From Eunapius fragilis (taxonomy: Eukaryota > Porifera > Demospongiae > Spongillida > Spongillidae): a stretch of 64,000 nt of DNA. The stretch covers positions 4,880,978 to 4,944,977 of the forward strand of contig OY811987.1 in NCBI GenBank assembly GCA_963681505.1. The letters are read 5' to 3'. Every line of letters starts with the position of its first letter. Position 1 is the stretch's first letter. The position numbers were made by a program, and so were the translations under genes. The notes beneath the pieces are model-generated. The model saw nothing but the letters and a program-made list of their open reading frames with translations, made no database searches and was not told where the DNA came from. Shown here one piece after another: positions 1 to 64,000 of the stretch.

Positions 1-10
1 CCCACATGAG

Positions 11-1267
11 ATGATATTCATGATACAAGATGAGACGTTAAAGAAGCCGGGTATCCTGCTCTCGTGGCACTTCAATCGCACCCACCTCAGCCTTCCTTTT
101 CCAGACTGGCAGGTTGAAACTGTGCGCTACCCTACAAATGTATCGTGCACCTACAGTTTCATGTCTCCTGTAGCTGTTTCAAATCCTAACCCATACGTTT
201 CTCTAATTGGAGCCATCCTCCAAGGGCAGAGGGAGCAGTTTGTTGACACCATGTCGCTCTTGGAGTCCTGGAAGGTCTGGACACCCCTCCTGCAGCACCT
301 GGACTGGTCAGTGGCCCGCCCACACCCATACTCTCTCAACTCCTTGCACACCCTGGATTTTAGCTTGGGACCAGACGGAGTTCACCTCTCAAACCCCACA
401 CCAAGTGTAGTATACCACGTTAACCCCTTAGCAGCCGATGAGGCCCTCCAAGAGGCCGCCACCCACTGCAACTTTAATAACCTCGGCAATCTTACAGTAC
501 CACCCTTTGGAGGAATTCCTACATACTGCGGGAGCAGGTTTGAGATAGCCAGAACAATGGCCGCCCACATCTACTTGGAGGCTCTCGACGCTGTGGCCAG
601 AAGGGGGCTCTTCCACCTGGCGCTACCCGGGGGGGAGAGCCCCCTTCTCCTTTACCAGACCCTGGTCCTCCAGTACCGGGATACCTTCCCCTGGCAGCAC
701 ACCCACGTATGGCTGACTGACGAGAGGTGCGTCGCCCATGACAACACAGAAGGCTCCAACATCTTTCTCCTCTCTGCCCACCTCCTCTCCCTCCTCCCCA
801 TCCCACACCACCAAGCCCACCCGTTTCCCACCCATCTCCAGCATGGGCTGTGTAGTGAGCAGGATGACGGGGCACTCCTGTACCAGGAGCTGCTCAACAT
901 GACAACGAGGGGAGGGGCACTGGACTACGTGGTCCTTGGTGTGGGGGGCGGCGGTCACGTGGCGTCCCTGTTCCCGGGAGCGGGCCACCACACCGCCTCC
1001 TCCAGCAGGCTGGTGGAGTTGGTGGAGGTGCGGGGTGAGGGGGTGACCCTTAGGCAGAGGATGACGCTCACGCATGTGGCATTGCGGCAAGCGAGGAACG
1101 TTGGTCTGCTGATGTCAGGCAGCCACCAGGACAAGCACAGCGTCCTCACAGGGCTCCTGGCCTGCTTTGGGTCCCCCTCAGGGGGGTGTGGTATGCCCGC
1201 CTACGATGTGCTCCTCTCCAGACGAGGCAGTCGGACCTCTGTGTACGTGGATGCACGTCTGATGTAG
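11..1267 (+). CDS. H6PD: Hexose-6-phosphate dehydrogenase/6-phosphogluconolactonase, C-terminal exon (5' part outside window)
   Basis: This open stretch of about 418 codons matches the end of the bifunctional ER enzyme that oxidises glucose 6-phosphate and hydrolyses the lactone, feeding NADPH to the ER lumen. Residues about 60-105 carry the tail of the G6PD C-terminal domain (ESWKVWTPLL). Residues about 170-415 are a 6-phosphogluconolactonase domain with LALPGGESP near 204, HVWLTDERC near 231 and LGVGGGGHVASLFPG near 306, ending in a YDVLL/VYVDARL tail. In the family I know, the last motif is usually LGxGxDGHTASLFP; here the Asp is Gly while the His is kept. The exon probably begins at a splice acceptor within the first 40 bases (one AG lies just before position 30), so the ATG at 11 is not the gene start. 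The stop is TAG at 1265-1267. Two broken partial copies lie at 2749-2886 and 39134-40848. Confidence 0.88.
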   Translation: MIFMIQDETLKKPGILLSWHFNRTHLSLPFPDWQVETVRYPTNVSCTYSFMSPVAVSNPNPYVSLIGAILQGQREQFVDTMSLLESWKVWTPLLQHLDWSVARPHPYSLNSLHTLDFSLGPDGVHLSNPTPSVVYHVNPLAADEALQEAATHCNFNNLGNLTVPPFGGIPTYCGSRFEIARTMAAHIYLEALDAVARRGLFHLALPGGESPLLLYQTLVLQYRDTFPWQHTHVWLTDERCVAHDNTEGSNIFLLSAHLLSLLPIPHHQAHPFPTHLQHGLCSEQDDGALLYQELLNMTTRGGALDYVVLGVGGGGHVASLFPGAGHHTASSSRLVELVEVRGEGVTLRQRMTLTHVALRQARNVGLLMSGSHQDKHSVLTGLLACFGSPSGGCGMPAYDVLLSRRGSRTSVYVDARLM

Positions 1268-1439
1268 AGCCACACCTCCTGTCATGTGTTGTGCTTGCAA
1301 TTAGCAAAGGGAATATTATGTAGGTGTGGTAATGTATGGTGATCCTTTTTATAGTGGGCTGTGTGGTATGGACCCTTTCCACCATAGATAATTGCCATGG
1401 TGACTACATGTAAACAGTGGACATTGGTTTATTTGATCG
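1268..1439 (+). other. H6PD 3' flank / probable 3' UTR
   Basis: No further coding is visible. Bases about 1345-1410 match, in inverted orientation, the stretch near 47680-47740, so even this flank contains a dispersed repeat. Confidence 0.5.
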
Positions 1440-1770
1440 GAAGTTTCGTTAGAAACTTCCATATAGGATTTGACCCCGACTATGAATGTCATTAAAAAAA
1501 ACGCGACCCGTCTGTAACAACACTCCCGACGATCGGATCGTGTAGCTTGTTTTAGCAATCTATCTAGAAGTCAAAAATGAGTAGTTTCGTTTTTGTTTCA
1601 TGTCGCTGAACCGCGTGGTTGTTGAGAACAAGAGTGTACTGCCCGTCCTCGTACCCAGTCTCGGAACAAGGGGCGGGTCGTCTTCTTATTCTTCTCCTCC
1701 TTCTTCTTGGCAACGCATAACTCAGGACAGGAACATTTCTAAGCGATGAAAATTTCACCAATAGCTTCAG
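1440..1770. repeat. Dispersed repeat family with terminal hairpin, copy 1
   Basis: This stretch reappears in inverted orientation at about 35040-35310. Both copies have a short hairpin (GGAAGTTTC/GAAACTTCC here, GAGAGTTAC/GTAACTCTC there) next to a shared block reading ATATAGGATTTGACCCC, followed by a poly-A tract and a block containing GCGACCCG. The hairpin stems differ in sequence but keep pairing. It is a non-coding mobile repeat of unknown class. Confidence 0.55.
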
Positions 1771-1822
1771 AATCGGCTGGAGGACTCGCTTTTATATAAT
1801 ATATGAAAAAAAAATAAAGAAA

Positions 1823-2108
1823 ACAAGTAAATAAAAACATTCTCTACGAGAAAGTTGGTGGGATATAGGATTTGATTATGACATTGGTGGTGTAAAAAGC
1901 AAGGAAACAAGGTCTTATCAGAAGGGAAAATGTCATAGTCCTATATTTAGCACACAAACAACACATGCCCTAGAAATGTGCTAAATATAGGACTATGACA
2001 TTTTCCCTTCTGATAAGACCTTGTTTCCTTGCTTTTTACACCACCAATGTCATAATCAAATCCTATATCCCACCAACTTTCTCGTAGAGAATGTTTTTAT
2101 TTACTTGT
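1823..2108. mobile_element. Foldback (palindromic) MITE, copy 1
   Basis: The 286 bp form an almost perfect palindrome. The left arm begins ACAAGTAAATAAAAACATTC and the right arm ends with its complement, with a spacer of only about 20 bp near 1960. Related copies lie at 24968-25231 and 33994-34281. It has no coding capacity. Confidence 0.85.
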
Positions 2109-2169
2109 CAGTAGTAAGAGTGATCTAGAACAATTCAAGATTGAAGCTTTACTTTATCCAAAAGTACTA

Positions 2170-2745
2170 CAGTACTTGTAGTCTGGTCTGGGGAGGAGGA
2201 CAGATGGACATCATACAACCCTCTGGAGGACAGGTACCGCCAGGCATTGACACTATATTACAACCAACAAATTTGCATGTTTAAATATTTAATATCCCTG
2301 CAGAGACAGCATAAGGTCTAAAATTCAGCTCAGACAAAAGGCATGTTCTTGGCCCAGGTTGGGAGGGGGTTACACTTAACAACTCTACCCAGGCAATGAC
2401 CTGGGTTACCTGGTGGGCTCCAACAGTCATACCATGGCTCCTAACAATGATGAAAGACAATGGCACTTTGATGATGGCGGAACTGTAGGTGACCAGACCA
2501 GCCTCTCCTACAGATGGTGTGTAGTGCACTCTAAAACTAGGAATATGTACCAACCCACCCTGTTCAGCACCTTCCTTTCACATACATATGGACATCATGT
2601 ACCTCCATCATAACACATCTCTTGGGACTGTCCCCTTGTGGGTGTGGGCCATGTTAGAGGTGGAATGTGTAGACCAGTATGTTGGAGTGCACGGGTGTGA
2701 CCATGCTAGGTGGGCCACACCCATACAGTGTAAAGCAGAGGGCCA
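2170..2745 (-). pseudogene. Duplicated fragment of the CUL7/CUL9-like locus
   Basis: This segment closely matches 48750-49415, which lies inside the CUL7/CUL9-like gene on the minus strand, with several small deletions. Read on the minus strand it keeps an open stretch of about 90 codons (2281-2553) similar to that at 49028-49213. It joins abruptly to an H6PD fragment near 2746-2749, so the block is a chimeric patch rather than a gene. Confidence 0.7.
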
Positions 2746-2748
2746 GTG

Positions 2749-2886
2749 CCTTCCCCTGGAAGCACATCCACGTATGGCTGACCCACGAGAGGTGCGTTGC
2801 CCATGACAACACAGAAGGCTCCAACATCTTCCTCCTCTCCACCCACCTCCTCTCCCTCCTCCCCATCCCACACCACCAAGCCTACT
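2749..2886 (+). pseudogene. H6PD exon fragment
   Basis: These bases copy the H6PD exon from about 690 to 830, covering the lactonase motif HVWLTxER and the following SNIFLLS segment. The fragment has no upstream or downstream gene parts and ends in a stop soon after the match. The join with the preceding CUL7-like fragment falls at a GTGCC-like microhomology. Confidence 0.8.
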
Positions 2887-3692
2887 AACCCTGGCTGGCC
2901 CCGCCCCCTCCCCCCCCCAAATCCGCCCCTGCCTATCCCCTTACCGCACCACCCTCTTTAGGTGAACCACACCAATTTCTAACTATTTATAACATTTTAT
3001 TATCCCCCTTCACTAAATTCCTCGTTCCGCCCTTGACATCATGCCCATATGAAGGTCTTGGATTCAATCCAACCCTAGAAGCAATTGTTGGACCACCTCT
3101 AGACCCGCCCCCTTCATACAACCTGCTGTTTAGGGGGAATACAAACATATAGCTGCAGGCAGTGATCTGGTAGAGGTAGGTCAACATGGGATCCTTCCTC
3201 AAAACAACTTTTACCGAACCCATGCAGCTATATAGTGCAAACTGTAAATTTTGCCTTGGCACCCATCACACTCCAGTCCTTCTCTTTCACACAAACTTCA
3301 GCTCCTCATGAAAGAATTAGATAATTTAGCCCTTGGCACCACAGGGAGATGAAATGGGGATGAGGAGGATAACTAACTCTATCACAAATTGTGGTTGCAC
3401 GCCATTTCTACGTACTGGTAATTAGGCCAATGACCTTGAGTAGAAGCACTGAGACTGATTACCCGGCTAGCAGTCTCTGGCTCAGATGTTCTCTAAATTA
3501 TGTGCGCGCGTGATCGGTATAATACTACACATTCCAAATTTAATTTCCTTGTGCGGGCTCATAGTCAGACGTTTGTATTGTGAATTATCATCTAGTTATC
3601 ATGAGAATAAAGATGTACATAAACGCATAACGCTAGCACTAACCAGTACTTTACTTCAGGCAGGTATTAAGACTCACCGGCTAAACTGGGTA
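2887..3692. other. No gene recognised
   Basis: About 800 bp of AT-rich sequence without convincing coding potential or clear repeat structure. Its right end, TACTGG at 3691-3696, is the insertion target of the gypsy element. Confidence 0.5.
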
Positions 3693-3696
3693 CTGG

Positions 3697-4063
3697 TGAA
3701 AGAGACCTGGTGGAAAATGAACCTGTGACACAGGGTCCTGTGGAACAGTTGTTGGAGGCAAATGTACCTCTGCCCACAGATCAAGTAAATGACACAGCCC
3801 CTGAAGTCACTGCCGAAGCACAAAGTAACAGGAGGTACCCGTGTCGCAACCATCGACTGCCAGAACGATACCGAGATTACATTCGTTATTGACGTCTTGT
3901 GAGGACACAAGACACTTATGGAGGGGGTGATGTAACGGAAGTACAAAGTGCAGGTGTCACGTGCTCGAACTAGATATATACGTGTGTATTGAATGTTTTA
4001 GGGAGTCTCTCTCTTTTTCTCTGGTTGTCTGTACCTCTCTCGTGTTATCTTATTAGTGTTACA
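3697..4063 (+). repeat. 5' LTR of gypsy element
   Basis: Runs from TGAAAGAGACC to AGTGTTACA. Bases 3697-3892 are the same as the last 65 codons and stop of pol, because the pol frame runs into the LTR. The non-coding rest must hold promoter and polyadenylation signals; no classical TATA box is obvious beyond ATATATA near 3973. Confidence 0.93.
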
Positions 4064-4080
4064 TTGGTGGCAGCGGTTCT
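4064..4080 (+). other. Candidate primer-binding site
   Basis: The sequence TTGGTGGCAGCGG directly follows the 5' LTR, where gypsy elements pair with a tRNA 3' end. A similar TTGGTAGCAGAG follows the LTR end at 63794. I cannot name the tRNA from the sequence alone. Confidence 0.6.
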
Positions 4081-4083
4081 ACA

Positions 4084-4557
4084 ATGACAACGCCAGGTCT
4101 TCCACTTCCCGAAATTAGTGAAAATGGCGAGGCAGAGTTTGAACGCTCGTGGATAAAGTTCAAGCTAGTAGCGGCGGCCAACAAATGGGACGATGCAAAA
4201 GCCCTACTGATGTTACCTGCACTCCTCCGAGGTAAATTAGTAGAGATATACGTATCGCTTCCTGACGAGAAAAAGGTCGACCTGGATACACTCAAGAGGG
4301 CGCTAAAGGAGAGCGCTGGTCTTACCCGTGACCAGCTGTCCTTGTCTAAAGCTTTCTCCGAACGGAAGCAAGGGGTGCAGGAAAAGGTCGCAGATTTCGA
4401 AAGAGGGTTAAAAAAAACTATTTCAAGAAGCCTATCCCGACGAGAAGATAACCACCTCAACCGTTCTATTACAACACTTTTTGGCTGGTCTGCGACCACA
4501 AATCACCAGGCAGATTCTGTTGCGGGGTTCACCAGAGGACATAGCGGAGGCTATTGA
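4084..4557 (+). CDS. gag: Gag polyprotein, N-terminal part
   Basis: The ATG lies 20 bp after the LTR and opens a 157-codon frame typical of gypsy capsid proteins (SWIKFKLVAAANKWDD, then an L-rich helix region). The capsid-like reading leaves this frame at the A8 run at 4410-4417: downstream capsid sequence continues in the +1 frame, which is the one containing the zinc knuckle and protease. The last 48 codons here are therefore probably out-of-frame tail. Either a one-base A insertion or a programmed frameshift explains this. Confidence 0.8.
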   Translation: MTTPGLPLPEISENGEAEFERSWIKFKLVAAANKWDDAKALLMLPALLRGKLVEIYVSLPDEKKVDLDTLKRALKESAGLTRDQLSLSKAFSERKQGVQEKVADFERGLKKTISRSLSRREDNHLNRSITTLFGWSATTNHQADSVAGFTRGHSGGY

Positions 4558-5650
4558 AGCAGCCATTTCCATCGAGCGTGCTCTGTCATTTGCAGACGAA
4601 TCTCCAACTATGGTGCATGCAGTTGGAGCGACAGGAGGGCATGCTGATCATGGTGAGCACAAGCTGTTGGAGCAGGTTCTCCATCGCCTGGAGGCTTTGG
4701 AGTCTCGTTTTTCCAGACAGGAGGAACCTCAGCAATCTGATAAACGGCCTCGTCGAAGGTGCTACAGGTGTGGCAAGGAAGGTCATATACGACGGAACTG
4801 CCCATTAAACAGGTACTCAGAACGGGACACTGGCGGTCCACGTCATGGTGAACAACTACCTGATAAATCTGCAACCATGAATAAGGTGTGTGGTGTGAAC
4901 TATGCTACGCTACAAGTGCATGGGATGTTGGGTAATGATCCTATAGATTTCTTAGTCGACTCAGGTGCAGCTGTGTCTGTGGTCACTAATGATATTCTTC
5001 CCGCCAGCATCCGTACACGAATTATTAGAGAAGCACCTCATACAGTGGGTGCAAATGGCAGTGCTTTGGATGTACTAGGTCGTTTGGAGATTCCAATCAC
5101 ACTTGGACAATTTTGTGCACCACATGAATTTGTAGTAGTACGGCATCTTACTGTCCATTGTCTATTGGGTATGGATTTTTTGCATCGTTATGGAGCTGTA
5201 ATTGACTGTGTTAAAAATACACTGTCTTTGTCACCAGTTTCAAACCCTCTGCCCCTTGAATCCAAGCGTAACTCACCAACGATTGTGTCGAATGTGACCA
5301 TTTCTGAAACTGTGGAGATTCCTGCTAGATCTAAAATGCTTATCGGTGGAACCTTGGCATACCCTAGCATGTTGGTTGGCCAGGAGGGTTTATTGGAGCC
5401 TACCTACAAAGGTCAGGGAAAACTACTTGTGTCACGGAGCCTGAACACTGTGAGCCATGACAACCAATTGATGGTGGGGGTAGTTAATATTGGTCAAGCT
5501 CCCATAACACTGTATTCTGGAACCACAATAGCTAGTTTCAGCCCAAACATACCTGTACATCCCATCAGCCAGACGGATCGGGATATGATGAATGCTACTA
5601 TGCCCAACATAGATCTCAATGGTACAGAGCTCAATGATTCACAAAGATGA
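4412..5650 (+). CDS. Gag C-terminus with CCHC zinc knuckle and aspartic protease
   Basis: The frame is open from 4412, just after an in-frame TAA at 4409-4411, to TGA at 5648-5650. It holds the rest of capsid, a CCHC knuckle (CYRCGKEGHIRRNC, about 4760-4801) that packages RNA, and a retropepsin-like domain with the catalytic triad FLVDSGA near 4950. No ATG lies near its beginning, so it is expressed either by frameshift from the upstream gag frame or was originally continuous with it. The next frame, pol, is in the same phase and is separated only by the TGA. Confidence 0.85.
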   Translation, partial: KKLFQEAYPDEKITTSTVLLQHFLAGLRPQITRQILLRGSPEDIAEAIEAAISIERALSFADESPTMVHAVGATGGHADHGEHKLLEQVLHRLEALESRFSRQEEPQQSDKRPRRRCYRCGKEGHIRRNCPLNRYSERDTGGPRHGEQLPDKSATMNKVCGVNYATLQVHGMLGNDPIDFLVDSGAAVSVVTNDILPASIRTRIIREAPHTVGANGSALDVLGRLEIPITLGQFCAPHEFVVVRHLTVHCLLGMDFLHRYGAVIDCVKNTLSLSPVSNPLPLESKRNSPTIVSNVTISETVEIPARSKMLIGGTLAYPSMLVGQEGLLEPTYKGQGKLLVSRSLNTVSHDNQLMVGVVNIGQAPITLYSGTTIASFSPNIPVHPISQTDRDMMNATMPNIDLNGTELNDSQR

Positions 5651-8629
5651 GAGTTGGAGGCTTTGATTTCAGAGTTTCGAGACATATTTGTGTCGCCGGG
5701 GCAATCCTTAGGTCGGACATCTACTATCAAGCACTCCATCAGAGTGGAAGGCCCCCCTGTTCGGCAACCATTACGACGCATTCCTTTTGCTCTACAAGAC
5801 ACAGTGCGAGCAGAAGTCCAGAAAATGCTGAAACAAGGCGTTATCAAAGAAAGTTCCAGTCCATGGTCTTCTCCAGTATTAATGGTGAAGAAGAAAGATG
5901 GCACATGGAGATTCTGTGTTGATTATCGGAAACTCAATGCCATTACTCACAAGGATGCTTACCCATTACCAAGGATCGACGAGACTTTGGAATCACTCTC
6001 TGGATCCCAGTTTTTCACCACACTGGATCTAGCATCAGGGTATTGGCAGGTTGAGGTAGAAGAAGGAGATAAAGAAAAAACTGCCTTTTCTACACGAGAG
6101 GGCCACTTTGAATTTAATGTTATGCCTTTCGGTTTAACCAATGCACCAGCCACCTTTGAGAGACTCATGGAGTGTGTTCTGGCAGGTCTTACTTATGAAC
6201 AGTGCTTAGTGTACCTGGACGACATAGTTATATTTAGCACAACATTTCCTCAGCATCTTGAACGTCTGACAACCGTCTTTCAGCATCTACGTAAGGCTGG
6301 TCTTACACTTAAGCCTGAAAAGTGCCACTTTGCACGGAAGGAGATTCGTTATCTGGGCCACATTGTGTCCAGTAAGGGAGTCCAAGCTGACCCAGACAAG
6401 TTAAAGGCCATAACATCATATCCTGCCCCACATGACATCAAGGAGCTTAGGCAGTTTCTTGGATTGAGTAATTATTACCGTCGATTTATTGAGCACTACT
6501 CAGATATCACGGAACCCCTACACAAGCTTACTCGGAAGTCTGGAGCTGGTTATCAGTGGTCAGATGAATGTGACAATGCATTCAGAGTCTTGAAACAAAG
6601 ACTGACAACTCCACCAATCCTGGCATATCCAAATTTTGCTTATCCATTTATACTGGCAACTGATGCTTCAGGAACCGCCTTAGGAGGAATCCTAAGCCAG
6701 ACAATCAATGGTAGCGAGCAAGTGATAGCATACTGGAGCCGTCAAATGAATAAAGCAGAGAGAAGGTATTCAACAATTGAAAGAGAAGCATTAGCAGTAG
6801 TAGCAGCAGTTAAGGAATTTTATCCCTACCTCTATGGCCGGTCATTTACATTGCTCACCGATCACAATCCACTGACATCACTGCAAGGGCTCAAAGATAC
6901 AGGAGGACGACTGACTAGGTGGCTCCTCTATCTTCAGCAATTCGACATGAAGGTGTTGTACAGGCCAGGGAGGTGCAATGGGAATGCTGATACAATGTCA
7001 CGAAGACCCGATGACAGTGCGGACCAGGTTGCTTTAGTAAATGAAATAACCTGTCTAAGTAACACAGACATGCTGCGACAAGAACAAGCGAATGATGTCT
7101 ACATTGCAGAAATTATGCAGAAGCTTCAGACAAATGGGAGCAACCGTAAACAAGGAGAATACCTTCTGAAGGAAGGACTTCTAATGAGACAACAGGGAGG
7201 AAGTGATGGTTCACGCACACAGCTAGTGGTTCCTGTGACTCTAAGACAAATGGTCCTGGAAGAACTCCACGACAAATCAGGACATTTAGGAATTCATAAG
7301 ACCTTGGAGAAGGTTAAGGAACGCTTCTTTTGGGAAGGATGTGAACAAGATGTCCGAAATATTGTCCAACAATGTGAGCGGTGTCAAAAAAGAACTAACC
7401 CGGTTCCAACTCAGCATGCTCCCATTGGAACTATTGAGAGCAATCATCCATTTGAGAAGCTCTCATGGGACATTATGGGTCCATTGCCAGCTGCAGCAAG
7501 TGGATGCAGGTATGTCCTGGTGGTGACAGATCTGTTTACGAAATGGGTTGAAGCATTCCCACTGAAGTCCACAGACAGTGTCACACTTGCGAGGGTACTG
7601 GTTGATGAAGTTATTTGTCGCTATGGTGTGCCACATTATCTGCATAGTGATCAAGGGGCTAACTTCGTGAGTGCAGTTATACAGTCCCTCTGTTCAAGGC
7701 TGGGGATAAAACGGACACAGACTACCCCTTACCATCCACAAGGGAACGGACAGGTGGAGCGTTTCAACCGAACCTTGGAAGCGATGCTCTCTAAGGTTGT
7801 TGCAGAGCACCAGAAAGACTGGGATGAACATCTGCAGACTGTCCTGTTTGCTTATCGAACAGCGGTTCATGACTCTACTGGGTTTACTCCTTTTTCTGTA
7901 ATGTTTGGTCGCTCACCTACCTTACCAGTGGATGTGATTTTGGGTCGTACACAGCAAGACCACTGCACACAGCTCCCTCACTATGTGCGAAAACTACAAC
8001 AATCTGTAAAAGCGGCATTTTCTGAGGTACATCAGAGACTTGTTTCAGCTCATCAACATCAGAAAAAATCTGCAGAGGCCCACAGTAAATCAAGAAGTGA
8101 AGAAACTCAATTTCAGATTGGCGACATAGTATGGTTGTACACCCCTGCTGTTAAGAGTGGTTTGAGTCGCAAGTTATCGTCTTTCTGGCGAGGTCCCTAT
8201 ACAGTCATCGATAAAATCAGTACTGTTAACTATAGAGTGCAATTGATTGGCAGTACGAAATGCCTGATTGTGCATTGTAATCGCTTAAAGCCATACAATG
8301 GATGCCCAAAAGAAGTTGAGACCAACTTGACTGGGGAAGAACCGAAGTCTCAGGAGAAGAATGTCGCACAAGATCATGCAGGCTACACATGGGTTGAGTG
8401 TGAGGATGATGTGAATCATGGAGGAGAGGAGATTGAAAGAGACCTGGTGGAAAATGAACCTGTGACACAGGGTCCTGTGGAACAGTTGTTGGAGGCAAAT
8501 GTACCTCTGCCCACAGATCAAGTAAATGACACAGCCCCTGAAGTCACTGCCGAAGCACAAAGTAACAGGAGGTACCCGTGTCGCAACCATCGACTGCCAG
8601 AACGATACCGAGATTACATTCGTTATTGA
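5651..8629 (+). CDS. pol: Pol polyprotein: reverse transcriptase, RNase H, integrase
   Basis: About 990 codons are open. Order: RT with the catalytic YLDDIVIF motif near 6212-6235; RNase H with ATDASG near 6657 and a downstream TDHNP; integrase with an HHCC zinc-binding region near 7265-7390 (HLGIHKTLEKV, then CERCQKR) and the DDE core, D in SWDIMGP near 7468, D in HSDQGANF near 7650, E in GQVERFNR near 7755. A GPY/F-like module (WRGPYTVIDKI) follows near 8185. The tail is basic and ends inside the 3' LTR. There is no ATG at the beginning; the frame follows an in-frame TGA, suggesting stop readthrough or a nonsense mutation. Confidence 0.93.
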   Translation, partial: ELEALISEFRDIFVSPGQSLGRTSTIKHSIRVEGPPVRQPLRRIPFALQDTVRAEVQKMLKQGVIKESSSPWSSPVLMVKKKDGTWRFCVDYRKLNAITHKDAYPLPRIDETLESLSGSQFFTTLDLASGYWQVEVEEGDKEKTAFSTREGHFEFNVMPFGLTNAPATFERLMECVLAGLTYEQCLVYLDDIVIFSTTFPQHLERLTTVFQHLRKAGLTLKPEKCHFARKEIRYLGHIVSSKGVQADPDKLKAITSYPAPHDIKELRQFLGLSNYYRRFIEHYSDITEPLHKLTRKSGAGYQWSDECDNAFRVLKQRLTTPPILAYPNFAYPFILATDASGTALGGILSQTINGSEQVIAYWSRQMNKAERRYSTIEREALAVVAAVKEFYPYLYGRSFTLLTDHNPLTSLQGLKDTGGRLTRWLLYLQQFDMKVLYRPGRCNGNADTMSRRPDDSADQVALVNEITCLSNTDMLRQEQANDVYIAEIMQKLQTNGSNRKQGEYLLKEGLLMRQQGGSDGSRTQLVVPVTLRQMVLEELHDKSGHLGIHKTLEKVKERFFWEGCEQDVRNIVQQCERCQKRTNPVPTQHAPIGTIESNHPFEKLSWDIMGPLPAAASGCRYVLVVTDLFTKWVEAFPLKSTDSVTLARVLVDEVICRYGVPHYLHSDQGANFVSAVIQSLCSRLGIKRTQTTPYHPQGNGQVERFNRTLEAMLSKVVAEHQKDWDEHLQTVLFAYRTAVHDSTGFTPFSVMFGRSPTLPVDVILGRTQQDHCTQLPHYVRKLQQSVKAAFSEVHQRLVSAHQHQKKSAEAHSKSRSEETQFQIGDIVWLYTPAVKSGLSRKLSSFWRGPYTVIDKISTVNYRVQLIGSTKCLIVHCNRLKPYNGCPKEVETNLTGEEPKSQEKNVAQDHAGYTWVECEDDVNHGGEEIERDLVENEPVTQGPVEQLLEANVPLPTDQVNDTAPEVTAEAQSNRRYPCRNHRLPERYRDYIRY
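8420..8433 (+). other. Polypurine tract
   Basis: GGAGGAGAGGAGAT directly precedes the 3' LTR, the position where plus-strand DNA synthesis is primed. Confidence 0.8.
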
Positions 8630-8800
8630 CGTCTTGTGAGGACACAAGACACTTATGGAGGGGGTGATGTAACGGAAGTACAAAGTGCAGGTGTCACGTG
8701 CTCGAACTAGATATATACGTGTGTATTGAATGTTTTAGGGAGTCTCTCTCTTTTTCTCTGGTTGTCTGTACCTCTCTCGTGTTATCTTATTAGTGTTACA
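8434..8800 (+). repeat. 3' LTR of gypsy element
   Basis: Apparently identical to 3697-4063, offset by 4737 bp. It contains the pol stop codon TGA at 8627-8629. Confidence 0.93.
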
Positions 8801-8804
8801 CTGG

Positions 8805-9001
8805 TACCGGACGGCATCACCCTTACTAGTAATTTATTACCCTGCATGCTTGAGCCTTTGGGAACTGTTATTTATTAGTACAAACGCGCTACGCGATGGA
8901 CACCAATAGCGGATCGGCTTCAGCATTACTACAAAACTGGCTGGCCCATAGCCCTATGCGGCCATACAATACAAAACTTGAAATATTGAAAAAGTGGCGT
9001 A
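8805..9001 (+). other. Short unexplained segment between two transposons
   Basis: A small frame starts at the ATG at 8896 (MDTNSGSASALLQNW). It is cut by the next element at its TA target (9000-9001). If the insertion is ignored it would run 15 more codons beyond 12464 and stop, giving about 48 codons. I recognise no family. Confidence 0.3.
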
Positions 9002-10364
9002 CAGTAGGGACTCGAAGATACGGAAAAATCGCACCTCAAAGATACGGAAAATAAGGCACATTCATTGCTCTTTAAATAAACAGTCCGTGGTCTTAACAAA
9101 CCAACCACGTTGCCCCCTAATGCGATTCACCGCTGAAGGCGCCCTTACCTGAAATGTAATTCACTTGAGCGCGCCGCTTCGTTGTGCCTGGCAAAGTAAA
9201 CAATCTGTTGTCGACTATTTCCATATTGTCCTCATGCCAGCCATAGGTTCCGCGCGTTTGCAGACCTCCCTAGCGCTAGCGTACGTATTAAATATACCTG
9301 CCCCGCGCAATGCACACTGCGTGCATGCATGCATGTGGATGTAATATGCATTATGAGTTCTCCTTTCACACTCCCCAATTCAAGTCTGTTGGTAAGACAA
9401 TATTATTCAAAGAACTTCAAACAGGGGCCTACCTGTGGCATTATTCATGCAGACTTGTTCGTGTCCATGTTGGTGCAATGATGTATATGTTCACAGTTTA
9501 TTTTAAAACTAAACAAAAATTGGCTAACCTGAGTACAATCCCAGTTCATTGAGTGCCGGTATACAATTTTATAATCTGATGTCTATCCATGCATGTGTGA
9601 CTGCATGTATCAAAGAACATTTGTAAACTTTCAATTGCATCATTATAACTTTAAATTGTTTACCTTTACATGCATGCAAGTGTGTGTCTCATTACGAATG
9701 CATTACTTATGACAACCTAGCCACATGTCCACACAGAACAATCACAGATCAATTGCTTTCTGGTCTCTGGCACCATGAGGTGAGATGGACATTGCAGACA
9801 AATGTCTGTGATGTATGTATGATCAGGTTTGGCCAGTTGACACTTTTTATAGCATTTAGGAATTTACCAGTACCCCAGCTACACTATGCAGACATACATT
9901 TCATAAATTGGTCCTTCTGTGTACCTCACCAGAATTAACATACCCATTGTACATAGTCTATTATTTATGTTAATGCAGACTTGTCTTTTTTCAACCATCC
10001 AGAATTTTGGCAACTGAAAATAATAAGCATTTTGCCATGTGCACAAAATTTAGATTTATAGGGAGTATCTTACCATGTCAAGGCACAGGTTCCTCCACAA
10101 AATATGCACGCGAAGAGTGAAACCAGAACCTTTCAGAATAAATAATTGTTCCATGTCCATAACTTTAGCATAATAACTATGCATCCAGTTCAACACTTTC
10201 CACATGGCAAAGCATATGCATACCTGCCAAAATTTATGTAATATTTTTTAGAAGGCATTACAACAGATGCATGCACTGTACAAGAGGCATATAGGGACAG
10301 GTAGCGACTTCAAGTGTATATATTTGCTCTATGTAAATGACTATGGACTTGCATGAACCGTGTA
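9002..10364 (+). repeat. Left long terminal inverted repeat of the pogo-type element
   Basis: The outer 50 bp contain two copies of an AGATACGGAAAA sub-repeat, a possible transposase-binding repeat. Open frames at 9310-9552 and 9684-9938 are mirrored in the other arm and show no recognisable protein, so I treat them as non-coding. Confidence 0.88.
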
Positions 10365-10765
10365 ACACACGGCAATGGCAGTACTAGTACTAGTCTGCGA
10401 TTGCAATAAAACTGACCCGTCTGTTTAGCTTGCTAATGATTTTCCACGCACTTGCTATGTACTCAGGTACATGTGGATTATATGTCGTAGGAGTTCTCAG
10501 TCCTCAAACAACTATATCATACCTGCATGACCACCCGAAGGTATGTATGTATCGTGGAATTGAGGTACTGCTATTGAAAACTTATAGGGATGCGTTTTTA
10601 TTTACTTTTTAGCGCTAGTACAAAAGTATGTACCCTGTTTTATCGTAGCTAAGAATACAACTAAAGTACGTGCGGAACTTACCACAAAACATGTCACGCT
10701 TTGCGCATCAATTGGAGTTTCGATTGTTTGGAGTACAATTTATAGCACGGGTGGCGAGGCAGAAA

Positions 10766-11035
10766 ACCGAGTTTAGAACTTTGCGAGAAGTTAGAAGTTA
10801 TTAAGGAAGTGAAGGCAGGTAAACCAATAGATGATATATCGGTGCTTGTGTACAGTTTGGAATAAGTAAGAGGCAGGCTTACCAACTCTATAAAGATAAG
10901 GATGCCTTGCAAGTATCAGCACGAAGTGACAGTGTGCCTGTCCACTCAAAGTTCAGAAAGAACAAAGCCAGGACACTAGAAATCAATCCCGCTGTGTTTG
11001 ACTGGTTTTGTTCTGTGCGATCGTTTTGAGGTGCT
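10766..11035 (+). pseudogene. Pogo/Tigger transposase N-terminal fragment (CENP-B-type HTH), frameshifted
   Basis: On the plus strand, KLEVIKEVKAGKPIDDI runs in one frame from about 10775, then FGISKRQAYQLYKDKDALQ continues in another frame, followed by VFDWFCSVRS and a stop near 11027. This is the helix-turn-helix layout of CENP-B/pogo DNA-binding domains, including the WF..vRs motif of the second HTH. The DDE catalytic domain is absent. This agrees with the CAG ends and TA duplication of the host element. Confidence 0.7.
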
Positions 11036-11112
11036 GGTAAATCCCTACCTCTTGCGATGGCTTCATTTGGAAGGTGAGGTTATGATTCCAACCAGCGAGG
11101 AGGAATCATAAC

Positions 11113-12463
11113 TACACGGTTCATGCATGCCCATGCATAGTCATTTACATAGAGCAAATATATACACTTGAAGTCGCTACCTGTCCCTATATGCCTCAGT
11201 GCATCTGTTGTAATGCCTTCTAAAAAATATTACATAAATTTTGCAGGTATGCATATGCATTGCCATGTGGAAAGTGTTGAACTGGATGCATAGTTATTAT
11301 GCTAAAGTTATGGACATGGAACAATTATTTATTCTGAAAGGTTCTGGTTTCACTCTTCGCGTGCATGCATATTTTGTGGAGGAACCTGTGCCTTGACATG
11401 GTAAGATACTCCCTATAAATCTAAATTTTGTGCACATGGAAAAATGCTTATTATTTTCAGTTGCCAACATTCTGGATGGTTGAAAAAAGACAAGTCTGCA
11501 TTAACATAAATAATAGACTATGTACAATGGGTATGTTAATTCTGGTGAGGTACACAGAAGGACCAATTTATGAAATGTACGTCTACATAGTGTAGCTGGG
11601 GTACTGGTAAATTCCTAAATGCTATAAAAAATGTCAACTGGCCAAACCTGATCATACATACATCACAGACATTTGTCTGCAATGTCCATCTCACCTCATG
11701 GTGCCAGAGACCAGAAAGCAATTGATCTGTGATTGTTCTGTGTGGACATGTGGCTAGGTTGTCATAAGTAATGCATTCGTAATGGGACACACACTTGCAT
11801 GCATGTAAAGGTAAACAATTTAAAGTTATAATGATGCAATTGAAAGTTTACAAATGTTCTTTGATACATGCAGTCACACATGCATGGATAGACATCAGAT
11901 TATAAAATTGTATACCGGCACTCAATGAACTGGGATTGTACTCAGGTTAGCCAATTTTTGTTTAGTTTTAAAATAAACTGTGATCATTGCACCAACATGG
12001 ACACGAACAAGTCTGCATGAATAATGCCACAGGTAGGCCCCTGTTTGAAGTTCTTTGAATAATATTGTCTTACCAACAGACTTGAATTGGTGAGTGTGAA
12101 AGGAGAACTCATAATGCATATTACATCCACATGCATGCATGCACGCAGTGTGCATTGCGCGGGGCAGGTATATTTAATACGTACGCTAGCGCTAGGGAGG
12201 TCTGCAAACGCGCGGAACCTATGGCTGGCATGAGGACAATATGGAAATAGTCGACAACAGATTGTTTACTTTGCCAGGCACAACGAAGCGGCGCGCTCAA
12301 GTGAATTACATTTCAGGTAAGGGCGCCTTCAGCGGTGAATCGCATTAGGGGGCAACGTGGTTGGTTTGTTAAGACCACGGACTGTTTATTTAAAGAGCAA
12401 TGAATGTGCCTTATTTTCCGTATCTTTGAGGTGCGATTTTTCCGTATCTTCGAGTCCCTACTG
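11113..12463 (-). repeat. Right long terminal inverted repeat of the pogo-type element
   Basis: Inverted counterpart of 9002-10364, slightly shorter because of small deletions. Confidence 0.88.
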
Positions 12464-12465
12464 TA

Positions 12466-12827
12466 ATGCCCTAGCAACCACCCTTGACAACCGACAACCT
12501 TAGAAACCTATGTTAACACGGTTGTCACCATTTTAAAGCCATACAATGAACGAAGTATCTTCGTTCTATTTCTCTCCACCGCTTCCTACAAGCGGCCATT
12601 TTTCGAAGAACGCATCGACTTCAACGTACTTTTTGGACCACGTAGACAAATTCTGCACCCCAGTTGGAAGCGCATAACAAAAGGAGACAGAAGGAACTTA
12701 CAACATATAGTATGGAACTGTAGCCATACTTTTTCTTCGCAATGGTATATGCATGTGAAGTGTACTGTGGTTTGAGCCGTGTAAACTAGCCCAGTACATA
12801 TACGTGTTGACGTGAAAATCAGCTGGA
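12466..12827. other. No gene recognised
   Basis: About 360 bp between the pogo-type element and the minisatellite, with no supported coding or repeat structure. Confidence 0.4.
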
Positions 12828-14195
12828 CCCCCCTGCCCTTATGTACCCACTGTCAGCTGGACACCCAGCCCACCTACCCACTGTAAGTAGCTACACCCCC
12901 TGCTCCATGTACATGTATTGGACCCCCTGCCTTCATGTACCCACTGCAAGCAGTTGGACCCCCTGACTGCCCCCTGCCCCATGTATCCACTGTTACACTC
13001 TGTTCCCATGTACCCACACTGTAATCCCCTGTCCCCATGTGCCCACTATAAACAGCTGGACCTCCTGCCCCATGTATATACCCACTGTTAGCAGCTGGAC
13101 CTCGTCCCCCACATGTCTACTGTAAACAGCTGAATCCCCGGCCTTCATGTAAGTAGCTGGACTCCCTGCCCCCATACACCCACCGCTACCCCATACTACC
13201 CTCTGCTCTCATGTACCCACTGTGAGCAGCTGGATCCCCTGCCCACATGTACCCTCTATAAGCAGCTGGACCCCCTCCCCCATGTACCCACTGCAAGCAG
13301 CTGGACCCCCTCCCCCATGTACCCACTGTAAGCAGCTGAACCCCCTCCTCCCATGTGCCCACTGTAAGTAGCTGTACTCCTGCCCCGTGTACATGTATGC
13401 AGCTGGACCCCCTGCCCACATGTACCCACTGTAAGCAGCTGGACCCCCTGCCCCACATACACCTACCCTCATGTACCAACTGTAAGCAGCTGGATCCCCT
13501 CCCCCATGTACCCACGCCCCCTTGCTCCCATGTACCCACTGTAAGCAACTGGCCCCCTTGCCCCCATGTACCCACTGTAAGCAGCTAGACCCCTTGCCCT
13601 CATGTACCCACTGTAAGCAGCTGGACCCCCCTGCCCCCATGTACCCACTGTAAGCAGCTGGACTCCCTTGCCCCCATGTACCCACAGTAAGCAGCTGGAC
13701 CCCTGCCCCCATGTACTCACTAAGCAACTGGCCCCCTTGCCCCCATGTACCCACTGTAAGCAGGTAGACCCCTGCCCCCACATACGCCTACCCTCATGTA
13801 CCAACTGTAAGCAGCTGGACCCCCTCCCCCATGTACCCATGCCCCCTTGCCCCCATGTACCCACTGTAAGCAGCTGGACCCCCTCCCCCGTGTACCCATG
13901 CCCCCATGCCCCTATGTACCCACTGTAAGCAACTGGACCCCCTCCCCCATGCACCCACGCCCCCTTGCCCCCTTGCCCCCTTGTACCCACTGTAAGCAAC
14001 TGGCCCCCCTGCCCCCATGTACCCACTGTAAGCAGCTGGACCCCCTCCCCCATGTACCCACGCCCCCTTGCCCCCATGTACCCACTGTAAGGAACTGGCC
14101 CCCCTGCCCCCATGTACCCACTGTAATCAGCTGGACCCCTGCCCCCCATGTACCCACAGTAAGCAGCTGGACCCCCTGCCCTCATGTATCCATTA
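12828..14195. repeat. GC-rich minisatellite
   Basis: About 1.37 kb of imperfect tandem copies with a core CATGTACCCACTGTAAGCAG followed by a C-rich linker of variable length; most units are about 35-48 bp. The right half is more regular than the left. Long frames exist on both strands because units are often multiples of three, but they are satellite translation, not genes. Confidence 0.93.
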
Positions 14196-14291
14196 TAAAC
14201 CCCCTCTCATGAATGCTCTCCTTTTGATCTCTCTAGCCACCAAATGTTTTCCACAAGTTCTGCAAAGTTTCTGGAGCTGGTATATGTGGTG

Positions 14292-14500
14292 TTCCATCTA
14301 GGCTATGTGACCGAATAAAGCTACTAATACCGCATTATTCATAGAAAAGCAAAACCCTTTTATTGTGTGGTGAAAAAAAAGTATGGCTGGACCTAAATGG
14401 TGTTTCTGTATACCTAAATGTGTACAGTTGACAATGCAGCATGCTGACGTTCCTGAGAATTTGTCTGTGCTTGGTACTATTAGCGTGAAGTACCCCCTCT
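14292..14500. repeat. Dispersed repeat family, copy 1
   Basis: Shares a stretch of about 200 bp with 24403-24620, including GGCTATGTG, CGAATAAAGC and a GGTGAAAAAAA tract. The AATAAA and A-rich tract suggest a short retroposed repeat, but no tRNA-like head was found. Confidence 0.55.
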
Positions 14501-14574
14501 CCCTTACGATATCCATATATAAATTGGCTGCGCGTTATTAAGGATTGCGATATGAAGAGTGCGCATATGGTGTA

Positions 14575-14850
14575 CCCAGCAAAAAGTTCTTGGGCAAGGT
14601 TCTTGCCAAGAAGAGCAAGATCTTGGCAGGAGGCCAAGATCTTGCCAGGAGGCTGAGATCTTGCCATATCTTGGGTAAGATCTTGGCCAAGATCTTGGCC
14701 AGAAATTGGCCGGCATAATCTTGGCACCTTGGGCAAGATCTTGGGCAAGTCTTGGGCAAATTGGGCAAGATCTTGGGCAAGTTGGTCAAGATCTTGGGCA
14801 AGTTGGTCAAGATCTTGGGCAGGAATCTTGTCCAAGAACTTTTTGCTGGG
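14575..14850. mobile_element. Inverted-repeat element A with internal 21-bp repeats
   Basis: Ends are CCCAGCAAAAAGTTCTTGG and its complement, flanked by GTA on both sides (14572-14574 and 14851-14853). The interior is built from TTGGGCAAGATC-like units. It is almost identical to 14973-15227 except for one extra 21-bp unit. Non-coding and of unassigned superfamily. Confidence 0.85.
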
Positions 14851-14972
14851 GTAGTCTCTACTACGACGATACACCAGTTAAATGGGAGGGATCAACAAGT
14901 ATTTGATGGTAAAATGAACAAGATACAGCTCTATCAAAAAACGCCATTTTAATGAGGCCATGGCGCATCTAT

Positions 14973-15227
14973 CCCAGCAAAAAGTTCTTGGGCAAGGTTC
15001 TTGCCAAGAAGAGCAAGATCTTGGCAGGAGGCCAAGATCTTGCCAGGAGGCTGAGATCTTGCCATATCTTGGGTAAGATCTTGGCCAAGATCTTGGCCAG
15101 AAATTGGCCGGCATAATCTTGGCACCTTGGGCAAGATCTTGGGCAAGTCTTGGGCAAATTGGGCAAGATCTTGGGCAAGTTGGTCAAGATCTTGGGCAGG
15201 AATCTTGTCCAAGAACTTTTTGCTGGG
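14973..15227. mobile_element. Inverted-repeat element B, sister of 14575-14850
   Basis: Same terminal repeats, flanked by TAT on both sides (14970-14972 and 15228-15230). The different 3-bp flanks of the two copies show independent insertions with 3-bp target duplication rather than tandem copying. Confidence 0.85.
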
Positions 15228-15235
15228 TATATCAC

Positions 15236-16058
15236 CATAGATAGTTTAGAGATGGATTGGAAGCACGGTTAATTGTCACGAATTATCACCTACACTCCGT
15301 GATCTGCTGGTATGCTGTGAGCATAGATAGTTGCGTGTACTTCAGATACTAAATCTATGGCTGAGGCAATGACAAAACCCGACGAAATACTGAAAAGAGC
15401 TGTTGAAAATGTGTTAGCTGACGATGGCTTTAAGATTCAGACTCCATCGTCGAGAAGCGCTGTTGAAAATTAAAAACCTCGTACATAAATCACAAAAATC
15501 CGCGTTGTTTGAGGCAGCGTATTAAGAAAACCAAGTACTATTTTCAAAAAACGAAAAAAGTCCCTCCTGGAGCTTTCACTGAACACTTAGGATTGGTTCG
15601 TAGAATTACAAAACCACTTAGGATGGCTCGTAAACAGGTACATGCACGAGGTATACTAATTTATGCCCTCAACTACTATATGACGGTGTTACACACGATC
15701 GGATGAAGATAAAAAAAATCCCTCCTAGAGAAATGACCTCTATAAGCATAGAAAACATAATAAACCTTTGGAGACTCACCCGTTTCTCACAAAAGGTACA
15801 TAAGCACACAACAGTGGTGAAATTATTGGTACGAAGCGCGCGTAGTACGAACAGTGGCTATTTTAAGGTCAATATTACAGAACACTTAACGTTCAAATAG
15901 GCGATGAGGAATGTCCACCAAAAATCAGTATGGCACAGTTTGACGACTTTTGCCTCGATTTGCCCTCTAGAAAGGTGTGATTCGCGCGATCACGGAGTGC
16001 GCGCGTAGTCTTAATGGCTCACGTGATGCGCTTCCAATCCATCTCTAAACTATCTATG
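15236..16058. mobile_element. 823-bp DNA element with 29-bp inverted ends
   Basis: Terminal repeats at 15236-15264 and 16030-16058 begin CATAGATAGTTTAGAGATGG. The 7 bp ATATCAC occurs directly outside both ends. Inside are a 38-codon frame at 15358-15474 (MAEAMTKPDEILKRAVEN) and short open stretches at 15509-15706 and 15703-15900, none of which I recognise. The size suggests a non-autonomous element. Confidence 0.65.
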
Positions 16059-16070
16059 ATATCACAACCA

Positions 16071-18610
16071 CTTCTGAATCTCTCGTGATGTAATGATCTC
16101 GTGCGTTACGGTTGTGATATTACGGACGTAACAGAGGTGATTTCCCAAAGGGTCCGATTCAGACATTATATGTGCGGTCTGAATCACCTGGATTATTGTA
16201 ACCATTGCTAGTTACTATTAATTTGAACTTAACAAATCAAACGATACACGGCTGGTTTTCACCTCTGAATCGCATGCTTGATCACGTGACCACGATTGGT
16301 GTCCGAGATTTATTGCCCATCGTGTAAGCTTGAATTCGAGTTCAGAAACAAGTATTTGCGTCATCTGAAGGCGGCTGGTTACGAAGCATACCTAGAGTAA
16401 AATAGGCGATGAAACAAACACAGCCGTGTTAGTGCCTCCACATGTGCAGCCAACAGATTGTGATTCAACCTCTCCAGATGCTGATATTGGCCCTTTTGCC
16501 ACAGAGGGTGAATCCTGCTCTAGTAAGTAGCAGTGTAATGAGATTTTGGACACATTTTTTTGCGAATTTGTAGGCCGAGGCGACGATTGCTGTCGTCGAG
16601 AATACTCTACCAGCTGTAGTCAGTTCTGAAAGAGAAGAGACTCTACCAGCTGTAGTCAGTTCCGAAAGAGAAGAGAGTGCTGTTGGTAAGATAACCATTG
16701 CACTTAAGTAAACGTGTTCTTTACATACTATTACAGTAGATTGTAAGTGCTACTTTTATATTCAGATGGCCCTTACCCAGTTATTCATTTCATGTCAAGG
16801 TTGATGTTTCCACTGGTCTCCAAGGCACAATTTCATTAATTTCAATACACGTAGGGCTACACCAGCGGAGGTTTTGCATACTCTAACTCTAGGCCCTTAC
16901 AAGTATCTACTTGGATTCCGGATGGCTCAGTTTTCACCACAGCAACACAAGGAGGTTTTGGCTTGCATTATCTCATTTAACTTCTCTGGTCAGCTCTCTC
17001 AGTAGTATCTCTAAGTACTACTATAAATCATTTGTGGGGCATGATTTCAAAACTTTGGCACAACTAGCACACTGTGTTTCCACCTTTGTTAACACCTAGT
17101 GAAGCAGAAGTATGGTTGGCTCTTTCAAAGGTATGTGTTACACATTTGTGTATGTGTCTTCATTCGTATTGTCTGTCAGGTTTTCAAGCGGGTATATTGT
17201 GAGAAGTTTACATCATGAAGTCTGTGTTGTTTTGAATTTGCTCGAGCCACTGATAGACACTGTCCGGAGCTGAGGAAAAAGCTCAAAATCCATCTCCTCC
17301 TTCATCTACCTGATTACATGCTTCAGTTTGGACCTGCATCAGGGTTTAACACTGAAAGGTAAGACTTAATTCTGGCTCAGAGTCTGTGACATTGCTAATC
17401 ATTCTTTAGATGTGAGAGCTATAATGGTGCGATCAGGTATTGTAACACATACGGCAATAAACATGCTCCGAGCAAAGACATTGCCAACAGTTTTGCAATT
17501 CAGGAGAGCATACGATTTTTCTGTTCAGGAGGTCGTTTCGATCCATCAGAAATGCAGTGAGTATTGGTTTTGCCATTTATTTTTAATAATGACTCCTCAT
17601 CAGGTGTGGTGATGGCCTGCTACAGTTATATCAGTCAACAGAAGTTGTTGAGTTCCTGACAGGAAGGTCACCTACTAGTGATACAGCCATGTATAGTCAT
17701 GGGGCACTTTGTAAGGTATTCAGTTGGCTTTCGTTTTCACTGTGTTGCTACATTATGGTAATACTCTGCAACCTTAGATCAATGTACGTAAGCCAACTAA
17801 GTTGGTGTCTGTGTTGCTTCAAGTACATGGACTTGGGGAGATGTCTGTCACAACTCTGATAGATGAACATATGTTGACTACAGACCTGCAAACTCATGTC
17901 ACCTGGGGCAAAGCAACTGTGACAGCTGAATGTGACACTGTTAATGTGGGTGACTTTGTGCTTTATAATGGCAGAGCTGGGTCTCCAGTAAGTCCTCCAG
18001 ATAGTGTATTCTTAATTACATGTGCAGTACTATAGATGGAGGTAGGGATCCTACTGAGCTAACAGCACCCGCTACTGTATAGTAGTACAACATATGGATT
18101 GTGAAATGGCCAGTGGACAGCCATGCCTCAACGAGTTTGATTGCCCGCTTCTGACGCTTACAAAGGTCCTTCAGGTCATTTCTTCTACAGCCATCGTTCG
18201 TGCAGTTTCAGTGGTTCATCAGTGCACTCAACATGTGTTGTGGATTTCATGCGTATTGCTACCAGGACAGAACGACAGGGAGCAACTGAAAACACACTGC
18301 GTTTGAAACATGACTGGAGTAATACTATGCTTTGTTATAATGTTTACTGCATTGCAAATGATGTTTTAACAAAAAAATTAAAAGCGAAAAATAAAAAAAA
18401 CATATGAATGCGCTCAATAAGGGATACGGTATACTTTGAACTTCGTTGATGATTCATCAGCTATACGGACATAATCACTGATAATGATTCACCCGAGATA
18501 ATTTAAGAAGCGTATCACCGCGCTGCCAAAAGGATCTGATTCGCCCGCGTGCTAATAGAGACGTTACGCAAGCGTTAACCGCTCTACTGGCCGTGATAGC
18601 CGCAATGGTT
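16071..18610 (+). mobile_element. Zinc-finger multi-exon element, copy A (left terminal repeat kept, right one lost)
   Basis: The body is colinear with 55811-58290. The left 138 bp (16071-16208) occur inverted at 58276-58413, which is the right end of copy B. The repeat contains a hairpin GATTCAGAC/GTCTGAATC. Copy A has a 10-bp deletion and a stop in exon 1 (near 16311 and 16395), so it is a dead copy. It lies 120 bp upstream of the NLR1 start codon. Confidence 0.65.
16290..18310 (+). pseudogene. Decayed zinc-finger protein gene in copy A
   Basis: Homologous to the gene at 55893-57976. The coding minisatellite of exon 2 has only two 36-bp units here against five in copy B. The conserved exon near 17410-17560 retains SYNG-like sequence. 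Exon 1 is frameshifted. Confidence 0.6.
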
Positions 18611-18730
18611 TTATTGGTTTACGGTATTGTCTAATTATGGACCCTTTTGTCCAGCCGCACAGGGCTGTGGGCCGGGCCGGGTAAGTTAGTAAAAACATCA
18701 ATTGGTTGTCACGTGAGAGCCCTGTCCAAG

Positions 18731-18827
18731 ATGGCTTATTTAAACGGAGAAGCAGACTACTTCGATCAAGAGGATGATGAAACAAGACCAGGACCATCTG
18801 AGCGACCTAGGAGCCAAGCAAATACTG
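18731..18827 (+). CDS. NLR1 exon 1
   Basis: Encodes MAYLNGEADYFDQEDDETRP and about 12 more residues. The start has a good context (CCAAGATGG). The region is acidic and unlike exon 1 of NLR2 except for the last codons before the donor (AAT ACT G|GTAAGT here, AAT ACA G|GTAAGC there). Confidence 0.65.
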
Positions 18828-21800
18828 GTAAGTACCAAACCAAGGAAGCACTAAGGCAGCAGCAACTAGTGAGGACTAAAGAACGCAACTTATGTTCTAT
18901 CACAGGAAAAAAAATCGCTTGGGTTTTAACCTATCGACCTTGGGATCTGTTCCATCAAATGTATTCACTGTTATCTTAGGCACTTTGAATACGTTTGATG
19001 GAACAGATCCCAAGGTCGATAGAGTAAAACCCAAGGTCAGGAACACGATTTTTTCCCCTGTGTATGGCTGCAGGCTTGGGTTCCATATTTAAAACCAAAT
19101 TTAGGTACCTCCAGGAAGAGGTAGAAACACTGCGCTTTCTTAGCTCAGCAGTTTGTAGACTAAGTCAATAGATCAGCCATGCATAGCAGTGCATCCAATG
19201 TCACTGTCACTTTCTTTGTTATATTAGTGCCAAGGAAGGTGGAGCAATACAGAACATTTCTGGAGGCTTCCTATGATGTCACATCACTGACCAAGGACCA
19301 GTGGCCACCTGTTCGCTTTCAAGAGTACATCAAACTGGCAACAGTCCTGAAGGTGGAAGATTTTATGCATGAGGAAGCCTTTACCAAGGCTATGATGGAA
19401 GGGAACCTGGAGATTGTAAAGAGAATGAGACAGTCCATAGAAATAGACCAGGTCAGTTTTATCACTCATGTATGTCCTTAAGGCATAGGTCCTTCAATGT
19501 CCAGATTGGTACATGTGAGGATAGTACATTGGCTACCTGCATAATTGTGGAAGGCATTCCGGGTGTTGGCAAGTCCACCTTAGCATGGCAGCTGGCACGA
19601 CGTTGGAGAAAGGGTGAAATCCTTCAACACTTCCATCTGGTTATTGTGATGTGCTTGAGGGACCAGAGGGTACAGAGAGCAGACACCATATCTCAGCTGA
19701 TACATCATCCTAATGCAGCCATACAGCATTCAGTTGTAGAGTGGATGACCACTACTCTGGGAGAGAAGGTGTTGATGATTCTAGATGGATACGATGAACT
19801 GCCTCCAGAACACCAAATTGGAGATAGGTCAATCATTGCTGGTATCATAAAAGGGGAGGAGCTACCTAAGCTTACAGTACTGGTGACCAGTAGACCTTCA
19901 GCCAACAGAAACCTCTATCAGCTGTGTAGGGTGCGAGCAAAGTGTCAGTATATTGAAGTGGTTGGCTTTGGTGAGGAGGAGATCCAAGAGTACATTGAGC
20001 ATTCTCTGAAGCACAACCCTGGACTATTGGAAGGGTTCAACTCCTACCTTGAGTGCCGTTCCCATATCCGCAGTATGATGTATGTTCCCATCAACTGCGC
20101 CATTGTTGTGGAGCTATTTAGGGAGTACAAGGGGAAACCCCCCGAGACCCTGACTGAGGTATACATAGCACTAACCAGCACACTACTGAAGCGTCATGAG
20201 GCAAAGACCAAACACAAGATCTCACCAGGTACATGTAGATTCTTATATAGTCTGCTCACTTAAATAGTCAGTAGGAAACAGTAGAAAGTGGTCAGGCTGG
20301 CAGAATGATGGGGTTACCATTGCAGATAAGGGGCAAGCTCCCCAACCGGGGGGGGGGGGGGGGGGGGTCTGGACCTTCGCCCTAGAAGCAAATAAAATCT
20401 GATAGGTTTTGTTTTGGGATTGGATTAGAGCTATGCATTTTTGTGGCTCCAAATTTTTTCCATTATTGAATCAAAATTAAACTATCAAATTCATTCATTC
20501 TAAAGCATAAATTTTTATATTGGTACAGCTGTACATTGTACATGCTAGGTTGAACTGTGAAATATACTATGTCTTTTCCTTTTCATAAATGGGAATGGTG
20601 TGCATGTTTAGAATTAGAAAGTGTATGGCTTGTAACGAGAAATTACAGTTTTTACAGCTTGTGAGCGGCCTAACCACCAATGAATTAATTTGACAAATGA
20701 ACCAATCCCAAGTACAGTAGATGTAATTATTCATACAAATATACCCACATTTCTATATCATTTCTTGAGGGGAACCTAGGCCAATAAGATGTCAGACCAT
20801 AACAAGAATGCCTGACTGATCCTGGATATGTGCAATGTACATGTTTATGGTGTTCTTTGTATTGTGTTGTAATCCATGGTGTTGATCTAAGATCTAGAGG
20901 TGGACAATGTACTTACATAGTCTTTAACTACTATTGCCCCTGTGTCACCAACATGTATGAAGCAATGTATCACATCGCATCACATTTATCTGCAATGATT
21001 ATTGCATTGTATGTGGTACTTTACATAATGTGTTTACAATTCCTCCACAGTAGAGTTACTGAAGACGCATTACAGTGATCTGGTGGGCACTATTCAGGAT
21101 CCTGCTGGTGTTGCTGGCTTACTATACTCCGGAGGCGTAATCTCTCAGCATGTGAGGAATAAGGTACAACAGAGAGAAGATCTGACCATAAAGAGAAAGA
21201 ATGAAGTCCTCATCAATGCAGTGGAAACTCAAGTGACCACAGACCCTTCAGCGTACCAGGTGTTAATGGAGGTGTTGGGAGAAGAACCACATCTGTCCAC
21301 CATTGTGAGAAAGATGACTGTAACATGTGAGTCTGGTGCTGGCATCATTTAATGTACTACAAAGCCTATAACAATTGAGAGGAAAAGATTATTGCCTTCA
21401 TCATTAAAATTAAGCTGTCTGGTAGACATATTAACTGTACCTCTCAGTTTCAGTCCCTTGATGTTCTCTACACTGAAGCTAAGACCATTACAAATGCATT
21501 TGATGTAGTTTTATGTGCAGTGTTGGCAGCTGCATATACATGTACAGAGGTTTTCCTTTTCCCTCTGTCCACTCACAGGTATGGCTGCACCAAAGGTGAG
21601 GTGTTTTGAAGGTCTATCACCAACCACAGTCTCCCAGTTGATACCAGTTGCAAGGCTAGCCTACCAGGGCACACTGCAGGACCAGCTGATATTCCATGAT
21701 GTGTCTGAAACCATTGAAACATTAGGTACATTTTGTTGAAGATTGCTGTTTAAAAATGAAGGTCATGGAGGTGTTGCCCTGCCAAATTTCTACAATCAAC

Positions 21801-24800
21801 AGGCATTGTAATAATATTACTAATCAATTTTCAGTGGGATAGGAATGCAATGTGTGTCTGTATTAACTTATGCATAGAGGTAAATGTCCCATCTAAAGGA
21901 ACATTGCCCCCTCTCTGAGAAAAGGGTGGGCAGAGAGCATTTTCTCCCACTGCTCCCTCACCTATACCTATACCTATGCTTATATCCCTCAGGTCTCCTC
22001 CAGAAGGTACCACAGCTGTACCTGACGACCTCCTCTGCAGCTTCTTACAACTTTATACACAAGACTCTCCAGGAGTTCCTAACTGCATGGCATGTCTCCT
22101 CCCTACCATCATTGGAACAGAGGGCCTTTTTGAAAGATGCCTCAAGCAAACCCATCATGGCTATGACTGTACGCTTCATGGGTGGTCTAACCAAGTTCAA
22201 GACATCTGAAGATAAAGATGCTGATGGCTTTGCAGACATGGTCATTTCATTAGAGACTGGTAACATAGAGGAGAGAATTGAAAATATTCATTGGATGTTT
22301 GAAACCCAGAACCCTTCCTTCATTCAGAGGTTGATGGGAAATAAGGAGCAAAGCTTTGATGGCTCAGATAGTATGTTAATGAATCCATTTGATCTGTATG
22401 CACTGGGATACTGCATTGCAAATAGCTCCACACAGTGGTCTGTGAATTTGGGAAATTGTTATCTGATTGATGAGTGTATGAAGATGATGTTCTTGGTTGA
22501 AGAAGGAAAAGCATTCCATCATATCACAAGCATGCGATTATCCGACAACCCCATATCAACTCACACTGCATCCCTTTTAGGTGAGCTCTTCTGTAGTTAT
22601 TGATATGACTGTTAAAACAAAGGTGTACACATATGTGATTGGTGCATTTTGGTGTAGCTTTAATAGGTAGGTCTGGCCTATATTTACTGGTGGGTGGGGT
22701 GTAAGCCCATTGATATTTGGGCATTGCATAGATGTACACAATACAATCACAGACATAGTACACATTGGAGGATGAAGTTTTAGTGAGTACAAATATACAC
22801 GTGTGGGTGGGCGTGACCATTTGCATGTATGTTACATACATGAGAGGTACCCTCAATATCCCGATGTACCGCATCATGTTCTCTTACTCCCATATATGGT
22901 GCCAATACATAATTAATAATAATATTATTATTCTTACATTACAAGCCTGTCCCCATTGGAGGTCTCTGTGCAATGTAGGTGGAGGGTCGGTTCAGTGGAG
23001 TTTAGCAAAAGCCCATGCTCCTTGCTCCAATACCTTTAGATGACACAGTTAAGAAGAGGTTGACCTCAGCAGTATCCTTAGCACAAGATGGTCTGTTCGC
23101 TACAGCATGCCAAGTACTGGTGTCACCTGGTTTAGCACCTAACAATGCTGAAAAATGGAACTTTTTAGTGGCCAAACACCCCAAGTGTCCTTGTTGAGTG
23201 TCCTTGTAAAGGTTTTATAGAAAGTAATACTGAACACAACATAGGTGCAAGCTACATAATTAGAGAAATGAAAGTCTCAATCCATCGTGGCAATAAAATC
23301 ACAGACATTGTAAACATTGGAGGGTGAAGTACAAATATACACGTGTGGGTGGGTGTGAGCATTTGCATTTATGTTTTGTTACATACATGTAAGGTACCCT
23401 CAATATATCCTGATGTACTATGTCTGTACTCAATGGTGTACTCAATGGGTGCACTGAATGGCTTTACATGTACACGACTAACATAAACCAGAGTATGGAG
23501 GAGGTGATGTAGACACATGGCCGCTTGCACAGTACTGTACATCTAAGTTATAGTTATATTAGCACAGCAGTAAGGAAAACTGGTCAATTAGGTAGTTTTA
23601 TAGAAAGTAGCACTCCGGGTGTACACCCTCCCCCAGTGGATCCCCATTGTGTGATGAGCCATGTGAGAGTCTTAATATCCCTCTCAACATAGGTATGGTG
23701 TTGAAGGTGAATAACAGTCTTAAGGAATTGGACCTTAGGGGATGTGAACTACAACCAGAGGGATTAGAACAAGTGATCAAAGGTGTCCAAGTCAATACCA
23801 AGTTGGAATCCCTGAACCTGTCATACATCACCATTAATAACAAGAGAGCATCATGTCTTGGTAAGAGCAGTTCCATCATTGCTTTTTCTGCACATATCCA
23901 GCGACTAGCATGTCAGCCACTGACGCCATGGTTACCATAGCGACTATAACTATTGCAGTAATGTACCAATGTGGCTTTATATAGACATAATATCTAACCA
24001 TGGTGTGGAGGAGGTGTTAGGGTGGGGGGGGGGGGGCCATTTTTGGAGTGCATACACCAACTGTTGCCTTAGTTACTGTGTTGCAAGCCATCTCTACACC
24101 TCTGTGCATTTTTTTACATTGCAGATGTATGCATGTATGTGCAGCCTGGTGTTGATCAGATGTCACCTTCAATGTCCTGATGTACATGTACATGGCACAA
24201 ATCAAGCTTTGGTTGAGGGGGTGGGGGGGGGAGGGGCATGTGTTGCTACACCATAGATCATTAATCATCTGAAAGAGGTTGGGACCCCACTTAGTCCAGG
24301 CTCATTATCTACCGTTTCTGTAACTATTACAGAAACTATTCCTTCCATTTTAGCGATATAACATGCATGCTCATAATTTATCAATCCAACATTTGGTCTC
24401 GGTGGTGTTCCACCTAGGCTATGTGGCCGAATAAAGCAAAAAACCGCATTATTCGTAGAAAACCAAAACTGTTTATTGCCTGGTGAAAAAAATGTGTGGC
24501 TTCATCTGAATGGTGTTTCTGTTTCTGTATACCTAACTTTGTATATAGGTGACAATGCGGCATCCTGACCTTCTTGAGAATTTGTCCCTGATAGCAAGGT
24601 ATTTTCGGCCTACAGCGGTAGATATCTCTCCACTTTATAGTAATGTATAACGCCAAAGTTGGCCAAAGTTGCTTACGTCAATTTGGTAATGTTTTGCAGT
24701 GCATGGTTTATAGATCAGTTTACTTAGGGTATATTTATCCTATGTATTTTATGGCTTCGTTTTTGTCAATGCTTTTAACCTTTATTACCTTTTGGTCCTC

Positions 24801-27800
24801 AATGGAGGTGGTCTGGTGACTAGTGTAATATTTTAATGGTACACCTCACAAAATTGCAGATTCTAAAATAAATCTGTCATGATCGCGCAAGTTGACGTTT
24901 TTGCTACCTGGGTTTATAAGTTTCAAGAACTATATACAATACCAAATCCTCCAGAAATATTTAGGAAACAAGTAATAAAAACATTCTCTACACGAGAAGG
25001 TTGGTGGTATATAGGAATCAAAGGTGATGGTGGTGTAAAAAGCAAGGGAACAAGGCTTCTGATTGAAAATGAAAAATGAAGTAGGCCTATATTAGCATGC
25101 ACATTTAAATATGACAACATGTTGCTAATATACATGTGTAGGTCTATTTCCTTTTCAATCAGAAGCTTTGTTCCCTTGCTTTTAACACCACCATCACCTT
25201 TGATTCCTATATACCACCAACCTTCTCGTAGTGAAATGCATGAGACAAGTGCATGCAGTTAAGGTTATGTGACATGAGCATGTAGTGCAGGCATGAGATA
25301 GGAACATGTAGTGGAGAAGCACAAGCATGAATGGTTTGTGTTAGTCTGTGTGTGAAGGTTGTCAAGGGCATGGTCACATGAGCATGTAGTGGAGGCGATG
25401 AGACACAAAACAGTGGTTGATTTGGGAGTGGGGGGGGGGAATGCTGTAAGCTCACTCATCGGGTGAGGCTATGCCCCATATGCAAAGCTTTGCATTTGTG
25501 GTGTTTCTACATTAAAAATCTCATAGCAAACTGCAATGGATACTATTTGTAAGGGGAGGGAGAGCTAAGGGGTACAGGCCCGTCTACCCCCCCCCCCCCC
25601 ACCCCCCATCGCGGTCCATTACTGTGCAGTGGTGAGGATTAGGAGACCTGGGCATTCAGGGGAGGATATGAGACATGTAGTGGAGGCTATGAGATCCATG
25701 TAGTCCTGACCATGTTGTGAGACACGAGCATGGGAGGTTTGTGCATGTCTAAGTGTTAATGTGTGTGTGTGTGTGTGTGAGTTTACATATATCTGCAAGG
25801 GGGTGTGACATGCAGATTAAAAAAAGTTAAAGTATGGTGGTGGGTTCATACATCTGTGCATCTGTGCGTGCAGAGCATAATCCCAACTAAAAAGAAGGGT
25901 TGCTATCAGCCCGGCAGTGGTTTTAACTTGACCAAACCTCCCCCCACTCTGAACTTATAGAGAAGGAAGGGCATGGGACATAAGCATGTAGTGGAGGCTA
26001 TGTGACACAAAAATGTAGTGGAGGCTATAATACCGTACCATGTACCGGAGGTAAAGAGACACACATGTAGGGAGCTATGGATGTTAATGTTTGTGTGTGT
26101 TTACCTGTAGCTACAGGGGTGTGACATGCAGATGAAATTAAAATATGCTGCATCTGTGCTTTCAGAGAGTAAATCCCAACCCAAAGAACTTGCTCAGCTG
26201 TAGTTTAACTCAACCACACCTCCCCCCACTCAGAATTTACAGTGAAGGAAGGGCATGGGACAGGAGCATGTAGTGGAGGCTATGTGACACAAAAATGTAT
26301 GAGACAGGACCATGTAATGAAGGCTATGAGACATAAACTTGTAATGGATGCTATAAGCCAGGACCATGTAGCGGAAATTATGTGACACCAGCAGGTAGTA
26401 GAGACTATGAAACATTGGTATGTACTGAAGGCGATGAGAAACAAGCATGTAATGAGACACAAGCATATAGTGGACTGAGATAGAACCATGCAGTGGAGGT
26501 TATGAGACACAAGGATGTGTGGTTTGTGTGTGTGTTTGTGTGTGTGTATGTGTGTGTGTGTGGAGGGGTTACATATATCTGTAAGTGGATGTAACATGCA
26601 GATGAAATGAAAAATGGAGAGATATGGTGGTTGGTTAATACATCTGTGCGTGCAGAGCGTAAACTTTTCAGCCCAGCTGTGACTTTAACTCGACCCCGCC
26701 TCCCCCCTGCATCGTATCTCATGGATCTGTTATAGCATAATTTGTACGTCAATAAATGGGCACGCAAGGAGTGCACTGAACCGACAGACACACGATTTCT
26801 AAATGATGTTATGTGCGCGCGTATTCACTACTGCTATAGTACATACCGTGTTGCGTAAGGCAATGGCAGCTGGCAGCTGAATCCGGCCACGCATTTCGAT
26901 CGCCTAATGAATTCCGTTCGCTATAGAAGTAAAAAAAGAACCAGACTGACGTTTGCAAGGCCGTAGATAAGGGGAAGCCTTTGGGGGGGGGGGGGGGGGG
27001 GGGGGGGGTAAATTTCTGTATCTGACATTTATTAATGATGTATTGGCATAATTAATACATGTAAGTGTATTCTACAGGTCTCATGAGCTAGCTCTCGCCA
27101 TTATTACAATCAACCTAGAGTAACGAAACTCTGCTTAGCAAGGCTCTTGCATTGGCTCTGACCAGCGTCATATTCAGCCTCACATATATGCTTGACAGTG
27201 CTTCTGTCTGGGTACTGAAGACTTCACAGAAAAGTCTGGTGGCCAATAGAGAAAGTGTACGCTGTGCTTCCTCACCCCATGCTCCACATACCTCCACAGC
27301 CATTGGGACACATCACTTTCCAGAGCTTCAGAGAATAGGGCTGTAGCCAGTGCATCGATCTACTGTAAAGTTCCTGGATTTCTTCAGGATCTAGATGAAG
27401 TCCTAGACCAGGAGATGGGGTTGCCAACAACCATGAAGATGCGTGCACAGAGGACACAGACATAAGTCTGGCTTTGTCAGCTGCAGAACTGTTGTCGATG
27501 AGCTGGTTGAACTTTGCAGCTTCCAATTTAGAGGAGAGAAGTTGCTGTCGATATGGGTGGTCAACAACCTCCTCAATGGACAAGGCATCATTCTTTAGCA
27601 TTAAAAGCTGTCAGTGCATGCAATAGGTTAGTATTGGTGACTAAGGAAGAGCCAGTACTGCTGACAGATGACAGAGGCAATGTATACTGCAGAGCAGTGA
27701 TGGGCAAGTGATCTGAAGCCTAGTCCACCATGCCGAAGGCTCAGCTGAACTTGTTTTCTGGCTTTGGGTGGCATCTCAATTGCCAGACACTCTGAAAGGC

Positions 27801-30800
27801 AGTTCATAGCATCTTGATCAAACAAACCAAGTTCATCTGTTGTTATTGTTGGGGGTGTAGTGCGAGCTATGTGAGATAGCTTGCTAAAACTACCATGCAC
27901 ACATACGGAACAGTATAAGAGCTACATGTGGATCTTGCAGAGCAGCCTTTTCGATCCCTGATAGTAAGTTGGAGGCTGCAGAGCATTTAGATGCTATATA
28001 GGGTGAACAGTATTGGACATCACCAATAGGAGATCCCAGGATATCGAGATTGGGGCAGGTAGACGTCTTCATCTCTGGTGGAAAAAGTTCGAAGTCATTG
28101 CATTTATTGAAGAGCTCACATTTTGAAGGATTGAGATAAAGACCTAGAGTAGGACCAATATCGCGATTGATGTTTAGAGCATTACTAACACTCAATCGCG
28201 GTCCTGCTAGAACACCATCATCCGTGTTTAGGAGCAAACTAGTGTTAGGGCAGTCTGCTACAATACCTTATGCAGCACAAGGCAAAATAGTGGCCCAAGT
28301 GGGTCTCCTTGTTGAACTCCAAGCTCAGATGTCAACAGACCCAATGGGTGCCATAGAAAGGGATGCTCACCATAACACCACTTTACCCAAGGAAGTATCT
28401 CTGGAAAGTGGAGGGCACATTCATCCAGAAGTGCCTGGCGAGATACTAGGTTGAAGGCATTCCTTAAATCTACTTTGCAGACCAAAAAGTTGTCGTTTTT
28501 CCAGTGGCCATCTATGGTCTGACGAAGGGCATTTCACTCCCTGAAGGACATGCAACACCACTGAAAAAAGGATGCTGCATTTTTCTGTGTTACAGCACAG
28601 AGACACTTGCTTGGCATGCATACCTCTCCTACCGCAATAGGTCTTATATCGGGGGAATCAGGTTTGCCCTTCTTCAAAGCAGTTAGGTTTCCTCCAGCTA
28701 GGTACTTGGAGATGGAAGAGGGAGCTTTACCAGAGGCAATATTAACAATTCTATTTAATGGATTACGCAATGACATACTTTTATGAATAAATTATGCATG
28801 GTAGAAATAATATTTTGTCTTGAGTTTAGTTATGGAATGGTTAATGGTATAATTTTTTGAAGTGCATATATGATAATCGGACCGATTTATAGTACATTAT
28901 AGACTTGTTTAAAATTCAATCTGAAAAAAAAAAGCAATTGAGACGACCGCCTGTGTATGGGCCATTTCTGGATATGGTCTATAAAATGAATGGCCACATA
29001 GGTAAGTGGACTCAACCCTGGTAACTGAATTTAACCTACGATAATCCCCAACTACAAATATCCATTCCTCTTTATGTCCACTACTATTGGTGAGGCCCAT
29101 TCACTAGAAATTGGCTCTATGATCCATGTCCACCAATACCTTCCCTATAAGCATGTGGTTACCTACAAGGAGGCACAACCTAACAAGTTCTGTATCACCA
29201 GTTTCAGTCCTATGCGCATACATTGGGTTTGTTCTTCCTGGTTTGTCACTTCAGTGCCCTGATGTCTGTATTAGCAGCAACTCCACCCTCTGTTTGTGAC
29301 TTACCATTCTGATAATCCCTCTACATCACCATGAAGGTACATGTACCAGAGCTCCACCCAGTAACAGTACCTTTGATCCTTCACTTCATGAACATTGTAA
29401 CCAATTTAATGTGAAAATCCTTTTCTTCTTTTTATCCTACATATCAGTGAGGTAGGTGACCTTACCCATCCCCTGGACTGTTCAATAGGATTTGTCCCCG
29501 TCTCCGAGCAGCAGATTTATTGAATGACATTGGAAGTATTACCAAAGCAAAGATTGCCCATCTAAGGTTCTCGAAGGCATACCTTCTTGTTGTACCAGTC
29601 TCTTGGTAAAGTTGTGCATATGGCTAAATTTTTCATTGTCATTTTACCCCAATTCTCATCTCCCTGATTCATCAATTTTTCATGCTGAACCCTGACATGA
29701 GCAAATACCTTGACTGCACCCCTCCTCCCTTCTTGCATCTCTCCCCCCCCCCACACACACACTTTTTGTATCAATGCCCTCGCTGAAATCCTGGATGGGG
29801 TGTAAGCCCATTGATAGGGAGTACAAATATGCACATGTGGGTGGGTGTACGTATGTTTTGTTACATACATGTAAGGTACCCTCAATACATCCTGGTGTAC
29901 TGTATCATGTCTCTTTGGTCTCTTTGGTAAGGCATTCCAAGTACTGGTGTCATCTGGGTTATCACCCAACAATGCTGAAACATGGAACCTTTTAGTGTCC
30001 AAACACCCCAAGTGTCCTTGTCCTTCTGTTCCCACCTTACCACGTATGGACACTGTTGTCCTCATGACCTTGATCTCATGGTTATCATTAGGTCCTTTCC
30101 AATGCTAACATCAGCAGGGTCATCAGGGCTTCCCATTCAACCTATCATCGATGCATCACACTATTGTACATCTAAGTTATATTAGCACACCTATAATGAT
30201 AACTGGTCAATTAGGTAGTTGGTATTTATTGATGAATTGAAGGTAATATGTATGGATTAGAAAATAACTTATAAACCAATTCTGACACTATATGATCATG
30301 GCCCTATTTGTTATTACCTGCTTTTATCATGCAACAAATATTGCTATAAATTGATGAATTGAAGGTAGTATTTATGGATATGGATTTATGGATTGGAAAA
30401 TAACTAAACCAATTCTGACACTATGTGGTGTGAATAGTACATTAGCATAGTAGTTCATAGTTGGTATTGGTTGATGAATTGAAGCTAATATTTATGGATT
30501 GGAAAATAATTAAACCAATTCTGACACTATGTGAATACGGGATGAATAACTTGGGCAAGCATCTTGAGGTGTACAATAGCTGTGTAGACACTACAGTGCC
30601 ATTGGCTAAACCATGCTATGTCAGCTATTGAATGTTATAGCCCAGTTCTGATACTGTGGTCTGAATGGTCTTATTTGGTATGACCTGCTTTTATCACGCC
30701 TTAGACACCATATGTGCAAGTCATGTACACTTCAGTGTACATTGTGTGTATTGTAGCTGTATGCTTCTGGAAGGTGTATGGTTGTATGTGCAGCCTCTTG

Positions 30801-33800
30801 TTGACCTGATAGGTCATCCTGATGTACATGGTACACACCAAAGTCTGGGGTAAGGGGAAGGGGATGTGCATTGGTAACCCATTATGACCTACTAAGGGTA
30901 TTTGCAGCCTAATAAACGTTTTAAAATGAGGCCACCTTGTAACGTCTAATTTTCTTGGAGTGTTTTCCAGACATACAGACCCCCTCGCTGAGGTGAGGGG
31001 TCGGCCCTAAGTGTACATGCTACCCATGAGCCATGTGAGAGTGTTAATGTCCCTCTCTACATAGGTATGATGTTGAAGGAGAATAACAGTCTTAAGAAAC
31101 TGTACCTTTTGGGATGTCAACTACGACGAAAGGGATTAGAACAAGTGATCAAAGGTGTCCAAGTCAATACCAAGTTGGAATCCCTGGACCTGTCAGAGAA
31201 CACCATTAATAACAAGAGTGCATCATGTCTTGGTAAGAGCAGTTCCATCATTGCTTTTTCTGCACATATCCAGTGGCTAACATGTAAGCCACTGAGGCCA
31301 TGATTACCATAGCGACACTAACAATTGCGGCAATGTGCCAATAGCTTTATCTAGCCATGGTGTGAAGGAGATGTTAGGGTGGGAGGGGAGGGGGGGCCAC
31401 TTTTGGAGTGAATACGCCTTAGTTACTGTGTTTGCAAGCCATCTAAACCTCTGTGCAATTTTTACATTGCAGTTAATGCCATTTACATGCTCTTAAAGGC
31501 TGAGTAACTTTACCCAGGGCTGCCCCATGCTGAAGCTCGTAGTTGTGTTTGGCCCCATAATGGGGGCAGGCGACAGCCGCAGCCAGGCATGAAAGCAGCT
31601 GTGCTTTCTACCACTGGACCTACAGGGACCAATGGGTGACGCTGGTCACCATTGGGTCGGCCTGTGTTCCAAACCAAGACGCTGGTCATGGTTTGGTGGC
31701 TGTCCCAGGGTAGAAGCCCGGAGGGTGTCGCCCACCATTGATGAAATGGCATATACATGTACAGTACACATTGAAATACACAATGGAGAGATGGGAAGTG
31801 GAGGGTGGGTGAGCAACTGGCCGCAGTCAAGGCTATGACTGGAGTGCTGCACCCATCGCGCCCTCACTTTAAATACATAAAACCTGGAACCATTGTAAAA
31901 ACAGTTTGGGATGATATGATTGGGTAAAGGTGTGTTTTGTAGTGGAAAAAAGGCTCCCTGCAATGCTATTGGACCATAATGCCCTACATACGATTGGTTA
32001 GGATCATTCGTTGAATGCATCTGCAGAAACATATGCTTACATATTGACCTTAGCAACGGCAAGCTTTTTCTGTGGTAGCTATGCAGTACAGAGCATTCTT
32101 TGCATTAAACTTAGTTTACTACTACTGTACCTAAACTCTACCATGTATGCATGTATGTGCAGCCTGGTGTTGATCAGATGTCACCTTTAATGTCCTGATG
32201 TACATGGCACAAATCAATCTTTGGTTGAGGGGGTGGGGCGTGTGTTGGTACTCTATTAATCATTAATCATTGGAAAGAGGTTGGGTGGTCGGCTCCGGGT
32301 GTACACCCTCCCCCAGTGGACCCCTCATTGTGTGATGAGAGTCTTGATGCCCCTCTCTGCATAGGTATGGTGTTGAAGGAGAACAACAGTCTTAAGAAAC
32401 TGAACCTTAGGAAATGTGAACTGCAACCAGAGGGATTAGAACAAGTGATCAAAGGTGTCCAAGTCAATACCAAGTTGGAATCCCTCAACCTGTCAGGGAA
32501 CACCATTGATAACCAGAGTGCATCATGTCTTGGTAAGTGCAGTTCCATCATTGCTTTTTCTGCACATATCCAGTGTCAGTCGCTGAGGCCATGGTTACCA
32601 TAGCGACACTAACTATTGCAGTAATGTGCCAATGGCTTTAATTAGAAATAATATCTAACCATGGTGTGGGGGTTGTGTTAGGGTAGGAGGGAGGGCCACC
32701 CACTTTTGGAGTCAATACACCAACTGTTGCCTCTGTGCATTTTTTACATTGCAGATGTATGCATGTACATGCAGCCTGGTGTTGATCAGATGTCACCTTC
32801 AATGTCCTGATGTACATGGCACAAATCAATCTTTGGTTGAGGGGGTGGGGCGTGTGTTGGTACACTATTGATCATTAATCATTGGAAAGAGGTTGGGACC
32901 CCACTTAGTCCAGGTTCAGTAACTTTACATTGATTCAAAGGGGGTAACATTTGTCTGTCTGAGACCTGTCCTTTTCTGCTATGTGTATTTGCCTATACCC
33001 TAGAGTAGTAATCAATAATTTTCCCAATCTGTTACTCACAGGGTTTATGATAATGGATGCTATTGGACAATTGTCTGATCAATATTGCCATTTGTCTGTT
33101 TGATCATCTATACAACCTAACAAGTTCTGTGTCAACAGTTTCAGTCGTATGCGCATACATTGGGTTTGTTCTTCCAGGTTTGTCACTTCAGTGCCCTGGT
33201 GACTACATTTAGCAACAACTCCACCCTCTGTTTGTGACCTACCATTCTGATAATCCCTCTACATCACCATGAAGGTACCAGAGCTCCTCCAGTAACAGTA
33301 CCCTTGTCCTTCTCTTCATGAACATTGTAGCCAATTTAATGTAAAAAATCCTTTTCTTCTTTTTATCCTACATATCAATGAGGTAGGTGACCTTACCCAT
33401 CCCCTGGACTGCTCAATAGGATTTGTCCCCGGCTCCAAGCAGCTGATTTATTGGATGTCATTGGAAGTATGACCAAAACAAAATTGCCCATCTAAAGTTC
33501 ATGAAGGCATACCTCCTTGTTGTATCAGTCTTTTGGTATAGTTGTGCATGTGGCTAAATTTTTCATTTTACCCCAATTGATTCATCAATATTTCATGCTG
33601 AACCCTGACATGAGCAAATACCTTGATCAGTTCTTCATCTACATTCTCTATATCAATGCTCTATGGGGCCATCACCTCCGGATACCTAGTTGCACAATCA
33701 CTGATGACCAGAATATATTTGTTACCTGACCGGCTTCCTAGGAGGAGCCCCACTATGTCCATGGTCATTCTACTGAAGGGTTCTCATTTGATCGGCAGTG

Positions 33801-36800
33801 GCACCAAAAGGAGCCTGCTGAGCACCCTTATGTGTAGCTTTTGATAGGCTTCACATGTCCTGCAATGTTTGGTTACATCCCATAATGTCTTACCTACATG
33901 TACCTGTGTGTTGTTAGGACAATGGTTATATCTCTCAATCTGCCCTATCTTATCTGGATCATTGTATGCCAGAAATTTTGTACAGATAATTTAACAAGTA
34001 AATAAAAAACATTCTCTATGAGAAAGTTGGTGGCATATAGGATTTGAAGGCAATGGTGGTGAAAAAGGAAGGAAACAAGGGTCTAATAATAAGGGAAAAT
34101 GGAATAGTCTTATATTTAGCACACAAACAACATACTATATCCTATACATATAGAAATGTGCGAAATATAGGACTATTCCATTTTCCCTTATTATTATACC
34201 CTTGTTTCCTTCCTTTTTACACCACCATTGTCTTCAAATCCTATATGCCACCAACTTTCTCATAGAGCATTGATTTTTATTCATACCTGATTATGAGCCG
34301 TATAGCATGTTAAGTAATCCATCTTGATATGAGAGGGAGGGTTGTAAAGGTACGACATACCTTTGAGTGACCTTAACTCTTTTCGCCGAGCGAGATGCAC
34401 GTTCAGGACTATGGCAATATTGCTGTCTTTTAGCAGCCCGTTCCTTTTCAGGATCTGCTCGATACCTTGCACGTCGAGAGGTCCGTTTCTTTTCAGGCTC
34501 TGCTCGATAGTTTTCACGTTGAGAGGCCCGCTTCTTTTCAGGCTCTGCTTTGTAGTTCCACTCGGGCTGAATCTAATATGTCGTCTCTAGTTTTGAGGTA
34601 CTTTGCTCGTCGTTTGGCTTTCTTCTTTTCAAGGCATTTTGAAAAAAAAAAAAAAACAACTTCACTAAGTTACAAAGAGCGTCAAACCAGAGATAATATA
34701 TAAGGTCAAACCTACAACGATCGAATAACAAGAATGATTATAGTACGCACGTGCACGTTATTAAATACATGTATATATAGTACAAACCACAGTTAATTAC
34801 CACTACGTGTAGTGCCCAGACGTACACATTTGATTACATTATGTAAACTGCTAGTACTTCGTATAAAGAGCAAAGTAGGACCTATCCAAGTCGTGTCAAT
34901 GCAGTAAGCTTAACTATACGTGATTTGCTAACACAACCACCGATATATGTCATGTAGCCTCGAGACGTTTTGACCACAGAAGCGAGAATGCCAACGAATT
35001 CTGAATCCATTGGTGTGATTTTCATTTCTTAAAAGTATTCCTATCCCGAGTTATGCGTGGTCAAGAACAAGAAGAAGAACGAGAAATACGTGGGACTGGG
35101 TACGAGTTTGGAAAATAGTTTTGTTCTCTACAACCACGCGGTTTTGTGACATCAAACAAACACGAAACTGCTTGTTGTTGCCTTCTTGTACGACGACGAT
35201 AACAAGGTAAGCCATCCGCTCGTTGGGAGTCCTGCTAGAAGCGGGTCGCGTTTTTAATGACTTCATAATCGGGGTCAAATCCTATATGAGAGTTACTAAA
35301 CGTAACTCTCGATGTTTTCAGCATTCAAAGGAAATTCACTATGCAAGACTTACACAGATTTATACATGTTTTAAAACAACCTATATAATACGTATATATA
35401 GGACAAAGGTAGATTAGAAATGTTTGTAACAAACTTTGCCACTTTTAATCTGGACTTTGGCAAAACCTTCTGCATGCATCCGCTACAACTCGTCCTCTTA
35501 AAGTCCACCTCCTGTACATCAACCCTTAAAGAGGTACTCCCCTGTTGTGCCAGGCTTCATGGCTGCCTTCCTAGCTTCTGACACCTTATTGTATTGAGCC
35601 TGTAACTCTCTTGCACCCACATTCCAGCAAGCCACATTTTCCCCTTCTCTCGTACTTCCCTACTCCTTACAAATATGGTATTTTTGCTTCTGGTAGTGTG
35701 TTCTTGGGAGTAGCTGAAATTTACAGGATTCAGCCTAGCTCCTGACAAAGCCTCTTTCTCTTGCAACAGAATATCATTCTGCAGTCATCTCACATCCCAT
35801 GACATCCTTTTGGGATACGTCTCCATGACTAGCCGGTTGTCTAGCAACTGTAGGAGACGCCTTTTGCCTGTAACACACAGACGGTTAAGATATCAGCACT
35901 GTGAACAGGAAATCCCTTCACCTCCATTTTATTCATCGGTAGCCACTCGACCAATTTCACCTGAAAAGCCGAACAGCTAACACCCCCCCCCCCCCCCCCC
36001 CCCTTTACCCCTCCCTTCTCATGAAATTATACATCAGTCTTTATAGAGCTTACTCAAATGAATGCCTGTAGGTCTGGCTATCACAGGGAGGCTGTGGTAC
36101 TCCTCCCCATCCCCATATTGTTGCTGCATTGTATGGCTTGGGGGGTGGACCACAACAAGAGGGTCATGTAACATGGCATCCTGTATAACTGATTTGTCCA
36201 TACTAGTGGGTAGGGTCACATACACATGTACAGACCCATCCAATGATGATCCTACGTACATAGGGGCAAGTGTTCCTTGAGAACTGTGTTCATAGACCTG
36301 GAGGGGTGAAGTACAGGCATAATGAGTGCAATGAACAGGACGCATGTAAGGGATTGGGGCCTCAAAATGGACTAAACACAACTTTTTTGTCAGGTTTTCA
36401 AATTATAATAATTAATGTTAAGTTTGACGTGTGAGGGGAACCCCCACATTATTGCTGTCATGTATTGGAGGAGTAACCACTTAGATGATGTAATGTATAA
36501 TGAAGTCCACCATACTTACCTCACCACTATACCATGTTTACTTTTGTGCATAGGCAGCCCCAGTGGTTACCAAGGGGAGGGGCCAACCCCCAGTAAAACG
36601 CAGCAAGTTAATGTCCCATTTAGGGGATGGGAAGCATCTATCCCATTGGGCATGACCCCTATGGTGTGTATGTATGTATACATGTGCATGTATGAACATG
36701 TACATATGTAGTAGTGTGATATTTCTTGAGCCCCTCCCACTGCTCCTTATCGCATGCCCCTCCTCTTGATCCTTATCACATGCCCCTCCCCCATTTCCAG

Positions 36801-37147
36801 CTGATGTACTCAAATACAACACCATACTGTCTGAGCTGGGGTTGCATTGGTGTTGTCTTGGTGATGAAGCCATATGTGAGCTCTGTCAAGGACTAAAGCA
36901 GTGCAAACTAAAGAAGCTATACTTTGGGGGCAATCCATTTGGAGAACAAGGAGCCACAAGCCTAGCTGATGTTATCAGGGACAACCCAACATTGGAGTGG
37001 CTGGGTCTGTGTGGTAGGATATCAGATGTTGGTGTGAAGTATCTGATGGATGCAATGATGTCCAACACAACACTGAAGATACAATTGTATGAAAAGTACA
37101 GACATTTAGTGCCACACTGTCTAGTTCATAGAGTTGTACATACATAA
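18731..37147 (+). CDS. NLR1: NACHT-LRR immune receptor with central death-fold exon, 10 exons, 968 aa
   Basis: Exons by my reading: 18731-18827, 19228-19451, 19505-20228, 21051-21326, 21579-21725, 21993-22580, 23693-23860, 31065-31232, 32365-32532 and 36801-37147. All junctions have GT-AG ends and the phases fit; every intron is phase 1 except the 53-bp intron 2, which is phase 0. The sum is 2904 nt plus stop. Layout: acidic N-terminus 1-32, linker to about 107, NACHT 108-348 with Walker A GIPGVGKST near 124 and Walker B LMILDGYDEL near 197, death-fold 349-440, winged helix and superhelical part 441-650, LRRs to about 950. NLRs are cytosolic sensors that oligomerise through NACHT. Intron 7 is 7.2 kb and intron 9 is 4.3 kb, both filled with transposon remains. 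No disabling lesion is seen in the model. Additional LRR exons could have been missed. Confidence 0.8.
18901..19062. mobile_element. Palindromic MITE inside NLR1 intron 1
   Basis: Arms beginning CACAGGAAAAAAAATCG and ending in the complement surround an inverted pair that includes GACCTTGGGATCTGTTCCAT. Total 162 bp. NLR2 has no such insertion in its 86-bp intron 1. Confidence 0.8.
19228..19451 (+). CDS. NLR1 exon 2, pre-NACHT linker
   Basis: Encodes 74 residues (VEQYRTFLEASYDVTSL through RMRQSIEIDQ). It resembles the helical region that precedes NACHT in animal NLRs. Nearly identical to 58962-59185 in NLR2. Confidence 0.75.
19505..20228 (+). CDS. NLR1 exon 3, NACHT domain
   Basis: Walker A GIPGVGKST, Walker B LMILDGYDEL, sensor-like TVLVTSRPSA and the VPINCAIVVEL segment are in the NACHT order. 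The exon ends in phase 1 just after KRHEAKTKH, where NLRs normally run straight into the winged helix. Confidence 0.9.
20229..21050 (+). other. NLR1 intron 3
   Basis: 822 bp, alignable with intron 3 of NLR2 (59969-60835). Contains a G-rich insert with an uninterrupted run at about 20350-20367 that NLR2 lacks; the flanking GGGGCAAGCTCCCC motif resembles parts of the repeats near 25430 and 38090. Confidence 0.6.
21051..21326 (+). CDS. NLR1 exon 4, death-fold (CARD/DED-like) cassette
   Basis: A 276-bp exon, 92 codons, phase 1 at both ends. The translation (LLKTHYSDLVGTIQDPAGVA, then GVISQHVRNKV, NEVLINAVETQV, YQVLMEVLGEEPHL, IVRKM) has the six-helix hydrophobic pattern of the death-fold domains abundant in sponge proteins, as I recall them. 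It lies between NACHT and winged helix, an unusual site. Skipping it would keep the frame. The equivalent NLR2 exon is 60836-61111. Confidence 0.75.
21579..21725 (+). CDS. NLR1 exon 5, winged-helix start
   Basis: 49 codons. LSPTTVSQLI and RLAYQGTLQDQLIF match the region that follows NACHT in NLRs (LaYeGLl..qLvF). Confidence 0.8.
21993..22580 (+). CDS. NLR1 exon 6, winged helix, superhelical region and first LRR
   Basis: 196 codons. GLLQKVPQLY and FIHKTLQEFLTAWHVS are hallmarks of the NLR segment before the LRRs. The end (HHITSMRLSDNPISTHTASLL) is the first LRR. Confidence 0.85.
22581..23692 (+). other. NLR1 intron 6 with LINE remnant
   Basis: Contains at about 22960-23197 a plus-strand fragment of the N-terminal region of the LINE family found elsewhere here (GLFATACQVLVSPGLAPNNA). 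The piece at 23216-23260 resembles the candidate LTR start at 63679. Confidence 0.55.
23693..23860 (+). CDS. NLR1 exon 7, LRR module
   Basis: 168 bp, phase 1-1, encoding two LRRs (NNSLKELDLRGCELQPEGLE, then TKLESLNLSYITINNK). One of three homologous modules. Confidence 0.8.
24403..24620. repeat. Dispersed repeat family, copy 2
   Basis: Partner of 14292-14500. Confidence 0.55.
24968..25231. mobile_element. Foldback MITE, copy 2
   Basis: Same family as 1823-2108. Arms share ACATTCTCTAC and TTGGTGGTATATAGGAATC and their complements, around a spacer near 25100-25120. Arm bases that differ from copy 1 are mostly mirrored in the opposite arm. Confidence 0.8.
25215..26530. repeat. Degenerate minisatellite (CATGTAGTGGAGGC)
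   Basis: Many interrupted copies of a unit of roughly 30 bp containing GCATGTAGTGGAGGCTATGA, grouped at 25215-25400, 25660-25740, 25970-26080 and 26250-26510. GT dinucleotide runs lie near 25760 and 26520-26565. Confidence 0.8.
26983..27008. repeat. Poly-G tract
   Basis: A run of about 26 G. Similar long G or C runs occur near 20350, 25590, 35985, 39330, 39750, 39811, 41646 and 58456. Their exact lengths are unreliable in assemblies. Confidence 0.85.
27115..28776 (-). pseudogene. LINE-type reverse transcriptase with C-terminal domain, internally deleted
   Basis: On the minus strand the order is YLAGGNLTALKKGKPDSPDI then RPIAVGE (28776 downward), VDLRNAFNLVSRQALLDE and GVQQGDPLGPLF (28485-28260), a DD motif in NTDDGVLAGP near 28230, a thumb-like region (27900-27370), and directly after it the terminal EVCGAWGEEAQ and VRANARALLSR segment (27303-27115). 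The zinc-knuckle and endonuclease part seen in the copy at 43360-43957 is missing, so this copy has an internal deletion. Several stops and frameshifts are present. Confidence 0.8.
28909..29740 (-). pseudogene. Degenerate gypsy pol remnant
   Basis: On the minus strand, VVGDYRRLNSVT near 29060 is an RT motif, and KVFAHVRVQHEKLMNQG near 29700 matches gypsy integrase. The stretch 29160-29720 also matches 33120-33600. Many stops. Confidence 0.6.
29910..30170 (+). pseudogene. LINE N-terminal fragment
   Basis: GKAFQVLVSSGLSPNNAETW and following sequence match the LINE fragments at 22960-23197 and 62700-62890. Truncated on both sides. Confidence 0.6.
30205..30540. repeat. Three tandem copies of a roughly 115-bp AT-rich repeat
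   Basis: Copies near 30205, 30345 and 30455 share TTGATGAATTGAAGGTA and AACCAATTCTGACACTAT. Confidence 0.75.
31065..31232 (+). CDS. NLR1 exon 8, LRR module
   Basis: 168 bp, phase 1-1. Homologous to exons 7 and 9 with the same QVIKGVQVNTKLESL core. Consensus hydrophobic positions are kept. Confidence 0.8.
31233..32364 (+). other. NLR1 intron 8, with a possible tRNA-derived SINE on the minus strand
   Basis: At about 31510-31760 the minus strand reads TAGGTCCAGTGGTAGAAAGC, resembling a tRNA A box. No good B box was found. The intron's ends match those of introns 7 and 9, showing that LRR exons were duplicated together with flanks. Confidence 0.4.
32365..32532 (+). CDS. NLR1 exon 9, LRR module
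   Basis: 168 bp, phase 1-1 (NNSLKKLNLRKCELQPEGLE and TKLESLNLSGNTIDNQ). Confidence 0.8.
33120..33985 (-). pseudogene. Degenerate gypsy integrase/pol remnant
   Basis: On the minus strand, EPFSRMTMDIVGLLLGSRSG, YILVISDCATRYPEV and KVFAHVRVQHEILMNQ follow each other near 33840-33590 and are the integrase core of a gypsy element unlike the one at 3697. The left half duplicates 29160-29720. Confidence 0.75.
33994..34281. mobile_element. Foldback MITE, copy 3
   Basis: Palindrome of about 288 bp starting ACAAGTAAATAAAAAACATTC. Its arms carry private changes (for example GGCATATAGGATTTGAAGGC) that are present in both arms. Confidence 0.83.
34330..34620 (-). pseudogene. Basic-repeat protein fragment (PEKKR type)
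   Basis: On the minus strand a frame encodes about three units of roughly 19 residues (YRAEPEKKRTSRRAR, YRADPEKERAAKRQ). Such arginine- and lysine-rich PEKKR repeats are, from memory, common in mobile-element proteins of sponges and cnidarians. No start or further domain is seen. Confidence 0.45.
35040..35310. repeat. Dispersed hairpin repeat, copy 2
   Basis: Inverted relative of 1440-1770. Confidence 0.55.
35440..35880. repeat. Duplicated intronic block, copy 1
   Basis: Shares long blocks such as CCACCTCCTGTACATCAACC and AAAGAGGTACTCCCCTGTTG with 37300-37570. Confidence 0.7.
36034..36381 (-). CDS. Unidentified open frame
   Basis: 115 codons without stop on the minus strand, with ordinary composition (YMRPVHCTHYACTSPLQVYE near its start). 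I do not recognise it. It could be an exon fragment of a captured or antisense gene, or chance. Confidence 0.2.
   Translation of the reverse strand: MCLVHFEAPIPYMRPVHCTHYACTSPLQVYEHSSQGTLAPMYVGSSLDGSVHVYVTLPTSMDKSVIQDAMLHDPLVVVHPPSHTMQQQYGDGEEYHSLPVIARPTGIHLSKLYKD
36801..37147 (+). CDS. NLR1 exon 10, terminal LRRs
   Basis: Starts in phase 1 after CCATTTCCAG and runs to TAA at 37145. Encodes LRRs of ribonuclease-inhibitor type (CKLKKLYFGGNPFGEQGATS, then NPTLEWLGLCGRISDVGV) and a short non-LRR tail. Confidence 0.75.
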
Positions 37148-39133
37148 ATATGTATCAATTTATGAATAGGTCACAGGACAGAAAAGTATGCCACACCCAC
37201 CTCATCTATTCTCCTACAACAGATAAAACTAGGAGAGGTGGAGTTAGTTTAATGGCTTTGGACTGCAATATTAATATCTTTAACCATTTCTAAAACAACT
37301 TGCTGACAGGTCCTTTGCAATACCTTCTGCATGCCTCCTCTACAATCCTCTTGAAGTCCACCTCCTGTACATCAACCCTTAAAGAGGTACTCCCCTGTTG
37401 TGCCAGTCTTCATGGCTACCTTCTTAGATTCTGACACCTTATTGTAACTGTCTCATCTTGCACTCACATTGCACAAGCCACACGCTCCCCTTCTCTCCTA
37501 CTTAACAACTCCCTACAAATATGGTATTTTAGCACAAAATGTGTTGCCTGTAATACACAGATGGTTAAGGAATTTGTTTTTAATGGCTTCAGAACTTCAA
37601 CTTGAGCTGGTATTTGTGTGACACTATACCCCTATGATATGATTATAAAAGTTGGGGGTGAGTGGAGGGGAGGGGCCCATTGCCCCAAGTCATCAGTTGC
37701 CTATAGGGGGCCCTGGTTGATAGCCCTTACATATGCTCTCGCAGACCCCACCTCCTGCTTGATCTGGGAGGCCCTCGATCATCCCCCACATGCTCTTGAT
37801 GGCATCCTCAGCTCTCTTGCACCAGACGCCTGTCGTCTGCTTGACAGCACTGGCTCATGGATGGGGAGGAGGAGTAGGAGGAGCCTGGGGCCATTCCTGC
37901 GAGGGTGAGGTTGGCTACAGCAGCCATGAGCGTTACATGCCAACCTCATCAATGTGTACAGCATGGGCATCAGGAACTGTTATGATGTCATTGTCCAGGG
38001 GTTTCTGGAACGTTTAATTTTCAGGGGCGGGTCTAGGATTTGAGGGGAGGGAAGGTGTGTGGGAGGGGTAGGTACCCACAGCTGGGGGAGGGGGGGGGTA
38101 TGGGGGAGCGCTGTAAGCTACCCCATTGGGGTCTCCGGGGGAATCCCCAGAAGCTTTGCAATTTTGGTGTATCGGCGTTAAAAATCCAATAGCAAACTGC
38201 ATGCAATGTAAAGTACAAGTCGTACGATCAACACATCCGCGGCCGCTTTTCTGAAAAAAAAAAAACTATGGAACTGTAGAAACATGCCATCTGTGCTCGG
38301 CGGACCTGTAAACATCACACAGCTGGATAGGGTTTGCTACGAAACTAACTTTTGTTCACTCAGTTCCAGAAGAATGTAGTTTTTTTTTTCTTTCCCCTGT
38401 GCTAATTACCTTATAAACGAGCCGGGCATGCCTAGTTCGAGATGCTGGGCCAAGTTATGTATATGTTCGGATGGTCCTATTCTCGTACCCAGAACAGCTT
38501 GCGGATGGATTACATCACCGCTACGTAATCCATCCGCAGCTGTTGGAAATTGTGGTCTATAGCGCAGTGGCTATGAATAATGATCGGGATGTTAAACTTA
38601 ACTTATGCTACGAGCCGTTACTGTATGCACTATTGATTTTAAAGAGGGGCGTTGACCCTGGATCCGCTAATGGTACGGTCCGAATTGTTTTAGTTAACTG
38701 GAGCATATTGTTTTGATTTCACTTAATTATTTAACCACAACTAATATTGTCATTTACTTAGCACCACCTTATTACAGGCAAGGACATTCGGGTAAGGGAT
38801 TTAAAAATGTCTTGCAGTATGAAGACACAACTACATTACATCATTCATGTATATTTATTAGTTCATTACATCACGTGGCATAAAGACACCACATTCATTT
38901 GGGAACTCAGCTGATTTTCTACTCGTGATTTTTTACCCCATCGATCTGTTTGTTATCCGACTGCAGTGAATTATTTTTTGTTTCAGTAAGTTACAATTGA
39001 TATAGACATTCTAAACACATCCTGCAAAAGGTGCTTTCATATGCATGCAAACGCATTGGTACTTAAATCACTTCTTATCTGGCGGCAGAATGACAAAGGG
39101 ATTCCGATATTGTGTTCGCGAGCTCTCTTCGCC
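37148..39133. other. Intergenic repeats
   Basis: Contains the partner of 35440-35880 at 37300-37570, a repeat beginning CAGGGGCGGGTCTAGGATTT at 38023-38200 whose right half also matches 25426-25545, and a 13-bp perfect hairpin at 38502-38539. No gene was identified in 37600-38020 or 38200-39133. Confidence 0.5.
38502..38539. other. Perfect 13-bp stem hairpin
   Basis: GCGGATGGATTAC and GTAATCCATCCGC are separated by about 11 bases. No neighbouring gene explains it. Confidence 0.7.
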
Positions 39134-39312
39134 CGCACGTGGTGTCCCTTTACCCGGCAGCGGGCCACCACGCCTCCTCCTCCAGCTGGCTGGTGGAGTT
39201 GGTGGTGCGGGGTGAGGGGGTGACCCTTAGGCAGAGGATGACGCTCACGCATGTGGCGTTGCGGCAAGCGAGGAACGTTGGTCTGCTGATGTCGGGTAGC
39301 CACCAGGACAAG

Positions 39313-40082
39313 CAGCCCCAATGAGAGGGGGGGGGGGGGGGGGGGCAGGGGGGGCAAAATCCCCGGGCCCGGGCCTCAATGGGGCCCGGGCCTTTAGAGC
39401 CACGCCCTTTATTAGTCACTAGGCACACCCCCTCAGGCCTGGTCGATAATGAATGGCTTAGTTGCTAATTAGTTTCGGGGCCCAGATCGTTGTAACCAAT
39501 CAGCGTCTTGGTTTACACTTTCTGTTTAACGAGCGGCAAGAATGGGCTACCATCACAAATCAGGCGCCCAGAAAAGAAGGGAAAAGGCAATGCGTGCTAA
39601 AGGGGTCAAAGGCAGAATACGCTAAACAACATGGGTTTGCAGGGGCGGATACAGGATTTTCCAAAAGGGGGGGTTGGGACCCGCGATACGAAATGCGGGG
39701 GGTGGGGGGGGGGGGGTCCTGTCCACTTTATGCCCGACATGAAAAGCGGGGGGGGGGGGGGGGGGGGGGGGGGGGGTGCTGTCCACTTAAGGCCCGATAC
39801 GAAAAGCGGGCGGGGGGGGGGGGGGGGGGGGGGGGGGTGCTGTCCGGCGCTTCAGGCCCGATGCAAAAAGCGGGGAGGGGGGCTATTTAGCAGAAGAGGA
39901 GGCGGTACTTTATATGAAAGGGGGGGTTGCAAACCCCAACCCCCCAACCCCCCCCCTGGATACGCCTCTGGTTTGATGTACTGTAAGTGATAGCGTTTAA
40001 AGGTTTAATGAATTGATGAGATTTATGCTAGGGGCCCGAGAAAAAATTTGCCCCGGGCCCGGGCTGGCTCTTGGCGGCCCTG
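39313..40082. mobile_element. hAT-type non-autonomous element
   Basis: Starts CAG and ends CTG, and is flanked by the 8-bp duplication AGGACAAG (39305-39312 and 40083-40090), as in hAT elements. The ends carry GGGCCCGGGC-rich subterminal repeats in inverted orientation. No transposase. It contains a nested element at 39640-39970. Confidence 0.82.
39640..39970. mobile_element. G-rich MITE nested in the hAT element
   Basis: Ends CAGGGGCGGATACAGG and CCTGGATACGCCTCTG are imperfect inverted repeats, flanked by GTTTG on both sides (39635-39639 and 39971-39975). The interior has three long G runs, each followed by TGTCC and an AARGCCCGA-like block. A related 5' end lies at 38023. Confidence 0.75.
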
Positions 40083-40186
40083 AGGACAAGCACAGCACAG
40101 GGCTCCTCGCCTGCTTTGGGTCCCCCTCAGGGGTGTGTGGCATGCCCGGCTACGACGTGCTCCTCTCCAGACGAGGCAGTCGGACC

Positions 40187-40748
40187 TAGTCTCGGCCCCA
40201 GACCAATATGACGCAATGTTTATCGCATAATGTATAAACACGCTCATATAGGTCTGTATGGGGCGGAAGTGTACCAAACGCTGGAATTCGTGCGCACTTT
40301 AATTATGACGTATGTACATAAATATTGCTCGACCCAGACCCACACACTACGTGTAAGTATGGATACGGTCGAACAAGCTATGCGTTTCGCGATGACAGAA
40401 CTGAAAGTGGAGACATTGAAGGACAAGCAGAAGGAGGCTATATGTAGCTTTGTATATGGCCGTGATTGTTTTGTTATTTTGCCAACAGGATACGGTAAAA
40501 CTATGCTATATTCTGTTACCGTACGTTTACGACCACCTTCGTGGAAAGACAAGGTCTTCAATTGTGTGATTTGCGTGTCGCCTTTGACTGATACGGGGTC
40601 CATACCGTCGCCATAGCTTTAATAAGCCTGATAATTATCGGATGTGGTCAAGCGATAATTGTTTGTTTACATTCCAGATGGTACAAGCGCTAGCGACTCG
40701 AAATCCCAGACCCTAACACGTGAAGTGTAGGGTCTGGGGACGAGACTA
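40187..40748. mobile_element. 562-bp inverted-repeat element carrying a helicase fragment
   Basis: Terminal repeats TAGTCTCGGCCCCAGACC and the near complement at the right end, flanked by the 8-bp duplication GTCGGACC (40179-40186 and 40749-40756). Confidence 0.8.
40360..40616 (+). pseudogene. RecQ-type helicase N-terminal fragment
   Basis: From the ATG at 40360, the frame encodes KDKQKEAICSFVYGRDCFVI followed by LPTGYGKT, the Q-motif region and Walker A of RecQ-like helicases. It lacks all later helicase motifs. It lies wholly inside the element at 40187-40748, so it is a captured exon or a transposon-encoded remnant. Confidence 0.65.
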
Positions 40749-40848
40749 GTCGGACCTCTGTGTACGTGGACGTACGTCTGATGTAGAGCCACACCTCCTG
40801 TCATGTGTTGTGCTTGCAATTAGCAAAGGGAATATTTATGGGGATGTT

Positions 40849-41234
40849 GTTTGTGGTTGGAAACTATTTATATTACTGTACCTGGCTAAATAACTTCCTC
40901 ACCTTATGTTTCAATCTCATCTCTCCTAAGAACAGCTATAAAAGTATATACTTACAAGTAGAATACAACACCCTCTTTTTGAAACACGCATTCTCAGCAA
41001 GTTAATGCGCAAGCAGTGTTTCAATCGCCACCGCGGCGCTTATGTTATTATTTTGAAAGGGTGGGTACAGCATCCGATATTGCAGCCCTCCTGCACAAAG
41101 GCTGAAGGTAAGACTAGTCTTTTCGTACACCCAAGGCATGCCAAAAATAGAATTGATGAACCACTTTTGTCGCCGAATATTCTGTCTTCATGAAAAACCC
41201 AAGTGTATCTTATGAATAATACTAATTATAATAA
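40849..41234. other. No gene recognised
   Basis: AT-rich sequence between the H6PD copy and the LINE array. Confidence 0.4.
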
Positions 41235-41360
41235 ACTCGCCTAGCCACCAAGGGAAACCACTCCAAGTCTGCCAATTATATGGCAGACTTAGCATTACCT
41301 TGATGCGAGCCAATGCACGGACACTGCTGTTGCGCTCAGGAACAATAAAAAGTATGTATA
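41235..41360 (+). pseudogene. LINE 3' fragment 1
   Basis: LYGRL and TLMRANARTLLLRSG, in a frame shifted from a preceding RLATKGNHSKSA, match the C-terminal end of the LINE protein seen at 43360-43957. Confidence 0.6.
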
Positions 41361-41639
41361 ATTTCATGTATTCATGTGCAAAATATATGTATATACTTGT
41401 ACAATTGAAACAATTTTTTATTTAAACAACATAGTCTGGGACAAGGAGATCGATTTTTTTTTTCAGTGTGAGACTGTTGACATCCTAGTGCAATAGCACT
41501 TTTGGATAAAGTAAAGCTTATATGGAGCAGTGTCCAGCAAAACCACCCTTATGATACTTTATCAAATTGTTCAGAAAAAGCTACAGAAAAAGTAATTGAA
41601 CGCTTGCATCGAAATGTATGGCTATCCTGAATGATCATG

Positions 41640-43020
41640 GTCTCCCCCTCCCCCCCCCCCCCCCCCCCCCCCCCGTTGGTCTATGTCCTAACCTCAGCAA
41701 ATGTGAACTTTTTTGCAAAAACCCCTTACCTGACTTCCATGATGCTATCACTACTCGCTCCAACATTCCCTATTTCGTCATTCTTGGGTCATCAATTGGA
41801 GACAAAAGCTTTTGTGAAGACTACCTATCATCAGCCATCAGGACTTCTAATATATTGTACCAACAACTGCAGAAACTAGAGGACCCCCAGATTGCACTAA
41901 CTCTCCTTCGCCAGTGTGCTGCCTTCTGCAAGCTCACGCACATTGCACACACCACACCTCCAAATTTGATTCAATCCGCTCTCGCTACATTTGATGATAA
42001 TGTCAGAGCTTGCTTCATGGAGTGCACGGCTATTGATTTGTCACCTAATTGCCCAGCCTGGAAAAAGCCACACTGAGCTTATCCCATGGTGGTTTGGGCC
42101 TCCAATCAGTTTTCCTCCATTGCTCTGCTGCATATATCAGCTCTAATAGTACCTCCTTCCCTGACCACATCAATTCACCATACCTCCTCGAGGCCATCAA
42201 TATTTATAATGCCCTTGTTTCTCCCGATGAAGCTCTTTCATCTACCATTGACACCATCCACACCCATCGACAAGTTTTGTCACAGAGACTTGAAGACAAA
42301 CAGTTTCAATCCCTTTTGCAATGCAGCACCCTGGCTGACCGAGCCCGACTTCTTTCCGTCTCATCCCCACATGCTAGCTCTTGGTCCCATCACCGGCCTT
42401 AGGCTTGCATTTAACACCATCAGAATCTCAGTTTGCCATCAAATGGTGGCTTGGTATTCAGTTGTGTGAGCCGGGCTCTATGTGTGCCCTTTGCCCCACC
42501 AAAGCCCTTGAGGCTCACCATGCTCTAACTTGCAAGAAGGGTAGTGATGTAATTGCACGCCATAACCACCTTCGTGACACATTGCATCAACTCTTCAAGA
42601 AAACCTTGTACAACCCTAAGCTGGAAGCTGGCAGTGGCCTTGGTCATGACCAGAAACATTCTAGACCGGAGACATCCTAGTTAAAAATTAGGGCTCCAAT
42701 GGCAAACCCGCCAGGTTTGACCTCTCTGTGTCGTCCCTCTAAAACCTGACATTGTTTCTGAAGTGGGACACACAGCAGGCTCTGCAGCATTTGCCACAGA
42801 ACAACGCAAGTTAAAATTTGGGGATTTATGAAGAAGTAGGCTGGAGTTGCATACCCCTTGTTGAATCCTTCGGAGCTTGAGGCCAACTTGCCTCTAACAC
42901 GTTCAAGAAACTTGCATCCCGCCTTTCAACTCCACCACCTCCACCACTTTGGATAGCATTTATAGCAGACTCAACCTGTCCCCAATGCCAGAACATTTCT
43001 TGCAAGGGTAGGACCCCGTG
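41640..43020 (+). pseudogene. LINE 3' fragment 2
   Basis: Begins after a poly-C run. It encodes part of the RT thumb (NLSKCELFCKN, QKLEDPQIALTLLRQC, LSLSHGGLGLQS), then in other frames CALCPTKALEAHHALTCKKG, a CCHC knuckle, then decayed endonuclease and the C-terminal region. At least three frameshifts. A TAAA repeat closes it near 43170-43190. Confidence 0.78.
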
Positions 43021-43189
43021 CTAAAGTATCAGAGCTCTTTCTAGACGGCTGACTTATACTTTATAACCTGTTAGGTTGACTGTGTTGTTGTTAGCCATTT
43101 ATAGTGTACTTACGTATTCTTAGATGATAGTTTATGCAATGTACATTATATAAATATAAGTATAAATAAATAAATAAATAAATAAATAA

Positions 43190-43957
43190 ATGAAATGAGC
43201 TCATTGGCAGATAGAGCTAGGCTATTATCAATCACATCTCCACACGCTGCTGCCTGGATTTCTGTTACTTCATCCATCAGTCAGGGCTTACATTTCCTCC
43301 CCAATGAATTCAGTGGTGGCTTGGCATTAATCCATCACCCACATCTAGTCAGGATGGATCTCTTTGATATGCCCTTTCTGTCCCAGTAGTACATTGGACA
43401 CTTTAGGACATCATTGTTTTACCTGTCGATGTGGTGGGGCTGTAACGACACGGCACAATACTCTGAGAAACGTGCTCTATACTACCCTTTATCGTGCAGG
43501 TTTGTCAGCTCATCTCGAAGAGGGTAGCAGTTGGAGTATTGAAAAGCCAAAGTCTCGTCCAGCAGATATTTTAGTGGCTAACTGGGACAGAGGCTTTTCT
43601 GCTGCTTTTGATGTCTCAGTGACATCCCCGCTTAATCCTTTACAAGTGGGCATATCACTTGGGGCAGCAGCAAAGGCAACAGAGGAACGCAAACATAGGA
43701 ACAATGACGCGGAGTGTGAAGAGTTGGGTTGGCGCTGCATCCCAATGGTGGTGGAGTCTTATGGTTGTTGGGGCACAGAGGCGAGAAAGTTGGCCTCACG
43801 ACTGGCTGTTCGAACCAACACTTACAAATCCCAAATGCTGAATAGCCTATATGGTCATCTTAACCTCACTTTGATTAGATGCAATGCTAGAGCCATACTT
43901 AGCAGGTCTCACTTTGCTTCTTGTGAGCAAGATGTTCCGGACGATGTTTTTGTCTAG
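43190..43957 (+). pseudogene. LINE 3' fragment 3 with zinc knuckle and PD-(D/E)XK-like endonuclease
   Basis: The best-preserved copy. From 43370: CPFC..HHCFTC zinc knuckle, RHNTLRNVL, then SRPADILVANWDRG followed by FDVSVTSPLNP, a PD...D pattern typical of restriction-like endonucleases of RLE-type LINEs, then the conserved tail RCNARAILSRS. The frame is open for 197 codons. The 5' half of the element is missing. Confidence 0.82.
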
Positions 43958-44391
43958 TAAATTTAAGGTATTTGATTTATTGGGATATATATATATATAC
44001 ATTATGTATTGTGAAGTTTAATAATAATAATAATGAATTTTTATTATTTATTATTTTTGATATTTCAGTGACATCACCGCTAAACCCTAAAATTGTTTCA
44101 GTAGCGGGATTGTCAGCTGGGGCAGCCGCCTTGTCCACTGAAGAGCGAAAGCATAATGAGAATGACCCCAAATGCAATGCTTTGGGCTGGTATTGTGTAC
44201 CTCTGGTCACGGAGTCCTATGGTGCTTGGGGAAAGGAAGCCATGGACTCGTTTAAGATGCTTGCCTCCCGTCTTGCCATCATATCGGGCAAACCAAAGTC
44301 GGTTGTGCTGTCTGACCTGTATAGCAGGCTCAACTTGCATCTGGTGAGGGCAAATGTGACAGCAATCCTTTCCAGGTGGCTCCCATCTTAA
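43958..44391 (+). pseudogene. LINE 3' fragment 4
   Basis: Starts directly from an AAT repeat at 44021-44035 and encodes FDISVTSPLNP through VRANVTAILSRW. Followed by AT-rich sequence with TTATTATTAATAAAA near 44496. Confidence 0.8.
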
Positions 44392-44739
44392 AGTTTATTG
44401 AACTGTAGCATGAGTTATTAATAATTCATGCATGTTATTTCTCCTCCTAAATATTGTATTCCTATTCATGTATTCTTTTGTAATAAGGTGTATTATTATT
44501 AATAAAAAAGTCTATCATATTATTTTTTATTTTTATTTTGTTTTTTTAAATATGAGAAATATATATATTATTATTATTTTTTTAATGCTAATGAACATTT
44601 GAACTAAATCATACAAAAAAAACTCTTCATCATCCCCATTCATTGTCCCCATTACTGAAGCTGAATTGCCTCTCTGAATGGCAACAGATAGCCTTTGGGC
44701 AAGATATTGGAAAGAGTTTGCTTCTCCTGACACTTGCCT

Positions 44740-44935
44740 CAATAATAATAATAACTGGGGTCTTGAAGCCAGGCAGGCTTTTTCCCATTTGGCCTCGTGC
44801 CTGTCCTTTGGTATTGGACACCAGAAGTCGAAGCTCTTGGTAGACATCTATGGGAGCACTAAACGTAACCCTGGTGAGGTGCAATGCCAGAGCTCTCCTG
44901 AGCAGAGCATGCAATTTGGTTTAGTTATTCTATAA
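44740..44935 (+). pseudogene. LINE 3' fragment 5
   Basis: Emerges from AATAATAATAATAA at 44740 and encodes EARQAFSHLASCLSF and the tail up to the last conserved Arg-Ala-containing motif in another frame. Confidence 0.65.
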
Positions 44936-45049
44936 ATGTATATAGTGTATTAGTCATAAGGATAACAATGTAGCCTGATATACATTGTTTACTCCTGTAT
45001 GTAATCATGTTTCAATAAAATAATGGCAACTCCCATTTTCCAGATACAG

Positions 45050-46362
45050 TAAAGTTCTCCATCCTTCCTAATTTGGTCACCAATTGGGGACTTCATATAT
45101 AGTTCCAGATTCTTTGCTGAGAAATGCAGCCTTTTTAGGGCCTTCCTGAGAGCCTTAACTGATGTCTCTGCTGTTGACCTCCACGTTGCCATTTCACTTC
45201 TCCGCATGTGTGGTGGTTATTGCAAGTTTGTGCATCTAGCTAGAACCGCACCTACAAGCCTCTGCTCTGACTCCCTAAAGCTGTTGGATGAAGAGGTGAG
45301 ACATTGCTTTGCTTCTTGCCTAGCAGTAGATGTGCCTGACACTCAGTGGCATCAAGCTCAACTTTGCCCTAAGCTAGGTGGGCTAGGCCTTCGCTCCCTC
45401 TCTTTTCACTCATGTGCTGCCTTTATCTCTTCACTAGCAGCCTCGGACTTAGGGAGCCCAGACAACATTCACCTACAGCAAGCTGTTTCCCATTTTAACA
45501 CCCAGGTTTCTCCACAGGATTCTCTTACTGTGGAGGCAGTGCTTAACACTCCCCCTCAACAGAAAGCCCTATCTTTAAGACTTGACACCCACATGTTCCA
45601 AGCTCTAGTTTCTTCTGCTTCACCAACCAACAAAGCTCGCATGTTGTCAGTATATGCCCCCCATGCAAGTTCTTGGGTCTCTGCCATCCCCTCGGTAGGC
45701 TTGAACATGCACCTAGATTCAGAAGAGTGCCAAATGGCTATCAGATGGTGACTAGGCCTCAACGCATCAACCGCTTCTTCTTGCCCCTTCTGCCCTGGGG
45801 CCGTACTTGACCCTCTTGGCCACCATGCAACCTCGTGCTGGCATGGTGGAGATGTGGTCACCCGTCACAACCACCTTAGGGACACCTTTGCCAAACTCTG
45901 CCACTGAACTCACCTGCCTGTAAGGGTTGAAGTGGGATATGACCTATCTGGAGATCATACCAACACACGTCCAGCTGATGTGTTGGTTCAAGGTTGGGAT
46001 AGAGGCAAGCTTGCTGCCTTTGATATAACAGTCACTTCACCTCTCACTCCTGCCACCTTAAGAGATGCCAGTACTTACCAGTACTTCCTCAGGGGCAGCA
46101 GCCCATGCTGTAGAATGTAGGAAACATTCCGCCAATGATGCCAGGTGTCAGGAGCTGGGGTGTGTGCATCCCACTGGCCGTAGAGACCTTTGGGCATTGG
46201 GGGAAGGAGGCCCAAAACGTGTTCTCATGCCTGGCATCTTTACTGTCCATCCATCAAGGTCGCCCCAAATCTGTTGCCCTGTTTGATATCTATAGCAGAA
46301 TGAACATGGTTCTAGTTAGATCAATATCCAGTGCCATCATGGGCAGGGTAGTAGTTCTTTAG
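45050..46362 (+). pseudogene. LINE 3' fragment 6
   Basis: Encodes RT thumb and linker (KFVHLARTAPTSL, LGGLGLRSLSFHS, KARMLSVYAPHASSW), then CPFCPGA and RHNHLRDTF, NTRPADVLVQGWDRGK with FDITVTSPL, and the tail SIYSRMNMVLVR-like sequence. Two or three frameshifts. It is followed directly by the AGTGT array. Confidence 0.8.
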
Positions 46363-46372
46363 GACATTTGTG

Positions 46373-46867
46373 TGTAGTGTAGTGTAGTGTAGTGTAGTGT
46401 AGTGTAGTGTAGTGTAGTGTAGTGTAGTGTAGTGTAGTGTAGTGTAGTGTAGTGTAGTGTAGTGTAGTGTAGTGTAGTGTAGTGTAGTGTAGTGTAGTGT
46501 AGTGTAGTGTAGTGTAGTGTAGTGTAGTGTAGTGTAGTGTAGTGTAGTGTAGTGTAGTGTAGTGTAGTGTAGTGTAGTGTAGTGTAGTGTAGTGTAGTGT
46601 AGTGTAGTGTAGTGTAGTGTAGTGTAGTGTAGTGTAGTGTAGTGTAGTGTAGTGTAGTGTAGTGTAGTGTAGTGTAGTGTAGTGTAGTGTAGTGTAGTGT
46701 AGTGTAGTGTAGTGTAGTGTAGTGTAGTGTAGTGTAGTGTAGTGTAGTGTAGTGTAGTGTAGTGTAGTGTAGTGTAGTGTAGTGTAGTGTAGTGTAGTGT
46801 AGTGTAGTGTAGTGTAGTGTAGTGTAGTGTAGTGTAGTGTAGTGTAGTGTAGTGTAGTGTAGTGTAG
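46373..46867. repeat. AGTGT pentanucleotide microsatellite, about 99 units
   Basis: About 495 bp of virtually perfect repeats. The long frame on the minus strand repeating LHYTT is a translation of this array only. Confidence 0.97.
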
Positions 46868-47079
46868 TTAGTTCTTTGTTCTTGTGAGTGGTGTACTGTT
46901 CATGTTCAATAATAATAATAATATGTACTCTTGTACACATACATAATATAAATACTCTAACCTGCAAACTACTACCTAACATTAATGCATAATAATTGAT
47001 GTGGCCTTACAGTCAAGTTAACCTAGATAGGATGGCTCTGCTCATGTTCAAATAATAATAATAATTATTATTATTATAA

Positions 47080-47330
47080 TGAGGCCAATGATGCTAAGTG
47101 TAACGATCTTGGGTGGATCTGCATCCCTCTGGTAGTGGGATCTTACGGAGCATGGGGGAAAGGAGGCTTTGGATACGTTTTCCATGTTAACGTCTCGCCT
47201 AGCCACTTCTTTATCCAGACCCAAATCTAGGGTGATATACGGCTGGCTCAATCTCCATTTAGTTAGGGCAAATGTGAGGGCTATTTGGTCCAGACTTTCA
47301 TGCCCTCATCAGGTATACATCTGAGCTTGT
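47080..47330 (+). pseudogene. LINE 3' fragment 7
   Basis: Begins inside an AAT/TTA repeat at 47049-47080. Encodes LGWICIPLVVGSYGAWGK and a frameshifted tail (WLNLHLVRANVRAI). Ends in AATAATAATATT near 47427. Confidence 0.75.
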
Positions 47331-47850
47331 ATGTTATTTTGTGACTTGTGTTTAGTTATTTTCGCATTTGTGTAATAGTTAATACTGTATTGTTCAATTA
47401 AAACAATACAAGTGTAAAATATATATAATAATAATATTGTGCATTTATTCTTGCAGCTGCATTTATTCGCTCATTTATTCTCTGTATTAATTCTACATAT
47501 GGCTAATTATAAATTCAGTGCCTAATAACTTTATGATGGATAATTCAATTTAGGATGCGTAAGGACGATTTGATAGAAGCTCTTTGGAGTTCACATAAAA
47601 TGGAAAAAAAAAACTTGAAAAACTATCCAGTAGTTAATAAATGATATAAGACCACTGCCCACTGTATCAATTTAGTCACCATGGTATATGATGGAAAGGG
47701 TCCATCCATACCACACAGCCCACCATAATAAGGAATGCCCAGTACAGAGAACATATAATTAAATCACAGCGTTAATCTTTCTGCATACAATGGCACCAGC
47801 AATGCCATTAAGGTGATCCTCTCCCCTGAACACTTCCTAGGATGTCACAG
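47331..47850. other. Intergenic, no gene recognised
   Basis: AT-rich. Bases 47680-47740 match the H6PD 3' flank (1345-1410) in inverse orientation. Confidence 0.45.
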
Positions 47851-47856
47851 GTCTAG

Positions 47857-48086
47857 TATCGGGTAAGTAGGAGCTTGACTTGTTGATCCAAAGTTAGACC
47901 CTCCATCTCTCCCCATTCCCTCTGCTTCACAGCAATGTACACTTGAGACAGCATGGGGGACATGGCTCCACGCAACACTTCATTGTTACAGAGGGCTTCC
48001 AGGGACTCCCCAAGGCTCCGTGGCAACCGCTCAATGTTCCTCTCCAAACGTTCCCCATCTGAGAGCTGCCCAGGATCAACCTGCAC
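47857..48086 (-). CDS. Probable 3' exon of the CUL7/CUL9-like gene
   Basis: Open frame encoding SLGESLEALCNNEVLRGAMS and EGLTLDQQVKLLLTRY then stop TAG. Composition looks coding; homology to cullin C-termini is not certain. Confidence 0.4.
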
Positions 48087-48194
48087 AGGGGGAGCCAGAG
48101 GCAGTTTGTTACCAATTTATATATAGAAGAACTTTATGTGTTGCTGTTTGAATGTGTACCTCTGTTCGATCAGTACTTCTGTTTGTATGTGTAA

Positions 48195-48230
<36 letters not shown>

Positions 48231-48307
48231 CTGAGTGTGTGTGTGTGGTTCTGTGTGTGTGTGTGTTTCTGAGTGTGTGTGTGTGGTTCTGTGTGTGTGT
48301 GTGTGCA

Positions 48308-48340
<33 letters not shown>

Positions 48341-51300
48341 ATTCTAAAAATCAGTGTATTGTGAACACATAGCAATATGTTGTTAGGGATGCCCGACCTC
48401 AGAATGCACGAAGATGGACGCCCAACTATATGAGATGTACCGTTTATAAATATGCATGGAATTTCTGACTGGCATCAATGTACACACTTATTGATATGCA
48501 CATCTTTTTTGTGGGAGTATAGAGGCTGGAATTTCATCAAAAGGGCAGCATTTCATTAGAATAGGGGTTTATGCCCCTTGAATGAAGGCATGGAGATCTG
48601 CCACCCTTACATAGCTCCATCTCTCTCACCTCACACCATCCTCACAAAAACCCACATAGCATCCTCCCACATACCACCATCCCTTTTTCCTCACCTAAAG
48701 GGTTTGTATAGTGCACTAACCTGGAGACTGCCGTTGAAGCCGACCACTGTAGTCTGGTCTGGGGAGGAGGACAGATGGAATTCAACTGGCAAGGGTTGCA
48801 CACATAGGGTGTGTAACCATGGAAATCTGCAATTAAACTTTTTTAACAGCATTTTTTTACAACCCTCTGTGGAAGACAGTAACATTCTAAATAAAGCACA
48901 CCGCCAGGCATTGACACTGTATTACAATTTGCATGTTTAAATATTTAATATCCCTGCAGAGACAGCATAAGGTCTAAAATTCAGTTCAGACAAAAGGCAT
49001 GTTCTTGGCCCAGGTACAGTCAGGGAGCTAGGGGGTTACACACAACAACTGTACCCAGGCAATGACCTGGGTTGCTTGGTGGGCTCCAACAGTCATACCA
49101 TGGCTCCTAACAATGATGAAAGACAATGGCACTTTGATGATGTGGAAGTGAAGGTGACAAGACCAGCCTCTCCTACAGGTGGTGTGTAGTGCACTTGGGG
49201 GAATATGTACCAACCCACCCTGTTCAGCACCTTCCTTTCACATACATATGGACATCATGTACCTTCATCATAACACATCTCTTGGGAACAGCAATTACTG
49301 TCCCCTGGTGGGTGTGGGCATGTACATGTAACCTGGTTGAGGTGGGATGGTATGTTGGAATGCACGGGTGTGACCGTGCAAGGTGGGCCACACCCATACA
49401 GTGTAAAGCAGAGGGCCCGTGCCCACTGGCTGTGGGTAGGAGTGGAATATTTGAGGATGGACTGGGTACCTTGTGGATAAATTACACCCCAATACACACA
49501 CTCACGTGTAAAGAAATGTTCATAATCTTCACAGAAGTTGCTCAGTGGTTTGGGCAGGTAGGAGGGGCTTGGCATGGGGCGATGACGCAGGGACCAGTAG
49601 CAGGGATTCAATGTCAACACCTGCAACTTACGCTGACGAAATAATGAACACTTTTGAGCCAATTCAACTGCTTCAGATGTGACCTGAAGAATAATAAAAT
49701 CCATAAGCATGGCAACAGACCAGCCATTAGCATGGGAATAGGCCAACCCTAAGCATGGGAACAGACTAGCCCTAAGCATGCAACCTAAAAGGCCAGTAAG
49801 TTAATTTGTAAAAAGCTTGCTTGGACAAATTAGTTGGAACAGATTATGTGCAGATTAAGTGTTATTAGATCATGTGACCACGATCATAGGCTTGGGTATG
49901 GGGCAATATTGATGGGAGAGAGAATGAAAGGTTAGGTGGTGTAAACCTCTTGCCAAAATAGATAGACTGACCAAATCAGGTGTAGCTACTTGTGCCATTA
50001 GCCTGTCTATGCTCTCCAACAGTTCAGAGTCACAGAATCGGTCCATCATGGCTGATGACTCATCCAAATCAGTCAGCATTTGTCTGAGGGAGGAGAGGGA
50101 TGCTTGGGTGAAGGGACCACAGACTGCGAGGCTATCCACTCACAGAGGATACTTGTGTGGGAAGCAGTGAGCAAATGCTTGTGCTATTCTCCAGAGGTAC
50201 AGAGATGGACCGTCCCTGTAGCAGCCTAACGGAAAGGTGACGCCTGCAAGGTCCAGAAGGAACTAGGTGTGCACATGTATACATAAGAACATGTGTAGGA
50301 GTGCATGTAGCATGTAGTGGTCCACATGTACGTCCTAGAGATGTACAACTTTAGTATAAATGTACACATCCACCACCTCTTCATCCCACACCATATACAC
50401 CTCACCACCTCATCTTATACACATCAACATGTGCACATTACCTTCCTAATCACACACCCCACATACCCCAACTCCCACCCTCACCTGTAGTAATGTTCAA
50501 ATACATGTGCCAGGTCCAAGCTGTGCATGAACTGAAGTGGCTCAGCCAGACGTAGCAGAAGGACTTCCCTCTTGCTCTCACTGATGTGAGGATGGAAGCG
50601 ATGACTTTCCTTGGATACACAGTCCATCAGACCCTCAATGCAGTGACAGAGGATTCACAGAACCAGAAGGAGAATAATGACATCATCCTTCTAAGGAGGA
50701 GGTGGGGGGAGTAATTATGAAAATGTCTCCTCCCCACACCATCAGCCTCCTCCCCACACCATCAGCCTCCTCACCGCACCAAACAGTTTCCTCCCCAGAC
50801 CACCAATCTCCTCATAGCACAAAACATACCCTCACTCCAGTGACTTAATACAAGCCCTGAAAAGCTTTGGTGAACCCTTGTTCAGACCCAGAGCAAACGT
50901 GGAGTGTCCCCCAAACAGCTCCACCATGGCCTGTTTCAGCCTATCGTACACATTGATGAGGTCGGCAGCAACAGCATGTGGGGATGAGGAGCACTCAAAC
51001 CTGGAGAGGACCCTCTGTACCTCTGCTACAGCAAGCACCAAGGTTCCCACACCAAAAATATGGGTCAAAATAGGATTTTGTTCAATAATTTCCAATACCC
51101 TACTGCTGTATATTAAATGTCTCATTCACACTCTAAAATCAATTTAAAAAAAACATAACACATTTATCTCCCCAAAAAATGGAACAATGGTTCAAAAATT
51201 TAGAATTGTTATTTCTTCCTTGAGCAACTGCTTTCTCAATTGCTACAATATCATTCTGCTTGCTTATAGCAGTGTTGCACATAGCATTAGATATTGCAAT

Positions 51301-51975
51301 TGTTTGAGACGTCACTTTAACCCTTAGAATGCCTGATGTGTATTCCGTATGCATGATATTGAATCAAGTGCCAATCAAATTATAAACAGCCATGTCACAT
51401 CATGAAGTTATAAAATCCTGGCGATGTGGGACTCCAACTATGCAATGATAGCACAGATGGCAACTGCTGACATACATGTATATACATCCATGCAGTAAAC
51501 AAACATGTCCCCTCTCCTCCAATAGAAATGTGCAAACTTATTGTGGACTTGGAGTGCAGTACAAGTACATGTATACTAACAGTTTATGTAGTACAAAAGG
51601 AATTTGTAACGCGATGCAAAATTATTACACAAATTATTACTATAGTACGTTGTAAGCACAGTCCACTCACTGCTTCTTTATCACAACACCCCAGATCATC
51701 CCCGTAAAGATACCTCCTATAGGAACAAAGTGATGAATACAATATCCTCATCAGTATAGAATTATAAGGTAAGCTGATTTTGACCCCGGTCATAACAGAA
51801 ATAAAAAGGCTTAAGTGTTTCAATCATAACACGAAATGAGAAGGTTCTACGTTTCATAATCGTTTCAGGACATACTTTAATTATGCCCATCTGTCTATTC
51901 AAATAACAACATAAAATAACATTTAATTTATTTATCTTTAGTACTTGTGCATGCTATGTTCATTCGCACATAAAC

Positions 51976-52035
<60 letters not shown>

Positions 52036-54010
52036 ACACTCTACCCACCTTCATCTCCCTCCAGGTGCCCCCTTTCTGGAGGCAACAGCTCCACCTGGTG
52101 CCAGTACACCCAGTACGTCTCCCCTCCCAGACCGTCCCAGGCAAACTGAGTGGGCAGGGTTCCATTGTTGGTCTGCCGGTACTCCCCTCTGTCCCCTTCA
52201 TTGACGGACTCGTACGTCGCAATGGCCTTCACCTTCATGCCGGGGCGTATGGTGTCCTTCACGTACAGCGCATACTCCTGCTCAGACTGGAAGTCAGATC
52301 TCTTCTTAAAAGCACGCCTGGCCTTCTTTAGGGCTGAGGCAGCCATGTCTGTGGCTGTTGTCCCCGTGTAGATGGAGGTCCCCTTGAGGCTGGGGTAAGG
52401 CTGGAGATGGTAACCATAAACATAAATGGAGAGTACACACCTATAGCACAAATAATGTGCTCTCTACCACATAACTTTGAAGCCCTTTGTAAGGAAGAGA
52501 TTTTCGGCTAGCCAAGTTCATCCCATGACTTGGGGGCACTTCTTGACATAAATTAGCCGAATAAGCACGACGTATGTAGAATAATAATATTCGTTATGCG
52601 TGGCAGACCAGGAAGTGTGCAATTTACGGTGAAGGAAAAGTCCCCCCTCCACTATAACATGTACTGGTTGTGTAAATGTATGTTGATAGTTCATATTGAT
52701 AGGAAAATTCATTATGCTATGAAAACATTTGAGATGCTCTTAACAGACCTCTGCAATTCACGTGCCCATGCCCATAAAATGATGGCAGGGCCAGTACAGA
52801 AAGGGATGTGACACTTTTAACAAACGGGTCATTCCACATCGATTGGGCCCTCTTTTTTTACACAATATGAGTTACTATTAATTTCCAATTCTCCTTATAG
52901 GTATGAACACTTTCACTTTACATAAGTATACATAAACCTCTTCGTTATTAAAATATCGAGCACTGAATATTTAATTGCCATAATGACCTTTCATACTTTG
53001 CATTGATTTACCTATCTCTAGATTTGGCCATTATCACTAAGAATTGGTGAAATTTCTGTGTTTTGTGAAGTTCATTATTTCAAAATGACTCCAAAACGGA
53101 AGGGTTGCTAGTTTGTATCAGGATCACCTTTGTTACCAAATCTGGTTTTGGGCCAATTAAGAGTGTGGCCATTACAACTTGCTAAACTCCTGACTTCATC
53201 TATTCATCATGCCAGTGTTGGTTTTAAAATATTCATAGTTGACCCTTAATGAAACACCCTATGCAAGCACTGCATAGGGTGTTTCATTAAGTAAACTTTC
53301 TGGACAACTATGAACCAACACTGGAATAGAGCTAGAGTTAAGCAAGGTGTAATGGCCACACCCTTAATTGGCCCAAAACCAGATTTGGTAACAAAGATGA
53401 TCCTGATACAAACTAGCACCCTTCCGTTTTGGTGTCATTTTGAAATAATGAACTTCACAAAACATAGAAATTTCACCAATACTTAGTGAAATGGCCAACC
53501 TGTCAACATCTATAATTTTAAGTTCATCAAACAGTTCAGTGTCATGCCTGTCTTTAGTTAAATATATTCTCACCAGGAAGTATAGGTAAATCAATGCAAA
53601 GTATGAAAGGTCATTATGGCAATTAAATTTCAGTGCTCGATATTTTAATAACGAAGATGTTTGTGGTATACATGTATAAAGTGAAAGTGTTCATACCTAT
53701 AAGAAGAATTGGAAATTTATAGTAACTCATATTGTGTAAAAAAGAGGGCCCAATCGATGTGGAATGACCCAAACTCTTCTACCCAAGTGTTATCGGCGGG
53801 GAGCCATGTGTTATGGAGTAGCATTAATGTGCCTTCTGCTGGAGGGAGGGATTTGTATGCAGTGCTTTCAACAGGTTACGGGAAGAGTGCATGCTACTAC
53901 ATTAGTCAATACGTGAAGTCTTCCAGGGGGTTAGAAACTGTTAACATGTATGCATTTTGCAGCCAGACTGACTGCTGAATGCTAGTCTTCTAAGGTTCCC
54001 AGACTAACAC

Positions 54011-54062
<52 letters not shown>

Positions 54063-54519
54063 TCATTGAGAACTCTTTGCTCTGTAAGTTTCTTTCATGG
54101 CGCAGTTCTTGAATATTGAACAATAGGTGGCTGTACTCGTGATGCAGGCAATCCTACCGTATGGCGGGTAAATAAACCACCAACAGCTGCACACACACAG
54201 ATCATGTACCAGCTCATTTATATCGACGCTTCCCCGTCTCTTGCTGACGTTCTCCTTCAACGTTCCAATGTCTCCCTTGAGGTAGTGTAGTCTAGCTCTG
54301 AGGGTTTGTCCATGCACAAAGCTGTCAGTCGGGACCCTTGAGGCCGGAGTAAGGCTGCATCCAGTCCACCTCGTACCAGCTGAACACCGTGAACAGCTCT
54401 GTGACCAGGTCAAATAGGCGACTGAAACCTTCAAACTTGGTGCCACTCGAATGGGAGGAGTTTAAGTGGAGGAGCTCAATTGTTGTTACAGGGACCCTGT
54501 GGTGCAATGGAGGTGACAC
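47857..54519 (-). CDS. CUL7/CUL9-like cullin gene, apparently without DOC domain; possible decaying copy
   Basis: Read on the minus strand, blocks match human CUL7 as I remember it, in order: a TELFTVFSW segment (54480-54340), the CPH domain (52400-52049), a cullin N-terminal block (YDRLKQAMVELFGGHSTFAL, about 50950), LAEPLQFMHSLDLAHVFEHY (about 50600-50500), a block with CFPHKYP (about 50150), and LQVLTLNPCYWSLRHRP with PSYLPKPLSNFCEDYEHFF (about 49640-49510). CUL7-family proteins are scaffolds of ubiquitin ligases. In CUL7 the DOC domain lies between CPH and cullin, but only about 0.9 kb separates those blocks here and no such exon is seen. An in-frame TGA near 50138 and a frame change near 54340 suggest decay. 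Exon limits other than those of CPH are approximate. Confidence 0.6.
48195..48345. repeat. GT-rich compound microsatellite
   Basis: Runs of GT separated by TTCTGA and GTTCT blocks. Confidence 0.93.
48691..49330 (-). CDS. CUL7-like locus, unassigned exons (source of the 2170-2745 duplicate)
   Basis: Open minus-strand stretches at 48691-48885 (PLPVEFHLSSSPDQTTVVGF) and 49028-49213 (HIIKVPLSFIIVRSHGMTVG) lie between cullin-like blocks and are conserved in the duplicate at 2170-2745. I could not assign them to a known domain. Confidence 0.35.
49490..49690 (-). CDS. CUL7-like cullin exon
   Basis: Contains LQVLTLNPCYWSLRHRP and NFCEDYEHFF, aligning with the CUL7 region that reads VLSRHSWPVAS and NRYSNFY. 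Confidence 0.65.
50497..50640 (-). CDS. CUL7-like cullin exon
   Basis: ISESKREVLLLRLAEPLQF followed by DLAHVFEHYY corresponds to the CUL7 segment with TTFEHYYQ. The donor AG|GTGAGG follows at about 50486. Part of this exon is duplicated at about 54833-54880. Confidence 0.7.
50832..51030 (-). CDS. CUL7-like cullin N-terminal exon
   Basis: INVYDRLKQAMVELFGGHST fits cullin repeats (yye.f..lv...F....F..AL). A GTGAGG donor follows near 50838. Confidence 0.65.
51980..52035. repeat. CA microsatellite
   Basis: About 56 bp of CA repeats just beyond the CPH exon donor. Similar short CA runs occur at 54023-54060, 54643-54665 and 54955-54972. Confidence 0.95.
52049..52400 (-). CDS. CUL7/CUL9-like exon with CPH domain
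   Basis: Acceptor CATCTCCAG at 52401 and donor GTGGGT at 52048. YALYVKDTIRPGMKVKAI, GDRGEYRQTNNGTLPTQF and TYWVYWHQVELL form a full CPH domain; in CUL7 and CUL9 this domain binds p53. This is the best-preserved part of the locus. Confidence 0.82.
52826..53770. mobile_element. 945-bp foldback element
   Basis: Two arms of about 460 bp are inverted copies, starting GGGTCATTCCACATCGATTG and ending in the complement. The centre lies near 53262-53290. Flanked by AAAC on both sides (52822-52825 and 53771-53774). Arms differ by a few substitutions and an insertion of about 60 bp in the right arm. No gene inside. Confidence 0.87.
53775..53975 (+). pseudogene. RecQ-like helicase motif I fragment
   Basis: GGRDLYAVLSTGYGKSACYY is a RecQ-type Walker A region, similar in type to that at 40450-40510. 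Only this segment is preserved. Confidence 0.5.
54331..54519 (-). CDS. CUL7/CUL9-like upstream exon
   Basis: FSRLFDLVTELFTVFSWYEV aligns with the CUL7 region before CPH. The end (MQPYSGLKG) resembles the first codons of the CPH exon (QPYPSLKG), indicating a partial internal duplication. The sequence beyond continues open in another frame to 54063. Confidence 0.45.
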
Positions 54520-54782
54520 ACAGGCAGTGAAAACAAGAGCGTTACATGATAAATAAGGAGAAAAGGGAGTGTGGTGGGGTGCACATTAAAAAGAATCAAA
54601 CTACCCCCCTACAAACACAAGAACACACACAACATGTGGTACGCACACACACACACACACACACAGACAATAAAAAAAATACTGTACAGGGTTTGTGCTC
54701 AAAATAAAATCTTTAATAAAAAACATACATTAAAATACATGTACATGCAAATGGACCACAATATTAACTGCCTTACAATAGC

Positions 54783-55470
54783 TTGTACACCTCTATTACA
54801 CTATCTCATCCCCAGACCTCAATTGAAGCAGCAGCCAGACGTAGCAGAAGGACTTCTCTCTTGCTCTCACTGATGGGAATAATTATGACAAAACCTCCTC
54901 CCCAGTACCAGCCCCACCCCCACAGGGATGGCCCCGGACCACCATATATGCATGCACACACACACACACACATGCAAACACCCTATAGTCACATGCATGC
55001 ACCCAACCTGCTTACATTAGTTGTATGATGGGTCTATAGGGCATATCCTGTGCCTCTATCAAAACAATATATGCATGTAACCATGGGCAAGAAACAGCTT
55101 GAAGGTATCACTACTTTACTGAGCATTTGAGTTGTACATTAGTCTGATTACAGATCTGAACATCCACTACCTCCCTCCCCCTTCTCCGTTGCCATGCAAC
55201 AGATTCATATTAATTAGCATGTTGATGACAACAGAGGTGGTCATGCAGAATGCGTTTAGAGTCCACCTTAGGAGGTTCTTTTATAGAGCCCACTCTTGGA
55301 TGCTTCAGCAGGCACCTTCTCAGGAAATTCCTTGGGCTCAGAGGAGAAGGTTGGACATCACACTTACATGGCCCTTGGAGTAGGGTAGGATCCTTAGTAG
55401 GCATAACACGGATGTCACCAATCGGTCCCAACCCTGATCTTGGTGTGACGGCATCATACATGACTGGTAG
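54783..55470. other. Upstream flank of the CUL7-like gene with exon fragment
   Basis: Bases about 54833-54880 repeat part of the exon at 50540-50590. A minus-strand frame at 55210-55461 (PIGDIRVMPTKDP) may be a 5' exon but has no recognisable domain. Confidence 0.3.
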
Positions 55471-55810
55471 GGCCTAGGGAAGTTAAGGTAAAGTTATGCC
55501 TAAGAGGCTAAGCCATATGGAACATACTTGTTACATGCGGAGACATTATCGCTGAGCTAGGCTACGTACGGCACAGAGGAGAACGAGGCACGAGCAACAG
55601 CTGCAGGACATATTGCCAGCTGCCCAACTGATGGCCCTCAGCTCATGATCACACGTGCATGCTTACAAGTATCTCCCCGATAGCAATATGCATTTTTGGG
55701 GGGCGTCTCCAAACTATTTTGGAAAAGATAACGTCATTGTGACATTTCATTTTATTACTCCCCCGTCATTGATATACGGAGTCCGTACGCCATTTTTTTT
55801 TGTTCAGTAT
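55471..55810. other. No gene recognised
   Basis: Unique-looking 340 bp before copy B of the zinc-finger element. Confidence 0.4.
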
Positions 55811-55892
55811 TAGTTACTATTAATTTGAACTTAACAAACGATACACGGCTGGTTTTCACCTCTGAATCGCATGCTTGATCACGTGACCACGA

Positions 55893-57976
55893 TTGGTGTC
55901 CGAGAAAGCGAGCTTTTATTGCCCATCGTGTAAGCTTGAATTCGAGTTCAGAAACAAGTATTTGCGTCATCTGAAGGCGGCTGGTTACGAAGTATACCTG
56001 GAGCGAAGAAACAAACACAGCCGTGTTAGTGCCTCCACATGTACAGATTGTGGTCAACCTCCTTTTGCCACACAGGGTGAATCCTGCTCTAGTAAGTAGC
56101 AGTGTAATGAGATTTTGGACACATTTTTTTGCGAATTTATAGGCCTAGGCGACGATTTCGAAGGTGCTGTCGTCGAGAATACTCTACCAGCTGTAGTCAG
56201 TTCCGAAAGAGAAGAGACTCTACCAGCTGTAGTCAGTTCCGAAAGAGAAGAGACTCTACCAGCTGTAGTCAGTTCCGAAAGAGAAGAGACTCTACCAGCT
56301 GAAGTCAGTTCCGAAAGAGAAGAGACTCTACCAGCTGTAGTCAGTTCCGAAAGAGAAGAGAGTGCTGTTGGTAAGATAACCATTGCACTTAAGTAAACGT
56401 GTTCTTTGTATACTATTATGGTAGATTGTAAGTGCTACTTTTATATTCAGATGGCCCTTACCCAGTTATTCATCTCATGTCAAGGTTGATGTTATTACTG
56501 GTCTCCAAGGCTCAATTTCAATACACGTAGGGCTACACCAGCGGAGGTTTTGCATACTCGAACTCTGGGCCCTTACAAGTATTACTTAGATTCCGGATGG
56601 CTCAGTTTTCACCACAGCAACACAAAGAGGTTTTGGCTTGCATTAACTCATTTAACTTCTCTGGTCAGCTCTCTCAGGAGATATCTCTAAGTACTACTAT
56701 AAATCATTTGTGGGGCATGATTTCAAAACTTTGGCACAACTAGCACACTGTGTTTCCACCATTGTTAACACCTAGTGAAGCAGAAGTATGGTTGGCTCTT
56801 TCAAAGGTATGTGTTACACATTTATGTATGTGTCTTCATTCGTATCATCTGTCAGGTGTTCAAGCGGGTATATTGTGAGAAGTTTACATCATGAAGTCTG
56901 TGTTGTTTTGAATTTGCTCGAGCTGCTGATAGACACTGTCTGGAGCTGAGGGAAAAGCTCAAAATCCATCTCCTCCTTCATCTACCTGATCACATGCTTC
57001 AGTTTGGACCTGCATCAGGGTTTAACACTGAAAGGTAAGACTTAATTCTGGCTCAGAGTCTGTGACATTGCTAATCATTCTTTAGATGTGAGAGCTATAA
57101 TGGTGTGATCAGGTCTCGTAACAGATACGGCAATAAATATGCTCCGAGCAAAGACATTGCCAACAGTTTTGCAATCCAGGAGAGCATACAATTTTTCTGT
57201 TCAGGAGGTCGTTTCGATCCATCAGAAATGCAGTGAGTATTGGTTTTGCCATTTATTTTTAATAATGACTCCTCATCAGGTGTGGTGATGGCCTGCTACA
57301 GTTATATCAGTCAGCAGAAGTTGTTGAGTTCCTGACAGGAAGGTTACCTACTAGTGATACAGCCATCTGTAGTCATGGTGCACTTCGTAAGGTATTCAGT
57401 TGGCTTTCGTTTTCACTGTGTTGCTACATTATGGTGATACTCTTCAACCTTAGATCAGTGTATGTAAGCCAACTAAGTTGGGATCTGTGTTGCTTCAAGT
57501 ACATGGACTTGGGGAGATGTCTGTCACAACTCTGATAGATGAACATATGTTGACTACATACCTGCAAAGTCATGTCACCTGGGGCAAAGCAACAGTGACA
57601 GCTGAATGTGACACTGTTAATGCGGGTGACTTTGTGCTCAATAATGACAGCTGGGTCTCCAGTAAGTCCTCCAGACAGTGTATTCTTTATTACATGTGCA
57701 GTACTATAGATGGAGGTAGGGATCCTACTGAGCTAACAGCACCCGCTACTACATATGGATCGTGAAATGGCCAGTGGACAGCCATGCCTCAACGAGTTTG
57801 ATTGCCAGCTTCTGACGCTTACAAAGGTCCTTCAGGTCATTTCTCCTACAGCCATCGTTCGTGCAGTTTCAGTGGGTTCATCAGTGCACTCAACATGTGT
57901 CGTGGATTTCATGCGTATTGCTACCAGGACAGAACGACAGGAAGCAACTGTAAAAAAAACTGCGTTTAAAACATGA
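55893..57976 (+). CDS. Zinc-finger protein of a multicopy element, related to a basidiomycete repeat family
   Basis: Exon 1 ends at 56091 and has a zinc finger (YCPSCKLEFEFRNKYLRHL). Exon 2 (56143-56370) has five 12-residue repeats TLPAVVSSEREE. Later exons include one ending 57034 (KIHLLLHLPDHMLQFGPASG), 57086-57232 (CESYNGVIRSRNRYGNKYAP, KDIANSFAIQE), one from 57280, and a C-terminal part near 57890 (SVHSTCVVDFMRIATRTER). The chain of LLHLPxH, FGP, ESYN..IR, APSKDIA, SGG and a final qE..T....H.W motif resembles a high-copy family of agaricomycete fungi known to me only as hypothetical proteins. Function is unknown; the terminal repeats suggest a transposon protein. Stops in the third exon region (near 56528) mean the model is incomplete or the copy is dead. 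The true 5' end is uncertain. Confidence 0.5.
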
Positions 57977-58275
57977 CTGGAGTAATACTATGTTTTGTTA
58001 TAATGTTTACTGAATTGCAAATGATGTTTTTAACATAAAAGCGAAAAATAAAAACATATGAATGCGCTCAATAAGGGATACGGTATACTTTGAACTTCGT
58101 TGATGATTCATCAGCTATACGGACATGAATCAGGTGCGGTTGATAATGATTCACCCGAGATAATTTAAGAAGCGTATCACCGCGCTGCCAAAAGGATCTG
58201 ATTCGCCCGCGTGCTAATAGAGACGTTACGCAAGCGTTAACAGCTCTGATTCGTTGTCAAAAAACTGGCCGTGTA

Positions 58276-58413
58276 GCAATGGTTATAATAATCCAGGTGA
58301 TTCAGACCGCACATATAATGTCTGAATCGGACCCTTTGGGAAATCACCTCCGTTACGTCCGTAATATCACAGCCGTAACGCACGAGATCATTAAATCAGG
58401 AGAGATTCAGAAG
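58276..58413 (-). repeat. Right terminal inverted repeat of copy B
   Basis: Inverse of 16071-16208, with the internal hairpin GATTCAGAC/GTCTGAATC. Confidence 0.8.
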
Positions 58414-58862
58414 TGTGGAGAACTGGTTGTGTACATCAGAAAACGTCAGCCTGCCCCCCCCCCCCCCCCCCCCCCCCAACAAAATAATAGCTTGGAGACG
58501 CCCCCTTAATGTAGGATACACCTACCTATTATGGGTATATACCGCACCTCCGTGCTAAGTGCTCTGTTAAATATAGAAAGGTCTTTGCATCAGGTATGCA
58601 GCGACGTAGCGATTACGTTCTCAAGAATAAAACGCTCGCGAATATAATCACCGCTCACTGTATTTTTTCATTCACAGGCAACGACACACCACTGCAATCC
58701 AGATACAGTCTATGTGCAATACAGCTTAGCCTGCCTTGCAGAAGAACGGAGGGAAGGGGGTCTTCGCAGCGTTTTATTCTTTTGAACGTAGCGTAATTAA
58801 TCACTGCCCACAGTATATTGTTAAACCACTAGGACGCAGCTCAGTACAGTCTGTTTAGAAAC
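58414..58862. other. NLR2 upstream region
   Basis: Contains a poly-C run at 58456-58478. Not similar to the 120 bp upstream of NLR1, so promoters of the two genes differ. Confidence 0.5.
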
Positions 58863-58875
58863 ATGGGCAATACAG
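58863..58875 (+). CDS. NLR2 exon 1, 13-nt myristoylation-type start
   Basis: ATGGGCAATACAG followed by GTAAGC. Intron 1 is 86 bp to the acceptor CACATTAG at 58961. Confidence 0.6.
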
Positions 58876-61800
58876 GTAAGCCCGCATTGCAGAAGAACGG
58901 ATGGGGGCGGGCAGCATACCTTGTGCAGCATCTGTTGAGTTGAGGTTCTATTTCACATTAGTGTCAAAGGAGGTAGAGCAATACAGAAAATATCTGGAGG
59001 CTTTCTATGATGTTACATCACTGACCAAAGACCAGTGGCCACCTGTTCACTTTCAAGAGTACATCAAACTGGAAACAGTTCTGAAGGTGAAAGATTTTAT
59101 GCATGAGGAAGCCTTTACCAAGGCTATGATGGAAGGGAACCTGGAGATTGTAAAGAGAATGAGACAGTCCATAGAAATAGACCAGGTCAGTTTTATCACT
59201 CATGTATGTCCTTAAGGCACAGGTCCTTCAATGTCCAGATTGGTACATGTGAGGATAGTACATTGGCTACCTGCATAATTGTGGAAGGCATTCCGGGTGT
59301 TGGCAAGTCCACCTTAGCATGGCAGCTGGCACGACGTTGGAGAAAGGGTGAAATCCTTCAACACTTCCATCTGGTTATAGTTCTGCGCTTGAGGGACCAG
59401 AGGGTGCAGAGAGCAGACACCATAACTCAGCTGATACATCATCCTAATTCAGCCATACAGCAGTCAGTTGGTGAGTGGATGACCACTACTCTGGGAGAGA
59501 AGGTGTTGATGATTCTAGATGGATATGATGAACTGCCTCCAGAACACCAAAGTGGAGATGGATCAATCATTGCTGGTATCATAAAAGGGGACGTGCTACC
59601 TAAGCTTACAGTACTGGTGACCAGTAGACCTTCGGCCAACAGAAACCTCTATCAGCTGTGTAAGGAGCGAGCAAAGTGTCAGTACATTGAAGTGGTTGGC
59701 TTTGGTGAGGGGGAGGTCCAAAAGTACATTGATCATTCTCTGAAGCACAACCCTGGACTATTGGAAAGGTTCAACTCCTACCTTGAGTGCCGTCCCCATA
59801 TCCGCAGTATGATGTATGTTCCCATTAACTGTGCCTTTGTTGTGGAGCTATTTATGGAGTGCAAGAAGAAACCCCCCGAGACGCTAACTGGGGTATACAT
59901 AGCACTAACCAACAAACTACTGAAGCGTCATGAGGCAAAAACTAAACACGAGACCTCACATACTACAGGTAATTGTAAATTCTTACATAATCTGCTAGCT
60001 TCAATAGTTATGTCATGCCTATAGGAAGCAGTAGAAAAGTGATCAGGCTGGCATAATGAGGTGGTTACCATTGCAGATAGAGGGGAAGCTCCCCCATTGG
60101 GGTCTGGATCTTCGCCCCAGAAGCGAATACATTTTCTGCAATCTAATAGATTTTGTTTTGGGGAATATGACAATAGGAATTGAGCTATGCATTTTTGTTG
60201 TCCCAAAATTGTCTTATTAATGAATCAAAGAAGAACCTACATATTCATTCTTTCGAAACCAACACATCTGACAGTTTTTTTTTTCATTTTAATACATGCT
60301 AGATTGAAGGAGAAACATACTAAAGTATGTCTTTTCCTTTTCATAAATGTGACTGGTGTGCATTTTTTGAATTAGAAACTAGTAGTGGCTCGCAATGAGA
60401 AACTACAGCTTTCACAGCTTGTGCATGAGTGGTCTAACCACGAATGAATTATTTTGACAAATTAACCAATCACAAGTAATTATAAGTAATTATTCATGTG
60501 GATATGCCCACATTTAATTCTATATCATGTCGTGAGGTGAACCGAGGCCAAAAGGTGGTCAGACCATAACCAGAATGCCTGACTGACTGCTGTGGCCCTG
60601 ATGTAGATCCTGGATATGTGCAATGTACATGTATATGGTATTCTTTGTATTGTGTTGTAATCCATGGTGTTGATCTAAGATCTAGAGGTGGACAATGTAC
60701 TTATATAGTCTCAGAATCTTTACTACATCTGTCCCTGTGTTAATTACCAACATGTATGAAGCAATACATTTATCATGCAATGATTATTGAATTATGCGCT
60801 TTACTTAACATAATGTATTTACAATTCCTCCACAGTAGCGTTACTGAAGAAGCATTACGGTGATCTGGTGGGCACTATTCAGGATCCTGCTGGTGTTGCT
60901 GGCTCACTATACTCCAGAGGCGTAATCTCTCAATATGTGAGGGATGAGGTACAACAGAGAGGAGATCTGACCATAAAGAGAAAGAATGAAGTCCTCATCA
61001 ATGCAGTGGAAGCTCAGGTGACCACAGACCCTTCAATGTACCAGGTGTTCATGGAGGTGTTGGGAGAAGAACCATATCTGTCCATCATTGTGAGAAAAAT
61101 GTCAGAAACATGTGAGTCTGGTGCTGGCATCATTTACTGTGGAATAGCCTGTAACAGTTGTCATGATTTAATGTTCTAGTAGACATGTATTGTCCATTAA
61201 CCTCTCAGCTTCACCTTCGATGTTCTTTACACTGAAGCAGGCCATTACATATAGCCTTAGCTTCAGTGTATATATGCATTGATGTATTGATGTACTTACA
61301 TGCATGTGCAGTGTTGGCAGCTACACATACATGTATCCATTTACCACTGTCCCCTCACAGGCATGGCTGCACCAAAGGTGAGGTGTTTTGAAGGTCTATC
61401 ACCAACCACAGTCTCCCAGTTGATATCAGTTGCAAGGCTAGCCTACCAGGGCACACTGCAGGACCAGCTGATATTCCATGATGTGCCTGAAACCATTGAA
61501 ACATTAGGTACATTTATCAAAGTTGAAGATTGCTGTATAATAATGAGGGTCATGGAGGTTTTGCTTTGCCAAATTTCTACAATCAACAGGCATTGTAATA
61601 ATATTGCTAATCAATTAATTTTCAATGAGATAGGAATTCAATGTGTGTGTGATCCTCCTGTACCTGTGTCTGTATTAACTCATGCATAGAGCTAGGTAAA
61701 TGTCCCCATCTAAAGGAACATTGCCCCCTCTCTGAGAAAAGGGTGGGCGGAGAACATTTTCTGCCACTGCTCCCTCACCTATACCTATACCAATGCTTAT

Positions 61801-62391
61801 ATCCCTCAGGTCTCCTCCAGAAGGTACCACAGCTGTACCTGACGACCTCCTCTGCAGCTTCTTACAACTTTATACACAAGACTCTCCAGGAGTTCCTAAC
61901 TGCATGGCATGTCTCCTCCCTACCGTCATTAGAACAGAGGGCCTTTGTGAAAGATGCTTCAAGAAAACCAATCATGGCTATGATTGTACACTTCATGGCT
62001 GGTTTAACCAAGTACCTGACATCATCTGAAGATGTTGACGACTTTGCAGACATGGTCATTTCGTTAAAGGCCAGTGATAACAAGAGGAAGATTGAAAATA
62101 TGCGTTTGATGTTTGAAACCCAGAACCCCTCCTTCATTCAGAGGTTGATGGGAAATAAGGAGCAAAGATTTCACTGTTCAACAACTAGGTTGAATCCATT
62201 TGATCTGTATGTACTGGGGTACTGCATTGCAAACAGCTCCACATTGTGGACTGTGAATTTAGGATATTGCACTCTGACTGATGAGTGTATGAAGATGATG
62301 TTCTTGGTTGAAGAAGGAAAAGCATTCCATCATATCACAAGCTTGGATTTATCTTACAACACCATATCAGCATCTACTGCATCCCTTCTAG
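58863..62391 (+). CDS. NLR2: NACHT-LRR receptor, exons 1-6 (3' part beyond or lost)
   Basis: Exons: 58863-58875, 58962-59185, 59239-59968, 60836-61111, 61361-61507 and 61810-62391. Phases equal those of NLR1. Exon 1 encodes only MGNT plus one base; an in-frame TAG lies 33 bases upstream, so the ATG is well supported. Spliced to exon 2 the protein begins MGNTVSKEVEQYRKYLE, matching the myristoylation consensus MGxxxS/T-K. NACHT has GIPGVGKST and LMILDGYDEL; the death-fold exon and FIHKTLQEFLTAWHVS follow. No disabling lesion. The exon 6 donor (GTGAGC) calls for LRR exons, but none is seen before 64000; LINE and gypsy sequences lie there. 657 residues are visible. Confidence 0.78.
59239..59968 (+). 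CDS. NLR2 exon 3, NACHT domain
   Basis: Two codons longer than NLR1 exon 3 at the 3' end (HETSHTT). All NACHT motifs intact. Confidence 0.88.
60836..61111 (+). CDS. NLR2 exon 4, death-fold cassette
   Basis: 276 bp, phase 1-1. Conserved core LVGTIQDPAGVAGSLYSRG, KNEVLINAVEAQVTTDPSMY and VLGEEPYLSIIVRKM. Confidence 0.75.
61361..62391 (+). CDS. NLR2 exons 5 and 6, winged helix to first LRR
   Basis: Exon 5 61361-61507 and exon 6 61810-62391, separated by a 302-bp intron. The equivalent NLR1 exon 6 is two codons longer. Confidence 0.82.
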
Positions 62392-62690
62392 GTGAGCTCT
62401 TCTGTGGTTGTTGATATGTGTTAAACAAAGCTGTACACATATGTGATTGGTGCATTGTGGTGTAGTTTTAATAGGTAGGTTGGCCAATAGAAATGTCTGT
62501 TCACTGATGGGTGGGGTGTAAGCCCATTGATATCTGGGCACTGCGTAGATGTACACAATAAAATCGCAGACATAGTACACTTTGGAGATGAAGATTTAGG
62601 GAGTACAACTATACACATGTGGGTGGGTGTGCATGTATGTTTTGTTACATACATGTAAGGTACCCTCAATACATCCTGGTGTATGATACC
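62392..62690. other. NLR2 intron 6 start
   Basis: Similar to the beginning of NLR1 intron 6 (22581-22870). Confidence 0.55.
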
Positions 62691-63460
62691 ATGCCTCTTT
62701 GATCTCTTTGGTAAGGCATTCCAAGTACTGGTGTCATCTGTATTAGCCCCTAACAATGCTGAAACATGGAACATTTTAGTGTCCAAACATCCTGAGTGTA
62801 CTTGTCCTTCTGTTCCCACCTTACCACCTATGGACACTGTTGTCCTCATGACCTTGATCTCATGGTTATCATTAGGTCCTTTCAAATTCTAAACATCAGC
62901 AGGGCCATCAGGGCTTCCCATTCAACATATCATCAATGCATCAGAGGTCTCTTCAGACACCCATCCTCCAATCACTGAGGGGCATCATCAATTTCCTTGC
63001 AGCTGTCATAGCTCCACCTGATGTTTCCGCCTTTCTTGCTGATGGAGGTTTAACTTCCCTTTACAAGTCTAAGCCTGGTAGTCTCGGATTGTCAAACCAA
63101 TTGCTGTAGGTGAAAGCCTATTTCATCTAACAGGGAAGTGCTTTTGTGTTGTAGTGAAAGGAAAGCAGCCAAGTTTTTCAAACTATTCCAGTTTGGTGTT
63201 ACAACAGTGGAGCAGAAAATCTTGCCCATGGTTTGAGAGCATGTGTTGATAAGCATTGCATTGGCATGATGGTGACTTGCATGTATAGTTGTCCTAAAGG
63301 TGGATATGAAGAGCACCTTCATTATAGACTTGTTTGTAGCAAACACTTCCATGAGCTCATGCTCCCTTGGATCACCTGGTCAGCATCCCATTCTGTGCCT
63401 CCCCATGGGCTGCTTAGAGTTGGAACAAGGGGTTCAGCAGGGTGACCCTCCAGATTGTCT
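62690..63460 (+). pseudogene. LINE 5' half: N-terminal region and RT fingers
   Basis: GKAFQVLVSSVLAPNNAETW, then INFLAAVIAPPDVSAFLADG, LTSLYKSKPGS, PIAVGE, and the GVQQGDP-type motif near 63430 (in a shifted frame). This complements the 3' fragments at 41-47 kb. Stops and a deletion near the RT palm. Confidence 0.72.
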
Positions 63461-63678
63461 GCACTCTTGCTGGTTTTAAACATATTAGTGTCAGAAATAG
63501 CCACGAATAATGTATATACTGGCTCATCCTAGTACCTGGATGCATTGTGTGCTAGCTGGTACCAGATCTGCTGTTCTGCAAGCCCTCTCAATCATTCAAT
63601 GGCTTGGTCCTCCTCTCATTTACATTGTAAATTTTCCTAAATGTGAGATTTTTTGATTTTAGATATGCATGTGAACTT

Positions 63679-63793
63679 TGATAGAAAGTAACACTCAGCA
63701 CAACATAGGTCCATGTATATGTAGTAAACAAGTATTGATTGTTATTGGGTGTATGTTGTAATCGGTGAGTATTGAGTCAGGACTAATATTACA
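63679..63793 (+). repeat. Candidate 5' LTR of a second gypsy element
   Basis: TGATAGAAAGTAACACTC to AATATTACA would give a 115-bp LTR with TG...CA ends. The right end is supported by the primer-site-like TTGGTAGCAGAG directly after it; the left end is a guess. Confidence 0.4.
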
Positions 63794-63806
63794 TTGGTAG
63801 CAGAGA

Positions 63807-64000
63807 ATGGCATCTTCTACTCACACAAGTCTGCCCAAGCCATTTGCATCGGGAAATATACGAGAATGGCTTACGCGTTTGACATATTTAGTGATGCCAA
63901 CGGCTGGGAGGGCTGTGAAGCTGCCGACTTATTTAGAAGGAGAGGCGCTCGCCACGTGGCTTGATCTCAGCGGTGACGAAAGAAAGGACTATGGTATTGT
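63807..64000 (+). CDS. gag: Gag N-terminus of a second gypsy element (cut by window end)
   Basis: ATG 13 bp after the LTR end. 64 codons open to the window edge (MASSTHTSLPKPFASGN, REWLTRLTYL, LEGEALATWLDLSGDE), a pattern of gypsy capsid proteins. Different family from 3697-8800. Confidence 0.6.
   Translation, partial: MASSTHTSLPKPFASGNIREWLTRLTYLVMPTAGRAVKLPTYLEGEALATWLDLSGDERKDYGI

Follow-up and report, generated by a model that had tools for sequence, protein, structure and literature searches.

In the familiar NLRs, the death-fold output domain is terminal, and it is debated how the opening of the core is relayed to that domain. The CARD is N-terminal in NLRC4, NOD1 and NOD2; in NLRP1, it is C-terminal, follows the LRR and the FIIND, and is released by proteolysis. 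A survey of 11 sponge genomes, including that of Ephydatia muelleri, defined NLRCs by an N-terminal CARD and, in the accessible part of its text, reported NLRCs to be absent from the surveyed sponges except D. avara, H. panicea and C. crambe (PMC12909245). Our literature search, whose scope ended at subscription papers and which included the accessible parts of PMC12909245, PMC7385117 and PMC10850481, did not find a CARD described between NACHT and the winged helix.

That order is present in the sponge Eunapius fragilis. We analyzed a 64-kb window, meaning the whole stretch of DNA at G000:C17:4880978-4944977, within a 219-Mb genome in 24 contigs. Two NLR copies in the window, A and B, have a CARD exon between the exon for NACHT and HD1 and the exons for the winged helix (Table 1). 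Every internal exon border of copy A has AG/GT, and the phases are mutually consistent; the sequence-only reading had recognized an NLR at this place and delimited its exon 4; the NLR assignment is supported, and the exon borders proved exact.

Table 1. Exons of the two NLR copies, in window coordinates
Feature	Position	Strand	Evidence
Copy A exon 1 (possible; start uncertain)	18731..18827	+	97 nt, MAYLNGEADYFD...; open frame, GT donor, fits phase of exon 2; no known domain
Copy A exon 2, linker N-terminal to NACHT	19228..19451	+	AG/GT borders; same exon ahead of NACHT at many NLR loci of the genome
Copy A exon 3, NACHT NTPase and HD1	19505..20228	+	Pfam NACHT E=1.5e-26; borders; end phase 1
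Copy A exon 4, CARD	21051..21326	+	276 nt, 92 residues, phase 1-1, AG before and GT after; Pfam CARD, AF2, PDB CARD matches, four paralogues
Copy A exon 5, N-terminal part of the winged helix domain	21579..21725	+	147 nt, phase 1-1; borders; NLR profile against NLRP3 WHD
Copy A exon 6, remainder of the winged helix (FIHKTLQEFLTA motif) plus HD2-like region	21993..22580	+	588 nt, phase 1-1; borders; NLR profile alignment
Copy A exon 7, leucine-rich repeats	23693..23860	+	168 nt, phase 1-1; Pfam LRR_6 E=1.3e-8
Copy A further LRR exon (probable)	31065..31232	+	168 nt; exon-7 match E=1.4e-20; borders read
Copy A further LRR exon (probable)	32365..32532	+	168 nt; exon-7 match E=2.3e-23; borders read
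Copy B exon 1 (possible; MGNT)	58863..58875	+	Open frame, donor
Copy B exon 2, linker	58962..59185	+	Similarity to copy A; borders
Copy B exon 3, NACHT and HD1	59239..59968	+	NACHT 89% identical to copy A; borders
Copy B exon 4, CARD, phase 1-1	60836..61111	+	83% identity to copy A; Pfam CARD E=1.8e-4
Copy B exon 5, start of the winged helix	61361..61507	+	96% identity to copy A; borders
Copy B exon 6, end of the winged helix plus HD2-like region	61810..62391	+	Similar to copy A exon 6; borders

The translated NACHT of copy A contains the Walker-type sequence GIPGVGKST and the sequence LMILDGYDEL, as in a NACHT NTPase. A homologue profile spanning HD1, WHD and HD2 of NLRP3 placed a winged helix and HD2 after HD1, and C-terminal LRRs are encoded by exon 7 and two exon-7-like exons. 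The match of exon 6 to Pfam NLRC4_HD2 was weak (E=0.13), and exon 2 matched no family in Pfam. The proteins closest to exons 3-6, among the matches listed, were E. muelleri gene models with 68-73% identity. Neither window copy has the N-terminal CARD of an NLRC, since the CARD follows NACHT in both, and a search with the genome's NLR Death profile gave no match at E<1 anywhere in the 64-kb window, so that no N-terminal DEATH domain of the NLRD type was found for the genes as predicted. On the minus strand at 27272-28791, amid the LRR exons of copy A, there are open frames that by eye resemble pieces of reverse transcriptase; long repetitive open frames at 13469-15268 are probably tandem repeats.

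Copy B extends over 58863-62391. By eye, the window from 55800 to 62400 resembles that from 16300 to 22600, in copy B as well as in the sequence that precedes each NLR copy, and this likeness suggests a segmental duplication, the two segments lying approximately 40 kb apart. The predicted MGN- start of copy B, found also in E. muelleri P0046 and P0048, resembles an N-myristoylation start, and these receptors have no death domain at the N-terminus.

The sequence-only reading had described the 92 residues of exon 4 as a CARD/DED-like death fold; a CARD is supported, and a DED was rejected, as Pfam returned no DED family at E<=10. The match to Pfam CARD was 22.1 bits (E=1.5e-4) for copy A and 21.9 bits for copy B, compared with a curated cut-off of 23.9 that the paralogues on contigs C14 and C2 exceed (28.3 and 26.7 bits, respectively). 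The AF2 model of exon 4 (pLDDT 88) is a six-helix death fold nearest to CARDs, which are its leading structural matches. Foldseek gave CARD8, ICEBERG and the NLRC4 CARD as the best matches, none of which reached E<=0.001. In VIA-align, CARD-bearing entries (by title) occupied rows 1-44 of 50 and the FADD death domain first appeared at row 45; the exceptions were row 5, titled as a de novo design, and row 28, titled as an unknown protein and named CARD8 in another result. Among 35 aligned CARDs, identity to the first sequence is 66-84% and 17 positions are invariant. Judged by profile and predicted model, the putative CARD is better than chance.

When a profile of NLR homologues was aligned with PDB sequences (NLRP3), the end of exon 3 corresponded to the last helix of HD1 and exon 5 to the start of the winged helix, and exon 6 has a FIHKTLQEFLTA-type motif that aligned with the NLRP3 winged-helix segment containing FIHMTFQEF. 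The alignment of these three exons places the CARD between HD1 and WHD. The order given earlier, with the death-fold exon between the NACHT core and the winged helix, is therefore right, and its exact point is the HD1/WHD boundary, outside the NTPase core. In the AF2 model of E. muelleri P0041 (pLDDT 83), the CARD forms a separate bundle flanked by low-confidence linkers at residues 248-252 and 346-348. This model aligns with the structures of NLRC4 and NOD2; compared with NLR structures, its part outside the CARD gave approximately 4-5 A for the closed state, and the model gave 13-15 A for the active state, in most rows. In NLRP3, according to the accessible text, a hinge rotation of approximately 90 degrees parts the NBD from WHD-HD2, and HD1 acts as the pivot (PMC10850481).

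The order that the sequence-only reading had singled out recurs among sponge NLRs. The genome contains 16 matches to exon 4; of its 24 matches to Peptidase_C14, none adjoins a CARD match by eye. A NACHT search listed 52 matches, and 30 of these, all above 150 bits, were taken for locus analysis. An exon-5 match lies downstream of NACHT at 27 of the 30 loci, with a CARD between the two at five loci (C17 twice, C14, C2 and C8) and no CARD at 22; at the other three, which have no exon-5 match, a CARD follows NACHT in one. Among the protein matches listed (120 of 209), eight E. muelleri gene models have the order NACHT-CARD-winged helix, six terminate after the CARD (P0048, P0049, P0050, P0051, P0055 and P0139), and eight proteins have an N-terminal CARD. 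All 14 mid-CARD proteins in that set bear E. muelleri gene names; because two annotation sets are mixed, they may represent fewer than 14 genes. An ORF predicted on a contig of 794,786 bases, P0161, reads through from NACHT to CARD with no intervening stop. In the gene model of P0051, NACHT is preceded by a Death domain and followed by the CARD, which gives this NLR two death-fold domains.

In a NACHT tree of 54 rows, 15 mid-CARD rows (four from this genome, 10 from E. muelleri and one from a further contig) formed one clade with support of 95/91, sister to a clade of CARD-less NLRs; this tree omits P0046, P0047, P0139 and P0149, which have partial NACHT and belong to the set of 14 mid-CARD models from E. 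muelleri. Two rows from C8 fell outside the mid-CARD clade, adjacent to long branches, and because of this placement the tree needs two label changes. A tree of the CARDs, which is poorly resolved (38 rows and approximately 87 columns), neither rejected nor established a single origin of the 17 mid CARDs (p-AU 0.191). The C8 loci, at G000:C8:9188245-9190585 and 9204047-9209315 (L074 and L075), belong to a second, divergent NLR lineage in which a CARD comes after NACHT, and the first also has a winged-helix exon; exon 5 was not found at C8:9208623. The donors of the C8 exons are phase 1, whereas the best-scoring acceptors of the CARD and exon 5 are not, though phase-1 acceptors are present. Since this deep lineage shares the layout, NACHT-CARD-WHD may have arisen more than once.

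The CARD-less loci bear on how the exon was acquired. In 19 of the 22, phase 1 is read both for the top-scoring donor downstream of NACHT and for the top-scoring acceptor upstream of the winged helix, and exon shuffling into this phase-1 HD1/WHD intron is therefore the likeliest origin of the CARD exon. Within the flank examined, a Death exon lies upstream of NACHT in 15 of the 22, by a profile partly derived from the same loci.

Sequence change was compared among four paralogous copies. Between 7 and 9% of the aligned bases of the CARD exon differ, compared with 12-31% in the 100 intron bases upstream and 8-34% in those downstream, so the exon behaves as coding sequence. By the Nei-Gojobori method (six pairs), dN/dS of the CARD exon was 1.05-7.68 and exceeded 1 in all six pairs, with small counts. 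The corresponding values were 0.38-0.61 for NACHT, 0.32-1.01 for exon 5 (five pairs; undefined in one), 0.25-0.47 for exon 6 (three pairs) and 0.48-2.48 for exon 2, which also exceeded 1 in two pairs. The excess in the CARD exon arises because synonymous changes are few, and we do not claim positive selection. Four-fold sites are variable at 2 of 34 positions in the CARD exon and at 17 of 86 in NACHT (Fisher p=0.093); other Fisher tests on the low synonymous change of the CARD were likewise borderline (0.082 and 0.051).

The explanation that we favor, to which we give about an even chance, is an NLR family whose phase-1 HD1/WHD intron received a CARD exon; the CARD is normally kept and is freed when the receptor opens. 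The exon would have been inserted, probably by exon shuffling, at the HD1/WHD boundary, and with the CARD normally retained the mature protein would read linker-NACHT(NBD-HD1)-CARD-WHD-HD2-LRR. In the window genes, the mid CARD would replace an N-terminal death-fold domain; the NACHT part would bind nucleotide and the LRR would act as the sensor. From the position at the HD1/WHD boundary, we infer that the CARD, tethered by short linkers, would be kept next to the NBD-WHD contact while the receptor is closed, and that on opening, as NBD-HD1 swings away from WHD-HD2-LRR, it would become free. The freed CARD could then recruit CARD partners around an oligomer. A fuller version, in which the CARD sits at the HD1/WHD pivot and is uncovered by nucleotide-driven opening, P0051-like members possibly have two death-fold outputs and the layout possibly has more than one origin, is put forward tentatively.

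The sequence-only reading had suggested a signalling domain switched in or out by splicing, so that exon 4 would be a cassette yielding signalling and silent receptor forms. Skipping does keep the frame, as that reading held: exon 3 joins exon 5 in frame, and the product would be an ordinary CARD-less NLR. The CARD exon also combines low synonymous with higher nonsynonymous change (p 0.05-0.09), and such a combination is a reported trend of alternative exons in mammals. However, its symmetry is not special, because exons 5, 6 and 7 are phase 1-1 as well, and compatible phases are expected where most CARD-less NLRs have a phase-1 intron at the same place. Its splice sites are ordinary, with 8 of 9 consensus bases in the donor and 12 of 17 pyrimidines in the acceptor, within the range of its neighbors, and the flanking introns have no special conservation among the four paralogues. 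Among the matches listed, no homologue of the subfamily (NACHT score >300 bits) passes directly from NACHT to the winged helix, although gene models are weak evidence on skipping because one form is shown per gene; a genome search found no retrocopy of either the included (with CARD) or the skipped (exon 3-5) join. We think that exon 4 is mostly constitutive and that a splice switch is unlikely.

Alternatively, the CARD may not signal: it could be bait, a decoy that draws microbial proteins directed against CARDs, or a structural insert that holds the receptor closed. The high nonsynonymous change among recent copies and the position of the CARD adjoining the pivot, as described for the NLRP3 hinge in the accessible text of PMC10850481, are consistent with such a role, but the change counts are small and the 35 CARDs have been conserved over the long term in identity and invariant positions, and we regard this as improbable. 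A functional NACHT-CARD protein that stops after the CARD, with the LRR part made separately, would account for the six E. muelleri models that end there and for P0062 and P0067, which begin at the winged helix exon. Eight E. muelleri models nevertheless continue through, and the terminal residues of P0049 are those of the genomic ORF P0039, which suggests that in this case, at least, the prediction just read on into the intron; a truncated product is very unlikely. For exon 4 as a stray exon or the first exon of another gene, we found nothing except the 822-base intron ahead of it. This reading was rejected and has almost no probability left, as the acceptor and phase are conserved in four paralogues, eight E. 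muelleri models carry NACHT-CARD-WHD in single proteins, and the P0161 ORF joins NACHT to the CARD.

In a mid-CARD NLR, the output domain is built into the moving joint; if the CARD signals from that joint, these receptors would serve as a natural experiment in coupling the opening of an NLR to the assembly of CARDs. NLR surveys keyed to N-terminal effector domains can miss receptors competent to signal, and the E. muelleri mid-CARD NLRs would count as effector-less in surveys based on the N-terminus. Because E. muelleri was reported without NLRCs, as far as the accessible text of the survey goes, the survey probably left its mid-CARD genes out of the NLRC class (PMC12909245).

The sponge NLRCs and NLRDs (CARD- or DEATH-NACHT-LRR) resemble the E. 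fragilis genes in having NACHT, LRR and a death-fold domain and in forming a sponge multigene family; according to the accessible text, however, their death-fold domain is N-terminal, whereas in the E. fragilis genes it lies between HD1 and WHD (PMC12909245). APAF-1 (CARD-NB-ARC) also has an N-terminal CARD, and it has NB-ARC and WD40 in place of the NACHT and LRR seen here. NLRP1, also an NLR, likewise has its CARD elsewhere than at the N-terminus; its CARD comes after the LRR and FIIND, whereas the CARD described here comes before the winged helix and no FIIND was seen. NLRC4, NOD1 and NOD2 share with these genes a CARD joined to NACHT-WHD-HD2-LRR, but the CARD is N-terminal in those receptors and in the middle of the protein here.
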